Both the position numbers and the translations under genes were made by a program. The notes beneath the pieces were generated by a model. It was given only the letters and a program-made list of their open reading frames with translations, was not told the DNA's origin and did no database searches. Positions 1-64,000 of a stretch of 64,000 nucleotides of DNA are shown piece after piece. The stretch comes from Altererythrobacter sp. B11 (lineage in GTDB: Bacteria > Pseudomonadota > Alphaproteobacteria > Sphingomonadales > Sphingomonadaceae): assembly GCF_003569745.1 (NCBI RefSeq), contig NZ_AP018498.1, positions 2,829,001 through 2,893,000 on the forward strand, given 5' to 3'. Numbering within the stretch: the first letter of the stretch is position 1; each line of letters opens with the position of its first letter.

Positions 1-754
1 CGCCGACCGCGCTCTTCGCGACCACGTCGAGCGCCGGCTGACGTAGCGCGGCTTGAGCGGTCACGAGCAGCGCACCGTCGCGCCCAAGCGTCAGGGCCAC
101 CATCTCTGCCGAACCAGCATCAATGAGTTCCCTGGCCGCCGCCTCTTGTGCCGCGCCGTCGGCGAGCCTGCGTCCGACCAGCGCCTCGAGTTCGCCAAGG
201 CTGGGCTTCACCAGGTGGACGCCGCGAACAAGCCCGGCACGAAGCGCGCTTCCCGACGTATCGAGAACCAGTCGAATTCCCTTGCGGTGCGCCAGGGCAG
301 CTACGGTCTCATAGAAATCGTCGGGAACAGCACGCGGCAAGCTGCCGCTGGCGACGAGGTATTCGCAATCGATATCTTCGAGGGCCTCCAGGATTGCGCG
401 CCATTCCCACTCCATCACGAGCGGGCCCGCGGGGACGAAGCGATATTCCTCGCCGCTCGAGCGTTCAAAGACTGCGTGGCTGATGCGGGTATGGTCCTCG
501 ATCGGTATACGACGGTGTGCAATCAATGCGGTTTCGAGAAGGTCGTCGAGCACACTGCCGGTCGCGCCGCCGGCCAGATACATCGCAAGTGCAGGGCCAC
601 CCAGCTCCCGGATGACCCGGGCCACATTGATACCGCCTCCTCCAGGGTCATAGCGTTCATCGGACGTTCGGATCTTGTGAACCGGTCGCACCAAGTCCGC
701 CTCGGCAGAGCCGTCAATCGAGGGATTCAGAGTCAATGTCACAATCGTCTTCAT
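1..754 (-). CDS. PfkB-family 6-phosphofructokinase (partial)
   Basis: Ribokinase/PfkB-fold sugar kinase, best read as a class II 6-phosphofructokinase that phosphorylates fructose-6-phosphate in the cytoplasm. The translation starts MKTIVTLTLNPSID, the typical 1-/6-phosphofructokinase II opening, with the glycine-rich substrate motif PGGGGINVAR at residues 37-46 and a VLDTSG strand near residue 165. The start at 754 follows a strong GGGAGGAG site. The frame is open to base 1, so the gene runs off the left edge. The last visible residues, AVG, are where the family's catalytic GAGD motif would begin, so catalytic competence cannot be judged. It is divergent from the sugar-phosphate fusion gene at 1201. 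Related sugar kinases (1-phosphofructokinase, tagatose-6-phosphate kinase) cannot be excluded. Confidence 0.85.
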   Translation of the reverse strand, partial: MKTIVTLTLNPSIDGSAEADLVRPVHKIRTSDERYDPGGGGINVARVIRELGGPALAMYLAGGATGSVLDDLLETALIAHRRIPIEDHTRISHAVFERSSGEEYRFVPAGPLVMEWEWRAILEALEDIDCEYLVASGSLPRAVPDDFYETVAALAHRKGIRLVLDTSGSALRAGLVRGVHLVKPSLGELEALVGRRLADGAAQEAAARELIDAGSAEMVALTLGRDGALLVTAQAALRQPALDVVAKSAVG

Positions 755-1200
755 TCGCCAGCTCCTCCCAGCTATCCTGGACACGATGCCGGCCGATGGA
801 CAGCAACCGGGTAGCGCCGCCCGCCAAGGGCAGCGTAGCAAGTCTTCTGTGATCTCGAGCCGGACATCGTGCGACAGACGTTGCTTATGCCGATTTGTTA
901 CGCGCGGGCCGCTCCCATGGTCCTTTCGAGAACCGCCGACAGGTGAAAAGCCGCGCCGATACGTCGGTCGTCTCCCCGGCCCATGCCGCAAACTTGCCCG
1001 TCCGGAGGACCACCGCAGGAGCGAGCGGCGCGCGCACCGGTGTAATGCGCCAGCAGCGCGTTCGTCTAATGGTAGTCCTTCTTCTTGGGAGCCTCTCTTG
1101 TGCGCCCGCAGGGAGAAAAGAAGCTTCATCACTCGAAGTAGGGCAGAGCGCTGATGCCGGTCATCGGTGGACCGCCGCAGAACGGAGACACAGCAAAGCG
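755..1200. other. divergent intergenic region
   Basis: This 446-base gap separates the PfkB gene from the sugar-phosphate fusion gene and must hold both promoters. The reading frame of the fusion gene is open upstream to 895, but that stretch has no protein-like composition and the better start is 1201. I see no clear FNR box, sigma-32 or EcfG-type promoter here. Confidence 0.4.
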
Positions 1201-2775
1201 ATGAGCCCTGGTCCGGCCGATCCGCATGAAGAGGGTTACGCGGCCTTCCTCTTTGACCTTGACGGCGTGGTCACCAATACGGCGCAGCTGCATGCAGCGG
1301 CATGGAAGCAATTGTTCGACGAATACCTTGCCCAGCGTACAAACCGGCGCGGCAAGCCATATCGAGCGTTCGGAGAAGAGGACTACCGACGCTTCATCGA
1401 TGGCATGCCCCGATACGAGGGAGTGCGCAGCTTCCTCGTATCGCGCAAGATCAGCCTGCCCCATGGCGATCCTGCCGATCCGCCTGATCGCGAGACGATC
1501 TGTGGTCTCGGCAACCGCAAGAATCGTTTCTTCCAGGAGCAGCTGGCAGATAGCGGCGTAGAAGTCTTCGAAACCAGCGTTGCCTTCATCCGAGAGCTTC
1601 GCCGTCAAGGCGTGAAAACCGCTCTCGTCTCCTCAAGCAAGAACGCATCGGCTGTCCTCGATGCAGCCGGTCTGAAAGGGATTTTCGACGTGCGGATCGA
1701 CGGCGTGGAAGCCGAACGGCTTTCGCTGGCAGGAAAGCCGCGGCCAGATACCTTTCTCGAAGCAGCGCGGCGCCTGGAAACGCCCCCGCAACACTCGGTT
1801 GTCATAGAAGATGCCATTGCCGGTGTAGCGGCCGGCAGGGCGGGCGGCTTCGGACTCGTGATCGGTATCGACCGGACCGGCGTTGCGGCTGCCATGAAAG
1901 CAAATGGTGCCCATATCGTGGTTGAGGATCTTGCCGAACTGGAGCTTCGCCCGATTCCTCCGATCCAGTATCATCAGACCGCCGATCTGCTGCCCGACGC
2001 CCTCTCCTGCACGGCCGGCATATGCGCACTATTTTCCAGAAAGCGTCCGGCCGTTTTTCTCGACTACGACGGCACGCTGACGCCGATCGTCGCCCGGCCA
2101 GAACTTGCCGTCCTGTCCGCCGAAATGCGGGGGATCCTCGCGGATCTTGCCTCGCATTGCCATGTCGCCATCGTCAGCGGGCGCGACCGCGCGGAGGTGG
2201 CTCGTCTGGTGGGCCTAGACGGTCTCGTCTATGCTGGAAGTCATGGCTTCGACATCGCAGGTCCCGATGGCTTGCATGAGGAGCATGAAGGCGCTTCCGC
2301 CTTTCTTTCGGCGCTGGACCGTGCCGAAGCACTGCTCCAGGCCGAGATTGGCGACATCGAAGGCGTTCTGCTCGAACGCAAGAAGTTCGCCATCGCTGTC
2401 CACTACCGTCTGGTGGCGCGAAGGCAAATCACGCGAATCAAACGCGCCGCGGAGACGGCGGCTGAACGCCATGGCCTGAGGCAAACGACCGGCAAGAAGG
2501 TTTTCGAGTTGCGTCCGGATTTGGACTGGGACAAGGGCAAAGCCGTTCTCTGGCTGTTGTCCGCGCTCGATCTCGAAGCAGAAGACGTCGTGCCGCTCTA
2601 TGTCGGCGACGACGATACGGACGAAGACGCGTTTGCCGCACTGTCAGGTCGGGGGATCGGCATCCTGGTGACGAACGCTGACCGCCATACCTTAGCGCAG
2701 TATAAATTGTCGGACACCCAGGCGGTCGAGCAGTTTCTGGGCTCCCTCTCTCGAAAGCTGGCGCGTCGTGGCTAG
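1201..2775 (+). CDS. beta-phosphoglucomutase / trehalose-6-phosphate phosphatase fusion
   Basis: Two HAD-superfamily phosphotransferase domains in one 524-residue chain. Residues about 14-240 resemble beta-phosphoglucomutase, with the nucleophile motif DLDGVV at D19/D21, the SSSKN motif and a GKPRPD/EDAIAG segment. Residues about 280-515 resemble OtsB-type trehalose-6-phosphate phosphatase, with DYDGTLTP at D288/D290 and the GDDDTDEDAF motif near the end. The first domain should convert beta-glucose-1-phosphate to glucose-6-phosphate; the second should dephosphorylate trehalose-6-phosphate. ATG 1201 is preceded by GGAG at a slightly long distance. The downstream GH65 gene overlaps by 8 bases, so the two are translationally coupled. 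A phosphorylase that releases beta-glucose-1-phosphate beside its mutase is metabolically coherent; the phosphatase domain is the unusual part. Confidence 0.85.
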   Translation: MSPGPADPHEEGYAAFLFDLDGVVTNTAQLHAAAWKQLFDEYLAQRTNRRGKPYRAFGEEDYRRFIDGMPRYEGVRSFLVSRKISLPHGDPADPPDRETICGLGNRKNRFFQEQLADSGVEVFETSVAFIRELRRQGVKTALVSSSKNASAVLDAAGLKGIFDVRIDGVEAERLSLAGKPRPDTFLEAARRLETPPQHSVVIEDAIAGVAAGRAGGFGLVIGIDRTGVAAAMKANGAHIVVEDLAELELRPIPPIQYHQTADLLPDALSCTAGICALFSRKRPAVFLDYDGTLTPIVARPELAVLSAEMRGILADLASHCHVAIVSGRDRAEVARLVGLDGLVYAGSHGFDIAGPDGLHEEHEGASAFLSALDRAEALLQAEIGDIEGVLLERKKFAIAVHYRLVARRQITRIKRAAETAAERHGLRQTTGKKVFELRPDLDWDKGKAVLWLLSALDLEAEDVVPLYVGDDDTDEDAFAALSGRGIGILVTNADRHTLAQYKLSDTQAVEQFLGSLSRKLARRG

Positions 2776-5194
2776 TTGGACCCTTGCCTATGACGGCTTC
2801 GACCCGGACCAGGAAGCCTTGCGCGAAGCGCTGTGCACGCTCGGCAACGGCTATTTCGCGACCCGCGGCGCCGCGGAAGAGAGCGATGCGGACGAAACCC
2901 ACTATCCCGGCACGTACCTGGCGGGCGGATACAATCGTCTGGTGACGGACATTGCCGGGCGGCCGGTCGAAAATGAGGATCTCGTCAACCTGCCGAACTG
3001 GCTCCCGCTCAACTTCCGGCCGGAGGGCGGCGAGTGGCTCAATCTGCCCAGCTCCCAGATCCTCTCCTACCGCCAGGAGCTGGACCTCGAGCAAGGCGTG
3101 CTCCGGCGCGTAATGCGCGTGCGCGACCGCGAAGGGAGGGAAACGCGTCTCACCGCCCGCCGTCTCGTCCACATGGGTTCGCCCCACCTTGCCGCGATAG
3201 AATGGACGCTTGCACCAGACAACTGGTCGGGGGGCATCGAAGTGCTGTCCGCCCTCGACGGACGAGTGACCAACAGCGGCGTTACGCGCTACCGCCAGCT
3301 CGATGGCAAGCACCTCATTCCATTGATCGCCGAGGAGCTTGGTGAGGACGGACTCCTTCTCGTCGCTGAGACCAGCCAATCGCATATCCGGATCGCCGAG
3401 GCGGCCCAAACTCGCGCTTACAGCAACAACGAACGGATAAAGAGCGAACGCCAGTTCCGGCAAAATCACGGTTATGCCGCTCACGCGCTCTCTTTCGAGG
3501 TGGCCGAAGGAAGCCCCGTCACGATCGAAAAGATTGTCGCGCTACACACTTCGCGTGACCGGGCTATTTCGAGTCCCGAGCAGGCGGCGCGGAACACGCT
3601 GCGCAAGGCAGGGCGCTTTGCGGCGCTGCTCGAGGATCACGCCCGCGCCTGGTCGCAACTGTGGCGCCGCTGCGACATCAGTATGGAGGGACGAAAGCGC
3701 ACGCAGATGATCCTGCGGCTGCATATCTTTCATTTGCTGCAGACCGTTTCACCGCACAGCGTCGATCTCGATGCCGGTGTGCCCGCGCGCGGCCTTCATG
3801 GCGAGGCGTATCGGGGGCATATCTTCTGGGACGAACTCTTCGTCTTCCCTTTCTTCAACCTGCGCATCCCCGAGATCACGCGCGCGCTGCTGTGCTACCG
3901 GCATCGCAGGCTGCCCATGGCACGATGGCTGGCGAGCGAGAGCGGATATCGCGGCGCCATGTACCCGTGGCAGAGCGGCAGCGACGGGCGGGAGGAGACG
4001 CAGGTGCTCCATCTCAACCCCAAATCCGGCCGCTGGTTGCCCGACAACTCGCACCTGCAACGTCATGTCAACGCCGCCATCGCGTACAATGTCTGGCGCT
4101 ATTACCAGGCGACGGGAGATCACGAGTTCCTGTCATTTTACGGCGCGGAAATGCTATTCGAGATCGCCCGATTCTGGGCGAGCATAGCAGTCTTCAACCC
4201 AATTCGCGGCCGATACGAAATTCGCGGCGTAATGGGCCCGGACGAATTCCACGATCGCTATCCCTGGTCAGATACGCCCGGACTCGACAACAACGCCTAC
4301 ACCAATGTCATGGCAGCCTGGGTGCTCGGTCGCGCATTGGAGGCCCGCAACCACCTCGATGCTGAACGGCGGACCGAACTCGACGAATCACTCGGCCTCA
4401 GCGCGGAGGACCTCGCCGCCTGGGATGAGATCGGCCGCAAGCTGATGGTGCCGTTCCACGAAGGAGTGATCAGCCAGTTCGAAGGTTATGAAAGGCTGCT
4501 GGAGTTCGAGTGGGAGGCTTACCGAGAGAGGTACGGAGACATTCGCCGGCTCGATCGCATCCTTGAGGCCGAGGGAGACACCGTCAATCGCTACAAGGCA
4601 TCAAAGCAGGCCGACGTGCTGATGCTGTTTTATCTCTTTTCGTCCGAAGAACTGGAACAATTGTTTAGCCGTCTTGGCTTTAGCTTCGAGAGCGAGATGA
4701 TCCCGCGAACCGTCGATTATTATCTACGACGAACTTCCAACGGCTCGACGCTGAGCGGGATTGTCCATTCGTGGGTTCTGGCCCGATCGAACCGCGCGGA
4801 ATCCTGGATGCAGCTGAAAGAGGCTCTGGAGAGCGACATTGCCGATGTACAGGGAGGGACGACGCCAGAGGGCATTCATCTTGGCGCCATGGCCGGTACG
4901 GTTGATCTGATCCAGCGCGGGCAGACCGGCCTGGAAATTCGCGACGACATGCTGCGGCTCGACCCTTGCCTTCCACACGAGCTGCAAGGCCTGAGCTTTC
5001 GCATTCGCCACCGCGGTCAGTGGCTCGATGTCGAAATCGAAGGCGGCCGCATCAGCGTGTCTGCATCCGAGAGCTGGAATGGGCCCAGCCGGCTTGTGAT
5101 CGGCGACAGAAGCTATCCTCTGAGCGCGGGCGAAGTCCGTCAGGTGGCTTGCCATTACCCACGGCGTGGTGCTGGCCCGGTTGAAGGTGGCTGA
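2768..5194 (+). CDS. GH65 glycoside phosphorylase/hydrolase
   Basis: Family 65 glycoside hydrolase of 808 residues, the usual size for maltose, trehalose or kojibiose phosphorylases. These split alpha-glucosides with phosphate to beta-glucose-1-phosphate. The (alpha/alpha)6 catalytic region carries GVMGPDEFH, with E493 as the presumed general acid, and KQAD at 613-616; the N-terminal beta-sandwich and a C-terminal jelly-roll are also evident. The start is a GTG inside the end of the upstream fusion gene, giving an 8-base overlap and tight coupling with beta-phosphoglucomutase. No signal peptide is present, so it is cytoplasmic. The exact disaccharide cannot be read from sequence; trehalose is suggested by the neighbouring trehalose-phosphatase domain, but this is inference. 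Confidence 0.88.
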   Translation: MASWTLAYDGFDPDQEALREALCTLGNGYFATRGAAEESDADETHYPGTYLAGGYNRLVTDIAGRPVENEDLVNLPNWLPLNFRPEGGEWLNLPSSQILSYRQELDLEQGVLRRVMRVRDREGRETRLTARRLVHMGSPHLAAIEWTLAPDNWSGGIEVLSALDGRVTNSGVTRYRQLDGKHLIPLIAEELGEDGLLLVAETSQSHIRIAEAAQTRAYSNNERIKSERQFRQNHGYAAHALSFEVAEGSPVTIEKIVALHTSRDRAISSPEQAARNTLRKAGRFAALLEDHARAWSQLWRRCDISMEGRKRTQMILRLHIFHLLQTVSPHSVDLDAGVPARGLHGEAYRGHIFWDELFVFPFFNLRIPEITRALLCYRHRRLPMARWLASESGYRGAMYPWQSGSDGREETQVLHLNPKSGRWLPDNSHLQRHVNAAIAYNVWRYYQATGDHEFLSFYGAEMLFEIARFWASIAVFNPIRGRYEIRGVMGPDEFHDRYPWSDTPGLDNNAYTNVMAAWVLGRALEARNHLDAERRTELDESLGLSAEDLAAWDEIGRKLMVPFHEGVISQFEGYERLLEFEWEAYRERYGDIRRLDRILEAEGDTVNRYKASKQADVLMLFYLFSSEELEQLFSRLGFSFESEMIPRTVDYYLRRTSNGSTLSGIVHSWVLARSNRAESWMQLKEALESDIADVQGGTTPEGIHLGAMAGTVDLIQRGQTGLEIRDDMLRLDPCLPHELQGLSFRIRHRGQWLDVEIEGGRISVSASESWNGPSRLVIGDRSYPLSAGEVRQVACHYPRRGAGPVEGG

Positions 5195-5431
5195 GCGTGA
5201 TGATCAACGGGACTGTCCTGCGATTTCGACCTAGGCGGCCCAAGCAACCGTGGTGCGGAGCTTGTGGCAATTTGGAGTTCGCTCAGGCACGCCTCTCAGC
5301 AAGTTGCCGGCGCCGCGTCGTCGGACCGGGTGATGAATGGCTCTGTGCGCCGCGCGTGCATGACCACCTCAATCGGCACGATCCGGCACTTTCGGCACCT
5401 AGGCCGGCCCGCAACAACACAGGAAACGAAA

Positions 5432-5819
5432 GTGAGCTACTACTTTGCCGAGACCATCAAAGCAGGAGACATCGAAGCCGCGCACGGGCGCGTTAAGGCG
5501 GCGCTGCAAGAACATGGGTTCGGCATTCTCACCGAGATCGACCAGCAGGCAACGCTAAGGAAAAGATCGGCGCGGACTTCCGGCCTTACCGCATCCTTGG
5601 CGCGTGCAATCCAAGCCTGGCGCACAACGCATTGCTGGCCGAGGACAAGATCGGAACCATGCTGCCCTGCAACGTCACTATCCAGCAGGTTGCTGCCGAG
5701 GCGTTCGAAGTCGCTGCGGTCGATCCGGCCGCTCGATGCAAGCGATCGAAAACGCGGCGCCGGCATAGGTCGCGGCAAGCGTGAGGGATAAATTGAAAGC
5801 GGTGATAGCGGCGCTCTGA
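5432..5819 (+). pseudogene. decayed DUF302 protein gene
   Basis: Reading across three frames restores a DUF302 protein. It begins VSYYFAETIKAG after an AGGAAACG ribosome site. A one-base loss near 5558 breaks the frame after DQQATL; the next frame gives KIGADFRPYRILGACNP and LPCNVTIQQV, the family core. A second one-base loss near 5732 follows AAVDPAA, and the third frame has an in-frame TAG at 5766 before the natural-looking C-terminus ending at TGA 5817-5819. DUF302 proteins are small and often sit among metal or stress genes, as here, but their biochemical role is not settled. Two frameshifts and a nonsense codon make function unlikely; a sequencing error would have to occur three times. 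Confidence 0.8.
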
Positions 5820-5922
5820 TAGCGGCTCAATCGGCCCGTGCACCCCCCGAGAAATGAACAAGGAGAATGCCTACCCAAGGAAATATTCACGATCAACCCA
5901 TCGAAATCAAGAGGAAATGATG

Positions 5923-6318
5923 ATGAAACGTACGTTTTTTACTGCCGCACTCGCCACTGCGCTCGCCGTGTCGCCAGCTATGGCGCAGCAGGCCCAACAT
6001 CAGCACGGCACTACAAATACCGAGGCCGGTCAACCGGACCATCCGGCCGGCATGATGTTGGGGTCCCAGGCGATGAGAGAGCACCAGCAGAAGATGGAGG
6101 AAATGCGTGCACTTGTGCAGAAGGCGCGCGCCGCCACCGCTCCCGCCGAGCGCCAACGGCTGATGGCCGAGCACCAGCAGAAAATGCAGGAACACATGGC
6201 AAGCATGATGCAAGGCGACCATTCCGCCATGATGCAGGCATGTCAGGAGCGCATGGCGATGATGCATGACATGATGGAGCAAATGGCGGCTCAGCAGAGC
6301 GAAATGTCCCACCAATAG
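5923..6318 (+). CDS. Met/His-rich periplasmic protein, probable metal binder
   Basis: Small secreted protein of about 131 residues. A signal peptide (KRTFF, hydrophobic run, then AMAQQ cleavage region near residue 20) precedes a charged, helical, Met-, His- and Gln-rich body with repeated HQQKM and MM motifs and a C-terminal cluster of methionines. Such composition is typical of periplasmic copper or silver binders. Three ATG codons lie in a row at 5917, 5920 and 5923; the GAGG site at 5911-5914 is best spaced for 5923. CopA, CopB and a DUF305 protein nearby support a role in metal handling. I do not recognise a named family. Confidence 0.7.
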   Translation: MKRTFFTAALATALAVSPAMAQQAQHQHGTTNTEAGQPDHPAGMMLGSQAMREHQQKMEEMRALVQKARAATAPAERQRLMAEHQQKMQEHMASMMQGDHSAMMQACQERMAMMHDMMEQMAAQQSEMSHQ

Positions 6319-6491
6319 CGACCCGATTACGAGCCGCCGCGCCGGTAAAACGGCACGGCGGCCGATCGGGCGTCCAGTAGGAAGTCGCGGAAACGCAGCT
6401 CGAAAGACTGTCTCGCCATGCTTCGCGCTCGGGGCTCATCGACGCGATAATCGTCTGTTGTTTGTTTCCATGGCGCCGCGGCAGGAGCTAT

Positions 6492-7892
6492 TCAATTCTC
6501 GGCGGCGTCGAGCGGCACCATTATGCGGCAGAGCAGGCCGCGGGGGAGATAGTCAAATTTAACTGTTCCGCGCAGAGATCGCGTGAGCGATGTTTCGATC
6601 AGGGTGCTGCCAAAGCCGCGGTGTGTTGGCGGAGATACGGGCGGACCGCCGCTCTCTCTCCATTCCAGTGTCAAAAGACGGCTTCCATCTCCTTGCTCAA
6701 TACCCCATTTCACCTCCACGACACCCGTCGAGACGCTCAGGGCGCCGTATTTCGCGGCATTGGTAGCCAATTCATGCAACACCAATCCGACTGAAAGCCC
6801 CATCTTCGCGTCGAACGAGATCGGTGGACCCTCGAGCACGACATTGGTGCCGTCCGCGTTCCGGAAAGGCTCCAACTCACGAAGGATCTGATCAAGCAGA
6901 GTGGTGCGGCTCTCGCCACCCTGCGTCAGGTTCAGGCTCTTGGCGATCGCGCCAAGCCGCCCCTGCAGCGCTTGCTTGTAAGCGTCCACGGAGCTGGTAC
7001 CACGGGACGTCAGACTCACCACGGACTGGACCAGCGCCATCATGTTCTTCATGCGGTGATTCAACTCGGCGGCGAGCAGGCGGCGTTGCTCCTCGAGTTC
7101 TCGCCGCTCGCTCACATCGAAGGTGACGCCTACCATAGTCTCGGCTTCTCCGGCCCGCCCCCACAAAACCGCTCCCTGCCCGGCTACCCAGCGGGACGAC
7201 TCTTCCCGGTCGAGAACCCGGAATTCACGGGCGAATTCGCCATCCTTCGCAATTGCTCTATCGAGAACTCGACGCAGCTCTGGCAGATCGTCCGGGTGAA
7301 CTTTTGCAAAAGCGTCATCGACATTTAGCGGTCCCTGTTCGCTCAGACCCCATAGGTGACGCATGGCGCCGTCTCCGACGAGTTCGTTGTTCTGCAGGTT
7401 CCATTCCCATGTGCCCATGCGCCCCCCCTCCAGCGCGAGGCGCAGGCGGCTTTCGCTCGCTGCAAGCTTACGGTTGTGAGCCTCGAGTTCCTGCTCAAAA
7501 CGCCTGCTCTCCGACACGTCTCGGATCACGACCGTGAGGGTAATCCTCCCATCGAGCACATGCCGGGATAACGTGGCTTCCACGGGGAACTCTTCCCCAT
7601 TCTTGCGTCGGCCGAGAACCTCCCTGCGATGCCCCATGATACGCCGGGTTGCCTCGGAACCAGCCGCGAACGCTTGGACGTCGCTGACATGTCTGGCATG
7701 GAAACGGCTGGGAAGAAGGATCTCGACCGCTTTACCAAGTATCTCGTCGGCATCGTAGCCGAAAATCTCTTCAGCTGCGCGGTTGAAAAGCAGGATGTGT
7801 CCGCTTTCGTCTGTGCTGACGACACCATCGCCAATCAGCGCAAGAATATCCGATCCTGAAGCTGCTGATGCAGGATGGTTTCGGCCGACCAT
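6492..7892 (-). CDS. PAS-domain HWE-family sensor histidine kinase
   Basis: Cytoplasmic sensor kinase of 466 residues with no membrane segment. It has an N-terminal PAS domain (about residues 12-130), a second PAS/PAC domain (about 150-270) and an HWE-type transmitter. The phospho-acceptor motif is ELNHRMKN near residue 279, the N-box is HELATNAAKYGALS, and WRESGG is the WxE signature of the HWE group. HWE kinases commonly feed PhyR/NepR general-stress or light/redox signalling in alphaproteobacteria. The frame is open to 8018, but ATG 7892 follows a near-perfect GGGAGGGG site and begins just before the first PAS domain. No response regulator is adjacent, so it is an orphan kinase. Confidence 0.88.
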   Translation of the reverse strand: MVGRNHPASAASGSDILALIGDGVVSTDESGHILLFNRAAEEIFGYDADEILGKAVEILLPSRFHARHVSDVQAFAAGSEATRRIMGHRREVLGRRKNGEEFPVEATLSRHVLDGRITLTVVIRDVSESRRFEQELEAHNRKLAASESRLRLALEGGRMGTWEWNLQNNELVGDGAMRHLWGLSEQGPLNVDDAFAKVHPDDLPELRRVLDRAIAKDGEFAREFRVLDREESSRWVAGQGAVLWGRAGEAETMVGVTFDVSERRELEEQRRLLAAELNHRMKNMMALVQSVVSLTSRGTSSVDAYKQALQGRLGAIAKSLNLTQGGESRTTLLDQILRELEPFRNADGTNVVLEGPPISFDAKMGLSVGLVLHELATNAAKYGALSVSTGVVEVKWGIEQGDGSRLLTLEWRESGGPPVSPPTHRGFGSTLIETSLTRSLRGTVKFDYLPRGLLCRIMVPLDAAEN

Positions 7893-8322
7893 GGATCCCC
7901 TCCCGATGTGGCCATCTACATGAAAAGTCGGCATGTCTTGCCCCCGTCCCACGGCAATGCCAAGAGCTATCGGGCCATCGCACTGAAGAGCTTGGGAGCC
8001 GACATGAAAGCTCATCATGGAAATGGTCGCTTCGAGGCCTCCTGTCCGGAGAGAGCTTCAGAAGCGCGCTGTTGATCCCGATCTACCGCCCCCCGGTCCA
8101 GACATCGTGAACGCGTCATTTGACTGCCGGCAGAGATGGCAGGACGCGATTGTCTCCCATCGACAAAACCCCCGATGAAACCGGGAGCCAACTTTCCGCG
8201 CGCCAGCCCAAAATTATCATCTATTCTGATGCCCCGAGTTTTCTGGAGGTACACAAATCCTGTGACGAACGAACACCGGGGGGATAAGAATATAAGCCAG
8301 TGAAATCGTCAGATCGGCCGAT
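7893..8322. other. intergenic region without recognised gene
   Basis: This 430-base stretch lies between the starts of the divergent histidine kinase and DUF305 genes. It must contain both promoters. Short open frames on both strands lack ribosome sites and recognisable composition. I see no convincing operator or RNA gene. Confidence 0.4.
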
Positions 8323-8943
8323 ATGAAGAAACGACTGTACGCACGGCAGATTACGGCAATTTGCTTGTTGATAACGGCCGCTTGTGACCGCACGGGGGCC
8401 CAGATCGGCGGCGATCCCTCCGAGGTCATTTCACATGATCTGGGGCCATTCTTCCCGGCCGAAACCGCCATGTACGACAGCATGAAAGCCGCCATCGGAA
8501 CGAGCTCGGGCGACAATTGGGTAAGAATGATGATTGCGCACCACGAGGGCGGAGCGGCACTGTCGCGGGTGCTTCTTCAGGAAGATCCACCTCCTGAAAT
8601 CCGGGCGCTGGCAATGCACACGGTGCGAGCGCAGGAACGCGCAGTCCGCGAGCTTGAGAAGCTGCTGCGCGACGGGCCTATTGATGTCGAGAGCGCGCTG
8701 GTCTTCCTACGGCCGATACAAAAAATGCACGATGCAACCACTGGCGTTTTCGGTCCCGATGTGTCCAGGGTCTGGTTGAGGAAGATGATCGAACATCATC
8801 GCGGCGCGATAGAAATGTCCAATATCTTACTGAAGCAACCTGGCGTTCCCAGTGACACGGCCAGTGCGGTCCGGATGCTCAGGAACGAGCAGGCTAAGGA
8901 GATGAAGGTTCTCGAGCGTGCGCGGGAGGGAACGGAATCCTAG
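8323..8943 (+). CDS. DUF305 lipoprotein
   Basis: Protein of 206 residues with a lipoprotein signal: basic start, hydrophobic stretch and lipobox LITAAC with the modifiable cysteine at 21. The mature part is a duplicated DUF305 fold with histidine pairs in the family pattern: HHEGG at about 73-77 and EHHRGAIEM at about 157-165. The ferritin-like DUF305/CopM family is repeatedly found with copper-resistance genes and some members bind copper in the periplasm. A membrane-anchored periplasmic metal-binding role fits the CopA/CopB genes 2 kb downstream, but metal specificity is inferred. Confidence 0.82.
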   Translation: MKKRLYARQITAICLLITAACDRTGAQIGGDPSEVISHDLGPFFPAETAMYDSMKAAIGTSSGDNWVRMMIAHHEGGAALSRVLLQEDPPPEIRALAMHTVRAQERAVRELEKLLRDGPIDVESALVFLRPIQKMHDATTGVFGPDVSRVWLRKMIEHHRGAIEMSNILLKQPGVPSDTASAVRMLRNEQAKEMKVLERAREGTES

Positions 8944-8996
8944 AGGTGCGACGGAACGAAGTCCTAGACGGTTGTGTACACATTTTGATCTCACCT

Positions 8997-10211
8997 TCAT
9001 CGTCGCAGCGCCACGATGCCGGGCAAAGCCTTGCCCTCTAGCCATTCGAGGAACGCTCCACCTGCGCTCGACACGTAACTGAACCGGTCGGCAACGCCGG
9101 CATGATTGAGCGCCGCGGACGTGTCACCCCCGCCCGCGACTGCCCGAAGTTGCCCGGCATCCGCCAGATCGGCGATCGCCCGGGCGAGAGCTACCGTTCC
9201 CTGGTCGAAAGGCGGAACCTCGAACGCTCCAAGCGGACCATTCCAGACGACGGTCCGCATGTGCTTCAGCGCCTTCTCAAGAAGCGCTACTGTCGCGGGA
9301 CCGACGTCGAGGATCATGTCGTCTGCGCGGACCCGCTCAACCGAAATCGTACGCGAGACGGCACCGGCGCTCAACTCGGTGGCTACGACCACGTCGATCG
9401 GCAGGAAAATCGCGCAACCGGCTTCGTTGGCACGGTGGATAACCTCACGGGCATTGTCCAGCATTTCGCGTTCGGCCATCGATCTGCCTATCGGCCGGTC
9501 CTGGGCAGCCAGAAAAGTGTTGGCCATCGCACCCCCAATCCCGAGGCCCTGTACCTTAGCGACCAAATTGACGAGGAGATCGAGCTTGGTGGAAACCTTT
9601 GCTCCGCCGACAAACGCGAGCACCGGACGATCCGGGTTCTCGAGAATCAAGCTCAGGGACTCGAGCTCAGCCTGCAGAGCGCGCCCTGCCACCGCCGGCA
9701 GCACGTGCGCGATGCCCTCCGTCGATGCATGGGTACGATGCGCTGCGGAAAATGCGTCATTGACGTATATGTCGCCGAGGTTCGCGAACTGCGCAGCCAG
9801 CTCCGGATCGTTGGTCTCCTCACCCGGATGAAACCGCGTGTTCTCCATAAGCAGCACGTCGCCCGGTGCCGCGGCTTTGACAGCCTCTTTCGCTTGGCCG
9901 TCGCGCCAGTTCGTCGCGACGAAACCAACCGGCATGCCCATCGCTTCCTCCAGCGCGCCCGCGACCGGCTCGAGACTCATATCGGCAACCACCTTTCCCT
10001 TCGGACGCCCCAGGTGCGAAAGGAGGACAACTTTCGCGCCCTTCGCGATCAGTTCGCGAAGCGTAGGGATAATGCGCTCGATCCGGGTGGCATCGGACAC
10101 GACCCCTCCCTCCACAGGCACATTGAGATCGACCCTGACGATCGCGGTCTTGCCGCCAAAGCAGATGTCATCGAGAGTTCGCAACGATGCGGCAGAGGAG
10201 GGCCCGGCCAT
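8997..10211 (-). CDS. pgk: phosphoglycerate kinase
   Basis: Complete phosphoglycerate kinase (404 residues, family typically 390-420), the glycolytic enzyme that interconverts 1,3-bisphosphoglycerate and 3-phosphoglycerate with ATP formation. Visible family signatures are VRVDLNVP near the N-terminus, LLSHLGRPKG, the hinge region VVWNGPLGAFE and the nucleotide motif GGGDTSAAL. It stands alone, convergent with the DUF305 gene, rather than in a gap-pgk-fba cluster. It may therefore be a second copy expressed with the PfkB and sugar-phosphate genes of this island; that is inference. Confidence 0.95.
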   Translation of the reverse strand: MAGPSSAASLRTLDDICFGGKTAIVRVDLNVPVEGGVVSDATRIERIIPTLRELIAKGAKVVLLSHLGRPKGKVVADMSLEPVAGALEEAMGMPVGFVATNWRDGQAKEAVKAAAPGDVLLMENTRFHPGEETNDPELAAQFANLGDIYVNDAFSAAHRTHASTEGIAHVLPAVAGRALQAELESLSLILENPDRPVLAFVGGAKVSTKLDLLVNLVAKVQGLGIGGAMANTFLAAQDRPIGRSMAEREMLDNAREVIHRANEAGCAIFLPIDVVVATELSAGAVSRTISVERVRADDMILDVGPATVALLEKALKHMRTVVWNGPLGAFEVPPFDQGTVALARAIADLADAGQLRAVAGGGDTSAALNHAGVADRFSYVSSAGGAFLEWLEGKALPGIVALRR

Positions 10212-10386
10212 AATGTGCGCCTTTCATTCTGTTTGCGAACGGGTGGAAAATCTCCACGCTCAGTACAAAATTTGTTCCGATCGCCTTATCAGCTTTGCTC
10301 GGCCGAAGAACTGGCCGAGACCGCCACTGCAATTGACGATCCGGCTCATACTCGAGAATATTCGCTTCCCAGCAGAGGCTTGCGTG

Positions 10387-11457
10387 TCAGAACCATAGAC
10401 GCACGCCAACGACGAAACTGGTGACGCTCGGATCCTCTCCGGCAGCCCTGGCATAATCGGCGCTTTGGCCAAGCCGCCACTCCTGATCGATCCCGATATA
10501 AGGCGCAAATTCTCGCACGAACTCGTATCGCAAGCGCAAGCCGGCTTCGATCCGGTCGACGCCGGCGCCTATCCCGAGCTCTGGAATGTCCTGCGCTGCG
10601 AGGCCTATCTCGGCGCGCGGCTGCAGGATCAGCCGCTGGGTGAGACGCTGGTCAAGCTCGCCCTCGATACGCGCGGTGACATCACCTTTGTTGGAAACGA
10701 AGGCGGCCGCATCGACTTCGAAAAGGTAAGGCGCAAGGCCTTGGATGCCAACGACTGCGTGCGTCCGGTCGGGACCGGCAAGATCTTGTCGTACACCCGC
10801 TTGCAGATCCCACCAGGGGCCAATTGCGTGGCTCCAGAGCGCCTGCACTTCAGCCGATTCCGGCTTCTCGCCGAAGACGCCTTCACCTTCGCTCTTGAAC
10901 CAGAACTTGTCGATATCGCCGCCGTAATAGCCTTGAACATCCCACAAATATCCATCTTTGCCCTGGCGGGCGCGATATTCCGTCCGGTCAGCGATGAACC
11001 AGAAGACGGGCAGGCCGCTGACCACGCGCGCCACGGCTGCGCGCGAAGCTGCCATGGTTTGGGAGCCGACGAAGGCGTCGGCCGCATAGGCAGGGCCAGA
11101 AAACGCCTCCGGCGGCGGCGGAGCTTCCGGGATTCCCGCAACTTTATCCATCGCGCCATGGGCAGAGTGATCCATGGCGCCCTGGTCCATCTCCATGGCG
11201 CTCGCGGGATCGTGGCTGACGGCGCCCGAATCCATTCCCCCCGGCTCGCCCTCCTGCTGATGATCCATCGACCCGTGATCCATCGGCGGCAGCGCTGTGG
11301 CTGCCTGAACTTCACTTCCCTGTTCGGGATGCGCCGAATGCGGCGGCGCCTTATCTGGTGCATCTGCTTGCACTTCGTGGCGTTGGTGCGCCTCATGGTC
11401 TTGTGCGTATGCAGGAGCTGCCGAAGCCAGCAGAAGAATGAACGCTCCAGTCCTCAT
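10387..11457 (-). CDS. copB: copper resistance protein CopB
   Basis: Outer-membrane copper-resistance protein of 356 residues. A signal peptide is followed by a His/Met-rich linker (repeated MDHGS, MDHQQ, MDHSAHG units, about residues 25-110) and then a C-terminal beta-barrel domain with alternating aromatic strands ending in VGVRLWF, the outer-membrane C-terminal phenylalanine signature. CopB is thought to bind or export copper at the outer membrane together with the CopA oxidase. Its ATG overlaps the copA stop codon by 4 bases, so the pair is a coupled operon. Confidence 0.9.
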   Translation of the reverse strand: MRTGAFILLLASAAPAYAQDHEAHQRHEVQADAPDKAPPHSAHPEQGSEVQAATALPPMDHGSMDHQQEGEPGGMDSGAVSHDPASAMEMDQGAMDHSAHGAMDKVAGIPEAPPPPEAFSGPAYAADAFVGSQTMAASRAAVARVVSGLPVFWFIADRTEYRARQGKDGYLWDVQGYYGGDIDKFWFKSEGEGVFGEKPESAEVQALWSHAIGPWWDLQAGVRQDLAGPDRTHAVVGIQGLAPYLFEVDAAAFVSNKGDVTARIEGELDQRLTQRLILQPRAEIGLAAQDIPELGIGAGVDRIEAGLRLRYEFVREFAPYIGIDQEWRLGQSADYARAAGEDPSVTSFVVGVRLWF

Positions 11458-13205
11458 TGCCCAACCTCCCCGTTCAGAGGGCGGACGGTGACGACCTGAA
11501 ACATGCCGTTGTGCATGTGGTAGATCAGGTGGCAGTGGAATGCCCAGTCGCCAGGCTCATCGGCAGTCAGATCAAAAGTTGCACTGCTTCCTGGCTGGAC
11601 CGTAAGCGTATGCTTGAGGGGCTGAAAACCGTCGTGGCCATTCACCAGTTCGAAGAAGTGGCCGTGCAGATGGATGGGATGCGCCATCATCGTATCGTTC
11701 ACCAGACGCACACGGACGCGTTCGTTGAACGCGAAGCGAATGGGGTCATCGGTGACGGCAGAAAACTTCTTCCCGTCAAACGACCACATGTAGCGCTCCA
11801 TGTTACCGGTCAGATGAATCTCGACCGAGCGCGAGGGCCGGCGCTGATCCCTGTTCGGTTTGGCCGCCACCAGGTCCTTGTACGTCAGCACGCGGTGGGA
11901 GACCTTGTCGAGCCCGGTACCGGGATAGCCCATGCGGTCGACCGGATTCATCGCCACCATGTCGAGCCCCGGACCGACCTTTACGTCCGGTGGCAACTTC
12001 GATGTGTCGCGCATGCTCATTCCGTCCATCGCCATCGCACCCATTGGCGCAGACTGCGCGCCTCCGACGCCTTCATGGTCCATGGAGCCAGGTTCCATGT
12101 CGCTCATGCCCATATCGGCCATTGTCAGCAGCGGCGGCGCGCGGAGTTCAGGGACGGAAGCGCGCGCGCCCGGTCGGGCCGCGAACATGGCCAGCCCCAT
12201 CCCGGTGCGATCCATTGCTTCTGCGATAAAAGCAAAGGCATCGCCATCTCTCGGCTCGATGATGACATCGTATGTTTCCGCGTTGCCAATCTGGAACTCG
12301 TCCACCTCGAAGGGGCGGACATTCTGCCCGTCTGCGGCGACAACTGTCATCGGCAATCCGGGAATCCGCACATTAAAATAGGTCATCGCGGCGCCGTTGA
12401 TGATTCTGAGGCGGATTCGTTCACCCGGGCGATAGGCAAATTCCAGCCCGTCCTCGGGACCATATCCGTTGACGAGGAAGCTGTAGGTCGACCCGGTCAC
12501 ATCGGAGATGTCGGTCGGCATCATTCGCATGCGCGCCCACATCCTGCGCGTCGCACCGCTCAGCGGATAATTGTCGGTTGCAGTGGTTTTGTTGTAGTTG
12601 AAATAGGCGTCGGCCACCTTGAGCTTTTTCATGATCGTATGCGGGTTCATCGGCGACCAGTCCGAGAGCATGAGGACATAGTCACGATCATAGGCGAAAG
12701 GTTCAGGCTCGGCCGGATCGATGATGATGGGGCCGTAATGTCCCATTGGCTCCTGCAACGTGTGCGCGTGCCACCAGTAGGTCCCTGCCTGCCGGACCGG
12801 GAATTCGTAGCGGAAGCGGTCGCCGGGCTTGAGGCCGGCCATCGATACGCCCGGAACACCGTCCATTAGGAATGGAACCAGCATGCCATGCCAGTGGACC
12901 GAGGTATCTTCCGAGCTGTTGTTGAGCAAATCGACGACGAGATTCTGTCCCTCTCTCAGACGTAACAACGGTCCCGGGATCGTTCCATTGACCGTGACAG
13001 CGGGACCATGACGAGTCCCCGTCTCGAAAACGGCGTCGGCCACCGTCAGGCTTAGATAGTCTCCCGACAGGACATCGCTCCCGCGACGGGCAAGAGTTCC
13101 CCCAATCGCTCCGCGCGCCCAAGCCGGAATGGCGCCCACGATACCCAAGGCACCGAGCGAAGCGCTGCCTGCGGCCAAAAACTTTCGTCGATCAATTGAT
13201 GTCAT
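11454..13205 (-). CDS. copA: CopA-type multicopper oxidase
   Basis: Periplasmic copper-resistance multicopper oxidase of 583 residues. A twin-arginine signal (DRRKFL at 5-10, cleavage near residue 31) is followed by three cupredoxin domains. Copper ligands visible are HWHG at 104-107, HAH at 146-148, HPIHLHGHFF near 505-514 and HCHLIYHMH near 557-565. A Met-rich loop around residues 360-395 (MADMGMSDMEPGSMDH) is the copper-binding insert typical of CopA/PcoA. The Cys-His pair joins type 1 and type 3 sites, so electron transfer should be intact. It is the first gene of the copA-copB pair, and a possible FNR-type site lies about 77 bases upstream. Confidence 0.93.
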   Translation of the reverse strand: MTSIDRRKFLAAGSASLGALGIVGAIPAWARGAIGGTLARRGSDVLSGDYLSLTVADAVFETGTRHGPAVTVNGTIPGPLLRLREGQNLVVDLLNNSSEDTSVHWHGMLVPFLMDGVPGVSMAGLKPGDRFRYEFPVRQAGTYWWHAHTLQEPMGHYGPIIIDPAEPEPFAYDRDYVLMLSDWSPMNPHTIMKKLKVADAYFNYNKTTATDNYPLSGATRRMWARMRMMPTDISDVTGSTYSFLVNGYGPEDGLEFAYRPGERIRLRIINGAAMTYFNVRIPGLPMTVVAADGQNVRPFEVDEFQIGNAETYDVIIEPRDGDAFAFIAEAMDRTGMGLAMFAARPGARASVPELRAPPLLTMADMGMSDMEPGSMDHEGVGGAQSAPMGAMAMDGMSMRDTSKLPPDVKVGPGLDMVAMNPVDRMGYPGTGLDKVSHRVLTYKDLVAAKPNRDQRRPSRSVEIHLTGNMERYMWSFDGKKFSAVTDDPIRFAFNERVRVRLVNDTMMAHPIHLHGHFFELVNGHDGFQPLKHTLTVQPGSSATFDLTADEPGDWAFHCHLIYHMHNGMFQVVTVRPLNGEVGQ

Positions 13206-13281
13206 CTATTATCTCTGCTGGCTGTCGGTCGTGCGTTTTCTGATTCGTGAGTTGGCAAACACCCTTTGATTGCCCTCGCCC

Positions 13282-13295
13282 ATGATCCAGATCAA
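13282..13295 (-). promoter_or_regulatory. FNR/FixK-like box upstream of copA
   Basis: On the minus strand this reads TTGAT-CTGG-ATCAT, nine of ten positions of the FNR/Anr/FixK consensus TTGAT-N4-ATCAA. It lies 77-90 bases before the copA start, a normal place for an activator site. It suggests oxygen-linked control of the copper operon, but one such match in 64 kb could be chance. Confidence 0.4.
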
Positions 13296-13370
13296 AATAT
13301 CCATTGATTGTATCGGCTTGCTCTTGGCCAAGTCCCAAAGCCCGGGGCCTATGGAGAGAGGTGGGCTCAT

Positions 13371-14444
13371 CTAAGGTGTGATTGCCACTTTGAGGACACC
13401 GTCACGCTGGTGGGCAAAGAGTTCATAGGCCGCTTCGATGTCGTCGAGCTTATAGCGATGGGTAACCATGGGCCGGAGGTCTACCCTCCCCGCCGCCACG
13501 ACCTCGATGAGCCGGCGCATGCGTTCCTTTCCGCCCGGACACAGCGTCGTTACGATGCTGAGATCGCCAAGCCCGGCGGCGAACGCATTCAGCGGGACCT
13601 TGATATCCGCGGAATAGACGCCAAGGCTCGAAAGCGTTCCGCCTGGACGCAGCACCCTCAGGCATGCCTCGAATGTTGCCTGGCTTCCGAGTGCCTCGAT
13701 CGCGACGTCCACCCCGCGCCCGTCGGTCAGGCGCAGTATCTCGTTCACGGGATCGAGGGTGCCGGCGTCGATCACGGCATCAATGCCCAGCGCCCTGGCG
13801 GTGTGGAGACGCGCGGGCAAGCGATCGACTCCAATGACGAGGGTTGCCCCGGCAAGCTTCGCCCCGGCCGCAGCGCAGAGGCCAATCGGCCCCTGCGCGA
13901 ATACCGCGACGGTATCACCGATCCGGACGCCGCCTCGCTCTGCGCCCCCAAAGCCCGTCGACATGATATCCGGGCACATCAACACCTGCTCGTCCGTCAG
14001 ACCGTCGGGTACAGGGGCCAGGTTAGCCATGGCGTCCGGCACCAGCACATACTCCGCCTGGCAGCCGTCGATGGTGTTTCCGAGCTTCCATCCACCGATC
14101 GGTTTCCAGCCATGGCGAGCGCCCGCCCCGTCTTGCGAATGAAAGCCTGCAAGACAGGCGTTGCTGTGGCCGCTGGGGGAGATCGCGCCTGCGATTACCC
14201 GCTGACCTTCCTGGTACCCCGTGACGGCCGAGCCCAGCTTTTCGATAATCCCGACCGGTTCGTGTCCAACGGTGAGGCCGGGGACAACCGGGTATTCGCC
14301 TTTCAGAATGTGCACGTCGGTGCCGCAGATGGTGGTTGTGGTGATCCGCACAAGCGCATCGAGTGCCCCGACTTCCGGAATCGGCTTCTCATCGAGGACA
14401 ATTCGCCCCGGCTCCACGAACACCGCTGCCCTCATCTTCGCCAT
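13371..14444 (-). CDS. zinc-dependent NAD(P) alcohol dehydrogenase
   Basis: Medium-chain dehydrogenase of 357 residues. Catalytic zinc ligands are the Cys in TTTICGTD and the His-Glu pair in VGHEP. The Rossmann nucleotide site appears as AQGPIGLCAAAGAKLAG. The structural-zinc lobe holds only one cysteine (SNACLAGF), so the second zinc site is absent, as in the Thermoanaerobacter-type secondary alcohol dehydrogenase branch. The start at 14444 is set by AAAGGA seven bases upstream; an upstream in-frame extension has no homology. The substrate (secondary alcohol, aldehyde or polyol) cannot be told from the sequence. Confidence 0.87.
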   Translation of the reverse strand: MAKMRAAVFVEPGRIVLDEKPIPEVGALDALVRITTTTICGTDVHILKGEYPVVPGLTVGHEPVGIIEKLGSAVTGYQEGQRVIAGAISPSGHSNACLAGFHSQDGAGARHGWKPIGGWKLGNTIDGCQAEYVLVPDAMANLAPVPDGLTDEQVLMCPDIMSTGFGGAERGGVRIGDTVAVFAQGPIGLCAAAGAKLAGATLVIGVDRLPARLHTARALGIDAVIDAGTLDPVNEILRLTDGRGVDVAIEALGSQATFEACLRVLRPGGTLSSLGVYSADIKVPLNAFAAGLGDLSIVTTLCPGGKERMRRLIEVVAAGRVDLRPMVTHRYKLDDIEAAYELFAHQRDGVLKVAITP

Positions 14445-14778
14445 GATCGTCCTTTTCTTTGTGCACACGCACCTCTTGCGAGGACACAAAGAGATGTACC
14501 AAGCCCGCGCAACGCGTACTGATCGGCAAATTTTTGCTGGCAGGCGTTTCCGTGCACAAGGCCACAGACGCTTGTCGAGACGTGATATTACAGCTTTCGG
14601 AGCTGTCATATTCCCGGCGAAAAATCGCCAAGATCAGGTTTGATGGAAATCGCATTGTAGGACCCGATTAGCTAACGGCCTCCAGTGGTCCGTGCAGCGA
14701 AGTCCGAGCGGGCAAGACCAATAGCCGGTCTTCAAACAATTTTTGCGGATAGGCCCCTGAACCGAAGAACTTTCGCTT
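14445..14778. other. intergenic region without recognised gene
   Basis: This 334-base stretch lies between the alcohol dehydrogenase start and a small reading frame following FTR1. It must hold the alcohol dehydrogenase promoter. A weak partial FNR-like match (TTGAT-GGAA-ATCGC, 14640-14653) is present but agrees at only eight of ten positions. Nothing else is recognisable. Confidence 0.35.
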
Positions 14779-14913
14779 TCATAACCAGTGTGACTCCGTG
14801 TCGCCGGTAGGTAAGCGTGATGCTGGACGGTCGGATTTGCCACTAAGCTGGCGCCGCGCCAGAGCGGCGGCCGCATCGAGCCGCAGTCTTAAATCGTCAG
14901 GAAGGCAGCGCAT
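14779..14913 (-). CDS. small hypothetical protein coupled to FTR1 gene
   Basis: A 44-residue frame beginning MRCLPDDLRLRLDAAAALARR, Arg/Leu/Ala rich and probably helical. Its ATG overlaps the stop codon of the FTR1 gene in a TGATG arrangement (ATG at 14913-14911, TGA at 14915-14913), the classic signature of translational re-initiation. There is no independent ribosome site and I recognise no family. It may be a genuine small protein or a chance frame after the permease. Confidence 0.3.
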   Translation of the reverse strand: MRCLPDDLRLRLDAAAALARRQLSGKSDRPASRLPTGDTESHWL

Positions 14914-16871
14914 CAGTCTGCGGCCACCCGGCGACGATTGACCGCAAAGCCGAGGACAAGCGCGACAAGGACGAGAATCTGCGCCGCGATCGTCTCGAGC
15001 GTGGGGAAAAGGCCGATGATCGAAAGTCGCGGCACGAACGATAGCGGCGCGATATCGATCCAGCCTGCCTCCTGCAATGCGGCGACACCCTTGCCCGCGA
15101 GCACCACTGTCAACGCGGCCATCAGCCAGGAGCTGTAGCGGAAGAAGCTGGCGATCGGCAGTTGCCGGCTGTACCGCAGCATCGTCCACGCGAGGCCGGC
15201 GAGCACGAGCACGGCGGCGACCGTTCCAGCAAGCATTGCCGCTCCGTTGCCCTGCGACCACAAGGCGGCAAAGAACAGGATCGTCTCGAACACCTCGCGG
15301 TATACGACGACGAAAGCGAGGCCGAACAGCAACCAGCCCGACTGGCCGCCCAAGGCCCTGGCGAGCTTTTCCTGAATATACCTCTGCCACTGGCCGGCCT
15401 GCGCCTTGCCGTGCATCCAGATGCCCACCGACAGCAGCACGACCGCCGCAAACAGGGAGCCGAACCCTTCGGTCAGCTCGCGGCTCGCGCCGCTGATGCC
15501 GATCGCATAGGTGGCCACCAGCCAGGTCGCTCCTCCGGCAACGAGAGCGCTCGTCCAGCCGCCGTGAACGTAGCGCAACACGTCCTTGCGGTCCGCCTTC
15601 TCCAGAAACGCCAGCATCGCCACGACGATGAGCAGCGCTTCGAGGCCTTCGCGCAACAGGACGGCAAACGCGCCGGCGAACGTGGTGACGGCGCTCGACG
15701 CGCCGGGCGCGAGGGCGCGCTCGGCGTCATCGAGGAGCGTATCGATTGCTCCCGCCTGCGTCGCTAGGGCATCGGGCGCTATTCCGTCGCCGATCGCTGC
15801 CCGGAACGCGCCCATGCGCGTCTCGATATTCGCCATCAGTCCGGCGTCCTTGGCGCTGAGCAGCGGCTCGATGGGTTCGAAGCCGTCGAGATAGGCCGAC
15901 AGAGCGAGCGCCTTGGCCCGTTTCCTGTCTCCGGAGCGGTAGGCGTCGACGCTTTCGCCGAGCCTGGCGCGGGTCGTGGCGATGGCTTTGCCGGCATCGC
16001 CCGAAGGCCGCGCCGTCACGGCTTCGGGATGGCCGCGGAGATAGGCCATGACGGCATCGGCCCGCGCCTGTCCGATCTGCTCGCCCAGCGCTTCGGGGGT
16101 GGTCGTGACCAGAGCCTTGAGGTCGGGAATTCTGGCGCGAATGTCGGCGCTGCTCTGCCACAACGTTTCGCCGCGGCGGACATCGGCCTGTGAAAAGGCG
16201 AACGCTCCGGCGCGGAAGGCGAGCGCCCAGCGATCCTCGGCAGAAAGGTCGCGAAAGCTCTGCATCGCGGTGCCGTCGATCCCTTGAGAGATGACCTGCT
16301 CGAGTGCCGCGAGGCTGCGCTTGCGCGCGCGGGCGGTGTCGGTGAACGCAACGGGCGGCGTTTCGAGCCCGGCAGCATCGGGTCCCTTGCCGTTGCCGCT
16401 CGCGCCATGGCAGGCGGCGCAATTATCGGCGAAGAGAGCAGCACCACGCGCGACGTCCGGCGCCGTCGAAGGCGCGACCGGGACGGGATAAGCCTCGAGC
16501 AGAACGCCGGAGATCGTCTGAGAGGTCGCAGCTATCCGCGCCGCTGGAGCTTTCGCGGCGATCTGGTTGCGCAGGACGCGCGCCTCGCGGACCAGCTCGG
16601 CCTTCTTCGGCCGGTCGGGCAGTGCACCGATCTCGTCTGCGATTGTGGCCGCGAACTCCTGCATCTCGGCATATTCGCCCTCGCTGGCGATCTTGCCCCC
16701 CGACACCGCGCCCTCGTAGTCGACCGCGATGTAATCGAGGAGCTTCCACGTGGTGCCGACCCTTTGCGCGGTTGCCGGATCGAGCGTCTGGGCTGCCGCA
16801 GGCGACACCGTGAGCCCCGAAGCTACGATTGTGAGCAGGATTGCCAGAAACACGCCCAGACGGCGCACCAT
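14913..16871 (-). CDS. cytochrome c / FTR1-family iron permease
   Basis: Inner-membrane protein of about 652 residues. After a signal peptide comes a periplasmic part with one c-type heme motif, CAACH at about 151-155, and then an FTR1 permease domain of seven membrane helices. The two iron-binding REXXE motifs of FTR1 are present: REGLE near residue 405 and REVFE near residue 525. FTR1 moves iron after oxidation, and the attached cytochrome may pass the electrons. A MerR-type promoter sits just upstream with its transcription start expected near 16903, which favours ATG 16871 over the alternative at 16895; the signal peptide also starts cleanly at 16871. The multicopper oxidase CopA is 2 kb away, but whether it serves as ferroxidase is unknown. 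Confidence 0.9.
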   Translation of the reverse strand: MVRRLGVFLAILLTIVASGLTVSPAAAQTLDPATAQRVGTTWKLLDYIAVDYEGAVSGGKIASEGEYAEMQEFAATIADEIGALPDRPKKAELVREARVLRNQIAAKAPAARIAATSQTISGVLLEAYPVPVAPSTAPDVARGAALFADNCAACHGASGNGKGPDAAGLETPPVAFTDTARARKRSLAALEQVISQGIDGTAMQSFRDLSAEDRWALAFRAGAFAFSQADVRRGETLWQSSADIRARIPDLKALVTTTPEALGEQIGQARADAVMAYLRGHPEAVTARPSGDAGKAIATTRARLGESVDAYRSGDRKRAKALALSAYLDGFEPIEPLLSAKDAGLMANIETRMGAFRAAIGDGIAPDALATQAGAIDTLLDDAERALAPGASSAVTTFAGAFAVLLREGLEALLIVVAMLAFLEKADRKDVLRYVHGGWTSALVAGGATWLVATYAIGISGASRELTEGFGSLFAAVVLLSVGIWMHGKAQAGQWQRYIQEKLARALGGQSGWLLFGLAFVVVYREVFETILFFAALWSQGNGAAMLAGTVAAVLVLAGLAWTMLRYSRQLPIASFFRYSSWLMAALTVVLAGKGVAALQEAGWIDIAPLSFVPRLSIIGLFPTLETIAAQILVLVALVLGFAVNRRRVAAD

Positions 16872-16908
16872 GAGATCCGATCCGAGATTCGTCATGCGGC
16901 GCGCCTAC

Positions 16909-16932
16909 ACCCTGAAGTCGCTACAGGGTCAA
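16909..16932 (-). promoter_or_regulatory. MerR-type metal-responsive promoter of FTR1 gene
   Basis: On the minus strand a -35-like TTGACC (16927-16932) runs into a dyad ACCCTG-N9-CAGGGT (16909-16929), the layout of CadR/ZntR-type promoters, where the regulator binds in an over-long spacer. It faces the FTR1 gene, whose chosen start is about 38 bases downstream. The -10 is weak (TAGGCG region). The neighbouring MerR gene that could have bound here has lost its DNA-binding domain. Confidence 0.65.
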
Positions 16933-16934
16933 GG

Positions 16935-17126
16935 CTATTGCGACGCATTCTTAGAATGGACCTCGACCAATGTGGCGGACGAACCTGACGCTTCTGCGAG
17001 ATCGCTCAGTGCATGCCTCACGATTTGCCACCCGCCAGACAGACCGAGCGCCGCCATGATCGCGGCGACGATGAGATCGGGCCAGGCCGTGCCGGTCCCG
17101 AATACACCCGCGGCAGCGGCAACTAC
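16935..17126 (-). pseudogene. C-terminal remnant of CDF cation exporter
   Basis: The minus-strand translation VVAAAAGVFGTGTAWPD followed by LIVAAIMAALGLSGGWQ is the last membrane helices and C-terminal tail of a cation diffusion facilitator, the Zn/Cd/Co exporter family. Everything upstream (about the first two thirds, including the metal-binding helices) is absent. The frame stays open to 17465 but that part is antisense to the MerR remnant. It is not a working transporter. The break falls at the same point where the divergent MerR remnant begins. Confidence 0.75.
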
Positions 17127-17420
17127 CGTGAATACAACAAGGCGTCGCTCGCTAGGCTCACCTTCATCAAGCGGGGACGCGATCTCGGCTTCTCGATCGA
17201 TCAGGTCAGCCAGCTGATGAATCTCACGCGTAGCGCGGGGGAAAACTGTGCCACGGTCGATGCGATCGCGGTTCAGCATCTCGCCGCGGTCGACCGCAAG
17301 ATTGCCGATCTGACCGCCTTGCGCCGGGAATTGACGGGGCTCGTGGACTCTTGCGCCGGCGGTTCGATCGGCGATTGCGATATATTGCGAGCCCTTTCGC
17401 CAGAGGGCACCGAAGAATAG
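17121..17420 (+). pseudogene. MerR-family regulator lacking DNA-binding domain
   Basis: From NYREYNKASLARLTFIKR onward, through RDLGFSIDQVSQLM to a C-terminus with cysteines (ENCATVD and DSCAGGSIGDC), this is the dimerisation helix and metal-binding loop of a MerR-family regulator of the CadR/ZntR/CueR type. The N-terminal winged helix of about 35 residues is missing. The frame upstream (to 17013) is antisense to the CDF remnant and not MerR-like. Without the helix it cannot bind DNA, although its probable operator type survives in front of FTR1. Confidence 0.75.
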
Positions 17421-17675
17421 GTCTCGATGACTACGTAGAGCGGCACGCCAACTTCGCAGCGACAAGAAGACAGGAACCCGGTGTCGCCGGGTTAAAGATG
17501 CGACCCACCACCGACGGATCTATCTGCCGTCAACGGCAGCCACGGCGTCCCATCGCTGCATTTTTCGCCGTCGTTCCCGTCGAGCTCCGGAAGGTGGTTC
17601 AGCGAGGCCACCCCGGATTGTCGGCGTCAGAGCAAAATGGTGCTCGGCCTGACCGTGCAGCGAACCGATTCAATC

Positions 17676-17975
17676 TTACTCCGGGTCACGCGATGTCCGA
17701 AAAGGTAAGCGGATCGCGTCGCCCGAACTCGACGCAACTTCTCCCACCCACCTGTCAATTTCGGATTCAAGCCAGACCGTGCAACGCGGGCCCAGAACGC
17801 GAGAGCGCGGGAACCGCCCTTCCCGCATCCTCTGGTAGATAGCCGACCGCTTCAGGCCTACGCGATGCATCACCTGAGGTAACCGCAGGAGCCGGTCGCT
17901 TCCATTTCCATCGCGCCCACGGACAGTCTGCTCAATCGCATCCGGGTCAGCGAGGTGATCGCGCGTTTGATCCAT
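17676..17975 (-). CDS. AlpA-family transcriptional regulator
   Basis: Small winged-helix protein of about 99 residues of the AlpA/phage excisionase-regulator family. The core reads RLLRLPQVMHRVGLKRSAIYQ with a recognition helix, followed by GRFPRSRVLGPRCTVW and EIDRWV, the canonical family ending. Such regulators act in prophages and integrative elements, activating excision genes. The start at 17975 lies immediately after the stop codon of the upstream regulator (TGAGATG), so they form an operon. It marks the start of mobile-element DNA in this window. Confidence 0.85.
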   Translation of the reverse strand: MDQTRDHLADPDAIEQTVRGRDGNGSDRLLRLPQVMHRVGLKRSAIYQRMREGRFPRSRVLGPRCTVWLESEIDRWVGEVASSSGDAIRLPFRTSRDPE

Positions 17976-17976
17976 C

Positions 17977-18441
17977 TCACGCCGGTTCGACATAGAGTGC
18001 ATCCCTGCGGTCGAGCTCGTCGATATGGTCCGACAGCAGCCGGGCGACGCGATGCGCCGTGCCCTTGGCCCAGCGCGGTTTCACGTCATGTACCTGATTG
18101 CCGAGCACGCGCTCGAGCGCGGAGGGAAGCTCGGCGATAAACTCGCCGAAGAACAACGCGAGATCCGACTGCAGCCAGCTGGTCGCATGGTCGCCGCTGC
18201 TTCCGAGGAAGAGCAGCAGGTGCGCATGCGGCGGGATGCCGCACGCCGACAAGAGTCGCAGTGCCTCGCCGATGCTGGCGGATCTCTCTCCTGACAGGAT
18301 GCGCCTCAGCGCGTCCCTGTGAATGTGCGCCTCGCGCGCGATGTCGCAGCGGGTACGGCCGCTGGCCTCAAAGGCAGCCAGAAGCACCCGCGCGAGGTCT
18401 GCACGAACCAGGGGTTCGGCGAGCGGGCCATTCTCGGTCAT
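17977..18441 (-). CDS. Cro/CI-type helix-turn-helix protein
   Basis: Protein of 154 residues. Residues about 20-70 form an XRE-type helix-turn-helix (CDIAREAHIHRDALRRILSGE, SIGEALRLLSACG). The C-terminal half is helical, with no family I recognise. The frame opens at 18474, but MTENGPL at 18441 is the more natural start. It precedes AlpA by one base and probably forms the regulatory switch of an element now fragmented by the IS. Autoregulation is likely but not shown. Confidence 0.7.
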   Translation of the reverse strand: MTENGPLAEPLVRADLARVLLAAFEASGRTRCDIAREAHIHRDALRRILSGERSASIGEALRLLSACGIPPHAHLLLFLGSSGDHATSWLQSDLALFFGEFIAELPSALERVLGNQVHDVKPRWAKGTAHRVARLLSDHIDELDRRDALYVEPA

Positions 18442-18883
18442 GGTCGATTCCTTGAAAACTGCAGAACGACTCACCGGCTAGCCGCGAAGGAAAGGTGTAG
18501 GAAAGCGAAAAGAACAGTAGAAGAACATGGAGGAAGCAGCGAATCAGCCGTGGTCTGTGATTCGCGCGAATTCCGGCTGATGAAGCGCAGAATGCGGCAC
18601 CGTGCGCGCAGATCGCATCCGGGGATGCGCATCAGACGGTCCGAGGCCTGCAAAAATCGGCCTGAACCCGATTCGATGTCGGTTTCTGCTTGGCCGGTGC
18701 TTCCGAAACTCAGTTCCTGATTTCCTACAAAACCGGCGGGTATGGGCCCCCGATTACCCTCGCTGGGAATTATGCGTTCCGCTGGTCAGAAGGCAACACC
18801 TCGCTCCCGTACCTGCTGGTCGAAGTTGCTCCGGCTCAGGTAGGTTCTGCCTGAGAAATTTGAGAACCATCAAGCCGCGCCGA
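18442..18883. other. intergenic region without recognised gene
   Basis: This 442-base stretch separates the element regulators from the 3' end of the broken helicase gene. I found no protein-like frame, tRNA or clear terminator in it. Confidence 0.35.
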
Positions 18884-20961
18884 TCAAGGCTCGAGCTTGA
18901 TCTGCAATTGTTCTAGAGCTGTCACGTCGACACCTTCATCAACGAGACGGTCAAGATAGGCCAGCAGGTCGTCTTGCCGCGGCTGCCCAAATGCCAGCCT
19001 GTAGAGTGTCAGGCTGCGTTTGAGCCAACGCAGCCGCGTGTTTTCTCGACTCATCGGTAGCATTGGTACGCGGCGCTCGACCTTCACCGGACCATCAAAA
19101 ACCCAGTACGGAACCAGTTCGGATTTGCTCGTGGTAGCGCGCTTGGCCGCGTTGAACATCGCCTCCCATGGGTCCGCAGGTTCCTTTGTAGACGTGCGGA
19201 TTGCATCGGCGTGTGCCCGGGCAACATTGTGCCGGACCGCATGTCCTTTGAACCGGTGAACACGCCCTTCCCTTTGCTCAAGATCGACCGGGTTCCCCGG
19301 GAGATTCCAGTGATAGACTCGATAGCAATAGGGATGAAAATCCAAGCCCTCCTGACCAATCGATGTCGTGGCCAGCACGAATGGTCTGAAGGGCGAATTG
19401 AACGCATCTCGCACGCTTCCGAGCCGCACTGTTCCGCCTTCATCGTCCTTGTATTCAGCCAATCGCATAGCGAAGCGACCGCGCATCCTGATGGACGGAT
19501 GAAAGACGACCCTGCCGTCCTCAACTCCCACATCATCGACATCAATCTGGGAGGGGCGGACTGACAAGGCGTGGGTCATGGCCGCGGCCACGCCGGCGAC
19601 ACGTTCACGCTCGGAGCTCCCGGCCAAACCCTCGCCTTCGACGAGATAATGGGCGTACTCGTCGAGCACTGACTGGAGGTTGTGCTCGACACCATGCGTC
19701 AATGCGCTGCGCCAGTAATGGTCATCGCGCTCTTGCCGTAGGAGAGCAACGGCGTCGTGCTGATTGAAGAGCGCCCGAAAACCCCAGGCGATTGATGCCG
19801 CGGCGTCCAGCAAATGCGGGTCATCCCAAGCCAGTCCTGGCGCAATGCGATGGAGCGCGCGCAATGCACAGACAGCCGGACTTCCCAAGGCTACATCGAC
19901 CAGCAGATCCAGCGTGTCGTTGTCGAGCTCCCCGAGGGATGCCTCGGTTGCAGTCCTTCGCAACTCGGCGATGTGCTCTCGAAAGCCTTCCTCCTGGATC
20001 GTCCATCTGTAACCGAGATACTGCAACCATCCGGAAGACTTGGTCTTCAACAATACGTCGATCGTTGCCGGTGTGGACCATTCTGCATCCCTGCCAGCTA
20101 CTTCTTCACCATTTTCCTTGGCGAACAGGTGCCCCAGTGCAGTACGAATACGATCCGCAATCGCTGCGCGCATTTCTGCAACCGACAATTGTTGCGGAGC
20201 GCCAGAAAAGACGCTTAGCGGATCACAGATTCTGGCCAGTGTTGGTGACGGATAGATCAGGTGCAACGCGCGCATAGCAGCCGGGCGACCATCGACCAGC
20301 TTGAACTGAAGCGGACGGCGGCGCGTGGCTTCCGAGTAGGACCGAACCACCGACGCTGCCCCCATCCGCCGTTCGGCTTCGTAGGAAAGCAGTGCAGCAA
20401 GCGCATCGGGCACCATCTGCCATGCAGAAAAGACAAGCGCTTTCGTAGCCGGTGCGCCCTCAGATGCCGGACCATAATATGTGACCGCCGGGGGAAGCCA
20501 GAGGTGCTGATGCAGCCCGGAGTCAAACAAATCAGCCATCAATGCTCGAAGGCGCCCATTAGCCGGATCAATCGGCTGATAAGCTTCGACCTGTTCGCGA
20601 CTAATGCCCAGCGCCTGCGCATCGCTCAACGCTGATATCAGGGCCGGGTTCGAATTTGCGGCTTTATCCTTCAGGCGATGCTTAAGCGTGTAATCACGCA
20701 TAAAATTCAGGAGGTAAGGTGCGGACTTCCAATACTCGATGATTTCGCGCGCATCGACGGCTCGCGCTACGCGGGCAAACGCTTCGGCCTGATGGAGATC
20801 CGCAGGTGCGAGCGGCACTTTGATCGATGGCTCCGTCAGCATCGAATCTCGTTCAGCAGTACTGCCAACGCGCTCGGTGCGCGCCATAACGCGCTTCAGT
20901 GTACGCTGAACCTTGTTGCGCGCGCGCTTGGCGTCGGTCGCGCTCGTCGGCAGTTGCTGGA
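18884..20961 (-). pseudogene. C-terminal two thirds of large SF2 helicase, truncated by IS
   Basis: About 690 residues of a large superfamily-2, SNF2-like ATPase. The second RecA lobe is near the C-terminus, with motif V as ATTSIGQEGLDFHP and motif VI as QREGRVHRFKG, followed by a tail rich in basic residues. Preceding it is a long helical region. The N-terminal lobe with Walker A and DEXH motifs is missing, because the coding frame runs directly into the left end of the IS3 element at 20962. Helicases of this shape are frequent in phage-defence and restriction-like loci, which fits the truncated membrane NTPase on the other side of the IS. Not functional as an ATPase. The exact system cannot be named. 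Confidence 0.75.
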
Positions 20962-21025
20962 TGAGGTGGTCCCGGAAATCTGGACAGGGTGCTAAGCTAA
21001 TCCCGACCTGAGGAATGGACGGGAA

Positions 21026-21310
21026 ATGAAGAAGACGAGGAAGCGGTACAGCGCAGATTTCAAGGCGAAGGTGGCGCTGGAGGCGCTCCGGGGTGACCTG
21101 ACCCTGGCCGAGCTGGCAGCGAAGCATGGCATCCACCATACGATGATCGCGGCCTGGAAGCGCCAGGCTGTCGAGGGAATGGGGAGCACGTTCTCCGGAG
21201 CCGGCGATGCAGCCAAGGCAGCCAGCGAGGCCGAGGTGGAGAAGCTGCACGCCAAGATCGGCCAGTTGGTCGTGGAGCGGGATTTTTTAGCCAAAGCCTC
21301 CGGTCGATGA
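21026..21310 (+). CDS. IS3-family transposase OrfA, copy 1
   Basis: Helix-turn-helix protein of 94 residues (RYSADFKAKVALEALRGD, LAELAAKHGIHHTMI) with a C-terminal leucine-zipper-like helix, the DNA-binding part of IS3 transposases. Start follows GGACGGGAA. Its 3' end overlaps OrfB by 4 bases, and a slippery T6A heptamer at 21283-21289 lies just before its stop, allowing an OrfAB fusion. Confidence 0.92.
   Translation: MKKTRKRYSADFKAKVALEALRGDLTLAELAAKHGIHHTMIAAWKRQAVEGMGSTFSGAGDAAKAASEAEVEKLHAKIGQLVVERDFLAKASGR
21283..21289 (+). promoter_or_regulatory. programmed -1 frameshift heptamer TTTTTTA, copy 1
   Basis: The zero frame reads GAT TTT TTA GCC, so T-TTT-TTA fits the X-XXY-YYZ slippery rule. 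After a -1 slip, translation continues TTT AGC CAA AGC with no stop straight into the OrfB frame. This is the expected route to the OrfAB transposase in IS3 elements. Confidence 0.7.
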
Positions 21311-22197
21311 GCGTGGCACGGAGGCGTTCGATGATCGAACCTGCTCACCACCGGCTGTCGATTGCGGCGCAATGCCGGCTGCTGTCGATCAGCCGGTCTT
21401 CCTATTATTATGCGCCGGTGCCGGAGACCGACGAGACGCTGGCACTGATGCGGATGATCGACGCGGCGTTCCTCGACATGCCATGGTATGGTAGCCGCCA
21501 GATGGTCCGGCACCTGCGCCGCGAGGGCCACGATGTCGGCCGACGACGTGTGCGGCGGCTGATGGCGAAGATGGGCTTGTCGCCGATTTACCAGCGCCCT
21601 CGGACCAGCGATCCGAACCCGCAGCACCGGATCTATCCGTATCTTCTGCGCAAACTGGTGATCGAGCGCCCCAACCAGGTGTGGTGCGCCGATGTGACGT
21701 ATATCCCGATGCGCCGGGGCTTCTTGTATCTGGTCGCGGTGATGGACTGGGCGACCCGCAAGGTGCTGGCCTGGCGGCTGTCGAATACGATGGACGCCGG
21801 CTTCTGCGTCGCCGCACTGGAAGATGCGCTGGCGCGCTTCGGTAAGCCGGAGATCTTCAATACGGATCAGGGTAGCCAGTTCACCAGCTTCGCCTTCACC
21901 AGCGTGCTGCGCAACGCAGAGGTCAAGATCAGCATGGACGGTCGAGGCCGTTGGATGGATAATGTGTTCATCGAGCGGCTGTGGCGATCTCTGAAGTATG
22001 AATGCGTCTATCTCCACGCCTTCGAGACCGGCTCGGAGCTGCGCACTGGCCTCCGGCGATGGATCACCTATTACAACACGCAGCGACCGCACTCGGGTCT
22101 CGCCGGGCGGACCCCGGCAGAGGCCTACGGGCGGATCAGCGAACCAGATCATGGGGGGCATGCCCCCCATGATCTGACGACCAGACTGGCGGCATAA
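21307..22197 (+). CDS. IS3-family transposase OrfB (DDE), copy 1
   Basis: Integrase-core catalytic subunit of 296 residues. The N-terminal HTH_21 segment contains MPWYGSRQMVRHLRREGH. The DDE triad is visible as the Asp of WCADVTYIP, the Asp of FNTDQGSQF and the Glu of FIERLWRSLKYE, followed by YYNTQRPHSGL. It is in the -1 frame relative to OrfA and normally made as an OrfAB fusion. The copy looks intact and identical to that at 56796-57686. Confidence 0.95.
   Translation: MSVARRRSMIEPAHHRLSIAAQCRLLSISRSSYYYAPVPETDETLALMRMIDAAFLDMPWYGSRQMVRHLRREGHDVGRRRVRRLMAKMGLSPIYQRPRTSDPNPQHRIYPYLLRKLVIERPNQVWCADVTYIPMRRGFLYLVAVMDWATRKVLAWRLSNTMDAGFCVAALEDALARFGKPEIFNTDQGSQFTSFAFTSVLRNAEVKISMDGRGRWMDNVFIERLWRSLKYECVYLHAFETGSELRTGLRRWITYYNTQRPHSGLAGRTPAEAYGRISEPDHGGHAPHDLTTRLAA
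22145..22176. repeat. 32-base perfect palindrome near IS 3' end, copy 1
   Basis: Left half CAGATCATGGGGGGCA and right half TGCCCCCCATGATCTG are exact reverse complements with no loop. It lies inside the last codons of OrfB, about 80 bases from the IS end, and would form a very stable hairpin in RNA or a cruciform in DNA. Confidence 0.85.
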
Positions 22198-22257
22198 TCA
22201 CATCGGGGATTAGCTTAACTTCGTCGCCGACCTGTCCAAGAAGGCGGAACCACCTCA

Positions 22258-23211
22258 GATGAATTCGAAGAATTTCGTGCGATCCGTGTTGGCGAACATG
22301 TCGTCACGCAGCGCGTAGAGGAATCGGACCCTGCGCTTCACGCCCGCATTCTCGTTAACCAGGCTGTTAATCTCCCTCAGGGTTACGAAGATCTCGGCGT
22401 TGTCGAACCGATCCAGATCCTCAATGATCACGAGATCGTGGTCCGTCGACTGGAAGAAGTAGATAATCTCGTCAAGGTGGCGGTTAAGGATGGAATCGAG
22501 GTCGTCGGAGGCGGGCCGAAGTTCCACATCTTTGAGCGAGATGCTCTTCAACGAGAGGCCGAAGCTGGCGACGTAGAGGTGGTGTATGCTCGCCCACAAA
22601 AATGCCGTCGCGAGCGCGAAGCTCGCCAAGTTACGCCAGTTCTCGAGAGCGATTGGATCAAAGAAGCTGCCGTCGACGACTGTCGAGGCCTGCGAGAGGA
22701 CGTGCCAGAGCGCGATCAGGCCGACGGTCACGAAGATCGAGACGAAAGTGGCCGACAGGCCTGGTGACCTGATCCGCTTGAACCGTGAGAGGGGCAACTT
22801 GTCGGCGTCCGCCCCGTAGAGCATCTGCTGTAGGATGCTTCGCTCGATCTCCTGCCCGCTTACCTTTTCGATTTGGGAACCTGCCTCGGGAAGGAAGGCC
22901 GCCAAGGATATGTGGAGTGCCGTGCGGTCATACCTCTTCAGGAAAGTCTGTATGATGCTGCTCTTGCCCGATCCATAAGGGCCGGTGAGCGCGATATTTG
23001 AAACTTTGGGTCTGCTGAGCGCGTATTCGAGGGCATCCGAGTAGACGCCGGACTTGTCCGCTTGGTCCGTCGGTGCGAGATCGACGAACTTCGACGGAGC
23101 TTCGACGGCCTCGTTCTGCCTCCCGATGTCCGCCGCGAAGCCCGAGAGCTTGTCGGCCGACCATTCGAGCGCGTTCTTGAGTATAATTCTCATCGCGCGA
23201 CGATGTAGCAT
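22258..23211 (-). pseudogene. YobI/KAP-like membrane P-loop NTPase, truncated by IS
   Basis: N-terminal 317 residues of a STAND-like P-loop NTPase. It has Walker A GPYGSGKSS near residue 101, a Walker B/KAP-type motif VIIEDLDRFDN near 270, and between them two hydrophobic helices (about 170-190 and 210-230), an insertion typical of KAP and YobI-like NTPases that sit at the membrane. Coding sequence runs into the right end of the IS at 22257 and stops there with a TGA from the IS terminus, so the C-terminal part is lost. Proteins of this type occur in anti-phage loci. Start may be 23211 or 23193; neither has a clear ribosome site. Confidence 0.75.
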
Positions 23212-23458
23212 TGCAACGGCTTCCGCAAATAATCGCGTCGGCTTTTGTCCCCCTAATCCGTTGCGGAACCGTCGGACGCGACGTCAGAGAGTTTGTTTCA
23301 TAAGATCCGTAAGTTGAACGGCTGCTCTGCCGCGACCTGTCGCCTTTAGCAGACAGTCCGCTTCCGGCCCAGTTTCAGTCGTGCGGGGATCGCATGAGCC
23401 AGAGGAACTGAAGACTTCAAGGAATGCAATTCGAACGGATTCTCGGTTCCGGGACACA

Positions 23459-24781
23459 TCAGCCCTTATCAGAAGCTTCAGCAGCCAGACAAAACCTTGC
23501 GATCAACCCCGTGAGTAATGCAGCCAACAGCATCGGCACGGCGAACACGAGAAAGCTGGCAAACAGGCTGTGACCGGAACTCAATGCGACCCCGCCAACA
23601 GCCGGACCTGCGACAGCGCCTAGCCGACCAATGCCAATCCCCCAGCCGACTCCGGTCGTCTTGAACTCGGCCGGATAAAGTTTTGCGGCAACCGCATACA
23701 GGCCGCCAAAGCCGCCTTGGACAAGAAAGCCGATTGCGAACAGGCCGATGAAAAAGATCAACACGGGCGTATGAACAGCGCCGAACGCCAGCATCGCCAA
23801 GAAGGCGAGGATGAAGAAGCCGACGATCAGCAAAGCCAACTCGAACTTGGCAGCAATCCAGCCCAGGCAGAATAGCCCGACTAAAGCCCCGAGATTGAAC
23901 ACGGCGCTTCCGTTAATGGCGGTTGCCAGCGAGTAGCCAGCGGCGATGGCCAGGCGAGGTATCCAGCTCGTCAAAAAATATAGCGTGAAGAACGAAGCGA
24001 AGAACGCGCCCCAGAGCAGGATTGTGCCAAGACGATAACTTGAACCAAATAGCTTGGCAATTGGCGGCGATTTCGACGCTGAGCGCCCTTCGGGCAGTGC
24101 CTCGATTTCAGCAAGCCGCTGCGCCGCAAGGTACCGGTTTGCCTTGGCGAGCGCTCCGCGTGGCTGCCGCGCCAACAGGAAATCGATCGATTCCGGCAGG
24201 GCTACCAAGACGACCGGTACAATGATTGCCGATGCCAGGCCGATCAGCACGAACATACCTTGCCAACCAAACTCCGGAATGATCCAGCTGCCTGCCAGAC
24301 CTGCCAGGGTGGCACCGGCAGGATAGCCAGCCGTGGCCGTTGTCACAGCAAACGCCCTGTAGCGATCAGGTGCATATTCCGAAGCCAGGGCAGCGACACT
24401 GGCCAGGATCGAGCCGATACCCAGTCCCGTAATCACCCGCAGCACTGCCAGCATCGTCAATGACGTTGCCAGCGCCGACAGCAGCATTCCCAATCCGATA
24501 ATGACCGATGCGAGGACGATGACCTTCTTACGCCCATAGGTATCGGCAAAAGGAGCCAGGAACAGCGCCCCCAGTGTCATTCCGGCCAGCCCACTGCTGA
24601 ACACCAGCCCGAAAGCTGCGTCGCTAACCTGCCATTCTTCAGTCAGGACGGGTGCCACGAATGAAACGACCAAGACGTCTGCGCCGTCCAGCATGTTCAG
24701 GACAAAGCAAAGAATCAGAGTCCTGACCTGAAGGGCACTCCAATTCGACACTGCTACAACTCCTCTAGCCCAACCAACCAT
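23459..24781 (-). CDS. MFS transporter, aromatic-acid/sugar-type symporter
   Basis: Major facilitator of 440 residues with twelve hydrophobic helices. The first helix contains LDGADVLVVSF, like the conserved DGxD motif of the aromatic acid:H+ symporter branch. The loop between helices 2 and 3 is ADTYGRKKV, the MFS signature, and a cytoplasmic loop lies at about 200-245. It is last in the ten-gene minus-strand catabolic operon, 50 bases after the esterase gene. In context it probably moves the aromatic aglycone or a released acid across the inner membrane; the substrate is inferred. Confidence 0.8.
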   Translation of the reverse strand: MVGWARGVVAVSNWSALQVRTLILCFVLNMLDGADVLVVSFVAPVLTEEWQVSDAAFGLVFSSGLAGMTLGALFLAPFADTYGRKKVIVLASVIIGLGMLLSALATSLTMLAVLRVITGLGIGSILASVAALASEYAPDRYRAFAVTTATAGYPAGATLAGLAGSWIIPEFGWQGMFVLIGLASAIIVPVVLVALPESIDFLLARQPRGALAKANRYLAAQRLAEIEALPEGRSASKSPPIAKLFGSSYRLGTILLWGAFFASFFTLYFLTSWIPRLAIAAGYSLATAINGSAVFNLGALVGLFCLGWIAAKFELALLIVGFFILAFLAMLAFGAVHTPVLIFFIGLFAIGFLVQGGFGGLYAVAAKLYPAEFKTTGVGWGIGIGRLGAVAGPAVGGVALSSGHSLFASFLVFAVPMLLAALLTGLIARFCLAAEASDKG

Positions 24782-24832
24782 TCGCACATTTGCGTCAGGC
24801 CGTTGACGTCGCGGTCAATGGCCGGACGCTGG

Positions 24833-25723
24833 TCACTGAAGCTCAAGCCAGTTCAGGTACTGCTCGATCCAGCCGTCGCTGGTGGTCCCCTGCGGCCTCA
24901 TGCCAAAGCCGTGCCCACCGCCGGAGAACAGATGGAACTCCACCCGATTGCTTTCGGCCAACCAGGATTGCAGTGGAGCAAGCCCGGATTGTTGGAACAG
25001 CGGATCATCGACCGAAATCGCATAGAACAGGTCAGGACGAGCCCCGCTCCCGACGGGCTCCGGCAGCGGCGGGTAAATCAGCGCAACATGATCAAGCAGT
25101 TCGGCTTGAGAGCGTTCTTCCAGCAGGCGAATTGTAGTGTGTGCACCGGCTGAGAACCCGATTACTCCCAAGCTGTCTGGATCGATGTTCAAATCATCAG
25201 CCATCGCTCGCACGACATCAATCGAGCTTGCCAGGTCATCCATGGCCATAGGTTGTTCGACCAAGGTGCCGCTGCCGAGACTTCCAAAGCTCGCCAGCAC
25301 TTCCGCCGCAAATTCGTCGGCATCTCTTGGAGTGCTGTTGTGCCGGTATTTCAGGACCAGCGCTGTGTAGCCGTTCGCTGCAAGTCGGTTGGCCACATCG
25401 ATGCCTTCACTCCCGAAGGAAACAAACGAATATCCGCCCCCCGGTACGACGATGACCGCTCGACCATTTGACCTGCCGACGGGCGGTCGAACAACATACA
25501 ATGCCGGACGACTTACGTTGCGCACCCACATCTGGTTAAAGACGCGGTTCCACTGTTCGGTATCTTGCGTGTCGGCGGGCACGGTTGGGAGCGGAATTGT
25601 CTCACCTATGAATGCGGGAAGTTCTTGTGCCACCAACGGTGGAAATGAAGGCCCGGCTTCCTGAGCGTAGGCAGGTGCTATGCATAGGCTTGCAGCCAAG
25701 GCAAGAATTTGTGTGAAGCGCAT
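24833..25723 (-). CDS. secreted alpha/beta-hydrolase (esterase-like)
   Basis: Protein of 296 residues with a clear signal peptide (hydrophobic core, cleavage after AYAQ near residue 21) and an alpha/beta-hydrolase fold of the acetylxylan-esterase/BD-FAE type. The oxyanion motif PGGGYSFVS is near residue 113, the nucleophile elbow GFSAG near 188, and GGGHGFG near 270 supplies the histidine. It likely hydrolyses an acyl ester on a sugar or aromatic in the periplasm. It lies between an isomerase gene and an MFS gene in the operon, suggesting that the natural glycoside may be acylated. Confidence 0.8.
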   Translation of the reverse strand: MRFTQILALAASLCIAPAYAQEAGPSFPPLVAQELPAFIGETIPLPTVPADTQDTEQWNRVFNQMWVRNVSRPALYVVRPPVGRSNGRAVIVVPGGGYSFVSFGSEGIDVANRLAANGYTALVLKYRHNSTPRDADEFAAEVLASFGSLGSGTLVEQPMAMDDLASSIDVVRAMADDLNIDPDSLGVIGFSAGAHTTIRLLEERSQAELLDHVALIYPPLPEPVGSGARPDLFYAISVDDPLFQQSGLAPLQSWLAESNRVEFHLFSGGGHGFGMRPQGTTSDGWIEQYLNWLELQ

Positions 25724-25737
25724 GCCTTCCTCCCGGA

Positions 25738-26796
25738 CTAGTCCGTTATTCCCATCACGCGCTTGTTGAGGTCGCGGTCTGCGTTACCCGCAGCGAAGTC
25801 GTCGAAGGCGTGTTCGGTGACGCGGATGATGTGATCGGCGATGAATGGCGCGCCTTCAGCCGCGCCTTGCGCCGGGTGCTTCAGCGCGCACTCCCATTCG
25901 AGCACGGCCCAACCGGCGAAATCGTACTGCGCCATCTTCGAAAAGATGCCCGAGAAATCGACTTGCCCGTCACCCAGCGAGCGAAAACGACCAGCCCGAT
26001 CTACCCATGACTGGTAGCCGCCGTAGACGCCCTGCCGCCCGGTCGGGTTGAACTCCGCATCCTTCACATGGAAGCACTTGATGCGCTCGTGATAGATATC
26101 GATGTAGTCGAGGTAGTCGAGGCATTGCAGCACGAAGTGGCTGGGATCGTAAAGGATGTTCGCGCGCGGGTGGTTGCCGGTGCGCGCGAGGAACATCTCA
26201 TAGGTCACGCCGTCGTGCAGGTCTTCGCCGGGATGGATCTCGTAGGCGATATCAACGCCGCAATCGTCGAAGTGATCGAGGATTGGCAGCCAGCGACGCG
26301 CCAGTTCGTCGAAGGCGTCTTCCACCAGCCCAGCGGGGCGCTGCGGCCAGGGATAGATGTAGGGCCACGCCAGCGCGCCGGAGAAGCTGGCGTGGGCGTT
26401 GAGGCCCAGCCGCTTGCTGGCCGTGCCTGCCTTCTTCACCTGGTCGACCGCCCATTCCTGCCGCGCCTTGGGATTGCCGCGCACGTGTTCTGCCGCAAAG
26501 CCATCGAACATGGCATCGTAGGCCGGATGCACGGCGACCAGCTGACCTTGCAAGTGAGATGAAAGCTCGGTGATTTCGAGACCATGCGAGGCGGCGACAC
26601 CTGTCACTTCATCGCAGTAGTCTTGGCTGTCGGCAGCCTTCATCAAGTCGAACAAGCGTCCGTCCCAGCTGGGGATTTGGATACCCTTGTAGCCTAGGCC
26701 CGAAACCCATTCGCAGATCGCGTCGAGCGAATTGAACGGGGCTGAGTCGCCCGCGAACTGGGCGAGGAAGATCGCCGGTCCCTTGATCGTTTTCAT
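25738..26796 (-). CDS. sugar phosphate isomerase/epimerase family protein
   Basis: Xylose-isomerase-like TIM barrel of 352 residues. Metal-site strands are recognisable as AYEIHPGEDLH, ILYDPSHF, KCFHVKDAEF and LEWECALK, giving the Glu, Asp, His and Glu ligands typical of the family. ATG 26796 has GGGAGAG upstream; the longer frame to 26916 is not homologous. It overlaps no neighbour but follows the oxidoreductase gene by 17 bases. It probably isomerises, epimerises or hydrates a keto-sugar formed from the 3-oxidised glycoside. This is a different subfamily from the TIM-barrel protein at 29157-30287. Confidence 0.85.
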   Translation of the reverse strand: MKTIKGPAIFLAQFAGDSAPFNSLDAICEWVSGLGYKGIQIPSWDGRLFDLMKAADSQDYCDEVTGVAASHGLEITELSSHLQGQLVAVHPAYDAMFDGFAAEHVRGNPKARQEWAVDQVKKAGTASKRLGLNAHASFSGALAWPYIYPWPQRPAGLVEDAFDELARRWLPILDHFDDCGVDIAYEIHPGEDLHDGVTYEMFLARTGNHPRANILYDPSHFVLQCLDYLDYIDIYHERIKCFHVKDAEFNPTGRQGVYGGYQSWVDRAGRFRSLGDGQVDFSGIFSKMAQYDFAGWAVLEWECALKHPAQGAAEGAPFIADHIIRVTEHAFDDFAAGNADRDLNKRVMGITD

Positions 26797-26813
26797 GTGC
26801 TCTCTCCCGCTTC

Positions 26814-27932
26814 TCAGACAGTCAGGTCCACCCAGCCAGCCTCGTTGGCGCTGGCGCGGACGGCGGTATCGATGAAAGCCATGCCGCGCAGCCCTTCGGC
26901 AATGCCCGGCAAGCATGGCGCATCCTCACCGCGCAAGGTGGCGGCAAAGTCACGGTAGATATTGGCGAAGGCTTCGAGGTAGCCTTCGGGATGGCCGCCC
27001 GGCGTGCGGGTTCGCGCCGCGGCGAGCGGACCGACCGCGTCGGTACCGGTCTGGATCGTCTCTATCCGGCCATCGGCGTGGAGTATCTCCAGCCGGTTCG
27101 CATCGTCCTGCTGCCAGCGCATCCCGGCCTTGTCGCCATAGACGCGGATGCGCGTGCCGTTGAGCTCGCCCACTTCGATCTGGCTCGCCAGCAGCACGCC
27201 GCGCGCACCGTTGGCGAAGCGCAGCAATACGGTGCAATCGTCGTCCAGCGTACGACCGGGAACCACCGCATCAAGGTCGCCCAACAGGCGCGTGACTTTC
27301 TCCCCGGTAACAAATTCGGCGAGGTTGAAAGCGTGCACACCGATGTCGCCGATGCACCCGCCCGCGCCCGCCTGCGCCGGATCGACACGCCATTCGGCCT
27401 GCTTGCCCTCAGCGGGTTGCGACAGCCAGCCTTGAGGGTATTCGACCACGACCTTGCGCAAGGTCCCGATAGCGCCAGCAGCGATCCGCTCGCGCATTTC
27501 GCGGACCAGTGGATAGCCGGTGTAGGTGAAGGTGACACCGAAGGGCAGGCCCGCTTTGGCGACCGTTCCTGATAGTTCTTGCGCTTCAGCCAGCGTTGCG
27601 GTCAATGGCTTGTCTGTCATGACCGGAAGACCCGCCGCCAGCGCAGCGCGAGCAGACGGCAGGTGGTTGTGGTTCGGCGTAACGATCGAGACGAAATCGA
27701 TCCCGTCCTCGCGAGCCTTCTCGGCAGCGAACATCTCGTCCAGCGAGCCGTAAGCGCGGGCCGGATCGATCAGATACTGAGCGGCAGCTGAGCTCGATCG
27801 ATCAGCGTTTGAAGAAAACACACCCGCGACCAATTCGATTTCGCGATCAAGCTCGGCAGCGAAGCGGTGCACCGGACCGATAAAGGCTCCCGGTCCGCCA
27901 CCGATCATGCCCATCCTGAGACGACGCATCAT
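26814..27932 (-). CDS. Gfo/Idh/MocA-family oxidoreductase
   Basis: NAD(P)-dependent sugar dehydrogenase of 372 residues. The N-terminal Rossmann domain starts with GMIGGGPGAFIG, the sugar-pocket lysine is in TDKPLT at about 107-111, and the catalytic segment GGCIGDIGVHAFNLAEF is in the C-terminal domain. In other C-glycoside loci a relative of this family oxidises the sugar at C3 or returns 3-keto-glucose to glucose. Either role is possible here because a GMC oxidase is also encoded. The start overlaps the lactonase stop by 4 bases. Confidence 0.9.
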   Translation of the reverse strand: MMRRLRMGMIGGGPGAFIGPVHRFAAELDREIELVAGVFSSNADRSSSAAAQYLIDPARAYGSLDEMFAAEKAREDGIDFVSIVTPNHNHLPSARAALAAGLPVMTDKPLTATLAEAQELSGTVAKAGLPFGVTFTYTGYPLVREMRERIAAGAIGTLRKVVVEYPQGWLSQPAEGKQAEWRVDPAQAGAGGCIGDIGVHAFNLAEFVTGEKVTRLLGDLDAVVPGRTLDDDCTVLLRFANGARGVLLASQIEVGELNGTRIRVYGDKAGMRWQQDDANRLEILHADGRIETIQTGTDAVGPLAAARTRTPGGHPEGYLEAFANIYRDFAATLRGEDAPCLPGIAEGLRGMAFIDTAVRASANEAGWVDLTV

Positions 27933-29152
27933 TTTGCTCCTCTTCCACTATGTGTCGGCTCGAGTCTGGCAAATGCTACGAACGCGGGATCAGGCACCGT
28001 CGCCTGCGCCAACAAGGTGAGTGCGCCAGAGCGATCGCAAACCGAATATGATGCCACGAGGTCAGCCGGTCGGTCGGCGACCATCAGAAAGCTTCCACCC
28101 GGGGCAAAAGCAAAGCTGCGCGCTGCTACGCCAGGGTGCAGGGACTTGGCCAGCGGGACCGAGCCTTGGCGTTCGAGTTGGCCGTCCTGCCCGATTGCAA
28201 ACCAGGCGATGCAGTCCTCGCCGCGATTATTGGCATAGACGAACCCGCCCTGTGGATGGACCCGAATTTCAGCAGGTTCATTCGGGCCGTCATAGCCGGA
28301 CGGCAAGGTGCTCACCTGAGACAGTTCTTCGAGCATTCCCGTTGCGGCATCAAACGCCAGCGTTGCTATCGTGGACGCGAACTCGCAGGTCGCGAAAGCA
28401 AGGCCGGTTACCGGATCGAAGGCGAGATGGCGCGGCCCGGTTTCTTCGGCCAATTGCAGAACGAAGACCTCCTCCAGCTTCGCGCTTAGCTGGAAGACGT
28501 GAATGCGGTCTGTGCCCTTGTCGCAGACCAGCAGGAACTCGCCCGAGGGATCGATCACAGCGCTGTGTGCATGCGGGCCGGACTGCGCGTGACCGCCGTT
28601 TTGCGGCGAAGAATTGGGGTCTTTGCCATGGCCTGAAAAGAGGTGAACGTCGCTAGCCGGTTCGATCCGACCATCCGCTGTCAGCGGAAAGACCGAAACC
28701 GTAGAGTCATCGTAGTCGAAACGAGTTTCCCAATGGCCATCGTCGCGCTGAACCAGTTTCTCGACGTGGGTGAAGCCCGCATGGTTGGCGCTGACGAGCA
28801 AGCCTCGCTTCGGGTCGTGCGCAAGGTAGCAGGGGAAGGCACCAAGAGATGGTCGGGAACCAAGGTGGGCAAGTTCCCCAGATTCAAGATCGAGCCTCAG
28901 CGCATGGACCGAAGACGCTCTGCCCACCGGCCCGCGCCCATCGGTCTTGACCTCGTTCACGGCGAACAAGGTTTCGGTCGCCGGCGAATAGACAAGGTAG
29001 CCAGCTTCTTGCGGCACGGAATGGTGACCGAGTTGTTCGATATTCCGGCCATCATCGCTGATTTCGAAGGTGTAGATGCCGCCCGGACCACCGCCTTCAC
29101 CAGCGTAAGTGCCGACAAAAGCAAGAAGACGATTTGCAGGCCCTTCCGCCAC
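27929..29152 (-). CDS. lactonase, 7-bladed beta-propeller (6-phosphogluconolactonase-like)
   Basis: Lactonase-family beta-propeller of 407 residues, cytoplasmic. Family marks include FVGTYAG near the N-terminus, the long acidic loop with HAHSAVIDPSGEF, GPRHLAFDP, PAEIRVHPQGGFVYANNRG and ARSFAFAPGGSFLMVA. It should open a sugar lactone. The start is a GTG five bases after the stop of the upstream isomerase gene. A lactone would arise if the released 3-keto sugar or glucose is oxidised at C1, so it fits a sugar-oxidising branch of this operon. Confidence 0.87.
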   Translation of the reverse strand: MAEGPANRLLAFVGTYAGEGGGPGGIYTFEISDDGRNIEQLGHHSVPQEAGYLVYSPATETLFAVNEVKTDGRGPVGRASSVHALRLDLESGELAHLGSRPSLGAFPCYLAHDPKRGLLVSANHAGFTHVEKLVQRDDGHWETRFDYDDSTVSVFPLTADGRIEPASDVHLFSGHGKDPNSSPQNGGHAQSGPHAHSAVIDPSGEFLLVCDKGTDRIHVFQLSAKLEEVFVLQLAEETGPRHLAFDPVTGLAFATCEFASTIATLAFDAATGMLEELSQVSTLPSGYDGPNEPAEIRVHPQGGFVYANNRGEDCIAWFAIGQDGQLERQGSVPLAKSLHPGVAARSFAFAPGGSFLMVADRPADLVASYSVCDRSGALTLLAQATVPDPAFVAFARLEPTHSGRGAK

Positions 29153-29156
29153 GATA

Positions 29157-30287
29157 TTAGGCGTCCACCGGAACGCGCAGCAGTCGGCGCAGCATTTCGT
29201 GATGGCGGTGGACCTGCTCCACCTCGTCCATCATTTCAGCGCGCGTGCGGTCCTGCGAGTAGCGCTGACCTTCATATTCGGTGTTGATGTAGCCGGTGAA
29301 GCCACCTTGTTGCAGAGCGCGAAGGGCACCTTCATAATCGATGGCGATGTCCTGATACTCGCCGGGTCGCCCCGGGATTTCGGACATATGATTGAACTTG
29401 CCGTGGCAGCTGACGACGTGTCCGGCAAGCTGGCGCATCGTATCAAGCCCGGTGTTCGACTGCATGATCGCCTCGGCGACGACGATGTAGTCAAGCTCGC
29501 CGGGTTGCTCGACGCGCGCATCGGCGAATGCTTTGAGTTCCGAAAACGGGCCAGCCAGTTCCGCCACAGCTTCGCCAGTGGTCAGGTAGCGTTTGAAAGC
29601 TGCACGCAGATTGCCCGCAGTCTCCAGCGACACGGCGTCGAGTGGAAACGGCCCTCTGTCCTCGCGCAGGAGCAGGGACAGTTCCACCGCTGCCGCGCTT
29701 GCTTGCGGGCTTGCACCGCGACGTTCGTATTGCGCCAGAAGGACTTCAGTGGGGCGAAAACCAAAAATGCCGAAATCAGGCACGATGCCCAAACGGTCAG
29801 TCCCTTCGCGCTCGGCAAATTCAATGATCTCGGTAACCTGCCTGCCTTCCAGTTTCATCGGCTGGTGCACTTCCTTGCCCAGCCTGAGGTCCAGCTTTTC
29901 GGCAGTCGGCAGAGCCATCACCATGACCTCGAACGGACAGGTGGAAAGCACGCGAACATTGCTGAAGCCCAGCCGCTTGGCGAGATGCATGTCGCGAATG
30001 AGGCGATCCGCCACTTCCTCGTAGGACATGACATGATCGCGGAACTGGAGGACGTCGAAAGACACATCCATCGTTACCGGAACCGTGCCGTACCGTTCCA
30101 TCCACCCGAACCACTGGCGCACGAACTCCTCGCCCGGATCGGGGTAACGCAGGCTCATTTCATCAACGATCTCGATACCGTCCGCGCCCGGCAGGTTCTC
30201 GCCCACTTCGCGGATCTGGTCTTCAAGCGTCAGCTCGCGAAAGAACTGTGACTGCTGGTAGCTATAGAGTGAGACACCGAGCTTCAT
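29157..30287 (-). CDS. C-glycoside deglycosidase alpha-like subunit (TIM barrel)
   Basis: Xylose-isomerase-like TIM-barrel protein of 376 residues. Candidate metal and catalytic residues are E139 and H141 in GKEVHQP, D171 in VPDFGIFGF, H295/H300 in CHGKFNH and E337 in NTEYEG. Its ATG overlaps the stop of the DUF6379 gene by 4 bases. That same pairing of a sugar-isomerase-fold subunit with a DUF6379 subunit defines the heteromeric C-glycoside deglycosidases (DgpB/DgpC, CarB/CarC types), which cleave the C-C bond of 3-keto-C-glycosides by metal-assisted elimination. I infer the same reaction; substrate is unknown. Confidence 0.8.
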   Translation of the reverse strand: MKLGVSLYSYQQSQFFRELTLEDQIREVGENLPGADGIEIVDEMSLRYPDPGEEFVRQWFGWMERYGTVPVTMDVSFDVLQFRDHVMSYEEVADRLIRDMHLAKRLGFSNVRVLSTCPFEVMVMALPTAEKLDLRLGKEVHQPMKLEGRQVTEIIEFAEREGTDRLGIVPDFGIFGFRPTEVLLAQYERRGASPQASAAAVELSLLLREDRGPFPLDAVSLETAGNLRAAFKRYLTTGEAVAELAGPFSELKAFADARVEQPGELDYIVVAEAIMQSNTGLDTMRQLAGHVVSCHGKFNHMSEIPGRPGEYQDIAIDYEGALRALQQGGFTGYINTEYEGQRYSQDRTRAEMMDEVEQVHRHHEMLRRLLRVPVDA

Positions 30288-30757
30288 GCGAGCACCTGTT
30301 CGTTGGGCTGGAGTTCGAGTTCGTAGGTTACCACCTGCGGTGTCTTGTCAGAACCCGCGCCGGTGCCAGGTTCGGGTGGCGCTTCCACCCACGCTTCGTC
30401 CGTGGGCAGGTAACCATAGGCCGCGATCACGCATTGCTGGAAATCGATCACATGCGTGCCGGGCTCAAGGCCGCCGGGCTTGCGAACGTGGAGTATGGCT
30501 TCGTCGTCATAGTCCCAGTGCTCCCAGACAGCCTTTTTGATCTCCTCGAAGCTGCGTGGCGGCTGGCCATTGACCTCGAACGTCTGCGCGTCACGCGGGA
30601 AGACGGTGCCATCAACGCACAGGTAGTAGCCGGTGTGCAGCGAGAGGAAAACGCCGCGATAGTTCGCGATCCGGACGGCCATCGAAAAGCCGACTACCTC
30701 GCCATCTTCGACGTCGTTGCGGAGGCTATCCTGGCGGATAAGGTAGTTATCAAACAT
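30284..30757 (-). CDS. DUF6379 protein, C-glycoside deglycosidase beta-like subunit
   Basis: Protein of 157 residues with the family opening FDNYLIRQDSLRN, then GFSMAVRIANYRGVFLS, VDGTVFPRD, and a late KPGGLEPGTHVID followed by an aromatic strand. This beta-sandwich family is the small subunit of C-glycoside deglycosidases. It is translationally coupled on both sides: its start overlaps the MFS gene by 8 bases and its stop overlaps the TIM-barrel gene by 4. The C-terminal tail (about residues 130-157) is acidic and proline-rich. Family assignment is from memory of the motif pattern. Confidence 0.82.
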   Translation of the reverse strand: MFDNYLIRQDSLRNDVEDGEVVGFSMAVRIANYRGVFLSLHTGYYLCVDGTVFPRDAQTFEVNGQPPRSFEEIKKAVWEHWDYDDEAILHVRKPGGLEPGTHVIDFQQCVIAAYGYLPTDEAWVEAPPEPGTGAGSDKTPQVVTYELELQPNEQVLA

Positions 30758-32039
30758 TGTAGTCTTCCTTGGGCTTCTCGCCCGCGGGCTTGGATGGAAA
30801 CAGGGCGATCCAAATCACGGTAGTGGCGACCGCAAGGCCGACCGGAACCCACCACATTGGGACCCATGCGCTCGCTCCTTCAGCCACGTTACGCGTGACG
30901 AAGGCCGCGAAAAGCTGGCCAGACAAGGCCGATCCAATCGCAGCACCAAAGCCGGAGATCATCAGGATCAACCAGCTCTGAGCCTGCGCAGCCAGACGCG
31001 CAGGGGCAATCTTTGCGATGAACATGGCGGCGATCACGATGAAGTAGTCGTTGCAGATGCCGTGCAGCGCGACGCCAACGACAGCGAAAGTGTTGGAACC
31101 ATCGGCTGCCAGAATGAAAAGCAGGAAGCGCACGCCCCACATGGCCATCCCGAACAGCATCGCCGCCTTCATGCTGATCCGCGCCAGGACGAAGGGAATG
31201 GTGACGATGAAGAGCACTTCGGACAATTGCCCAAGTGCCAACACGCCTGCGACATTCTCGAACCCCAGCGCACCAAGATATGGCGAAGCAAAGGCGTTGT
31301 AGAATGCCAGCGAAATCGAAGTGAACAGAGTGCATCCCATCAGCACCGCGAACTTGCGATCACGGAAAAGGCTGAGCGCATCGATGCCGATGACGTCTCC
31401 AAGCGAGAACCTTGCGCCTTTGGCCGGAGGGGGGCTGGCGGGGAGCGTAAGTGCATAGATCGCGAGCGCAACCGCACCTGCGGCGGCGACATAAAATACA
31501 TTGGTCGAAGCGGAGAAGCCGAGTGCACCGACTGTAAGGCCTGCCACGACCCATCCAAGCGGACCGAAAACCCGCACATAGGGGAAGATCCGCTGCTGCA
31601 CGCCAAGTTCAGCCAGAGCGAGCGAGTTCACCAGTCCAAGCGTCGGCTGGAAGAACAGCATATGTACGAAGATCATCGCCAGCGTCGTTCCAGTCGCGCC
31701 GCTGGCAATGAGATTGGGGATCGCGAAGAGGACGATCGCCCCGGCCACGTGCAGCAATGACAGCAAGACGCGTGGCGGCAGGTAGCGGTCACCGATCGCA
31801 CCCATGAAAAGCGGTGAGATGATCGCGGCGACTGCACTCAACAGATAGGCCTGCCCAATGATGTCGGCAGCGCCATTGGTCGCCAGCACCAGTCCCAGCG
31901 TTGCGAACCAAGCTCCGAAGACGAAGAACTCGAGGAGCATCATGGCGCTCAGCCGCATTGCAAGCGTGCGATCGCCTCCACTCAGGGGGATGACTTCGAG
32001 ATTGGCCTCGCTCGCCGGGGGTGTTGCAGGTCCTGCCAT
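30750..32039 (-). CDS. MFS permease, nucleoside:H+ symporter-like
   Basis: Transporter of 429 residues with twelve hydrophobic helices, resembling the NupG/XapB-like branch (first helix MRLSAMMLLEFFVFGAWF, then GDRYLPPR in the signature loop). ATG 32039 lies 12 bases after the GMC stop; the open frame further upstream is antisense to that gene. Between the GMC oxidase and the deglycosidase subunits, it is the likely inner-membrane importer for the glycoside that the TonB receptor brings through the outer membrane. The enzymes of the pathway lack signal peptides, so import before cleavage is expected. Confidence 0.82.
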   Translation of the reverse strand: MAGPATPPASEANLEVIPLSGGDRTLAMRLSAMMLLEFFVFGAWFATLGLVLATNGAADIIGQAYLLSAVAAIISPLFMGAIGDRYLPPRVLLSLLHVAGAIVLFAIPNLIASGATGTTLAMIFVHMLFFQPTLGLVNSLALAELGVQQRIFPYVRVFGPLGWVVAGLTVGALGFSASTNVFYVAAAGAVALAIYALTLPASPPPAKGARFSLGDVIGIDALSLFRDRKFAVLMGCTLFTSISLAFYNAFASPYLGALGFENVAGVLALGQLSEVLFIVTIPFVLARISMKAAMLFGMAMWGVRFLLFILAADGSNTFAVVGVALHGICNDYFIVIAAMFIAKIAPARLAAQAQSWLILMISGFGAAIGSALSGQLFAAFVTRNVAEGASAWVPMWWVPVGLAVATTVIWIALFPSKPAGEKPKEDYNV

Positions 32040-32050
32040 CGTGTCCTCGT

Positions 32051-33724
32051 CTAGAGCTCCCCGTTGGTCATTGCCTTTGCGGCATACTCGCCCGCACGCA
32101 GGCTCAACGCCATCAAGGTAAGAGTAGTGCCCGAGCAGCCGCTGGTTGCGAAGCTGCTGGCATCGGTCACGAAAACGTTCGGCGCGTCCCACAACTGGTT
32201 GTGCGGATTGAGCACCGACTTTGCCGGATCATCGCCCATGCGCGCGCCGCCGCTTTCGTGGATCGCGGCACCCATTGCCATGCTCTTGCGGAAATTGGTG
32301 CGGAACAGGAAACGGCTGAACCAGTCTGCTTCCGGGAAGGCGCCCTCCCCCTTTTCCTGCAAGCCCAGGTAGGAACCAACGAACTGGGTACCGAGGCCAG
32401 CCGCGGAAGCCATTTCGTCGATAGCCTCGACCTGGCGTGCGAGCATCGCCTTGTCGTTCTCGCCCATCGCACAGGCAATGTGCGGGATCGGCATGCCCCA
32501 CTTGTCCTTGCGGCGACGGTCGAGCGAGACACGGTTGTCCGCCTGCGGCAGCATTTCGCCGAACCCCATGATGCCGAACTTGGCAGGCTGGTCGTCCCGC
32601 GAGAAGAGCCTGCCGATGGTGCCCTGGAAGCCGAACCCGCGAATAAAGTCCGGGTCACTGCGATTGCCGAGGTTGGCGAAACGCGGAATGTAGACGCCGC
32701 CGCTCACGCCATAAAATGGATCAGGCTCGACAGTATCGTCTGCTTCCCAGCCGGTCCGACCGGGAACAGTGCCCATGATCATGCTCGGCAACTGATCCAT
32801 GAAATAGCGACCAAGGTTGCCAGAGGAATTGCCAAGCCCATCAGGATGACGGTCCGAGCTTGAATTAAGCAAAAGGCGCACCGTCTCGATCGCCGACGCG
32901 CCGACGAACACTGTGCGACAGCCTACCTGATGCACTTCGCGCGTTTGCCGATCGACAAACTCGACACCTGTCGCTTTCCCGGTCGTGGGATCAGTCACGA
33001 TCCGCCGCACCACCGCATCCGAGCGAACGTCGAGATTGCCGGTGTCGAGTGCCGCCTGAAGTGGTTGGGGAGTGCGCTTGATATTGGGCGGCATGTAGCG
33101 CCACGAGATCGCGTGGCGCTCCTCCCATTCATTCTCAACCTTCGATTTGAAGTCGGCTTCGGCCTCGGTCAGCTTCGACGGACCAGCATAGACTCCATCA
33201 GGAAGGTTGGGGATCCCGTCTTTGCAGCCACGAATGCCAAGGGTCTCTTCGACACGTGAGTAGTATGGCGCGAGATCGTCATAGCCAATCGGCCAGTCTT
33301 CCCCGTAACCGTCCCGGCTGGCTGCCTTGAAGTCTGCATCCGACCAGCGCATCAGCACCCGGCCATATGTGTGCAGACGCCCGCCAAGCTGCTTGCCCCT
33401 GATCCACAGGTACGGCTTGCCGGGAGGGGTCGAATAGGGATGCTCGCGATCGTTCACGAACAGGTGGCGCTGATGCTGGCTGTATAGAGCAACGCGCGAT
33501 TGCAGCGGCTGGCCATCGAGAGCCGCACGGATGCGCGCCCACAGCTGGATACCTTTTTCACGCGGTCCCTTGCCGTTGACCGGGAAGTCTTCCATGGTGA
33601 TGGCTCGACCGGCTTCCAGCAACAGGACATCCAGCCCGTGTCGCGTCAGTTCCATCGCGGCGAAGCTTCCCGCCGCCCCGGAACCGACAACAATCACATC
33701 ATAGGCCGATTTCATGTCCATCAT
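32051..33724 (-). CDS. GMC-family FAD oxidoreductase, probable sugar 3-oxidase/dehydrogenase
   Basis: FAD enzyme of 557 residues, without signal peptide. The dinucleotide site is VVGSGAAGS (about 12-20) and the GMC C-terminal segment has HESGGARMG with H489 as candidate catalytic base. The usual Asn-Pro-Thr that carries the second catalytic residue is replaced by SGTTLT in the sequence SGCSGTTLTLMAL. In characterised pathways a cytoplasmic GMC enzyme (CarA type) oxidises C-glycosides at the sugar C3 before C-C cleavage. Its place directly before the permease and DUF6379 genes supports that role; choline- or gluconate-type activity is less likely. Confidence 0.83.
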   Translation of the reverse strand: MMDMKSAYDVIVVGSGAAGSFAAMELTRHGLDVLLLEAGRAITMEDFPVNGKGPREKGIQLWARIRAALDGQPLQSRVALYSQHQRHLFVNDREHPYSTPPGKPYLWIRGKQLGGRLHTYGRVLMRWSDADFKAASRDGYGEDWPIGYDDLAPYYSRVEETLGIRGCKDGIPNLPDGVYAGPSKLTEAEADFKSKVENEWEERHAISWRYMPPNIKRTPQPLQAALDTGNLDVRSDAVVRRIVTDPTTGKATGVEFVDRQTREVHQVGCRTVFVGASAIETVRLLLNSSSDRHPDGLGNSSGNLGRYFMDQLPSMIMGTVPGRTGWEADDTVEPDPFYGVSGGVYIPRFANLGNRSDPDFIRGFGFQGTIGRLFSRDDQPAKFGIMGFGEMLPQADNRVSLDRRRKDKWGMPIPHIACAMGENDKAMLARQVEAIDEMASAAGLGTQFVGSYLGLQEKGEGAFPEADWFSRFLFRTNFRKSMAMGAAIHESGGARMGDDPAKSVLNPHNQLWDAPNVFVTDASSFATSGCSGTTLTLMALSLRAGEYAAKAMTNGEL

Positions 33725-33800
33725 CCTGTCGAGTTCCTAGTCCGGTACTAGGCCAGCCGCCACTGTTCTCCGGTTCAGGGAGTCCTGGAGGCTGGGCGGC

Positions 33801-33821
33801 ACCCGGACATGAGGTCCGGGT
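33801..33821 (-). terminator. intergenic hairpin between TonB receptor and GMC genes
   Basis: ACCCGGAC and GTCCGGGT form an 8-base stem with a 5-base loop in the 129-base gap. There is no strong U-tract. It may stabilise or partly terminate the receptor transcript and so set a different receptor-to-enzyme ratio. Confidence 0.4.
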
Positions 33822-33853
33822 TCCAGGGAGGAGAAGTAAGTCTCGGTGTGGGC

Positions 33854-36013
33854 CTAGAACTGGAAGCCAGCGCGCACGCCGTACTGGCGTGGATCTGTCA
33901 GCGTGAAAGCACCCAATTCAAACTGGCCAAGCAGCCTGTTGTCTTCCAGATTGCGCGCAAACGCCTGGATGAACCATGCGTCATCCGGAGCGAAATAGCC
34001 GAGTGTCAGGTCGGTGCGGGTATAATTTTCCTGCGCGATCTGGGCGCCGGTATTGCCATCGGTCACGACATAGGAGCTTGAGAACTTCAACGCGGCGCTG
34101 CCCGAAATCCGGCCACCATTGGCGAGCTCGAAATCCTGCGTGATGCCGATCCGGCCAGACCATTCAGGCGAACGGTCGAGCGGTGTACCAGCAAAGTTCA
34201 GGGTTGGATCGCTCTGTAGCGGGAAGAAATCGTTATATTCCGCATTGAGATAAGCGAGGCTGTAATCGATCTGCGTTCCGGGACCGAGACGCAGCCAACC
34301 TTCGGCTTCGAGTCCAACAATATCGGCACTCGGAATATTGCGCGTAACTTGGCCACCGGTCGACAGAACGAGGCCAAGCTGTAGATCCTTGTAGTCGTAC
34401 ATAAAGCCGGTCAGCGCGAAATACAGCGCTTCGTCGAGCACGGTACCCTTGATCCCGGCCTCATACGAGGTGATCGTTTCCGGCTGGTAGTAGAACGGCA
34501 CCGGAGAGACGTCGGCGGGAGAGCCATCGTTAAAGCCACCAGCCTTGTATCCGGTGGTGACGTTGGCGAATGCCAGAACGTCAGGGTTGAGGTCTGCTTC
34601 CAGTCCTACGCGCCAGGTAAACTTGTCACCTGAAATGCCGCCACCTGGATACGTTCCGTCAAAGATTGTGCGGCAATTGCCGGGTACGCTGCAAAAGCCT
34701 TCAGCTTGCAGGAAGTCTTGGTATCCCAGTCGGCGCTTCTTGTCGTCAGTATAGCGGAGGCCACCCGTTACCCGGAATCCGTCAACTAGCTCGTATGTCG
34801 CCTGACCAAAGACAGCAGCGGATTCGGCTTGGGTGTCGATATCGTAATCCAGAACAAAGCCGACGTTCACGAAGTCGAGGTTTGGTTGAACGTGCACTTT
34901 TTCCTTGAAGTAGTATGCCCCTACGACCCATTCCAGCGGTCCGCCACCGTTCGAGGCCAGCCGCAGTTCGTGAGACTGCTGGTTGCTGTCACCAACGTTC
35001 AGGAAGTCACCGTTTGAGGTAAACGGCACGAAGGGTGCCGGGATATCGTTGCGCGAAGCCCGGTCGCTGGCAGAGGTTTCGCGGTAGCCGAACAGGTAGG
35101 TGAGGTCGGCAAAGTCAAAGCCGTGGTTCAGTTCGACGGTTACGCCACCGGTATTGCGGCGACCGAAGGTATCGCGGCCCGGATTCTGGTACCGCAGGCT
35201 CTTGTCGTCGTTCTGGGCCAGCGCACGATCGAGAGCGATCGAACCGGCGCCACTGTTGCGCAGCCAGGCGTAGTCGCCCGATACGAACAAGTCGGTGGCA
35301 TCACCCAGTTCAGCACTGAGGCTGACACGCATCGCAAAGTCGTCCTGGCTGTCGAGCGGGTCGTTGCCGTCCTGAGTGGCCGTGAAGCCATCGTGACGGT
35401 TGTACGAACCAGCCACGCGTAGAGCCACTCCGTCGGCTAGCGGGGCGTTGATCATGCCATTCAGGCGAACGGTATCCCAGTTGCCGTACTCGGCTGAGCC
35501 AGAAGCTTCGAAATAGTTGCGCGGACGGGCGCTGATCACGTTGACCACACCGGCCGTGGCATTACGACCGTAAAGCGTACCCTGCGGCCCGCGAAGGACC
35601 TCAACCCGTTCAACGTCGAACATGGTCGCGTATTGGTCGGGGAAACGAGCGATGTAGATGCCGTTCAGGTTGAACGCAGTCGACGGGTCACCCTTGTCAG
35701 TGAAGTCAGCACTGGCCACGCCTCGAATGCTGAAACCGGCGACACCCACCTGGATGTTGGGCAGCACGTTGGGCAGATCGGTCGCGCTAGTGACGCCTTC
35801 CGACTGCAGTTCGTCGCCCGAAATCGCGACGATAGCGCCAGCGACATCTTCAAGCGCCTGCTCACGGCGGTTTGCGGTGACAACGATGGTGCCGCCAGAG
35901 CTGTCATCGCTGGCTGCTGCGCCGTCGACATTTTCTTGAGCAATTGCCGGAGCCGACACGGCCATAGCCACGCCGAGCGCGAGCGTAGAAATTCCGGTGC
36001 GAACAGAAAGCAT
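33854..36013 (-). CDS. TonB-dependent receptor
   Basis: Outer-membrane active transporter of 719 residues. A signal peptide ending AIAQE near residue 26 is followed by a TonB-box-like TIVVTANRREQ, a plug domain (DLPNVLPNIQV, RVEVLRGPQGTLYGRNATAG) and a 22-strand barrel ending in a C-terminal aromatic (GVRAGFQF). It is first in the operon, with a GGGAGG ribosome site. It most likely imports the aromatic glycoside substrate rather than iron, judging by its catabolic neighbours and divergent ROK repressor. Confidence 0.92.
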   Translation of the reverse strand: MLSVRTGISTLALGVAMAVSAPAIAQENVDGAAASDDSSGGTIVVTANRREQALEDVAGAIVAISGDELQSEGVTSATDLPNVLPNIQVGVAGFSIRGVASADFTDKGDPSTAFNLNGIYIARFPDQYATMFDVERVEVLRGPQGTLYGRNATAGVVNVISARPRNYFEASGSAEYGNWDTVRLNGMINAPLADGVALRVAGSYNRHDGFTATQDGNDPLDSQDDFAMRVSLSAELGDATDLFVSGDYAWLRNSGAGSIALDRALAQNDDKSLRYQNPGRDTFGRRNTGGVTVELNHGFDFADLTYLFGYRETSASDRASRNDIPAPFVPFTSNGDFLNVGDSNQQSHELRLASNGGGPLEWVVGAYYFKEKVHVQPNLDFVNVGFVLDYDIDTQAESAAVFGQATYELVDGFRVTGGLRYTDDKKRRLGYQDFLQAEGFCSVPGNCRTIFDGTYPGGGISGDKFTWRVGLEADLNPDVLAFANVTTGYKAGGFNDGSPADVSPVPFYYQPETITSYEAGIKGTVLDEALYFALTGFMYDYKDLQLGLVLSTGGQVTRNIPSADIVGLEAEGWLRLGPGTQIDYSLAYLNAEYNDFFPLQSDPTLNFAGTPLDRSPEWSGRIGITQDFELANGGRISGSAALKFSSSYVVTDGNTGAQIAQENYTRTDLTLGYFAPDDAWFIQAFARNLEDNRLLGQFELGAFTLTDPRQYGVRAGFQF

Positions 36014-36116
36014 AGCATCCTCCCAAAGAGCGTTCGAGTTCTCAGTCTCGAATCACATCCAAATGTTGTGGGATCTTTCTACCGTTCGACCGTTCACACC
36101 CTCAATCTCTTTATTG

Positions 36117-36135
36117 TTCGCGTCTGGAGCGCGAA
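36117..36135. promoter_or_regulatory. inverted repeat in receptor/ROK divergent promoter region
   Basis: TTCGCG-N7-CGCGAA is a perfect 6+6 dyad midway between the two divergent starts. Its position makes it a candidate operator for the ROK regulator, which would then control both itself and the ten-gene operon. There is no independent evidence for binding. Confidence 0.45.
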
Positions 36136-36217
36136 TTTCGCTAAAACTGCAGAAGTCGGCGCTTGACCATTCGGATTTGGAACATAGAAATCAGAACCAA
36201 GTGGCAGGGTGGACGAG

Positions 36218-37447
36218 ATGGGCAAAACTCCTAATCGCACCGATCGGACCGCGAACGTCCAGTTGGTGCTCGATCATCTCAGGCAGAAAGGGCCATCGAC
36301 GCAGGCTGAGATCGCCCGCGCGACGAACCTGGCGCGAGCAACAGTCAACAATATCGTGCAAGCCCTGCGCGATCAGGGAACGCTCGAATACAACTGGAAG
36401 AACAAGCGTGAGGCGCTCGTTTCGCTTTCTTCTGCACGGGGATCGATCGTTTCCATCCTCGTGCATTCTGGCCAGGCCGAAGCAACCCTGTTCGACTTCC
36501 AGGTACAGGAGCGGATCACGCTCGATGTTGCGGCTCTCAGGAATCCGGATGACCGGATCGGCAGCCCCGAAGAAGTATTGCATGTAGCCAAGGGGGCCAT
36601 CGCGATCGGTGCCGCGCGCAATGCTCCCGTTTCTGGCATCTGCATCGCCATGGAAGGGCCTATCGAGCGGCGGTCAGGTATGATCGCCCGGTGGGCATGG
36701 CAACGCTATCCCGACTGGACCAACCTGCCCGTGTTCCAGCACTTCGATCGACATCTGCGTGTGCCATTGGTCGTCGACAACGACGCCAACCTCGCCGCAT
36801 TGGCTGAATGGATGTGGGGCGTCGGACAGGGCCACAACGACTTCGTCCATCTCACCTGCTCACAGGGCATCGGCGGGGGCATAATCATCGATGGCAAAAT
36901 CTATCACGGCGGCACCGGATTGGCCGGTGAGATGGGTCACATGGTGATCGAAGAAGATGGAGAGCTGTGCTTCTGCGGCAGCCGCGGCTGCCTCACCGGC
37001 TTCGCCTCAGAGCGCGCAATCTTGACGGCGCTTGGTAGCATGGACCACCGCAAGGACTCGCTCGATGAAGTTGTCGAGAGTGCCAAGGCTGGTGATGCCG
37101 CCTGTCAGAGGGTTCTCTACGAGGCGGGCGTCCACCTGGGACGTGCGCTTGCAACCGTTGTGCGGGTCCTTGGGCCAAGCATGGTTTCGCTAGGCGGTAC
37201 GCTAGGCGAGGCAGGCAGGTTCGTTTTCGACGGACTGCACTCGTCGCCGGAAATCATCAATCTCCGGGCGATCGGCACAGCTGCAGAGTTTCGCGCTTCC
37301 GAAGTTGGCAAGGATGCCGCCATGCTTGGCGGCGTCGCGGCGATCCTTGCGCAGATCAACCTCGGATTGGAACGGGTCGATCCATGGATGAAGAGCCCGG
37401 CCCCTGCGGCGAGTGAGAAAATATCGCCGGAGCCGGACTCTGACTGA
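36218..37447 (+). CDS. ROK-family transcriptional regulator
   Basis: Repressor-type ROK protein of about 409 residues. An N-terminal winged helix (TQAEIARATNLARATVNNIVQAL, near 25-50) is followed by a sugar-kinase-like ROK domain. This has DNDANLAALAEW, the SQGIGGGIIIDG glycine motif, and the zinc-binding CFCGSRGCL sequence typical of NagC/Mlc/XylR proteins. Such regulators release DNA on binding a sugar or sugar phosphate. A GTG at 36209 is an alternative start, but ATG 36218 has better spacing to AGGGTGG. Divergent from the TonB receptor, it is the obvious local regulator and implies that a sugar moiety is the inducer. Confidence 0.88.
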   Translation: MGKTPNRTDRTANVQLVLDHLRQKGPSTQAEIARATNLARATVNNIVQALRDQGTLEYNWKNKREALVSLSSARGSIVSILVHSGQAEATLFDFQVQERITLDVAALRNPDDRIGSPEEVLHVAKGAIAIGAARNAPVSGICIAMEGPIERRSGMIARWAWQRYPDWTNLPVFQHFDRHLRVPLVVDNDANLAALAEWMWGVGQGHNDFVHLTCSQGIGGGIIIDGKIYHGGTGLAGEMGHMVIEEDGELCFCGSRGCLTGFASERAILTALGSMDHRKDSLDEVVESAKAGDAACQRVLYEAGVHLGRALATVVRVLGPSMVSLGGTLGEAGRFVFDGLHSSPEIINLRAIGTAAEFRASEVGKDAAMLGGVAAILAQINLGLERVDPWMKSPAPAASEKISPEPDSD

Positions 37448-38821
37448 TCAGGCTGCAAGATAGGGGCGGTAACCCTCACGCACCTTGCTTTCGAGCGGGC
37501 TCGAAGAGACCGTGGCACGCACGGTGCACTGACGGTGACGTTCGACCAGCGGACGGTTGGAGCCGCCATTGGGTTCACCCCAGGTCAGTTCCACCTCGTC
37601 ACCTTCGGAGACGGCGCTGGAGTCGAGCAGTGCCAGCGAAATCCAGCGACGAGCGTTGGAGCTGTAGACGACATAGGTCGAGAAACCGCCGATCTTTTCG
37701 CCGTTCTTCATCACCGTATCGAAGGGGAAGGTGGCGTAGTAGGCTGCCGGTGCTTCCATGAACTTGCAGCGTTCATCACCCTCGTTGAACTGCGAGCGGA
37801 AAATGTCCACTACGTCTTCGTTGTTCCACATCAGGGTCACCTTCTTCAGGCGTGGCTCGTCCTTGGCAGCGACCAGGGCGTCACGACCAATGAAATCGCG
37901 GTCGTAGTCGATGAAGTTGTACCCGGCGTCCCAGGGCCTGATGTAGTAGTCTTCGATGCGATCGCTGACCATGCTGCCGCCAAGCGAAGCGCCTGCCTCG
38001 AAGCCACGATCCGGCAGCCATTTGCGATAGTCAGCCAGCTTGGGGTCAGTATACACCGCAGGCAGCACAGAGGCATACCAGCCGCTCTCGGTGCTGGCGG
38101 TGGAGTAGGCGCGTGCGCCACCCTGGATCAGGCCGAGATCGCGGCCCGCTTCAAGGATCGTCTGGCGCACTTCCTCAGCTTCGTCAGCCGGACCCCAGAG
38201 CTCGAGACCGGGAGCGGCTGCCATGCCGTGCTTGAGTGCACGAACGTTGCGACCGGCGACCTTGATCTGGCCCATGTTGAAGAACTTGATGTCCTCGATC
38301 GGACCTCCGTTCACGCGCTCCAGGACTTCCCATGCCTTGGGACCCTGCACTTCAAAGCGGAAGGTACGGCGACCACGAGTACTGGCAATGGTGCGCTCGT
38401 CGCGTTCGACGACGACGTCATAACCACCGGCAACAGCGTTGTACTGCACCCAGTTGGGGATGTGCGGGCGACCGACCAGGTTCACGCGGTGATCGTCGAG
38501 GCCGAACAGGACAGCGTCGCCAATCACCTCGCCATTGTGGTTGCAGCAAACGAACTGCTTCGCCTTGTTGCGACCAAAGTTCTTGAACTTGTTGATACCG
38601 AGATCCGACAGCAGGCGGATGGTGTCAGGGCCTTCGACATAAAGGTCCGGCATGTGGTGCGACTGGTCGAGCAGGACCGCGGTGTTGTTCCACGCCTCGC
38701 ATTCGTCGCGCCAGTTGGAAAATTCCGGCGCAACCGGGAAAACGTAGCTACCGATCTGCGAATTGCGCAGCATTTCGAGCGCGCCGCCCGACTGATCAAT
38801 CTTGTCCTGCAAAGTGCCCAT
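37448..38821 (-). CDS. tetrahydrofolate-dependent aryl O-demethylase (LigM/DesA-like)
   Basis: GcvT/aminomethyltransferase-fold protein of 457 residues, the length of sphingomonad DesA and LigM. Recognisable segments are SYVFPVAPEFSNWRDE, LLDQSHHMPDLYVEGPD, DAVLFGLDDHRVNLVGR, and RDFIGRDAL with a GCV_T C-terminal barrel. These enzymes move the methyl of vanillate, syringate or 3-O-methylgallate to tetrahydrofolate. ATG 38821 follows GGAGAG. It is convergent with the ROK gene and divergent from a GntR gene. The link to the glycoside operon suggests a methoxylated aglycone, which is inference. Confidence 0.88.
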   Translation of the reverse strand: MGTLQDKIDQSGGALEMLRNSQIGSYVFPVAPEFSNWRDECEAWNNTAVLLDQSHHMPDLYVEGPDTIRLLSDLGINKFKNFGRNKAKQFVCCNHNGEVIGDAVLFGLDDHRVNLVGRPHIPNWVQYNAVAGGYDVVVERDERTIASTRGRRTFRFEVQGPKAWEVLERVNGGPIEDIKFFNMGQIKVAGRNVRALKHGMAAAPGLELWGPADEAEEVRQTILEAGRDLGLIQGGARAYSTASTESGWYASVLPAVYTDPKLADYRKWLPDRGFEAGASLGGSMVSDRIEDYYIRPWDAGYNFIDYDRDFIGRDALVAAKDEPRLKKVTLMWNNEDVVDIFRSQFNEGDERCKFMEAPAAYYATFPFDTVMKNGEKIGGFSTYVVYSSNARRWISLALLDSSAVSEGDEVELTWGEPNGGSNRPLVERHRQCTVRATVSSSPLESKVREGYRPYLAA

Positions 38822-38887
38822 GGCGTCTCTCCGATTTCGTTGCTTCGGCGCTGCACCTACGCCAGCACACAAGTCGGCTCAACGATT

Positions 38888-38900
38888 TTTGTATCCCAAA
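38888..38900. promoter_or_regulatory. TATCCCAA repeat 1 in demethylase/GntR divergent region
   Basis: TTTGTATCCCAAA lies about 70 bases upstream of the demethylase start. It is repeated almost exactly at 38951-38963, with 63 bases between equivalent positions (about six helical turns). Half-sites TTTG and CAAA form a short dyad. Candidate GntR operator. Confidence 0.5.
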
Positions 38901-38950
38901 CTTGAACGATCGAGGTCATATTCTCGGATTTCTGCGGGATATTCGCGCTC

Positions 38951-38964
38951 TTGGTATCCCAAAA
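38951..38964. promoter_or_regulatory. TATCCCAA repeat 2, overlapping GntR start
   Basis: TTGGTATCCCAAAA ends on the A of the GntR start codon. With the copy at 38888 it makes a spaced pair on the same strand, as expected for autoregulation plus control of the divergent demethylase. The GntR gene has no ribosome site here, so its message may be leaderless or start further down. Confidence 0.5.
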
Positions 38965-39704
38965 TGGGCAAAAAGGCCGTCGAAGTGATTGACAAGGGCT
39001 TCGCTGAGCCTTCCAATAAGCCCATGCAAAATGGTTCACTCGAAAACACCGTCAAGGAAATGATCCTTCGCGAAGACCTAGCTCCCGGCGAGCGCCTGAC
39101 CGAAGCCGGTCTGGCAGAACTCCTTGGCGTCTCGCGCACTCCCGTCCGCAGCTTGCTACCAATGCTCGCGGCACAGGGATTCCTGGAGCCAGTAGGGAAG
39201 CGCGGATACGTCGTTGCGAAATTCGGCGAGAAGGAAATCTTCGACGCGCTGGACTTGCGTGCCATGCTCGAAGGCTGGGCCGCGCGAAAGCTGGCAGAAG
39301 AAGGCGCCAGCGAAGAAGTCCTTGCCAAGCTGGACGAATGTCTGGCCGAAGGGGATCGCCTGTTCGACAAGGGCAGCTTCTCTCTGGACGACGAAAACCG
39401 CTACGGCAGCATGAACGAACGCTTCCACCGGCTTGTGATCGAAGCATGCACGTCGCCGATCCTGACGACCTTCATGGAGCGGCTCGAGCACGTGCCATTC
39501 GTCGCACCCTCGGTCATCGTCTTCGACCAGATCGGTCTACGCAAGGCATTCGAAATGCTGCACCGCGCCCACGGCTTCCACCACGCAATCGTCGATGCAA
39601 TCCGCGATCGCGACGGCGCACGCGCCGAGTTCCTCTTCCGCGAGCACGCCAATCATCAGCGTGTGAGCATGTTCGCCCGGCGGAAGGCGTCAGCGAGCGC
39701 TTAA
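38964..39704 (+). CDS. GntR-family regulator, FCD subfamily
   Basis: Regulator of 246 residues. The winged helix occupies about 25-90 (LTEAGLAELLGVSRTPVRSLLPML, then QGFLEPVGKRGYVV), and the helical FCD ligand domain follows, with FDALDLRAMLEGWAARKLA, NERFHRLVIEA and a metal-type histidine near the end (HANHQRV). FCD regulators usually sense small organic acids. The gene is divergent from the aryl O-demethylase and probably controls it through the two repeats in the gap. ATG 38964 lacks a ribosome site; ATG 39024 is an alternative that would still retain the helix-turn-helix. Confidence 0.85.
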   Translation: MGKKAVEVIDKGFAEPSNKPMQNGSLENTVKEMILREDLAPGERLTEAGLAELLGVSRTPVRSLLPMLAAQGFLEPVGKRGYVVAKFGEKEIFDALDLRAMLEGWAARKLAEEGASEEVLAKLDECLAEGDRLFDKGSFSLDDENRYGSMNERFHRLVIEACTSPILTTFMERLEHVPFVAPSVIVFDQIGLRKAFEMLHRAHGFHHAIVDAIRDRDGARAEFLFREHANHQRVSMFARRKASASA

Positions 39705-39781
39705 GCGAGTATTCGGCCGACAGCGCATATTGGCACCGCATCCGCAAGCGTGGAACGTCGCCCTCCAACTACGGGCAAAAA

Positions 39782-40111
39782 TCAAGCCACCGCATCCAAC
39801 CCGTTGCGCTGAATGATCGACAGCAGTCGCAGCGCTGGACCTCCCGGTTTCTTCGCGCCGCGCTCCCAGTCCGAAACAAGGTTCTTTGACACATTGAGGT
39901 AGCGCGCGAACACCGGTTGCGAGACATGCTCAGCCTCGCGAATAGCCTTGATCTCGTCGGGAGACAGGACAGGCGCAGGCGCAAGGCAGGCTGCGTCGAA
40001 CTCGCGCATGGTGCGCTTGTCGATGCTGCCCGCGTCGGACAAGCCTTCCATCATCTCGTGGACGGCGGCCATCGCCTCGCTCTTATAGGTCTTTGCCTTA
40101 GCCTTGCTCAT
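39782..40111 (-). CDS. type II antitoxin, HigA/NadS-like Xre protein
   Basis: Protein of 109 residues with an Xre helix-turn-helix in the C-terminal half (VLSPDEIKAIREAEHVSQPVF, KNLVSDWERGAKKPGG), the arrangement of NadS/HigA-type antitoxins. It overlaps the toxin gene upstream by 14 bases and is translated after it, a toxin-first order as in higBA. It should neutralise the toxin and repress the operon. The ATG has weak spacing to GATGAGC. Confidence 0.85.
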   Translation of the reverse strand: MSKAKAKTYKSEAMAAVHEMMEGLSDAGSIDKRTMREFDAACLAPAPVLSPDEIKAIREAEHVSQPVFARYLNVSKNLVSDWERGAKKPGGPALRLLSIIQRNGLDAVA

Positions 40112-40496
40112 CGTTCTTCACCTCGACCAATCGGCCTGCTTCAACTTCAGTTTCGATCTGGTCCTCGTCCAGCTCCAGCATGATGCCAGCAGCCTTGCGA
40201 TAGACCTTCAGTTCCGCCGCACTCAGGTTTGCTTTCCCACTCTTGGCGAAAGCAAACACGAATATGGCCCGCTCGCCCGAGCGGAAGATCAGGATCGAGC
40301 GATAGCCGCCTGACTTGCCTCGACCCTGACGCGCAATGCGCTGCTTGATAAGGCCGCTTCCGAGATCGGCATCGATCAGGCCGGATTCGGCCCGATGAAC
40401 GGCATCAGCAAGCGTGGCATCGCTGATCCTTTCCTTTGCTGCAAACTTGGCGAACCAGCGGTTGGCATAAATGCGGATGTGCGGGCTCTTAGTCAT
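40098..40496 (-). CDS. type II toxin, RelE/HigB-like
   Basis: Protein of 132 residues of the RelE/ParE-related family that pairs with NadS-type antitoxins. Motifs include FAKFAAKERISDATL, KQRIARQGRGKSGGYR and a hydrophobic strand RAIFVFAFAKS. RelE-fold toxins cleave mRNA at the ribosome. The start at 40496 overlaps the end of the upstream integrase by 8 bases, so toxin, antitoxin and both recombinases form one coupled transcription unit, which should stabilise the element. Confidence 0.83.
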   Translation of the reverse strand: MTKSPHIRIYANRWFAKFAAKERISDATLADAVHRAESGLIDADLGSGLIKQRIARQGRGKSGGYRSILIFRSGERAIFVFAFAKSGKANLSAAELKVYRKAAGIMLELDEDQIETEVEAGRLVEVKNDEQG

Positions 40497-41727
40497 GCAA
40501 CACCGCCTCACTATCACACATAGTGTTATGGTTCAATGAATGGCTGCCGCCCATCATTTGCTCGATCAGGTCGCCAACCCGCTGCCCAGCTTCGATGACC
40601 GGGCCATCGTCAAGGTGCGCGTAGCGGGCGGTGGTGGTCACATGCCTATGACCTAGCAGTTTGCCGATCATCGGCAGTGTTTCGGAGCGAGCGGCTGCGT
40701 GACTGGCGAAACTGTGCCGCAGGTCGTGCAGGCGCACGCCCGGCAGATCTGCATCCGCCCGCACATCTTTCCAGCATCCGTCGACGACCAAGGGACGCCG
40801 GGTCATGGGATTCCAGAACACTTCCGGTTGGTTCTTGTGACGCGGCAGGCATTGCAGGATTGTCCATGCGGCTTCGCCGAGCCAGACGGTGCGCGGTCCG
40901 GTCTTGCTGTCGGTCAGTCGCAAACGCCTCGCCTTCACCTCGCTCCACAATAGCCCAGTGATCTCGGATTTGCGGCATCCAGTAAGCATCAAGAGATAGA
41001 GCGCGGCGCAATGTAGCGGATGCGAATTTCGGCGCTTATTGAGCGCTTCTCCCAGACGCTGGAACTCCTGATCGGACAGGAACCGCTCGCATTTGCGCCG
41101 TCTGTTCATCCTAATCGCAGCGCAGGGATTTGAACCTTCGGGCTTGATCCCCCACTTTTCAGCCTTGTTCATCAAGGCGCGCAGGATTTCATAGGAACGG
41201 TTGGCGGCTCCCGGACCTCCGATGTCAGTCACGCGATTAAACCACTCCTGCACATGGGATTCGTCTATCTCGTCGAGGAACATTCCTGCGAACGCCGATT
41301 GCAGGTAGTTCTGGCGGTAGAGCCCGTGCGTTGTCTGCGTCGAACGCTTCCAGCTCGGCGAGACCTTGCGCCAATAGGTGTCGAGGAAGTCGGAATAAAG
41401 CGGCACCTTGCGTCGTTGCTTGCGCTTCTCGGCCGGGTTCTGACCAACCTGCGCGCGCAATAGGACGCGGCGGGCGACATCCATCGCCCTGGCTTTGCTC
41501 AGCACCTTGGCATTGCCGATCGTCACCGTACGTGTGCGACCCTGCATCGCGGCCTGGACGATGTAGATCCTCCGTCCGCTGGCATAGTGTCTGATGCCAA
41601 AGCCTGGCAGCTGCTTCGACCAGGTCGTTCTTCGCAGCTGACTGTCCCCATCGGTCCTGCCAATCGCGACGACCTTCATCGACCCCATTTCCTCGGCGAC
41701 GATGGACTTGAGCGTGCGCGCGTTCAT
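40489..41727 (-). CDS. tyrosine recombinase/integrase 1
   Basis: Site-specific integrase of 412 residues. An N-terminal DUF4102-like arm-binding region and a SAM-like core-binding domain precede the catalytic domain, which shows all the family residues: Arg in GCRKSEI, Lys in DSKTG, His-Leu-Arg in HDLRHSFAS, His in GHRHVTTT and the nucleophile Tyr in ARYAHL. It overlaps the second integrase by 4 bases. About 40% of its layout matches that neighbour, so they may be an old duplication or a recombinase pair acting together. No attachment site could be located. Confidence 0.92.
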   Translation of the reverse strand: MNARTLKSIVAEEMGSMKVVAIGRTDGDSQLRRTTWSKQLPGFGIRHYASGRRIYIVQAAMQGRTRTVTIGNAKVLSKARAMDVARRVLLRAQVGQNPAEKRKQRRKVPLYSDFLDTYWRKVSPSWKRSTQTTHGLYRQNYLQSAFAGMFLDEIDESHVQEWFNRVTDIGGPGAANRSYEILRALMNKAEKWGIKPEGSNPCAAIRMNRRRKCERFLSDQEFQRLGEALNKRRNSHPLHCAALYLLMLTGCRKSEITGLLWSEVKARRLRLTDSKTGPRTVWLGEAAWTILQCLPRHKNQPEVFWNPMTRRPLVVDGCWKDVRADADLPGVRLHDLRHSFASHAAARSETLPMIGKLLGHRHVTTTARYAHLDDGPVIEAGQRVGDLIEQMMGGSHSLNHNTMCDSEAVLHD

Positions 41728-42974
41728 CGACCCACTCCCACAAGGCGAGCAATCGATCCCGAGACGCGCTCGGCTGCATCGGCGACCACTTCATCCGACA
41801 GATGCGCGTAGCGCGATGTAGTTTCCGCCAGGGCGTGGCCAAGCAGCTTGCCGATCACCATCAGCGAGATGTTGTCGCGGATCGCGGTCGAAGCGAAGCT
41901 GTGCCGTAGGTCATGAAGGCGCACATCAGGCAATGCGGCGCGATTGCGGATTTCCGGCCAGTACATGCTCAGCTTGGTCGGCTTGTCAGAATCACGCGTC
42001 GAGGGGAACAGCAGTCCGCTCGTGTCTCGATCCGGGATCGAAGCGATGACGCTCACGGCCTGCCGATTGAGATATACGATCTTCGCACCCGTCTTGCTGT
42101 CTGGCAGCATCAGGCGGGGTTCCTGGACCCATTCCCAGCGAAGCTTCTCGATCTCTCCGCAGCGCGCGCCGGTGTAGATCAGGAGACGGATCGCCGCGAC
42201 GACCAGTGGGTTCTCCAACTCGAAGTCAATCAGTGCGGACCCCATTTGCCCATACTCACGGGCGGAGAGGAAACGCTCCATTCGTTTGCGCTTGTAGCGG
42301 GGCGTGCCTCGGCAGGGGTTCGACCCGCGCGGTCGAAGGCCGAGCTTCTCGGCGTAGCTCATCATCACTGACAGGATCGGAATGGTTCGATTGAAAGTGC
42401 CGGTCCGCTCGGCAAATCCGTCGCGCCAGAACAAGACATCAGCCTTAGTGATCTCATCGACGCGGCGATTGCCGAAAGCCGGAAGGATATGGCGCTTGAT
42501 GCTGCCACGATTGCCGCGCCGGGTGCTTGGTTTCCAGTGTCGCGCATAATCTGCCCAGAAGCGTTCGGCGTAGTCGCGCATCAGCGGCACCTGCTTTGAC
42601 CCAGACCCAGAAGTTTTTCGCGTAGGCAGGCCATCAAGCGCCACCTCGATCAGCTTGTCGCGTGCCAGTCTCCGCGCTTCCCTTGCGGTGATCTGGCGCG
42701 ATGTGCCGAGCGATACGCGCCGCTGCTTGCGGCGCTGGCGGAACATCACGAACCAGGTCCGTCGCCCAGAGGGATGCACCCGCAGGCCAAAGCCGGGCAG
42801 GTCTTCATCCCAATACTCGATCATCTCCTTGCCAGGCCTGCGCCGGGCAATATTGCCGTTGAGCCTTACCTTCCGCGCGCTTGTCTCACCCTTCCCCTCG
42901 CGCCCATCAGACGCTCCGGAAAACAAGTGATTCTGGCTTGATTTTTCAGGTAGCACATGGCCATTTGCACCCAT
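41724..42974 (-). CDS. tyrosine recombinase/integrase 2
   Basis: Second integrase of 416 residues with the same domain order. Catalytic residues are visible in GARCGEI (Arg), DSKTG (Lys), HDLRHSFAS, GHALAETTSRYAHL (His and nucleophile Tyr). The N-terminal 35 residues are basic and polar and precede the arm-binding fold (YWDEDLPGFGLRVHPSGRR). It is the first gene of the four-gene unit with integrase 1 and the toxin-antitoxin pair. Two overlapping recombinases recall Recombinase-In-Trio elements, but no third recombinase is present. Confidence 0.92.
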   Translation of the reverse strand: MGANGHVLPEKSSQNHLFSGASDGREGKGETSARKVRLNGNIARRRPGKEMIEYWDEDLPGFGLRVHPSGRRTWFVMFRQRRKQRRVSLGTSRQITAREARRLARDKLIEVALDGLPTRKTSGSGSKQVPLMRDYAERFWADYARHWKPSTRRGNRGSIKRHILPAFGNRRVDEITKADVLFWRDGFAERTGTFNRTIPILSVMMSYAEKLGLRPRGSNPCRGTPRYKRKRMERFLSAREYGQMGSALIDFELENPLVVAAIRLLIYTGARCGEIEKLRWEWVQEPRLMLPDSKTGAKIVYLNRQAVSVIASIPDRDTSGLLFPSTRDSDKPTKLSMYWPEIRNRAALPDVRLHDLRHSFASTAIRDNISLMVIGKLLGHALAETTSRYAHLSDEVVADAAERVSGSIARLVGVGR

Positions 42975-43240
42975 TGTTCTGCTCCTCGATTTCGAGGAAC
43001 AAAATCAGGCAACCGTTTGGTAAATAATACCTTTCTGCGGCAGAGCTGCGTCCGGTGTGCTCTTCCGTCCCCAGCTTAGAGGGTAGATCCCAGTGTCATG
43101 ACCTGCACGGGATCGACGGTTTTGAAGTCCGAAGTCCAAGGGATGAAGACGATGCCGCTCGATTGCCGATTGTGCTAAAGATCGATCGAGTCCGCCGGCA
43201 GGAAGAATGGTGTCGCGGGCATCCCACCGGGAGCATGGAT

Positions 43241-43435
43241 ATGGCGGACGTTACACTGAGCGCGACACCCAAAGGCAACGGATTCCAGGCAACCGTTACC
43301 TATTCGAGCGGCGTGTCGATCAGTTCAGCGGAAGCCTTTCCGACGAAGGCCGAGGCCATTTCAGCAGCGGCCATGAAGGTGCTCGACATGCCCGATCGGC
43401 TGGAGGAATTCGATGTGTCGGACGCCGAGGACTGA
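43241..43435 (+). CDS. small conserved-looking hypothetical protein
   Basis: Protein of 64 residues, MADVTLSATPKGNGFQA followed by an acidic C-terminus ending DVSDAED. GGGAG seven bases upstream supports ATG 43241; ATG 43235 is an alternative. It ends before a strong bidirectional terminator at 43498-43527. Composition is protein-like (beta-strand then helix), but I recognise no family. Confidence 0.55.
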   Translation: MADVTLSATPKGNGFQATVTYSSGVSISSAEAFPTKAEAISAAAMKVLDMPDRLEEFDVSDAED

Positions 43436-43497
43436 TGCTGCAGGGAATGCTCGCGCGAAACCCAGGGGAGGGACGATACGGGACCCGAGCAAAAAGA

Positions 43498-43527
43498 AAG
43501 GAGGAAGCCCTGACGGACTTCCTCCTT
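43498..43527. terminator. bidirectional intrinsic terminator
   Basis: AAGGAGGAAG and CTTCCTCCTT form a 10-base stem around a 10-base loop. On the minus strand it is followed by TTCTTTTTGC, a good U-tract. It sits between two convergent small genes and should end both transcripts. Confidence 0.75.
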
Positions 43528-43537
43528 GTGTGTAGCC

Positions 43538-43774
43538 TCAGAATTCATCGCTCAGCTTTCCAGGCACCGTGTCGATGACCCGGTCCAGCATGGCCTTGGG
43601 CAGTGCGCCGTAATCGCCCTCATCGACCGCGATGTAACCTGCCTCACCATCGGTCAGGACATATTGGGTGAAGTAGCTGTGAAGGGACCGGGCATGAGCC
43701 TTGTCGAGTGCGGCAACGAAAGCTGCCTGATCTGCCTGGAATGAACCCTGCGCGATGTTCAGTGAAGCGTACAT
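43538..43774 (-). CDS. small hypothetical protein
   Basis: Protein of 78 residues, acidic and largely helical (QAAFVAALDKAHARSLHSYF, YIAVDEGDYGALP). A strong AGGAGGA ribosome site seven bases before ATG 43774 and the terminator after its stop support it as a real single gene. No family is recognised; such proteins are common cargo in sphingomonad plasmid backbones. Confidence 0.65.
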   Translation of the reverse strand: MYASLNIAQGSFQADQAAFVAALDKAHARSLHSYFTQYVLTDGEAGYIAVDEGDYGALPKAMLDRVIDTVPGKLSDEF

Positions 43775-44100
43775 GATCTTTCCTCCTGATGTTCGATGCG
43801 TCGCATCAGGAGCTGCGAGGATGTGGGTGACGGGCCGGGTCAGGGACCGCGCATAGCGCGGCGGCGAAGCGGCGATGGGGGAAACGATTTTTGCCGGGCT
43901 TGCCCGGTAAAAATGGTGGGGCCCCGTCGTCCTTGACGCGGCCCCAAAGCCCGCATCACACTTGGACTTTCTGCGAGAGAGACCTCTCCAACGTCAGCGT
44001 GAAAAACACTGGCATCGCGGCAAAAACCGTTTTCCTACATGGCCCCATGCTGGCACTGTCGCGCGTGGAGGGGACCAACGGCCAGCGAAAGGACAATATG
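43775..44100. other. divergent gap with terminator-like hairpin
   Basis: This 326-base gap separates two divergent small genes. It contains a hairpin with complementary A/T flanks at 43887-43914 (ATTTTT...CCGGGC, TT, GCCCGG...AAAAAT), which looks like a two-way terminator although no gene ends here. A second GC-rich dyad (GGGGCC...GGCCCC) follows at about 43919-43945. This may be the remains of a lost gene or an unrecognised short RNA. Confidence 0.45.
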
Positions 44101-44331
44101 ATGGCCAGGTCCAAACCGAGTGCGCGTAATGCGCTCAAGAAGCTGCGCGAGCAGCGCGATGAACTCGATGCACAGGAGGCCAGGCTCCGTGATGAAGCAG
44201 CCGGCGAACTGGGCAAGGTTCTTCTCGAATGCGGAGCCGAGACGATCGAACCGGCGCAACTGAAGCAGCTCATCCGCGCATCGCTTACCATCGGAATCGA
44301 CGATGCTCTCAAGCGGCTCTCCCCAGCCTGA
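44101..44331 (+). CDS. small conserved plasmid protein (DUF6437-like)
   Basis: Protein of 76 residues: a basic start (ARSKPSARNALKKLREQRD), a coiled-coil-like helix (LDAQEARLRDEAAGELG) and a C-terminal segment with CGAETIEPAQLKQLIRASL. This matches my recollection of a short family (DUF6437) found on sphingomonad plasmids. Function is unknown; the basic helix could bind DNA. AAAGGA is placed better for ATG 44101 than for 44098. It ends before a terminator at 44399. Confidence 0.65.
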   Translation: MARSKPSARNALKKLREQRDELDAQEARLRDEAAGELGKVLLECGAETIEPAQLKQLIRASLTIGIDDALKRLSPA

Positions 44332-44398
44332 CACTTCAACCGCGGCGGGGTGTGGGCTCGATGCCCCGCCCCGCCGTTCACGCCAGCGAGCACAAAAA

Positions 44399-44430
44399 AA
44401 GGCCCCGATGGCGCGAACCATCGGAGCCTT
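44399..44430. terminator. bidirectional intrinsic terminator
   Basis: AAGGCCCCGATGG and CCATCGGAGCCTT pair with one mismatch around a 6-base loop. An A-run precedes it and GTTGTTT follows, so it can work on both strands. It lies between the convergent DUF6437-like gene and ssb. Confidence 0.75.
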
Positions 44431-44448
44431 GTTGTTTGCGGGAAGAAC

Positions 44449-44838
44449 TCAGTCCTCGTCGATGTCGGGCGCACCCTCATTGTTCGACGCCCGGCCTTTG
44501 GTGAGGAAGTCCACCTTGTCGGCGATGATCTCGCAGCCGTAGCGCTTGGTGCCGTCCTGGTCTTCCCACTGCGTATAGTGGATGCGCCCCTCGACCGTCA
44601 CGAGCTGGCCCTTGGTGCAATACTTGGCGACGTTCTGGCCGAGCCCGTTGAAGCAGGTCACGCGGTGGAATTCGCTGTCCTTGGCGGTGTAGCCGTTTTC
44701 GTCCTTGTAGGTCTTGCCGTCCTTGCGGGCGGGACGGTCGGTGACGACCGAGATCGAGGTGATGTTGGTGCCGCCCTGGGTAGTGCGGGTTTCGGGGTCG
44801 CGAGCGATGCGGCCAACGAGGATAACGAGATTGGTCAT
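44449..44838 (-). CDS. ssb: single-stranded DNA-binding protein
   Basis: OB-fold SSB of 129 residues, shorter than chromosomal SSB (about 160-180). It opens MTNLVILVGRIARDPETR and keeps FHRVTCFNGLGQNVAKYCTKG and VEGRIHYTQWEDQDGTKRYG. The acidic tip ends DIDED rather than the DDDIPF-type tail used by chromosomal SSB to bind partner proteins. AGGAGAAAG before ATG 44838 sets the start. This is an element-borne SSB for plasmid or ICE DNA processing. Confidence 0.92.
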   Translation of the reverse strand: MTNLVILVGRIARDPETRTTQGGTNITSISVVTDRPARKDGKTYKDENGYTAKDSEFHRVTCFNGLGQNVAKYCTKGQLVTVEGRIHYTQWEDQDGTKRYGCEIIADKVDFLTKGRASNNEGAPDIDED

Positions 44839-45138
44839 GGTCTTTCTCCTGATCGAGCATTCCGGGTCCATCCCGGCTGCAAACCCGACTAGGAAGCGGC
44901 CACGGCGAAGCGCACCGAAGGGCAACCTCAATCTGGTTCGGGTGGTGCGGGCCGCCGGGCGCAGCCCGGCAACTCGGCCGGACCTGATCGGGGTTGCGCG
45001 TCTCGACGGGGATGCTTCAGGAAAGGTTTGCTTACAGGCCGGGTTGGTCCCGAGTGCCTTGCACAGGCTAAGCCATGACTTTTCGCATTGACGGGCTGCG
45101 ACGTGCGCCCCCCGACCTCGCCTGCCTTCAAGGCGACA
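44839..45138. other. intergenic region with GC-rich hairpin
   Basis: This 300-base region lies between ssb and the next upstream gene on the same strand. It holds a GCCGGGC-GCA-GCCCGGC hairpin at 44954-44970. No protein-like frame is seen; an ssb promoter is expected here. Confidence 0.4.
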
Positions 45139-45567
45139 TCATATCTCGACGACGAAAGCTCCTCCCGAAGCCGACGAATGACCACCTGAAAACGCACCGC
45201 TAGCACCAGTCTCCACGGTGCCAAGCGGCATCGGCTCGTCCAGGCGATGCCCCCGCAACATCCAGTCTTGGGGCGTGATGAGGCGCCCCCAATCCGCAAA
45301 GGAAGGGATCGCACCCAAGTCCTCGCGGACGTGCTGCTCGCCTATAAGACGAACGGGCACGACACGGCTGTCGGCGTTGACGATGGTAGGCCCGAACAGC
45401 GTTTCAAGCATGAAAATGCCTTCGGCATGGTGCCGAAGGGCCCGGTGCCGCGGATCAGCAAAGATCGCCTTCGACTGGTCAAACCATTGGTGGAGCGGCA
45501 GGTAATCTTCCACCACCCCTCCCCATTTCCGGACCGACGATAGGGCGTGATAATAGCAATGAGCCAT
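45139..45567 (-). CDS. conserved hypothetical plasmid protein (DUF6915-like)
   Basis: Protein of 142 residues beginning MAHCYYHALSSVRKWGG with HQWFDQSKAIFADPRHRALRHH, and a second conserved part LETLFGPTIVNADSRVVPVRLIGEQHV, DLGAIPSFADWGR. The His-rich first half and the VRLIGEQHV segment match a family I recall as DUF6915. Its biochemical role is unknown. AGGAGAAG precedes ATG 45567. Confidence 0.7.
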   Translation of the reverse strand: MAHCYYHALSSVRKWGGVVEDYLPLHQWFDQSKAIFADPRHRALRHHAEGIFMLETLFGPTIVNADSRVVPVRLIGEQHVREDLGAIPSFADWGRLITPQDWMLRGHRLDEPMPLGTVETGASGAFSGGHSSASGGAFVVEI

Positions 45568-45577
45568 CGCACTTCTC

Positions 45578-46015
45578 CTAGAGATCAGTCGAATGGTCGT
45601 CGGTCGCCGTGTAACGCAGCTGGCAGTCCAGAACGAAACTCGGCGTAGCCACGTCGATGATCAGTTCGCCGCAGGCACCATCATTGATTTCCCATCCGGG
45701 ATGATGGCGTTCGAGAGCAAGGTACGTCAGTTGCTCGATGGCGGAATTGAGGCTCTGGTCGTCGCCTTCTCCAGCATAGTCGATCGTCACTTCGGGACAC
45801 GGAACACTCGCCCCGACGGCATCAGAGAAGACGCATTCTTCGACCGCACCGCTGTCGCCGCACCCATCGAAGCGGATTTCTACGCGGGCAATTTCGGCAT
45901 TGCGCAGCGGGTCAATGATAGCTGCCTTGAGCCGTTGGATTTCACTTTGTGCCTGCGCCGCGCGTTCGGCCTGGCGGACAGCAAAGTCCGCCATGATTGC
46001 CTGAAAATCAGTCAT
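45578..46015 (-). CDS. conserved hypothetical plasmid protein (DUF6878-like)
   Basis: Protein of 145 residues. A helical N-terminus (DFAVRQAERAAQAQSEIQRLK) leads to an alpha/beta part with VEIRFDGCGDSGAVEE, HHPGWEINDGACGELIID. The GCGDSG and GWEINDGA motifs are, from memory, those of DUF6878. Function is unknown. AGGAGATTT before ATG 46015 sets the start; it lies 10 bases upstream of the DUF6915-like gene, so both are co-transcribed. Confidence 0.68.
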   Translation of the reverse strand: MTDFQAIMADFAVRQAERAAQAQSEIQRLKAAIIDPLRNAEIARVEIRFDGCGDSGAVEECVFSDAVGASVPCPEVTIDYAGEGDDQSLNSAIEQLTYLALERHHPGWEINDGACGELIIDVATPSFVLDCQLRYTATDDHSTDL

Positions 46016-46094
46016 GAGAAATCTCCTGATATGTACGGGCAAGCACCAATCGTCTTGCCCACGATAACAAGCGATCTCTTTCCTCTGACGGGCT

Positions 46095-46119
46095 GCGCCA
46101 GCGCCGATAGCGCTGGCGC
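46095..46119. terminator. intergenic hairpin
   Basis: GCGCCAGCGC-CGATA-GCGCTGGCGC is a perfect 10-base stem between two minus-strand genes. It has no U-tract, so it may protect RNA 3' ends or attenuate rather than terminate. Confidence 0.5.
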
Positions 46120-46132
46120 GATGCCCGACGCA

Positions 46133-47086
46133 TCAGTCGGTATCCTGCGCCGCGCGCTTGGGGGAAGTGCCCAGCGGACCACGGCGATCGACGACGGTAA
46201 TCCGTCGGGATTTCGCTTCGATGACGAGGCGCTCCAGGACCCCGTTTCCGGGAAAGGCGACGACATAACGGGGGTCGAGCGAGAGCATACGCTCGTTGCG
46301 CTTGAAGCCTGCGCGCGCGCCCAGGCGCATGTCGAGGGAGAAGCTGATTTGGGGGATGTTGCGTCGTTCCGCCCATGAGGATGCCAGACGGTCAACGCCC
46401 TTGGTATCACCGCCATGGACAAGAACCATGTCTGGAACCCGGTCGTGGACCTTGTCCAGTGTAGCCCAAACATTGTTGGCAAAGGTGAGAGCGTCCTGCT
46501 CGTTTGGATGGCGTGTGCGGCCACCGGCAAAGATCACCGGCGTACCTTCTGGGATGGCGGCGCGGCGTTTCGCTTCGGACCGAGCTCGGACGAACTCGCG
46601 GCCTTCGACAAGCGCAGAAGTCAGCATGGCGCTGTGATTGAAGCGCGAGCTCGACACAGGTTTCCACGAAGATCCGAACTCGTTGAGATAGAGGGCGGCG
46701 GCTACCTCACGCATCTCTTCGAGAGCGAGCATGGCGCCTTCGGCACACTGCGCACGCTCAACCTGGGTCTCGAGTTCATGGGTGTGAATTTCGGATCCAT
46801 CGGCAGTGGCCAAGAGCGCTCGGACTTCGTCGGTTGCGCGGTCGACTGCGGTCGATTTGCGGGTCGCGGAACGGTGGAAGATGTTGACGAACGCCCAGCC
46901 GAGGTCCTCGGCATCGGCCTCCAGCGCAGTCCCAGAGACCATCGCAAATAGATCGGACCAGACAGCTTCGAGAGTCTGGACGACCGCATCGTGGACCGGA
47001 AAATCATTGGTTGAAACCGGGGCAGGACCAATCGAAAAACCGGAAAGATCGAGGCCGGCAAGTTGGTCAGAAAATGATGAATGCAT
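46133..47086 (-). CDS. DUF2493/SLOG-domain protein
   Basis: Protein of 317 residues. The N-terminal 170 residues are mostly helical and unassigned. The C-terminal part has a Rossmann-like SLOG/DUF2493 (YspA-like) domain with VIFAGGRTRHPNE, DMVLVHGGDTKGVDRLASSWA and YVVAFPGNGV, a nucleotide- or nucleotide-derivative-binding fold. SLOG proteins may sense or process nucleotide signals, and this type is frequent on conjugative elements. CAGGAGGACA precedes ATG 47086. Confidence 0.8.
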   Translation of the reverse strand: MHSSFSDQLAGLDLSGFSIGPAPVSTNDFPVHDAVVQTLEAVWSDLFAMVSGTALEADAEDLGWAFVNIFHRSATRKSTAVDRATDEVRALLATADGSEIHTHELETQVERAQCAEGAMLALEEMREVAAALYLNEFGSSWKPVSSSRFNHSAMLTSALVEGREFVRARSEAKRRAAIPEGTPVIFAGGRTRHPNEQDALTFANNVWATLDKVHDRVPDMVLVHGGDTKGVDRLASSWAERRNIPQISFSLDMRLGARAGFKRNERMLSLDPRYVVAFPGNGVLERLVIEAKSRRITVVDRRGPLGTSPKRAAQDTD

Positions 47087-47386
47087 GGGTATTGTCCTCC
47101 TGACTGGCGTGAGGCTGACGCACCCGCTCATGGCTGCGCCAGCGAGAGCCCGTCAGGGCCAGCTTGAGGCAGTCTCCGCACCCGACAGGGGAAACCCGCT
47201 TGGGCAGGCTGGCGCGGGCAGGCCAACGGCCCACAGGGCCGGGCCAACTCGGGCCTGCGCAAGCCGGGTTGCGGCAGACTGGCGGCTGGCCCAGGGCCTT
47301 TCTCGCATGGCTTCAGGCCATGAGTGCAAAAGCAAGTTTCGTCAGGGAGGACAGGCACCTCGCCACGATCAAAGTGACTGGCGCAT
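47087..47386. other. GC-rich intergenic region with many short dyads
   Basis: Three hundred bases without a supported gene, dense in GGGC/GCCC blocks (GGCAGGCCAACGGCCC and GGGCCGGGCC region, 47205-47305) that can fold into several alternative hairpins. It lies between two minus-strand genes. A long untranslated leader, a terminator array or an origin-like region are all possible; none is proven. Confidence 0.35.
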
Positions 47387-47809
47387 TCAGGCCACCCGTT
47401 TTGCGTAGACGCCCTCACCGTTCGACATGTGACCGAGGCAGACGAAGTCGCCGAACAACGCTTCAAAGCGCGAGGCGATCTGGGACAGCCAGCGCTGTGC
47501 TCTGGGCGATCTGGCCGTGCGCCAATCGGCATCCCAATAGGCGCCATCGTCACGCTCGACGATCCACACCGCAACCAGGCCGGCGTAAACCGACACGCCG
47601 AAATCTGCATAGGCATTGCGCATGAGGATGCGGTCTTCGCGGCCCCGCCAACCGTCGTGGGCGATCAGGGAAGGGAATGCCTGCCCTGCGCGCTCGCGCA
47701 GATCTTCGCGGAGCCACTCATATTCGAAGTCCCAGTCGTCGTCGTTTTCAACTTCGAGCACGGTGAAGGCCACGATGGCCCCGCTGGGGTAACTGACTGA
47801 TCGGCCCAT
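47387..47809 (-). CDS. conserved hypothetical protein
   Basis: Protein of 140 residues with a conserved-looking Trp-rich acidic middle (VLEVENDDDWDFEYEWLREDL, WIVERDDGAYWDADWR). It ends EGVYAKRVA. AAGGAGGGTG six bases before ATG 47809 is a strong ribosome site. I do not recognise the family; its place between ArdC and the DUF2493 gene suggests mobile-element housekeeping. Confidence 0.65.
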   Translation of the reverse strand: MGRSVSYPSGAIVAFTVLEVENDDDWDFEYEWLREDLRERAGQAFPSLIAHDGWRGREDRILMRNAYADFGVSVYAGLVAVWIVERDDGAYWDADWRTARSPRAQRWLSQIASRFEALFGDFVCLGHMSNGEGVYAKRVA

Positions 47810-47820
47810 GACACCCTCCT

Positions 47821-48762
47821 TCAGGCGGCCAACGCAGCGTCGGCGGACACTTCGTCGGTATCATCGGCAGAGATCCGTCCTCCAAGTTTGAGCAGAAGCC
47901 TTGATGCTTCCTCCGCCTTTGCGGCAGCGGTGAGAATGGCACGGTCATCCTGCTTCAAGAGCTTGAGCCAGTGCTCGATATAGCTCGCATGGCTATCCAA
48001 GTGTGTGACTGGCAGACCGAGTTCAGCGCCAAGCATAGCGCTCGAAAGTTCGGCAATGAGTTCCTCGGCGGCGTAAGCTGCAGAACCAAATCGATTCTTG
48101 AGATTACGGTCGAGGCGGCTGGCATGGCCGGTCCAATGCGACAGCTCGTGCGCGAGCGTCGCGTAATAGTGGTCGAAGCCCGAGAAGAGATGCGCGGGCG
48201 GCATTGTCACCCGGTCAGCCACTGGCTCATAATAGGCTTCGTCGCCCTGATGCCGCAGGACGGCCGGAATATTGGCAAAGAATGAGTCGAGTTCAGCCTG
48301 ACGGCCCTCGGGTTCCACCACCTCAAGCGTCGCGGCGGGATGGAAACGTTCTGGAAGACCTTCGACCTGAACGGCATTGAAAACCGGATAGGCCTTCAAC
48401 ACGCGACGACTTTCGTCGGTTTTTTCGCCGGTGTCGGGGGCTTCGACTTCCTTGGTGTAGCTCTTGTAAAAGATGGCGATGGTGGATTTTTCGCCCTTGC
48501 GCACCTGTGCGCCCAGTTCTTTGGCCTGATTGTAGGTCATCCAGAACGGCGAGGCGTAACCGCACATATCGGCAACCATCCAGAGCCAGAATACATTCAT
48601 GCCGCGATAAGGGACGCCGCACGCCCGCAATGGACGCGAGACTGGCACACCGCGCCATGGCTTGATCCACGGCCTCGTGCCGGACTCGAGGCGGGCGATG
48701 ATTTCCTGGGTGATACGGGTAGCAGGCGACACTCCGCCGCTTTGTCCCTTGCGATAGGCCAT
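47821..48762 (-). CDS. ardC: ArdC-family antirestriction protein (zincin-like)
   Basis: Protein of 313 residues. The N-terminal ssDNA-binding DUF1738 domain (RITQEIIARLESGTRPW, RGMNVFWLW, QAKELGAQVRKGEKS) is followed by a zincin metallopeptidase domain with the zinc site HELSHWTGH near 200-208 and a downstream Glu in AAEELIAELSS. ArdC proteins enter recipients with conjugating DNA and protect it from restriction. It supports a conjugative origin for the region. The start has an AGGAG site. Confidence 0.9.
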   Translation of the reverse strand: MAYRKGQSGGVSPATRITQEIIARLESGTRPWIKPWRGVPVSRPLRACGVPYRGMNVFWLWMVADMCGYASPFWMTYNQAKELGAQVRKGEKSTIAIFYKSYTKEVEAPDTGEKTDESRRVLKAYPVFNAVQVEGLPERFHPAATLEVVEPEGRQAELDSFFANIPAVLRHQGDEAYYEPVADRVTMPPAHLFSGFDHYYATLAHELSHWTGHASRLDRNLKNRFGSAAYAAEELIAELSSAMLGAELGLPVTHLDSHASYIEHWLKLLKQDDRAILTAAAKAEEASRLLLKLGGRISADDTDEVSADAALAA

Positions 48763-48847
48763 GTTGGATCTCCTGAAATGGCCTGACGACAGTTCCGTCG
48801 GTCAGTGCCGGAGATCCCGGAGCCCCCTCCGCTCTCTTTCCATGAAG

Positions 48848-48883
48848 GAAGCGGCCCCCCGGCATTTGCCGGAGGACCGCTTC
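48848..48883. terminator. intergenic hairpin between parB and ardC
   Basis: GAAGCGG and CCGCTTC, with an inner CCGGCA-TTTGCCGG stem, give a long interrupted hairpin of 36 bases. No U-tract follows on the minus strand. Possible attenuator or processing site. Confidence 0.5.
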
Positions 48884-48917
48884 ACGGTGGCGAGCAGCCG
48901 TTCCTGTCAGGAGGAGG

Positions 48918-50906
48918 TCAGGCGGCCAGCTCGCTCGGGGGCTGATTGTCGTCGTTGGCGACGAAATCCGCGTCGGGACTTTGCGCTTCGTTATCGGCAG
49001 GAATCTCCGGCTGGTCGGCAAAGCGCATGACTTCGGGCACCCAGGCGAGCGCCCTTTCCCGAACTTCGACCTCGGTGATGTAGGTCCCCGCGAAGACGCG
49101 CTCGGCGCTCATCGCAAGATCGCCCTTTTTCACCGATGCGAAGCGTGAGGACAGTTCCAAACCGCCAACATCGGTGAGCGCATCAAGGATGACCTGCTTC
49201 GAGACGCGGTCGAAGTAGTTTGCCGCGGTCGGACGCCACCATTGCGCCATGTCGATGCCGATCGTGCTGCCCAGATGATCCTGGAACGTGATCTGACGTT
49301 CGCCTGCCATGTTGAGGCTCGCCTCGAGTGTGCGAGCGACGACGAAGCCGAGCCATGCTGCGCGGCTTTCATCAGCGAGTGCCCGAAACATCTTGAAGCG
49401 CGACGAAGCGTCTTCGCCAGATCGCCAGCTCTCATCGAGACCCGAGCGCAGGTCCGCAAGGGATGCGCTTGCCGGCGCATCCTTCGCTTCGAACCCGACA
49501 ATCGGACCCGCAGGGACGCCGCCACGCAGGGTCGTGGCCGCGCGTGACCGCCAGTCGTGGGTGTCGACATCCGCGAGGGTGAAGACCATGATGTCGAGCG
49601 AAAGGCCGGGATCCGATGCCACGTGGAGCGCGAGCACGTCACGACGTTGCATCGCAAGTTCGTCGACCAGACGCTTGGAAAGCGCTGCACGACGTTTGCC
49701 ATCACTGCCGACACTCGCCACGACTTCGACGACATCGTCGTCACCAACGACTTCGATGTCGCGCTCGCCGTAGAACACCGGCTGGAGGACCGGTGTGCCG
49801 TCGCGCGAGAGAACGAGGATCATTCCGGCATCGGCCTTCAGTTCGGGCGCCAGCTCCGGGGGCTTTGCCCGAATGTCCTGGCATTCGCGCTCAATCGCTT
49901 CGATCGTCGCCTCGGCCGCAGCAATTGCTTCTTCTGCGCTGTCTTCATCCTCGAGAATGGCCGCATGCTCGTCGTAAGAAGCATCGAGTTCGTCAAGGCG
50001 GGCCAATTCGGCGTCAGTCAACGGAGCCGGCTCGGCCGGAAGGCGAATGAGACCTTCTACGAGATCGTGACTGGCATAGGCGTCAAGCGTAGGCTTGACC
50101 CAGGCAAGACCTTGCTCTGCTGCGAGCGCCTTGGCGCGCCTTTCCATCTCCTCCGAGGCGAGGGTTTCCAGAAGCGCGACATCAACCCATGACTCGCTGT
50201 CATCGTCGTCGAAGAGTTCGCGTTCGACCCGGCCACCTGCAGCGATATAGGCGTCGCGACCGACAAGACGGGCCCGAGCATCGCTGCCGCGAACCGTGCC
50301 GGTGAGCACCATGCGCCGGATACTGTCGGCGCTGGGCGCATAATAGCCCGAGGACGCCTGTTCATAGACGCGAGCCTGAATTTCCTGGTCGGAGGTCGCA
50401 CCGAAGGCTTTGGCGAGATCGAGAGTGATTTCGCCGGCCGCCAGAGCATCGAAGACGACGGGTGCAAGGGTCGCGAGACGCAAACGGCCTTCTACGAAGC
50501 GGACCGTCAGCCCGAAGCGGCGCGCGACATCTTCCGTCGAGGCACCAGCATCAATAAGGGCAGCGAACGCCTGTGCTTCGTCGGCGGGGTTCATCGCGAG
50601 GCGATGGAAGTTCTCGGCCAGGCTCGTTTCGACTGCGATTTGCGCATCGTCCTCAAGCACGAGGCAGGTAACCTCGTAGCCCTTCGGCAGGACTTTCTCT
50701 TCGGCAAGCGCCAGCAAGGCGCACCGGCGGCGCTCTCCGGCTTCGACCTCGAATTTGCCACGAGCCGCTGGCCGAACGATGAGGTTCTGCAACAACCCAT
50801 GGGCTGCAATGCTCGCTTTCAGTTCGGAATCTGCGGCGGGGTCACCGTGACGGCGCACATTGCGAGGGGACTGGACCAACTTGGTCAGCGGGATCGACTT
50901 GATCAT
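48918..50906 (-). CDS. ParB/RepB-like partition protein, long form
   Basis: Protein of 662 residues, about twice the length of chromosomal ParB. The N-terminal ParB/sulfiredoxin-type nuclease fold shows LVQSPRNVRRHG, LLQNLIVRPA, VEAGERRRCALLAL and ENFHRLAMNPADEAQAF, followed by the helix-turn-helix STEDVARRFGLTVRFVEGRL. The C-terminal 350 residues, with acidic helices (EEAIAAAEATIEAIERE), are element-specific. No ParA gene is adjacent. Such long ParB-like proteins are standard in sphingomonad plasmids and ICEs and may bind or nick DNA rather than partition it. AGGAGTAT precedes ATG 50906. Confidence 0.88.
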   Translation of the reverse strand: MIKSIPLTKLVQSPRNVRRHGDPAADSELKASIAAHGLLQNLIVRPAARGKFEVEAGERRRCALLALAEEKVLPKGYEVTCLVLEDDAQIAVETSLAENFHRLAMNPADEAQAFAALIDAGASTEDVARRFGLTVRFVEGRLRLATLAPVVFDALAAGEITLDLAKAFGATSDQEIQARVYEQASSGYYAPSADSIRRMVLTGTVRGSDARARLVGRDAYIAAGGRVERELFDDDDSESWVDVALLETLASEEMERRAKALAAEQGLAWVKPTLDAYASHDLVEGLIRLPAEPAPLTDAELARLDELDASYDEHAAILEDEDSAEEAIAAAEATIEAIERECQDIRAKPPELAPELKADAGMILVLSRDGTPVLQPVFYGERDIEVVGDDDVVEVVASVGSDGKRRAALSKRLVDELAMQRRDVLALHVASDPGLSLDIMVFTLADVDTHDWRSRAATTLRGGVPAGPIVGFEAKDAPASASLADLRSGLDESWRSGEDASSRFKMFRALADESRAAWLGFVVARTLEASLNMAGERQITFQDHLGSTIGIDMAQWWRPTAANYFDRVSKQVILDALTDVGGLELSSRFASVKKGDLAMSAERVFAGTYITEVEVRERALAWVPEVMRFADQPEIPADNEAQSPDADFVANDDNQPPSELAA

Positions 50907-51108
50907 GGGAAATACTCCTGAATATGAGCACAGGCATCGACCTTCGACGCTCATCCGGCTCAAACAGAAACAAGCCCCCTTCCCTCTCAATGACTGCCGA
51001 TGGGCCGGCAGCTGCCGAACCGCTTTCAGCGGCGCGTCTTAGCTCGAAGTTCGCTGCGCTTGATACTTTACAATAATTAGCGGGAGACTTAGCGTTTCAC
51101 ATCTATGT

Positions 51109-52344
51109 TTGTGGAGCGGGGTCAGCGCTTCGCCGCACGACAGGGGGAGCAATATCGCTTCGAACTATAACGCCACCGGGTCGATGCTCGGCTATTTGTA
51201 CCAATGCCGAGAGGCGCTGCTGCTTGCGATCGTCGAGACGAGATCGCAGCCTGGCCTATCGGTGTCGATTGAGCGGTTCGACGATGTGGCTTTCGAGCAA
51301 AACGGCACCGCAACCGAACTGCTGCAGCTCAAACATCATGTGAACCCTGCGAGCCTGACCGACATGAGTGTCGACCTGTGGAAGACGCTGCGCATTTGGA
51401 GCGAGGCAGTCGCTGCTGATCCCCAAGCGCCGTTCGAGCGACGCTTCAGCATCATCACGACCGCGCAGGCACCGGCGGGCTCTGCTGCGGAACTATTACG
51501 CGCGACTAGGCCATCCATCGACGCGGAGAAAGATGCGCTCGCGCTGCTGAAGGCCGCCGCAACGACATCGATCAGCGAGGAAACCGCGGTCGGCCGCAAG
51601 GCTTTTCTCGCGCTGTCGGATCGTGATCAGGAGAATCTCCTTGCGGCTATCCATATCCATGACCAAGCGCCGAGCATCACCAATGCGCGCAGCGAGATCG
51701 AGGAGCAGCTGTTTTTCTCGGCACCGGATGGGAAAGTCGCGGATCTCGTCGACCATCTCGAGGGCTGGTGGTTCTCGCAAGTTGTTGCCTGTCTCGCCGA
51801 TGTCGCTTCGCCGGCTATTTCGCTTCTGGCGCTTCGGGCGAAGATCGACGAGATCGCCAAAGCGTTTCGGAACAATGAGCTGCTAATCAGTCCGGAAGCT
51901 TTGGCGGTTTCGGCCGACGACCTTCCCGAGTCTGACGGGCGGACGTTCGTTCGCCAGATGCGGTGTGTCGATGTCGCTGAGGAATCGATCGAACTCGCCA
52001 AGCTCGATTTCTATCGCGCGACGGCGCAACGCTCGACCTGGGCGCGGGAAAATGCGTTGCTCGACGGTGAGGCGGCGCGATATGATGCCGATCTCGTCGA
52101 ACGCTGGAAACGCGAGCGTTTGGCCCGCGAAAGCGGCGGCAAACCAATCAGCGACGACGAAAAGAAAACGTTCGGACGCGACCTATTTCACTGGGCGAGC
52201 CGAGCCCAGGCGCCGTTCCGCAATCGCCATGAGCAATGGCTTTGCACGGGCTCCTATCAGATCCTTTCTGATGGCGTGACGGTCGGTTGGCATCCTGATC
52301 ACAGCACCATGTTCGGCACGTCGGCGAAGGATGAGGCCGCATGA
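51109..52344 (+). CDS. ABC-3C system effector, nuclease-like N-terminal domain
   Basis: First gene of a three-component conflict system, up to 411 residues. The N-terminal part has ATGSMLGYLYQCREALL, then IERFDDVAFE and LLQLKHHV, an E...D...QxK pattern of restriction-endonuclease-fold (Cap4/DUF4297-like) nucleases. The rest is helical and resembles the C-terminal domain common to ABC-3C effectors (FGRDLFHWASRAQAPFRNR, LSDGVTVGWHPDH). It overlaps the next gene by 4 bases. The frame opens at a TTG (51109); a strong AGGGGGAG at 51142-51149 lies before an in-frame ATC at 51154, so the true start is uncertain. ATG 51184 would remove conserved residues. Confidence 0.75.
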   Translation: MWSGVSASPHDRGSNIASNYNATGSMLGYLYQCREALLLAIVETRSQPGLSVSIERFDDVAFEQNGTATELLQLKHHVNPASLTDMSVDLWKTLRIWSEAVAADPQAPFERRFSIITTAQAPAGSAAELLRATRPSIDAEKDALALLKAAATTSISEETAVGRKAFLALSDRDQENLLAAIHIHDQAPSITNARSEIEEQLFFSAPDGKVADLVDHLEGWWFSQVVACLADVASPAISLLALRAKIDEIAKAFRNNELLISPEALAVSADDLPESDGRTFVRQMRCVDVAEESIELAKLDFYRATAQRSTWARENALLDGEAARYDADLVERWKRERLARESGGKPISDDEKKTFGRDLFHWASRAQAPFRNRHEQWLCTGSYQILSDGVTVGWHPDHSTMFGTSAKDEAA

Positions 52345-52847
52345 GCCTCACGCTCTGGGATAAGCGACCGCGCGAGGAAGCGTATCTGTTCAACCCAGCC
52401 TTCTGCGCTGCGCTTCTGCACGAGTTCGTGAAGGAATTTCAAAAGGCGAAAGGCCAAGCTGCGCCTTATGCGCTGCTGTTCTGCGCCTTGCCGATCGCCC
52501 TGCACGGCAAGACCAGGCGTGCGCTGCCCGGATCGACGGTGACATCCCTCTATTCATGGCGGGAACGTAATCCCGAAGTGCTTGTCGGCTTTGCGGAGCG
52601 CGCTCGGTCGCTCCGTCCGATCGTGCAGGAAGCCTTGCGCTTCGCGATCGACCGATCGGCGCTCGCCTTCGCCGAAGATGGCGGGGTGATGCTGGGTAAT
52701 CGCGCGCTGTCGGTTGCGCGCAGGTTCGAGGAAACTTTGACCGACGATGCGCGAGATTGTGTCGCCGCAACCCGCCTCCTCGGCCGTTGGCTTGCCAAGG
52801 CAGGCACGGCCTCGACGATCATGGCGGCTTGGGGGATCAAACCATGA
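52341..52847 (+). CDS. ABC-3C system middle component
   Basis: Protein of 168 residues, helical, with YLFNPAFCAALLHEFVKEF, LLFCALPIALHG and SLYSWRERNPEVL, the profile of the small middle component that bridges effector and ATPase in ABC three-component systems. It overlaps both neighbours by 4 bases (ATGA), so all three proteins should be made in fixed ratio. A direct activity is not known. Confidence 0.75.
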   Translation: MSLTLWDKRPREEAYLFNPAFCAALLHEFVKEFQKAKGQAAPYALLFCALPIALHGKTRRALPGSTVTSLYSWRERNPEVLVGFAERARSLRPIVQEALRFAIDRSALAFAEDGGVMLGNRALSVARRFEETLTDDARDCVAATRLLGRWLAKAGTASTIMAAWGIKP

Positions 52848-54781
52848 GCATGAATATCGGTGCGATCATTCTTTATTCGCATACAGGTGAAGAGCGTGAG
52901 CTCACCTTTAAGAGCGGCTGCCTCAACGTCATCACCGGCGATTCAAAGACAGGCAAATCCGCAATCATCGATATCATCGATTATTGTCTCGGACGAAGCA
53001 GCTGCAATGTCGCCGAGGGCGTGATTCGGCGAAGCGTCGCCTGGTTCGCAGTCCGACTGCTGAATGGCGACGACGAGCTGCTCGTTGCGCGCAAAAATCC
53101 GGGTCCAGGCACCGATACGGGCGGCGACATCTACGTGCGGCGCGGGAGCTTTGATGCGGCCCCCGCCTTTGAAGATCTCGCGCGCAATATGGTCGAGGGA
53201 GAGCTTATCTCGCTCCTATCACGTTTTGTGGGCATCTCTGAGAACGAGCATCGGCCTTTGAGTGGTACGCGACATCCGCTGCAGGCGACTATCCGCCACG
53301 CGCTGTTTCTGTGTTTTCAGAAGCAGGATGAGATCGACAATCGTGACCGGCTATTTCACCGGCAGGGCGACCAGTTCATTCCACAGGCGATCAAGGACAC
53401 GCTCCCCTATTTCGTGGGCGCGGTGGACGAACAGCATTTCCTGCGGCAGCATGAACTCGATCTCGCGCGCGAGGCGCTGCGCGAACTAGAGCAACGCGTC
53501 CAGCGTCAGAACGAGGCACGCAATGTCGACATCAGTCGCATTCGCCGGCTGGTGACCGACGGCAAGCGTGTCGGGTTGATCGTCCCGGAATATGAACCGG
53601 TCGAGACCGACATTGCACTGGAAGTCCTGGACCGCGCCGCACGCACCGACCTGGCATCAACCACCAACCTTCCCGATTTCGGCGATTCCATCAACCGATT
53701 GCGCAATGAGCAGGCTACGCTGAGGTCAGCGCTAGAGCGAGTGAACGACGAGGCGAGGGCTTCCCGGCTGATGCTGTCGGAGCAGAGCGCCTATTCGCGT
53801 GAAGGCCATGAGCAACGCGCGCGACTCAGCTCGATCGGATTGTTCAAGGTAGAGGCAGACGGTCATCACTGTCCGCTGTGCGAAAGCGAGCTCGCGATCC
53901 CTACGCCTGCCAGCGACCAAGTCGCGAACGCACTTCGTTTGGTGGGCGAGCAACTTGCGGCAGTTGAAGTTGAGCAACCTCATCTCCAGCGCCACATCGA
54001 GGGACTGGAGCAACGAAAGGGCAAGCTCGAGCGGGAATTAGTTGAGGCGCAAAATAGCCTCGCCCGCTTGATCGCGGATGATGCGAGGGCCAAGGCGCAA
54101 CAGGACCTGCTGGTCGACCAGGCGCGCGTTGTCGGCCGGATTGGCGCCTTTCTCGATGCAGTGCGACCCAGCGACAGCGAACCCGACCTAACGCCCCTTA
54201 TCGAAGCAGCCAAGCGCCGCGTCGAAACGCTCGAGGCGGCGGTAAATGCGGACGACGTCGCGCAGCGCCTCGACACCTATCTAAATCTCATCAGCAAGCA
54301 GATGTCGGCTTTCGCCGAGTACCTCGATCTAGAGCACAGTGGCAGCGAGCTACGGCTCGATGTGAAGAAGCTCACGGTTGTCGCCGATACACTTGACGGC
54401 CCGATCCCGCTCAATCGGATGGGAAGCGGTGAGAACTGGGTCGGTTATCATGTGCTGACCTATCTCGCGCTCCATTGGTGGTTTCGGAAACGCAATCGCC
54501 CAGTTCCGGCGATGCTGATCTTCGATCAGCCGAGTCAAGCGCATTATCCCGCCGAGCGCGATCAGGAAGGAAGCCTTGATCCGCTCGACGACAAGGACCG
54601 CCATGCCGTACAGGCGCTCTTTGAGTTGATGCACCGCGCATGCCAAGAGATCGAAGGCCTGCAGCTGATCGTACTCGACCACGCTCATCTCGCCGACGAG
54701 TGGTTTGAGGCTTCGATAGTCGAGGAGTGGCGCCGCCACCGCTTCCTTGTGCCGCCCGAATGGGACACGCGCGGACGGTGA
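52844..54781 (+). CDS. DUF3732 ABC/SMC-like ATPase of ABC-3C system
   Basis: Rad50/SMC-like ATPase of 645 residues. Walker A is GDSKTGKSA near residue 31, a Q-loop region is LCFQKQDEI, a central coiled coil (about 200-480) carries a CPLC hook-like motif near 345, the signature is RMGSGENW and Walker B is MLIFDQPSQAHYP. DUF3732 ATPases are predicted to detect invading nucleoprotein and release the partner effector. The gene is third in the operon and ends convergently to a HEPN/RES gene. Start at 52844 lies within the previous stop. Confidence 0.85.
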   Translation: MSMNIGAIILYSHTGEERELTFKSGCLNVITGDSKTGKSAIIDIIDYCLGRSSCNVAEGVIRRSVAWFAVRLLNGDDELLVARKNPGPGTDTGGDIYVRRGSFDAAPAFEDLARNMVEGELISLLSRFVGISENEHRPLSGTRHPLQATIRHALFLCFQKQDEIDNRDRLFHRQGDQFIPQAIKDTLPYFVGAVDEQHFLRQHELDLAREALRELEQRVQRQNEARNVDISRIRRLVTDGKRVGLIVPEYEPVETDIALEVLDRAARTDLASTTNLPDFGDSINRLRNEQATLRSALERVNDEARASRLMLSEQSAYSREGHEQRARLSSIGLFKVEADGHHCPLCESELAIPTPASDQVANALRLVGEQLAAVEVEQPHLQRHIEGLEQRKGKLERELVEAQNSLARLIADDARAKAQQDLLVDQARVVGRIGAFLDAVRPSDSEPDLTPLIEAAKRRVETLEAAVNADDVAQRLDTYLNLISKQMSAFAEYLDLEHSGSELRLDVKKLTVVADTLDGPIPLNRMGSGENWVGYHVLTYLALHWWFRKRNRPVPAMLIFDQPSQAHYPAERDQEGSLDPLDDKDRHAVQALFELMHRACQEIEGLQLIVLDHAHLADEWFEASIVEEWRRHRFLVPPEWDTRGR

Positions 54782-54871
54782 TCGCTTAGGTGCGCGACGC
54801 GAACGCGCGTCTGGCCCGTGTCTCTGCCGCCCCGAAAGGGCCCGGCTATCCATGCGGCCGCCTGGCCAATC

Positions 54872-56071
54872 CTATGTCTGCTCGTGCGCCACTGCGGTGA
54901 GGTTCAACAACTGTTCAAGGAACACTGGTCCATCCTCGACCGCGAAGCATTGCTCATTCTCGCAGAATAGAACGAACGCGCGCTCCCCGCCTTCCCGGGA
55001 ACTGCTATAGATAATGCCGTCGATCACGCTGTCGTCGGCGTCACGGAACACCCGTCGGAAATATTCGGTAACGATCTGCGTCGGAACATATTCGATGTGC
55101 TCGCGCCCGTCGCACGCGATCGGTTTAACAATATCGCGTGCAAAGGCGTGGAGGAAGCGAAGCGGATGGATGCAGTGATGGCTGTCCTCCTCAAACACGC
55201 TCGGGATATCCGGCAGGTCGGCCAGGTCGAGCACCCGAAGAGCGCGCGTCGCACGAAATGTCCCGATCGACAGGATCTGACCGGCATGGTGGTCGGGATC
55301 GAAGGTCTCGAGCCGGGCCGTGTCGACGTCGAAAGCGCCATAGAACATGGGAATGCCCGCCGGGCTCATCCGGTTCGATTGCATCGCGAACTGCGCCGGT
55401 GGCGTGCCGATTTCCGCACTAGTATGGAAGGGTTCTGCGCCGATGCGGATGCGGAAGAGGTCGGTATCGGCCGGGATCTCGGTGATGAGATTCAGCTCAG
55501 CGAGTTCATCGATTACCGTTTCGCCGATTGCCGCCAGCATGCGCGATGGAGGAACCTCCGGCGAGTGATCGCTGTCATCTGGTGTGAGGAAGACATAGCG
55601 CGTCTGGTGTTTGACGGTTTCCTTGAAAGCATCCCAGCCCCATTCGAGCCGCTGACTCTTGTCGCCGATGTAGAACTCGCGCTCGACCCAACCGTCACTC
55701 CCGACAACATCGATAATTGCCTCAACGACGTCGCTATCGTCGCTGATGTCGTAATCGCCGAGGACATCCCAGGTGTCACTGATTGAGGCCTGATACCCCC
55801 CTTCCGCCGAGACATACATGATGCCCTCGTCGTCCGGATGGTTCCAGTCGAAGCGAACACCCGTCAGGACGACACCGATGAATTCATCAAAGCTGGCGGC
55901 CATCGGGTCCTCGGATTCCGCGCCGCAGAACCGACACTGCGTTTCCGACACGTTGTCCGACACCCAAGATTTGAGAGCAGGATCAGTAACGCAGTCCTCG
56001 CAAATCGCTCCGTCGGCTTCGTAATAGCCGCGCTCTTCCTGCTCCATCTGCCACGCTTTTGCTCGGCCCAT
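54872..56071 (-). CDS. HEPN/RES-domain protein
   Basis: Protein of 399 residues. The N-terminal region has zinc-knuckle pairs (CEDC and CRFC) and a helical HEPN/RES N-terminal domain; the C-terminal RES domain (about 205-360) has FRIRIGAEP, PAGIPMFYGAFDVDTARLE and an acidic RFLHAFARDIVKPI segment. RES domains degrade NAD+, so this is probably a toxin or immunity effector. Unlike the usual Xre-RES pair it has no antitoxin gene beside it. Start 56071 is set by GAGGGTGG. It is convergent with the ABC-3C ATPase gene, 90 bases apart. Confidence 0.78.
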   Translation of the reverse strand: MGRAKAWQMEQEERGYYEADGAICEDCVTDPALKSWVSDNVSETQCRFCGAESEDPMAASFDEFIGVVLTGVRFDWNHPDDEGIMYVSAEGGYQASISDTWDVLGDYDISDDSDVVEAIIDVVGSDGWVEREFYIGDKSQRLEWGWDAFKETVKHQTRYVFLTPDDSDHSPEVPPSRMLAAIGETVIDELAELNLITEIPADTDLFRIRIGAEPFHTSAEIGTPPAQFAMQSNRMSPAGIPMFYGAFDVDTARLETFDPDHHAGQILSIGTFRATRALRVLDLADLPDIPSVFEEDSHHCIHPLRFLHAFARDIVKPIACDGREHIEYVPTQIVTEYFRRVFRDADDSVIDGIIYSSSREGGERAFVLFCENEQCFAVEDGPVFLEQLLNLTAVAHEQT

Positions 56072-56137
56072 TACACCACCCTCGATACGCTCATTGCAGT
56101 CAAGGCGCTTGAGCAAGTGTGAGCCCACGCAACTGAC

Positions 56138-56308
56138 ATGCTCGGCAACACGCCGGACATGATCCAGACCGGCCCCTTCGGCAAGCAGATCAACCGCATC
56201 TACATCTCCGATGGCGCTTTCGACATCGACAGGGAATTCTACCTCGGTCTACTGGTCGATCGCGCCAGAGGCCGCTCCGCGATGATCGCCCGCTTTCGGG
56301 GACGCTGA
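56138..56308 (+). pseudogene. sucC: fragment of succinyl-CoA synthetase beta subunit gene
   Basis: Fifty-six codons translate to MLGNTPDMIQTGPFGKQINR, then YISDG, DIDREFYLGLLVDRA and GRSAMIA. This is recognisably the internal SucC segment around residues 90-140 (MLG..L.T.QTG..GK..N, DI.RE.YL..LVDR). Both ends of the gene are missing and the frame soon stops. It is a relic, unrelated to its toxin neighbours, and shows that a core-metabolism gene was once near or was carried in by recombination. Confidence 0.75.
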
Positions 56309-56386
56309 TTGAGCGAAAGGAACGACCGAAGTTAGGTGCGGGCTGCCGGAAACACCGCAGCAGAACCCGGACGTTGGATCTTCAAG

Positions 56387-56450
56387 TCACGCAGCATCAA
56401 CCACCCGAAACACCGCCCCTGTGCCAGCGTCTCGAACCAGATCGACACCC
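56387..56450 (-). pseudogene. detached 3' end of RES toxin gene
   Basis: Read on the minus strand and joined to the 5' part at 57747 after removing the IS and one CCC copy, this gives the continuation GVDLVRDAGTGAVFRVVDAA and stop. That is a normal RES-toxin C-terminus, so this 64-base piece is the tail of the toxin gene separated by the IS. Confidence 0.82.
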
Positions 56451-56514
56451 TGAGGTGGTCCCGGAAATCTGGACAGGGTGCTAAGCTAATCCCGACCTGA
56501 GGAATGGACGGGAA

Positions 56515-56799
56515 ATGAAGAAGACGAGGAAGCGGTACAGCGCAGATTTCAAGGCGAAGGTGGCGCTGGAGGCGCTCCGGGGTGACCTGACCCTGGCCGA
56601 GCTGGCAGCGAAGCATGGCATCCACCATACGATGATCGCGGCCTGGAAGCGCCAGGCTGTCGAGGGAATGGGGAGCACGTTCTCCGGAGCCGGCGATGCA
56701 GCCAAGGCAGCCAGCGAGGCCGAGGTGGAGAAGCTGCACGCCAAGATCGGCCAGTTGGTCGTGGAGCGGGATTTTTTAGCCAAAGCCTCCGGTCGATGA
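56515..56799 (+). CDS. IS3-family transposase OrfA, copy 2
   Basis: Identical in translation to the copy at 21026: a 94-residue helix-turn-helix DNA-binding subunit. The element looks intact and could still move. Confidence 0.92.
   Translation: MKKTRKRYSADFKAKVALEALRGDLTLAELAAKHGIHHTMIAAWKRQAVEGMGSTFSGAGDAAKAASEAEVEKLHAKIGQLVVERDFLAKASGR
56772..56778 (+). promoter_or_regulatory. programmed -1 frameshift heptamer TTTTTTA, copy 2
   Basis: Same slippery heptamer and reading context as in copy 1, connecting OrfA to OrfB. Confidence 0.7.
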
Positions 56800-57686
56800 G
56801 CGTGGCACGGAGGCGTTCGATGATCGAACCTGCTCACCACCGGCTGTCGATTGCGGCGCAATGCCGGCTGCTGTCGATCAGCCGGTCTTCCTATTATTAT
56901 GCGCCGGTGCCGGAGACCGACGAGACGCTGGCACTGATGCGGATGATCGACGCGGCGTTCCTCGACATGCCATGGTATGGTAGCCGCCAGATGGTCCGGC
57001 ACCTGCGCCGCGAGGGCCACGATGTCGGCCGACGACGTGTGCGGCGGCTGATGGCGAAGATGGGCTTGTCGCCGATTTACCAGCGCCCTCGGACCAGCGA
57101 TCCGAACCCGCAGCACCGGATCTATCCGTATCTTCTGCGCAAACTGGTGATCGAGCGCCCCAACCAGGTGTGGTGCGCCGATGTGACGTATATCCCGATG
57201 CGCCGGGGCTTCTTGTATCTGGTCGCGGTGATGGACTGGGCGACCCGCAAGGTGCTGGCCTGGCGGCTGTCGAATACGATGGACGCCGGCTTCTGCGTCG
57301 CCGCACTGGAAGATGCGCTGGCGCGCTTCGGTAAGCCGGAGATCTTCAATACGGATCAGGGTAGCCAGTTCACCAGCTTCGCCTTCACCAGCGTGCTGCG
57401 CAACGCAGAGGTCAAGATCAGCATGGACGGTCGAGGCCGTTGGATGGATAATGTGTTCATCGAGCGGCTGTGGCGATCTCTGAAGTATGAATGCGTCTAT
57501 CTCCACGCCTTCGAGACCGGCTCGGAGCTGCGCACTGGCCTCCGGCGATGGATCACCTATTACAACACGCAGCGACCGCACTCGGGTCTCGCCGGGCGGA
57601 CCCCGGCAGAGGCCTACGGGCGGATCAGCGAACCAGATCATGGGGGGCATGCCCCCCATGATCTGACGACCAGACTGGCGGCATAA
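56796..57686 (+). CDS. IS3-family transposase OrfB (DDE), copy 2
   Basis: Identical in translation to the copy at 21307: 296 residues with HTH_21 and a complete DDE integrase core. It overlaps OrfA by 4 bases in the -1 frame. Confidence 0.95.
   Translation: MSVARRRSMIEPAHHRLSIAAQCRLLSISRSSYYYAPVPETDETLALMRMIDAAFLDMPWYGSRQMVRHLRREGHDVGRRRVRRLMAKMGLSPIYQRPRTSDPNPQHRIYPYLLRKLVIERPNQVWCADVTYIPMRRGFLYLVAVMDWATRKVLAWRLSNTMDAGFCVAALEDALARFGKPEIFNTDQGSQFTSFAFTSVLRNAEVKISMDGRGRWMDNVFIERLWRSLKYECVYLHAFETGSELRTGLRRWITYYNTQRPHSGLAGRTPAEAYGRISEPDHGGHAPHDLTTRLAA
57634..57665. repeat. 32-base perfect palindrome near IS 3' end, copy 2
   Basis: Same perfect palindrome as in copy 1, within the last codons of OrfB. 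It may block read-through between the IS and flanking genes. Confidence 0.85.
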
Positions 57687-57746
57687 TCACATCGGGGATT
57701 AGCTTAACTTCGTCGCCGACCTGTCCAAGAAGGCGGAACCACCTCA

Positions 57747-58405
57747 CCCGTTCCATTCCAGTGGTAGTCGAGGTGACGTCCTTGAGTGGGGTCGGATGCA
57801 CAATCCGGGTAGAACAAGCCGACACATTCACCACCCGGATGCCGGATGCTCGGATAAACAAGACCTTCGGCCCCGCCCCCTCTGAGCCTAACAGCGAGGG
57901 CTTGCGAGGCAGCATAGTTGTCGGGATCAAGTGCGGGATCGCCTGCGTCAAGGCTCCTGAGATCGTGAAGATCGGCGCTTACCGAAAGGATGATCTCACG
58001 GAACTGTGAGGTCCAGCCTGGCGCTTCAAAAGTGCGAGCCATGAAGCGGGCATGATGATGGATTGTTTCGAACAGCGCTGTTTCGAATGTACCCCCCGCG
58101 TATAATACGCCGTAGGTCCCATCGGTGAAGCGACTTGGTCGGTCAGTGCTGACATGCGTGAACGGGGCCATCAGATAGGATGCGCCGTTGCCCCCTACCC
58201 GGCGGTCAGCAGGTAACAGATCGAGATTGCCGATCGTCGCCATGATGCGGGGATTGGTTTTTTGCTCGGCAGAGATCAGCAGCGGCCAATCTGCGGGGTC
58301 TGCGATATCTTCGAACAGGTCGATCGGTGGAAAGGCACTGCGGATAATCCGCACAGCACCTTTCCACTCGACCTGGGCAATCGGAATTGCCTTGGGATCA
58401 ATCAC
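57747..58405 (-). pseudogene. RES-domain toxin gene interrupted by IS
   Basis: Main 5' part (about 219 residues) of a RES toxin, the NAD+-degrading partner of Xre-RES systems. Typical features are RIIRSAFPPIDLFEDI, the GGxR-type stretch RFTDGTYGVLYAGGTFETALFET with its Arg, Tyr and Glu, and GLVYPSIRHPGGECVGLF with a catalytic-site Ser. The IS at 56451-57746 is inserted 23 codons before the stop. The interrupted frame reads 14 residues into the IS and stops at 57704, so a slightly altered toxin might still be made. Its ATG overlaps the antitoxin stop by 4 bases. Confidence 0.85.
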
Positions 58406-58815
58406 CCGACACCACGTTCGGCATCAAGATAGCGACGCACCCGCATGATATCAGTCAGTTCGCCGCCAAGCATGACATCGAGCGCACTCGCTCCGGCAAA
58501 AGCGGAGTTACCTGCCTTGATCCAGGCGTAGCCACGTTGGGCTTCGGAAAAGATGATCCTCAGCGCCTTGTGGATACCCATCAGATTGGAAAGCCGCGCC
58601 GCACCATCGCGCGAGATACGGCCCGGGCCCTCAGCTTTCCACCGCCGATAGGAGCGAACCGGCATGTCGAGCAAAGTCGCTGCCTGTTCGTCAGTTAGTT
58701 CCCATTTCCCAAACAGGTTCAGCACGGCGCGGAACATCGCCGCTGCTTCCTCCTGGGTTACAGGATCGGGCCGGAAGGCATGGGGGACGGTATCAACGGG
58801 TTGCAGTGCCAACAT
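58402..58815 (-). CDS. Xre-family antitoxin of Xre-RES system
   Basis: Antitoxin of 137 residues (ParS/Xre-MbcA type). An N-terminal helical Xre-like part (QEEAAAMFRAVLNLFGKWELTD, ATLLDMPVRSYRRWKAEGP) is followed by the DUF2384 region (HKALRIIFSEAQRGYAWIK, GASALDVMLGGELTDIMRVRRYLD). The longer frame to 59001 is antisense to the helicase end; ATG 58815 has GGAGGAT seven bases upstream. Antitoxin-first order and 4-base coupling to the RES toxin are typical. It appears intact, so it may persist as an orphan antitoxin. Confidence 0.87.
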   Translation of the reverse strand: MLALQPVDTVPHAFRPDPVTQEEAAAMFRAVLNLFGKWELTDEQAATLLDMPVRSYRRWKAEGPGRISRDGAARLSNLMGIHKALRIIFSEAQRGYAWIKAGNSAFAGASALDVMLGGELTDIMRVRRYLDAERGVG

Positions 58816-58874
58816 GAGTATCCTCCATATGGCAGTGTATAGCGCATTTAATGCCATTTGGCAAGCTAACGATC

Positions 58875-61800
58875 TCATCCCACAAGTCGCGCCAAGACCG
58901 CTACTGCGCTCGTCGTCGGGACGAAAAGTCGCGTTTGATAGCGTATGATCTCGGTGAAACACCCATGTGCCTTGTACCAGTCTAGGCGAGACGCCGACCA
59001 ACCAGTCAGTTCGAGCCGCTGCGCGCCGTTGACGAGGCTGCGCTTGAGCGTGAGCGCTTCGCGGCTTTTGATTTGCATCGGCCGTCCGGTCCCGTTCACC
59101 GCATCGACGATTTGCTCTGCCGAGAAGGCATGTTCGTCTTCAAGCCCAAGCGCCTGGCATAGTTCGGGCACACAGTGGAGCGGAACCTCCCGGCCCAACA
59201 ACGAGCGTCCGTCTCGCGCCGAAATCCGGCTGACGCGAACATAGTCGGAAGGGAGTTTGTCCCACACCGGAAGCAGCAGGCCCGTTGCAAGATGCAGTCG
59301 CTCACGCTTGTGATCGGAGGCGGCGTCATCGACCTCAGCCTGCCAGAGGCGGCGAAATTCGGTTGGATCCACCGTTTCCCAGTTGCTCTCCTCGAGTTGA
59401 TCGGCGGTGATGTGCCCGTGCTTCAAGGGACGGACAAGCTCGAAACGGGCCACACGCATGCCTTCGTCGGTGAGCAGACTGCGCGCCGGGACAAGCAGAC
59501 CGATCCGGCCTGAGCGCGCATTACGCAGAAGTTGCTGACGCGAACCTGAAAAGCCGTAGAGCTCCTCGAGGCGTTCGAGACGCAAAGGCTTGAGAGCGCG
59601 GGCGATCTCGAGTTCCAGGAGATGCGTAGTCGCACCCGACAGCGCATCGGAGCGCAGTAGCGTGTCGGTCACCACCTCGTAATGCTCTACCGCAATGGTC
59701 TCGACCCCAATGTCGAGCGTGCCGGCCTGGCGTGCTGCATCGATCCGCGCTTCGACGAGGCCGAGAAACTCGTCAAATATGCCGTTTTGCAAAGCAATCG
59801 GCAACGCGAGGATGCGATTGAGCCAACGCTGGATTGTTGGCAGGTCATCGACCATCCCGCCGTCGGGCCCTTCAACCCTGAGCCCGCTCAATTCCTCAAA
59901 CCGAGAAAGCGTAACGGCTTTCAGCTTGCCTGCGAACAACAGGCCGAACCAGCGATGAAGCGCCTCCTTGGCGTATGTGCTCTCGAGATTGTCGGCAGGA
60001 TCGAAGAGGTTCTGCCCACCTGTCTGGCGCTGCCCTCGGGTCAGTGCCCCGAGACTGTCGAGCCGACGTGCAATGGTCGATATAAACCGACGTTCGCCAC
60101 GCACGTCGGTGGTCACCGGGCGGAACAGCGGGGCCGACGCCTGATTGGTGCGGTTGGTACGGCCAAGGCCCTGAATTGCGGCATCGGCCCGCCAGCCCGG
60201 CTCAAGCAGGAAGTGGACCCGGCGCATCTGGTTCTTTGCCGCAAGGTCGGCATGATAACTGCGGCCGGTGCCACCGGCATCGGAGAAAACCAGAATCCGC
60301 TTTGTCCCGTCCATAAAATCTCGCGTTTCGGCGACATTGGCGCGCGGAGAGCGCGACTGGAGCACCTGGCGTCCATCGCGCCCGACGATCAGGCGGCGGG
60401 TACGGCCGGTGACCTCGGCGACCTGATCGACGCCGAACCGTTCGATGATCGCATCGAGCGCCGTCGCGATCGGCGGCAAGGCACAGAGCTGCTCGATCAT
60501 GCTATCGCGCGCGGCAAGCGCCGAACGACAGAGAACAGGGGCACCGTTCTCATCACTCATCGGTTCGGACCGGGCATTGCCATTCTCGTCCGTAAACACG
60601 GCCATCAACCGAACCGGGAAGCTTTTGGTGAGGTAATCGACCACGTATTCGCGGGGGGAGAGATCGATTTCGAGTGCTTCACGTTCCGCATCGGAGAGAT
60701 CAGCGAGGCGGCGGTTGAGCATGGCTTCGGCGGTCGAGACGAGTTGCACTACAACAGCGTTGCCGTCGGCAAGTGCCGTATCAATCGCAGGCAGCAGGCT
60801 CGGCAGCTTCATGGATAGAAGGAGCTGCGCGAAGAAGCGCTGCTTGGTGCCTTCAAACACCGAAAACGCAGCCGATTTGGCACTTGAATTGAGTGTCTCG
60901 CCACTGTCAGTGTCGACGATCCGCGTTGCCTCGAGAGCTTCGCGCAGGTTGGCATGAATGATTGCCCAGGCGTCTGCAAAGGCGTCATAAACCGCTACCT
61001 GGTCGGGGGTCAGGCAATGCTCGAGAATCTCGTACTCAACTCCGGCGAATGAAAGGGCCCTCGCCGCATACAGCCCCAGTGACTTCAGATCGCGCGCGAC
61101 CAGTTCCATTGCAGCGATACCGCCATCGCGGATATCTGCGACGAAGGCTTCGCGATTGGCAAAAGCCGTCTCGGGACCCCAAAGGCCAAGACGGGTGGCA
61201 TAGGCGAGATTATTGACGTCGGATGCCCCGGTCGCCGAAGCGTAGAGCACGCGGGCGCGCGGCAGCAGATTCTGGATGCGAACACCGGCAATGCCCTGCT
61301 CCGATCCCTTGACCTTACCACGTGAGCCCTCCCCGCCTGCGGCGTTGGCCATCGCATGGGCTTCGTCGAAGACGATGAGCCCGTCGAAGTCCTCCCCTGC
61401 CCATTCGAGAATCTGATCGAGCCGGGTCGCGTCGCTTCGACCCGAACGCAGTGTCGGATAAGTCACGAAGAGTATGCCCTCGCGCATCCCGATCGGGACA
61501 CCGAGCTTCCATTGGCCAAGGGGCTGGACGTCGATGGGAAGGCCGCCGAGCGCGCTCCAGTCGCGGCGGGCATCTTCGAGCAAAGCTTCGTTCTTGGAAA
61601 TCCAGATGTGGCGCCGTTCGCCCCTCACCCACCGGTCGAGGATGACGGAAGCGACCTGCCGTCCTTTCCCTGCACCAGTTCCGTCACCAAGAAAGTAGCC
61701 CATGCGGTAGGCGTGCCCCTCGGCGCTCGCCTTCAAGGCGCAGCCCTTGTCGTCGGGCTCAAACCGTCCCGGCAGATCGCGGGCATGCGCGCTTGCGGCA

Positions 61801-63107
61801 TAGATCAGGGTCTCGGCCTGCGCAGCGGATAGGACGCCCCCAGCAATGAGGTTCGACGGAAGCTGAGGCACCACTTCGGGCACGGGTGCGGTTATCGAAC
61901 CCATCGCAACGGATTCGACCAGGGGGGTCGGATGCGGGACAGCATCTGCAATTGAGATCCGGCTCGGCCGGTAGGGCAAATAATGCCCAACCTGGCTTTC
62001 GATCGGCGCAGGTGCTTCGAGCGGAGTAAAATCAAGCGGCAGGATCGACGGCGCCGCAGCGGTTGGATGGACCTTAAGTGGAACTGGTTTCGTCCTGTTC
62101 GCAACCAGCCGAAGCGGCAATGCTGGCTTGATGCCGATGCTGGGCTCGGCGGGCAGGCTTACCCGGTCAGGCAGCATGTCGATCAGCAGATGAAGCTCGG
62201 CAAAGTTTGCCGGCTGGGCGATGATCGGGCTGGTACCATCCTTAGCCTTGTCGAGAACCAAGAGCCGGGTTGAGATAGAGGTGCCCTGCTTGACGAAACC
62301 GCGCTCGATCGTCGCGTTGAGGCGCAACGAGACGGGACCGGCGATCCCGACAAGAAACTTCGGAAGCTCGAACCATTCGGGCATCACTGCGACCAGGCGG
62401 CCACCGGGCAGAAGGCGCTTCCAGGCAGAACGCAAGTGCCGATCGCCAGTGCGGCTATCGTGGCCCCTCTCGATTCCGTGTGAATAAGGCGGGTTCATCA
62501 GCACCACGCTCGGCCCCACGTCGGGCGTGAGAAGTTCGTCGATCAGTTCCGCGTCAAATCCCGTGACTGTCGCCTCCGGAAACACGGCGCCCAGGCATTC
62601 GCGGCGCAGCGGCGATATCTCGTTGAGAGCGAGACGCGCAGCTGCCTTTGCCGCCCATACGCCCAGCATACCGGTCCCGGCCGACGGTTCGAGAACCAGT
62701 TCAGCGGCAGAAATGGCGCATGCCTTTGCAGCCATCCAGGCCAGACGGGGCGGCGTCGCGAATTGTTGCCACTCGATCTGCTCGTCGCTCCGGTTGGACT
62801 GGGTCGGGACCAGACCTTCAAGGCGCGTGAAAGCCTCATCGGCAAAGCTGGATGACATTGCAGGTGAGAATTCAGTTGCCTGCGCCAGGAACAGCACCTG
62901 CGCCAATTCAAGTGCAGCATGGGCATCACGTACGGACCAGCGTCCTTCGGCGTCGCTACCGCCGAAGTGATCGGCCATTGTTGCATTTACAGTGAGCCGT
63001 GAAATTGCTTGATCTGCAGCGAGCCGCGCGGCCAGCGCCCTCGCCGCTGCCAACACTTGCGGCTCGGCGGGATCGGAGAATGCGAAAGCGGTATTTGCGT
63101 GTGACAT
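58875..63107 (-). CDS. strawberry-notch-like methyltransferase-helicase
   Basis: Giant mobile-element protein of 1410 residues. An N-terminal adenine-methyltransferase-like domain has EPSAGTG (140-146) and NPPY (205-208). The middle is an SF2 helicase of the strawberry-notch group with Walker A-like GDGTGAGKGRQ near 475 and FDEAHAMAN near 585. The C-terminal SNO helicase part contains LVFSDAGGTGRSYH-type and GLGRTNRTNQA motifs near 1000-1040. Proteins of this kind are encoded on conjugative plasmids and phages and are proposed to modify or remodel incoming DNA. AGGAGGTCT precedes ATG 63107. No matching restriction enzyme is adjacent. Confidence 0.88.
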   Translation of the reverse strand: MSHANTAFAFSDPAEPQVLAAARALAARLAADQAISRLTVNATMADHFGGSDAEGRWSVRDAHAALELAQVLFLAQATEFSPAMSSSFADEAFTRLEGLVPTQSNRSDEQIEWQQFATPPRLAWMAAKACAISAAELVLEPSAGTGMLGVWAAKAAARLALNEISPLRRECLGAVFPEATVTGFDAELIDELLTPDVGPSVVLMNPPYSHGIERGHDSRTGDRHLRSAWKRLLPGGRLVAVMPEWFELPKFLVGIAGPVSLRLNATIERGFVKQGTSISTRLLVLDKAKDGTSPIIAQPANFAELHLLIDMLPDRVSLPAEPSIGIKPALPLRLVANRTKPVPLKVHPTAAAPSILPLDFTPLEAPAPIESQVGHYLPYRPSRISIADAVPHPTPLVESVAMGSITAPVPEVVPQLPSNLIAGGVLSAAQAETLIYAASAHARDLPGRFEPDDKGCALKASAEGHAYRMGYFLGDGTGAGKGRQVASVILDRWVRGERRHIWISKNEALLEDARRDWSALGGLPIDVQPLGQWKLGVPIGMREGILFVTYPTLRSGRSDATRLDQILEWAGEDFDGLIVFDEAHAMANAAGGEGSRGKVKGSEQGIAGVRIQNLLPRARVLYASATGASDVNNLAYATRLGLWGPETAFANREAFVADIRDGGIAAMELVARDLKSLGLYAARALSFAGVEYEILEHCLTPDQVAVYDAFADAWAIIHANLREALEATRIVDTDSGETLNSSAKSAAFSVFEGTKQRFFAQLLLSMKLPSLLPAIDTALADGNAVVVQLVSTAEAMLNRRLADLSDAEREALEIDLSPREYVVDYLTKSFPVRLMAVFTDENGNARSEPMSDENGAPVLCRSALAARDSMIEQLCALPPIATALDAIIERFGVDQVAEVTGRTRRLIVGRDGRQVLQSRSPRANVAETRDFMDGTKRILVFSDAGGTGRSYHADLAAKNQMRRVHFLLEPGWRADAAIQGLGRTNRTNQASAPLFRPVTTDVRGERRFISTIARRLDSLGALTRGQRQTGGQNLFDPADNLESTYAKEALHRWFGLLFAGKLKAVTLSRFEELSGLRVEGPDGGMVDDLPTIQRWLNRILALPIALQNGIFDEFLGLVEARIDAARQAGTLDIGVETIAVEHYEVVTDTLLRSDALSGATTHLLELEIARALKPLRLERLEELYGFSGSRQQLLRNARSGRIGLLVPARSLLTDEGMRVARFELVRPLKHGHITADQLEESNWETVDPTEFRRLWQAEVDDAASDHKRERLHLATGLLLPVWDKLPSDYVRVSRISARDGRSLLGREVPLHCVPELCQALGLEDEHAFSAEQIVDAVNGTGRPMQIKSREALTLKRSLVNGAQRLELTGWSASRLDWYKAHGCFTEIIRYQTRLFVPTTSAVAVLARLVG

Positions 63108-63167
63108 GGGAGACCTCCTGAAGAGGCCCTGGGTTTGTCCGGGTGTCCGTTCGGATGGATCCGCCCG

Positions 63168-63185
63168 GGGGCCTCACAAGGCCCC
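63168..63185. terminator. intergenic hairpin
   Basis: GGGGCCT-CACA-AGGCCCC is a 7-base GC-rich stem between the toprim and helicase-methylase genes. No U-tract; similar to the hairpins between other genes of this backbone. Confidence 0.45.
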
Positions 63186-63210
63186 AAGCCCGCTTTTCTC
63201 TCACCGACAT

Positions 63211-64000
63211 TCAGACCGCAGCTCGGACTGAGCGCATGAGCACATCATTCCAGTCGTCGCCGGTCAGCTCCGGACGCCTGGTGACAATCAGCCGCCCTTC
63301 GCAAGCGTAGGCCTCTCGCGCACGCTCTTCAGCAAGGTGCCCGCCCGCATCATTGTCGACAAAGAGATACAGCTGGTGCACCGATTCCGGGATTGTGGCC
63401 AAGCCGAAGCGTTCGTTTCCCAGCGTCGCCCAGCAGGGAACCTTGAACATTTGCATCGCTGAGAGGGCCGTTTCGTTTCCTTCTGCGAGGCCAAGGCGTC
63501 CCCCATCCGGGTACGCGAAACGCACCGCGCCAGAACCGGGGCTGCCTAACGCACGCCTGGGCTGATCGAAAGAAGCCAAGCTGGTTTTGTCGAGGTCAAG
63601 GAAGGAGCGGTGCAGCGCCAGAATTCCGGCATCATTACGCACGGCCGCCACCATCGCGGGTAGAAACCGGACAGCACCCTTTGGCCCCAGCGGCATATGC
63701 GGGTGGAAACGCAGCTCCGGCGAAGAAATCGTGATGCCTCTGGACACGAGGTACTTCTCGGCGGGGCTGCCAGCGATGGTCGACGCCTCACGCCAGAGCC
63801 TCAGCGCATTGCGATTGGCGACTTCCTCGCGCGGTTCGGCCACGATCGGACCACTCGTGCCATCGAACAGGTCCGCAATTCGTATTCCGAGCCCGGCCAT
63901 GGCTTCTAACACCGCCTCGTTCGTGCAGCCGGCAAAGCAATGAACAAGAATTGCGCGCTTTCCGAGTGTGATGCTTAGCGAAGGAGTGCGATCGTCGTGG
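63211..64000 (-). CDS. primase/toprim-domain protein (partial)
   Basis: The frame is open to base 64000 on the minus strand, so the N-terminus lies outside the window. Visible from the edge: HDDRTPSLSI, AILVHCFAGCT (CHC2-type zinc-finger primase segment), then YLVSRGIT, FHPHMPLG, a substrate-binding middle and a toprim-like part GLAEGNETALSA and LYLFVDNDAGGHLAEER (Glu and DxD metal ligands). This is the plasmid-type primase family that pairs with strawberry-notch helicases. It probably primes element DNA replication or conjugal transfer. A GTG at 63912 is not the true start because homology continues upstream. Confidence 0.87.
   Translation of the reverse strand, partial: HDDRTPSLSITLGKRAILVHCFAGCTNEAVLEAMAGLGIRIADLFDGTSGPIVAEPREEVANRNALRLWREASTIAGSPAEKYLVSRGITISSPELRFHPHMPLGPKGAVRFLPAMVAAVRNDAGILALHRSFLDLDKTSLASFDQPRRALGSPGSGAVRFAYPDGGRLGLAEGNETALSAMQMFKVPCWATLGNERFGLATIPESVHQLYLFVDNDAGGHLAEERAREAYACEGRLIVTRRPELTGDDWNDVLMRSVRAAV

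Follow-up and report, generated by a model that had tools for sequence, protein, structure and literature searches.

The cluster described here lies in the window, that is, the whole stretch of 64,000 nucleotides analysed, and comprises ten genes on the minus strand (36013 to 23459) together with a divergent ROK gene, all of them found where the first-pass annotation had placed them. Gaps within the operon range from -8 to +45 bases, save for the 129 bases that separate the TonB receptor and GMC genes, and the genes for CGDA and CGDB overlap by 4 bases. The interval originally delimited (23459-37447) is correct as regards the genes inside it, but it leaves out two relevant ones, for a LigM-type O-demethylase and a GntR/FCD regulator, the latter reaching 39704. 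For the MFS permease of the Nuc_H_symport family, ATG 32039 is the most likely start, replacing 32192. The features are the following:

23459..24787, minus strand: AAHS-like MFS permease, putatively for uptake of an aromatic acid or glycoside
24833..25723, minus strand: alpha/beta hydrolase/esterase (EST), with a signal-peptide-like N terminus as read by eye
25738..26796, minus strand: 2-hydroxy-3-keto-glucal hydratase of the AtHYD type (HYD), 598 bits to 8RO4
26814..27932, minus strand: Gfo/Idh/MocA oxidoreductase (GFO), a predicted 3-keto-glucose reductase
27929..29152, minus strand: seven-bladed beta-propeller lactonase (LAC), PF10282, 253 bits
29157..30287, minus strand: C-glycoside deglycosidase alpha subunit (CGDA), a TIM barrel with inserted helices
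30284..30757, minus strand: C-glycoside deglycosidase beta subunit (CGDB), PF19906
30750..32039, minus strand: MFS permease, Nuc_H_symport family, putatively for inner-membrane uptake of the glycoside
32051..33724, minus strand: GMC FAD oxidoreductase, predicted to oxidise C3 of the glucosyl group
33854..36013, minus strand: TonB-dependent receptor, putatively for outer-membrane uptake
36209..37447, plus strand: ROK-family regulator with winged helix, divergent from the operon
37448..38821, minus strand: LigM-type tetrahydrofolate-dependent aryl O-demethylase (ATG start), predicted to demethylate 4-O-methylgallate
39024..39704, plus strand: GntR/FCD regulator, divergent from ligM, with an uncertain start (38802-39024)

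The DUF6379 protein had been taken for a deglycosidase component, in agreement with the present name of its Pfam family, CGDB (C-glycoside deglycosidase beta subunit), which it matches with 121.7 bits against a cut-off of 27.6. The solved complexes that CGDA matches with one chain are also those that CGDB matches with the other. Sequence search of the PDB with CGDA returned eight CGD alpha sequences and two chance YopM matches (E 0.37 and 0.84), and that with CGDB also returned WD-40 repeat proteins, with no stretch individually significant. Foldseek ranks 1-16 in the PDB for the CGDA model (pLDDT 83.6) are all CGD alpha chains. Helices inserted between strands, between residues 181 and 290 of this model, would form a helical lid, as read from secondary structure only; EuCGD is without an inserted helical lid according to the sections consulted of PMC8563793. 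Taking AgCGD2 positions as reference, CGDA keeps the metal ligands E139, D171, H295, K297 and E337, together with the catalytic His, H141, and with E339 at a further metal/catalytic position.

These features, that is, an alpha TIM barrel with a PF19906 beta subunit, the metal and catalytic residues and the model fold, are shared with PuCGD/DgpBC, CarBC, AgCGD, PurBC and the CGDs of Deinococcus aerius and Microbacterium testaceum. The window pair nonetheless differs from them in its low identity to the nearest solved alpha subunit (29-30%), in an insertion of ~20 residues in CGDB that is specific to its subfamily, in its linkage to a lactonase and an O-demethylase, and in forming a clade of its own: in the tree of the 57 rows compared, a branch supported at 100/99 sets all 9 of its rows apart. 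The sequences thus place the pair in a rare deglycosidase subfamily, to which G409, G1211, G1264, G1147 and G1027, found later or as drafts, were assigned by 62-79% identity and not by the tree. In the window's own genus, the subfamily is absent from G398 and G441 at E 1e-60. Altogether, sequence, residues, model fold and neighbourhood agree with the degradation of C-glycosides originally proposed, and the cluster is a well-supported candidate for a C-glycoside degradation operon.

The hydratase had been described as a second TIM-barrel isomerase; with its start at 26796, it is instead a homologue of the 2-hydroxy-3-keto-glucal hydratase 8RO4, which we take to come from Agrobacterium tumefaciens, and the match spans residues 1-350 of 352. 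Together with the adjoining Gfo/Idh/MocA partner it resembles the glycoside pathway of that organism (GlycDH, AtOGE, AtHYD, Gfo), where, however, AtOGE is a single chain, while the beta-eliminase of the window appears to be of the heterodimeric C-glycoside type. This likeness is relevant to the possibility that the cluster serves methoxylated benzoic acids bearing an O-linked glucose (for instance glucosyringic or glucovanillic acid), with oxidation and elimination acting on a C-O bond. According to PMC10628242, 3-keto O-glucosides are likewise eliminated by PuCGE, and O-glucosides are what the Agrobacterium pathway, with its hydratase of this type, degrades; the lyase of that pathway has no beta subunit. 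The hydratase/Gfo pair is found, moreover, at a locus without an annotated DUF6379 gene. CGDB Tyr33 occupies the position of PuCGE Tyr39beta, an equivalence established by alignment offset and not by a printed alignment to DgpB, and that Tyr is critical for C-C cleavage according to PMC10628242 and PMC13273386. Considering that it is kept in 9/9 aligned clade members (and also in 35/36 control rows), and that O-glucosides would leave the lactonase without a substrate, we regard this alternative as very unlikely.

A signal peptide is not evident in the GMC enzyme, whose nearest matches, from 109 bits (fructose dehydrogenase) down to 100 bits, are dehydrogenases of fructose and glucose. The CGOx/pyranose-oxidase group scores lower (42 bits for 7dve, presumably of the CarA group, and 32 bits for 8qve), and the enzyme falls outside that sequence group. 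It shares with the soil CarA/PurA systems a GMC-superfamily FAD enzyme as presumed C3 oxidant, but not the closest relatives, and that it acts like a C-glycoside oxidase is suggested by context only. The gut Dgp/Dfg clusters share the elimination enzyme family, but their oxidant is the Gfo/Idh/MocA enzyme DgpA; GFO scores 333 bits to 3v5n and only 33, 30 and 26 bits to the DgpA chains 9m3d, 7xr9 and 9m37, and a gut-type DgpA as C3 oxidant was dropped on these values.

Regarding transport, the likeness of the first permease to AAHS transporters holds, but its 346.5 bits stay below the curated cut-off of 418.55 for TIGR00895. Relatives of the TonB receptor occur in L068, L069, L070 and L086 (49-65%), with only 27% in G409, and those of the GntR/FCD regulator in L068 and L086 (72-73%). 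The esterase is probably exported and possibly strips acyl groups from acylated substrates; it had no tblastn match in any of the 13 other loci of the subfamily, and thus lies outside the shared core. The intergenic region between the ROK and receptor genes of the window contains an inverted repeat, TTCGCG-N7-CGCGAA; a conserved operator at this place was rejected, no similar repeat appearing in L068, L069, L070 or L086.

The gene set is not a chance assembly, since the lyase pair, GMC and MFS genes recur in 12 further loci (by tblastn, 54-70% for GMC and 52-66% for the Nuc_H_symport permease). A 13th, that of Niallia (L087), has the lyase pair alone, with lactonase, GMC and O-demethylase all absent within 15 kb. 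The resulting 14 loci, from Pseudomonadota, Actinomycetota and one Bacillota, were compared with 36 controls, namely 37 fetched loci after removal of L051, a duplicate of L070; several controls share one genome, a few are truncated at contig ends, and sites showing just a weak second match to CGDB are not counted as loci of their own. Whether a gene was present was judged from tblastn searches, one or two query sequences standing for each gene. Outer-membrane uptake and two oxidoreductases, initially considered as novel, are not new as such, since these sphingomonad control loci include TonB receptor relatives (26), GMC (13), Gfo/Idh/MocA (13) and the hydratase (12, in all cases with GFO). Distinctive are instead the lactonase, the O-demethylase just outside the original interval, and the gallate genes of the relatives.

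A window-type beta-propeller lactonase lies beside CGDA in 12/14 loci and in 0/36 controls. An aryl O-demethylase is found within 16 kb in 12/14 against 1/36, and in 9/14 against 1/36 at an equal 10-kb flank, those of L072, L088 and G1211 lying beyond the flank given to controls. Gallate-pathway genes are present in 6/14 loci (five at the 10-kb flank) and in 0/36 controls. Fisher values for these contrasts overstate independence because the loci are related by descent. Four new loci, for which the prediction was fixed before reading, all fit. A more distant Rieske protein (27-31%) occurs in 9/36 controls. The two loci with no O-demethylase in view are Niallia and G409; the latter is known from a draft, in which the contig stops close to PurU, and it has another PF10282 protein as its lactonase.

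The window O-demethylase is a full-length GcvT-like protein with 466 bits to LigM 5x1i. Six loci have LigM with MetF and PurU (tetrahydrofolate recycling), five have the unrelated Rieske VanAB, and the window has LigM without MetF/PurU. Cluster LigMs form two groups, and the non-cluster paralogue L104 joins the actinobacterial ones with 98/94 support, which suggests that the function, and not one gene, was recruited. DesB occurs in L068, L069, L070 and L086 (516 bits to 3wku), and oxalomesaconate tautomerase and LigK in L086, L072 and G1211. A single origin of the linked gallate dioxygenases was not retained: the tree splits them, starred branches forcing two origins, but a single clade is still compatible with the AU test (p 0.058), so that they are claimed only as two divergent lineages. 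The genome of the window itself has two further LigM copies and an unlinked gallate dioxygenase homologue (G000:C1:3722211-3723458), so that it codes for the opening of the gallate ring as well as for a C-C lyase, a lactonase and an aryl O-demethylase. The LigM-type enzyme, and the DesB-type dioxygenase of the relatives, are shared with the Sphingobium SYK-6 syringate/gallate pathway (LigM, DesB); the window LigM differs in carrying Phe for Tyr31 and in its link to a C-glycoside cluster instead of lignin monomers.

Bergenin is a C-glucoside of 4-O-methylgallic acid and a lactone, and the combination of C-glucoside, lactone and methoxylated gallate product suggests it as the substrate. We assign a probability of roughly 0.6 to the cluster serving the catabolism of bergenin or a very close relative. 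Lactonase, O-demethylase and the relatives' gallate genes point to it in place of the substrates named in the first-pass annotation (puerarin, orientin, carminate and mangiferin). An operon for such flavonoid, xanthone or anthraquinone C-glucosides, next to a LigM of general lignin-type catabolism by chance or regional clustering, appears unlikely when linkage to non-homologous O-demethylases (12/14 against 1/36) and gallate-specific genes in six loci are considered. Moreover, no flavonoid ring-degrading gene is named in the annotation around L086 and L088, and the scheme of those pathways has no lactonase step. Still, the three LigM copies of the genome make one within 10 kb not impossible, and the deglycosidases described in PMC8563793 and PMC12724307 act on compounds of this kind.

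For bergenin, the families, conserved residues, clade and gene linkage observed would fit the following reactions, in a step order, and with a GMC electron acceptor, that are likewise predicted. After import by the TonB receptor and permeases, the GMC flavoenzyme would oxidise C3 of the glucosyl ring, and CGDA/CGDB would break the C-C bond in a beta-elimination that removes the C2 proton and expels the aromatic ring. The beta-propeller lactonase would open either the bergenin lactone before cleavage or the acyl-enol ester after it. The hydratase would convert 2-hydroxy-3-keto-glucal into 3-keto-glucose, which the Gfo/Idh/MocA enzyme would reduce to glucose, while LigM would demethylate 4-O-methylgallate to gallate, to be opened by gallate dioxygenase, whose gene adjoins the cluster in four relatives. 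The lactonase step is where a further alternative enters, with all else unchanged: action on a sugar lactone, for instance from 3-keto-glucose or glucose. The nearest folds of the LAC model (pLDDT 86.2) are indeed 6-phosphogluconolactonase-like proteins and the periplasmic gluconolactonase PpgL, at 25-28% identity, but oxidation, elimination, hydration and reduction include no sugar lactone, and the lactonase, tied to the subfamily, is unmatched in every control, also in the 12 with the hydratase/Gfo pair. We consider a sugar lactone a less probable substrate, yet the likeliest of the alternatives.

Several observations count against bergenin. The substrates described for LigM are vanillate and 3-O-methylgallate, while the bergenin methyl group is para to the carboxyl, and of Tyr31, Arg122 and Tyr247, which we take to be LigM functional residues (Tyr247 and Arg122 catalytic), the window LigM keeps the last two only. 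Actinobacterial cluster LigMs have His in place of Arg122, and in the L072 alpha subunit Gln replaces a metal-ligand His. The genes for the sugar steps vary among the loci: the AtHYD-type pair occurs in the window and in G409, Pantoea has a mixture, and another pair, HYD2/GFO2, only 29-33% similar to the former, is found in L068-L072, in L086 and in three of the four loci added later, the pair of the fourth (G1211) standing at 26% and 48%. Gallate dioxygenase, MetF and PurU had no match within the 64-kb window, and O-demethylases are out of view in Niallia and G409. The possible cleavage of 3-keto O-glucosides by CGD enzymes (PMC10628242) weighs on the same side.

C-glycosides resist hydrolysis, and to our knowledge little is understood of how their carbon is recycled. 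In the papers considered, deglycosidase assays used C-glucosides of the flavonoid, xanthone, chromone or carminate type, and bergenin was not converted by the puerarin degrader Dorea sp. MRG-IFC3 (PMC10772555). From the cluster, a candidate substrate and an enzyme set can be named, and O-demethylases acting on a gallate's para-methoxy group are to be expected. With about even odds, bergenin would be mineralised by a dedicated pathway in Pseudomonadota and Actinomycetota, comprising a new C-glycoside lyase subfamily whose beta-subunit insertion fits a carboxylated, lactonised gallate aglycone, a bergenin lactonase, and a 4-O-methylgallate demethylation that seems to have been acquired on three occasions, as two LigM lineages and as VanAB. 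The reverse reaction of PuCGE is known (PMC13273386), and the lyase subfamily may run backwards to C-glucosyl gallates. If the proposal is true, a sphingomonad breaks a tough plant C-glucoside at its C-C bond and uses both halves as food.

The genome carrying the window consists of 3.84 Mb in one contig (G000:C1:2829001-2893000), where ten minus-strand genes run from a TonB receptor to an AAHS-like permease and a ROK regulator is divergent from them. These genes overlap or are separated by at most 45 bases, the exception being a distance of 129 bases after the TonB receptor gene. A LigM-type O-demethylase gene adjoins the ROK gene, with a GntR/FCD regulator divergent from it, both outside the interval delimited by the first-pass annotation (23459-37447). 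The features concerned are as follows:

33854-36013, minus strand, TonB receptor, first of the ten operon genes
30284-30757, minus strand, CGDB, Pfam CGDB protein (PF19906), matching beta chains of solved C-deglycosidases
29157-30287, minus strand, CGDA, TIM-barrel protein, matching alpha chains of solved C-deglycosidases (top 8qvc, 163 bits)
26814-27932, minus strand, GFO, Gfo/Idh/MocA enzyme, distant from DgpA (26-33 bits)
25738-26796, minus strand, HYD, hydratase, matching 8RO4 (2-hydroxy-3-keto-glucal hydratase) with 598 bits over residues 1-350
23459-24787, minus strand, AAHS-like permease, last of the ten operon genes
37448-38821, LigM-type O-demethylase, adjoining the ROK gene

Two identical insertion sequence copies of 1296 bases each, in direct orientation (20962-22257 and 56451-57746) and both with ends TGAGGTGGT, bracket a 34-kb segment containing the operon. 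The second shows a possible 3-base target duplication (ccc), none being obvious for the first. A YobI-type P-loop NTPase frame (PF20693, 22255-23211) has its terminus within the last three bases of the first copy and looks cut by it. Two neighbouring tyrosine recombinases, a ParB-like protein, and an antirestriction protein of the ArdC type (40489-42974 and 47821-50990) point to a mobile element integrated next to the operon.

The active site of the predicted lyase was compared with that of AgCGD2, for which Mori et al. (PMC8563793) describe Glu147, Asp179, His269, Lys271, and Glu305 as metal ligands, and His149 with Glu307 as catalytic. The corresponding positions of CGDA are E139, D171, H295, K297, and E337, and H141 and E339. 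Across 57 aligned rows these residues are invariant, with the sole exception of the metal-ligand His, which is Gln in 22 (for example in loci L072, L035, L054, and L061). Regarding the beta subunit, Tyr39 of PuCGE is described as specifically important for C-C cleavage (PMC10628242, PMC13273386); its counterpart by alignment offset, Tyr33 of CGDB, is kept in all nine subfamily rows compared and in 35 of 36 other sphingomonad deglycosidase loci, used here as controls. WD-40 proteins also appear among the structure-database matches of CGDB, none with an individually significant stretch. In Foldseek searches with a CGDA model (pLDDT 83.6, built from six sequences), the 16 best matches are all deglycosidase alpha chains; the closest of these comes from Deinococcus aerius and shares 29-30% identity. 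Considering the chain matches, the site residues, Tyr33, and the fold, the CGDA/CGDB complex passes every available test and is predicted to be a C-glycoside deglycosidase, with a probability of about 0.9, but one remote from those solved. The kind of system proposed by the first-pass annotation, C-glycoside degradation, is borne out.

Closely related loci were found by a peptide-pattern scan of named genomes, which gave five (Sphingobium lactosutens L068, Stakelama flava L069, Novosphingobium mathurense L070, Amycolatopsis sacchari L071, and Actinoplanes sp. RD1 L072), and in the plasmid records of Novosphingobium resinovorum pSA2 (L086), Niallia sp. Man26 (L087), and Pantoea piersonii p174224 (L088). 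With a draft genome, G409, and four later-found actinobacterial loci, they form with the window a subfamily of 14. Among carriers with a named strain, Novosphingobium mathurense SM117, Sphingobium lactosutens DS20, and N. resinovorum SA1 are the closest. A tree of 57 rows separates the nine CGDA proteins then known from all others by a branch supported at 100/99; the remaining five loci were assigned by identity (62-79%) outside that tree. The CGDB tail after the FQQ column comprises 45-52 residues in the subfamily versus 24-30 (39 in one) in the 36 controls, and all nine subfamily rows contain a GxGAGSDK stretch. A loop near the corresponding beta-subunit region of AgCGD2 is described as close to the aglycone (PMC8563793), and by analogy the subfamily insertion may lie close to it as well.

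Deglycosidases as such are no rarity in the order, since 24 of the 396 genomes sampled from it encode CGDB proteins. The subfamily is rare, being detected in two of 397 genomes of the family (E 1e-60), namely the window's own and G409, split across two contigs; in the own genome only among 398 of the phylum (1e-70); and in 5/268 and 1/270 genomes of the families of the Amycolatopsis and Actinoplanes carriers, respectively, carriers counted. Separately, the sphingomonad loci L036, L037, L039, L041, L043, L045, L046, L052, L053, L062, and L064 encode an additional CGDA-like protein that is divergent, has an EWEG motif, and may represent a further, uncharacterised lyase type; these proteins form a clade of 11 rows. 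Thirteen weak CGDB matches (40-56 bits) were also recorded, 11 of them on the opposite strand and about 13 kb or less from a strong match.

A window-type PF10282 lactonase adjoins CGDA in 12 of the 14 loci, the exceptions being G409, with a different PF10282 protein in that place, and Niallia, with none in the annotated neighbourhood. At a distance of no more than 16 kb, 12/14 (9/14 with the controls' 10-kb flank) encode an aryl O-demethylase, which is LigM in the window, L069, L070, L071, G1264, G1147, and G1027, and VanAB in L068, L086, L088, L072, and G1211. Genes for gallate breakdown are present in six loci, five of them within 10 kb: in L070 the gene adjoining metF and ligM matches the SYK-6 gallate dioxygenase DesB (516 bits), DesB-type enzymes also occur in L068, L069, and L086, and 4-oxalomesaconate tautomerase with LigK in L086, L072, and G1211. 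The genome carrying the window encodes a gallate dioxygenase homologue at a site far from the operon. The genes for MetF and PurU, enzymes that would regenerate the tetrahydrofolate consumed by LigM, lie next to that for LigM in L069, L070/L152, L071/L115, and three of the four later-found loci; neither was matched within the window. The 36 control loci contain no lactonase, DesB, LigK, tautomerase, MetF, or PurU, and show LigM in one (L061, 45%) and a Rieske protein at 27-31% in nine. Fisher p values are 7e-10 for the lactonase, 9e-9 (any flank) or 7e-6 (equal flank) for the O-demethylase, and 2e-4 for gallate genes at any flank (DesB alone 0.004), all too small given shared descent. In L061 (10585-13474) LigM sits directly beside the control deglycosidase and has the usual Tyr31, Arg122, and Tyr247, a hint that a further deglycosidase subfamily may act on a methoxylated aglycone.

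Expected contents of the four actinobacterial loci were fixed in writing before their sequences were examined. In all four, the lactonase adjoins CGDA, an O-demethylase is encoded no more than 18 kb away, and the beta subunit has the long tail; since three of them are closely similar to L071, the set does not amount to four independent trials. The tail motif reads GAGSDK in three and GAGSEK in G1211, which in this test also carried the tautomerase and LigK.

The sphingomonad cluster LigMs group apart from the actinobacterial ones, and a paralogue from outside the clusters is placed with the actinobacterial group. Since, in addition, VanAB belongs to the Rieske systems and is not related to LigM, the O-demethylation step was probably recruited more than once. 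The linked gallate dioxygenases form two divergent lineages, for which the AU test does not reject a single origin (p 0.058).

On the sugar side, Bitter et al. (PMC10628242) give the order oxidation, elimination, hydration, and reduction. GFO likely reduces 3-keto-glucose, since it is distant from DgpA and accompanies the hydratase in 12 of the 36 control loci. This pair varies within the subfamily: L068-L072 and L086 have another Gfo/TIM-barrel pair, 29-33% similar to that of the window, and the four later-found loci likewise have a different one. The window's GMC oxidoreductase resembles the large subunits of fructose and glucose dehydrogenases more closely than it does members of the C-glycoside oxidase/pyranose oxidase group. 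In a Croceicoccus marinus plasmid (L154, 8978-17378), the order deglycosidase, GH3, Gfo, hydratase, gluconate 2-dehydrogenase subunit 3 protein, and GMC suggests that some other loci use a dehydrogenase of two subunits as the oxidant.

The substrate must combine a C-glucoside, a lactone, and a methoxylated aromatic acid convertible to gallate. Bergenin has a lactone ring, a free ortho hydroxyl, as the deglycosidase mechanism needs, and a methyl group in para; acylated bergenins are natural products, on which the operon esterase, with no match in the other 13 subfamily loci, could act. Described as a C-glucoside of 4-O-methylgallic acid (PMC10788031, PMC11053098), bergenin is a known compound combining all three features and the most likely substrate, within a substrate class that we consider rather probable. 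Dorea sp. MRG-IFC3 is reported not to convert it (PMC10772555). LigM of SYK-6 is described as acting on vanillate and, with DesA, as part of a route from syringate to gallate (PMC6888825). In the window LigM and its relatives from the other clusters, Phe replaces Tyr31 and one residue close by is deleted, and Arg122 is kept in sphingomonad cluster LigMs and is His in actinobacterial ones; these changes may go with a methoxy group at a different position, or be without meaning.

Among the matches listed from open-licence literature we found no bergenin-degrading gene cluster, which is weak evidence of absence because open-licence papers and partial listings were covered, and no earlier report of a deglycosidase coupled to lactonase, O-demethylase, and gallate genes; nor did that literature yield a paper dealing with both bergenin and gallate dioxygenase, or a report of the C-glycoside 3-keto route in sphingomonads. 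PurABC homologues in Pseudomonadota were already reported by Kumano et al. (PMC12724307), so deglycosidases in that phylum were already known. The interest attached to this system by the first-pass annotation was well placed, and what the analysis describes is most aptly called a new subfamily and a new pathway variant within C-glycoside degradation.
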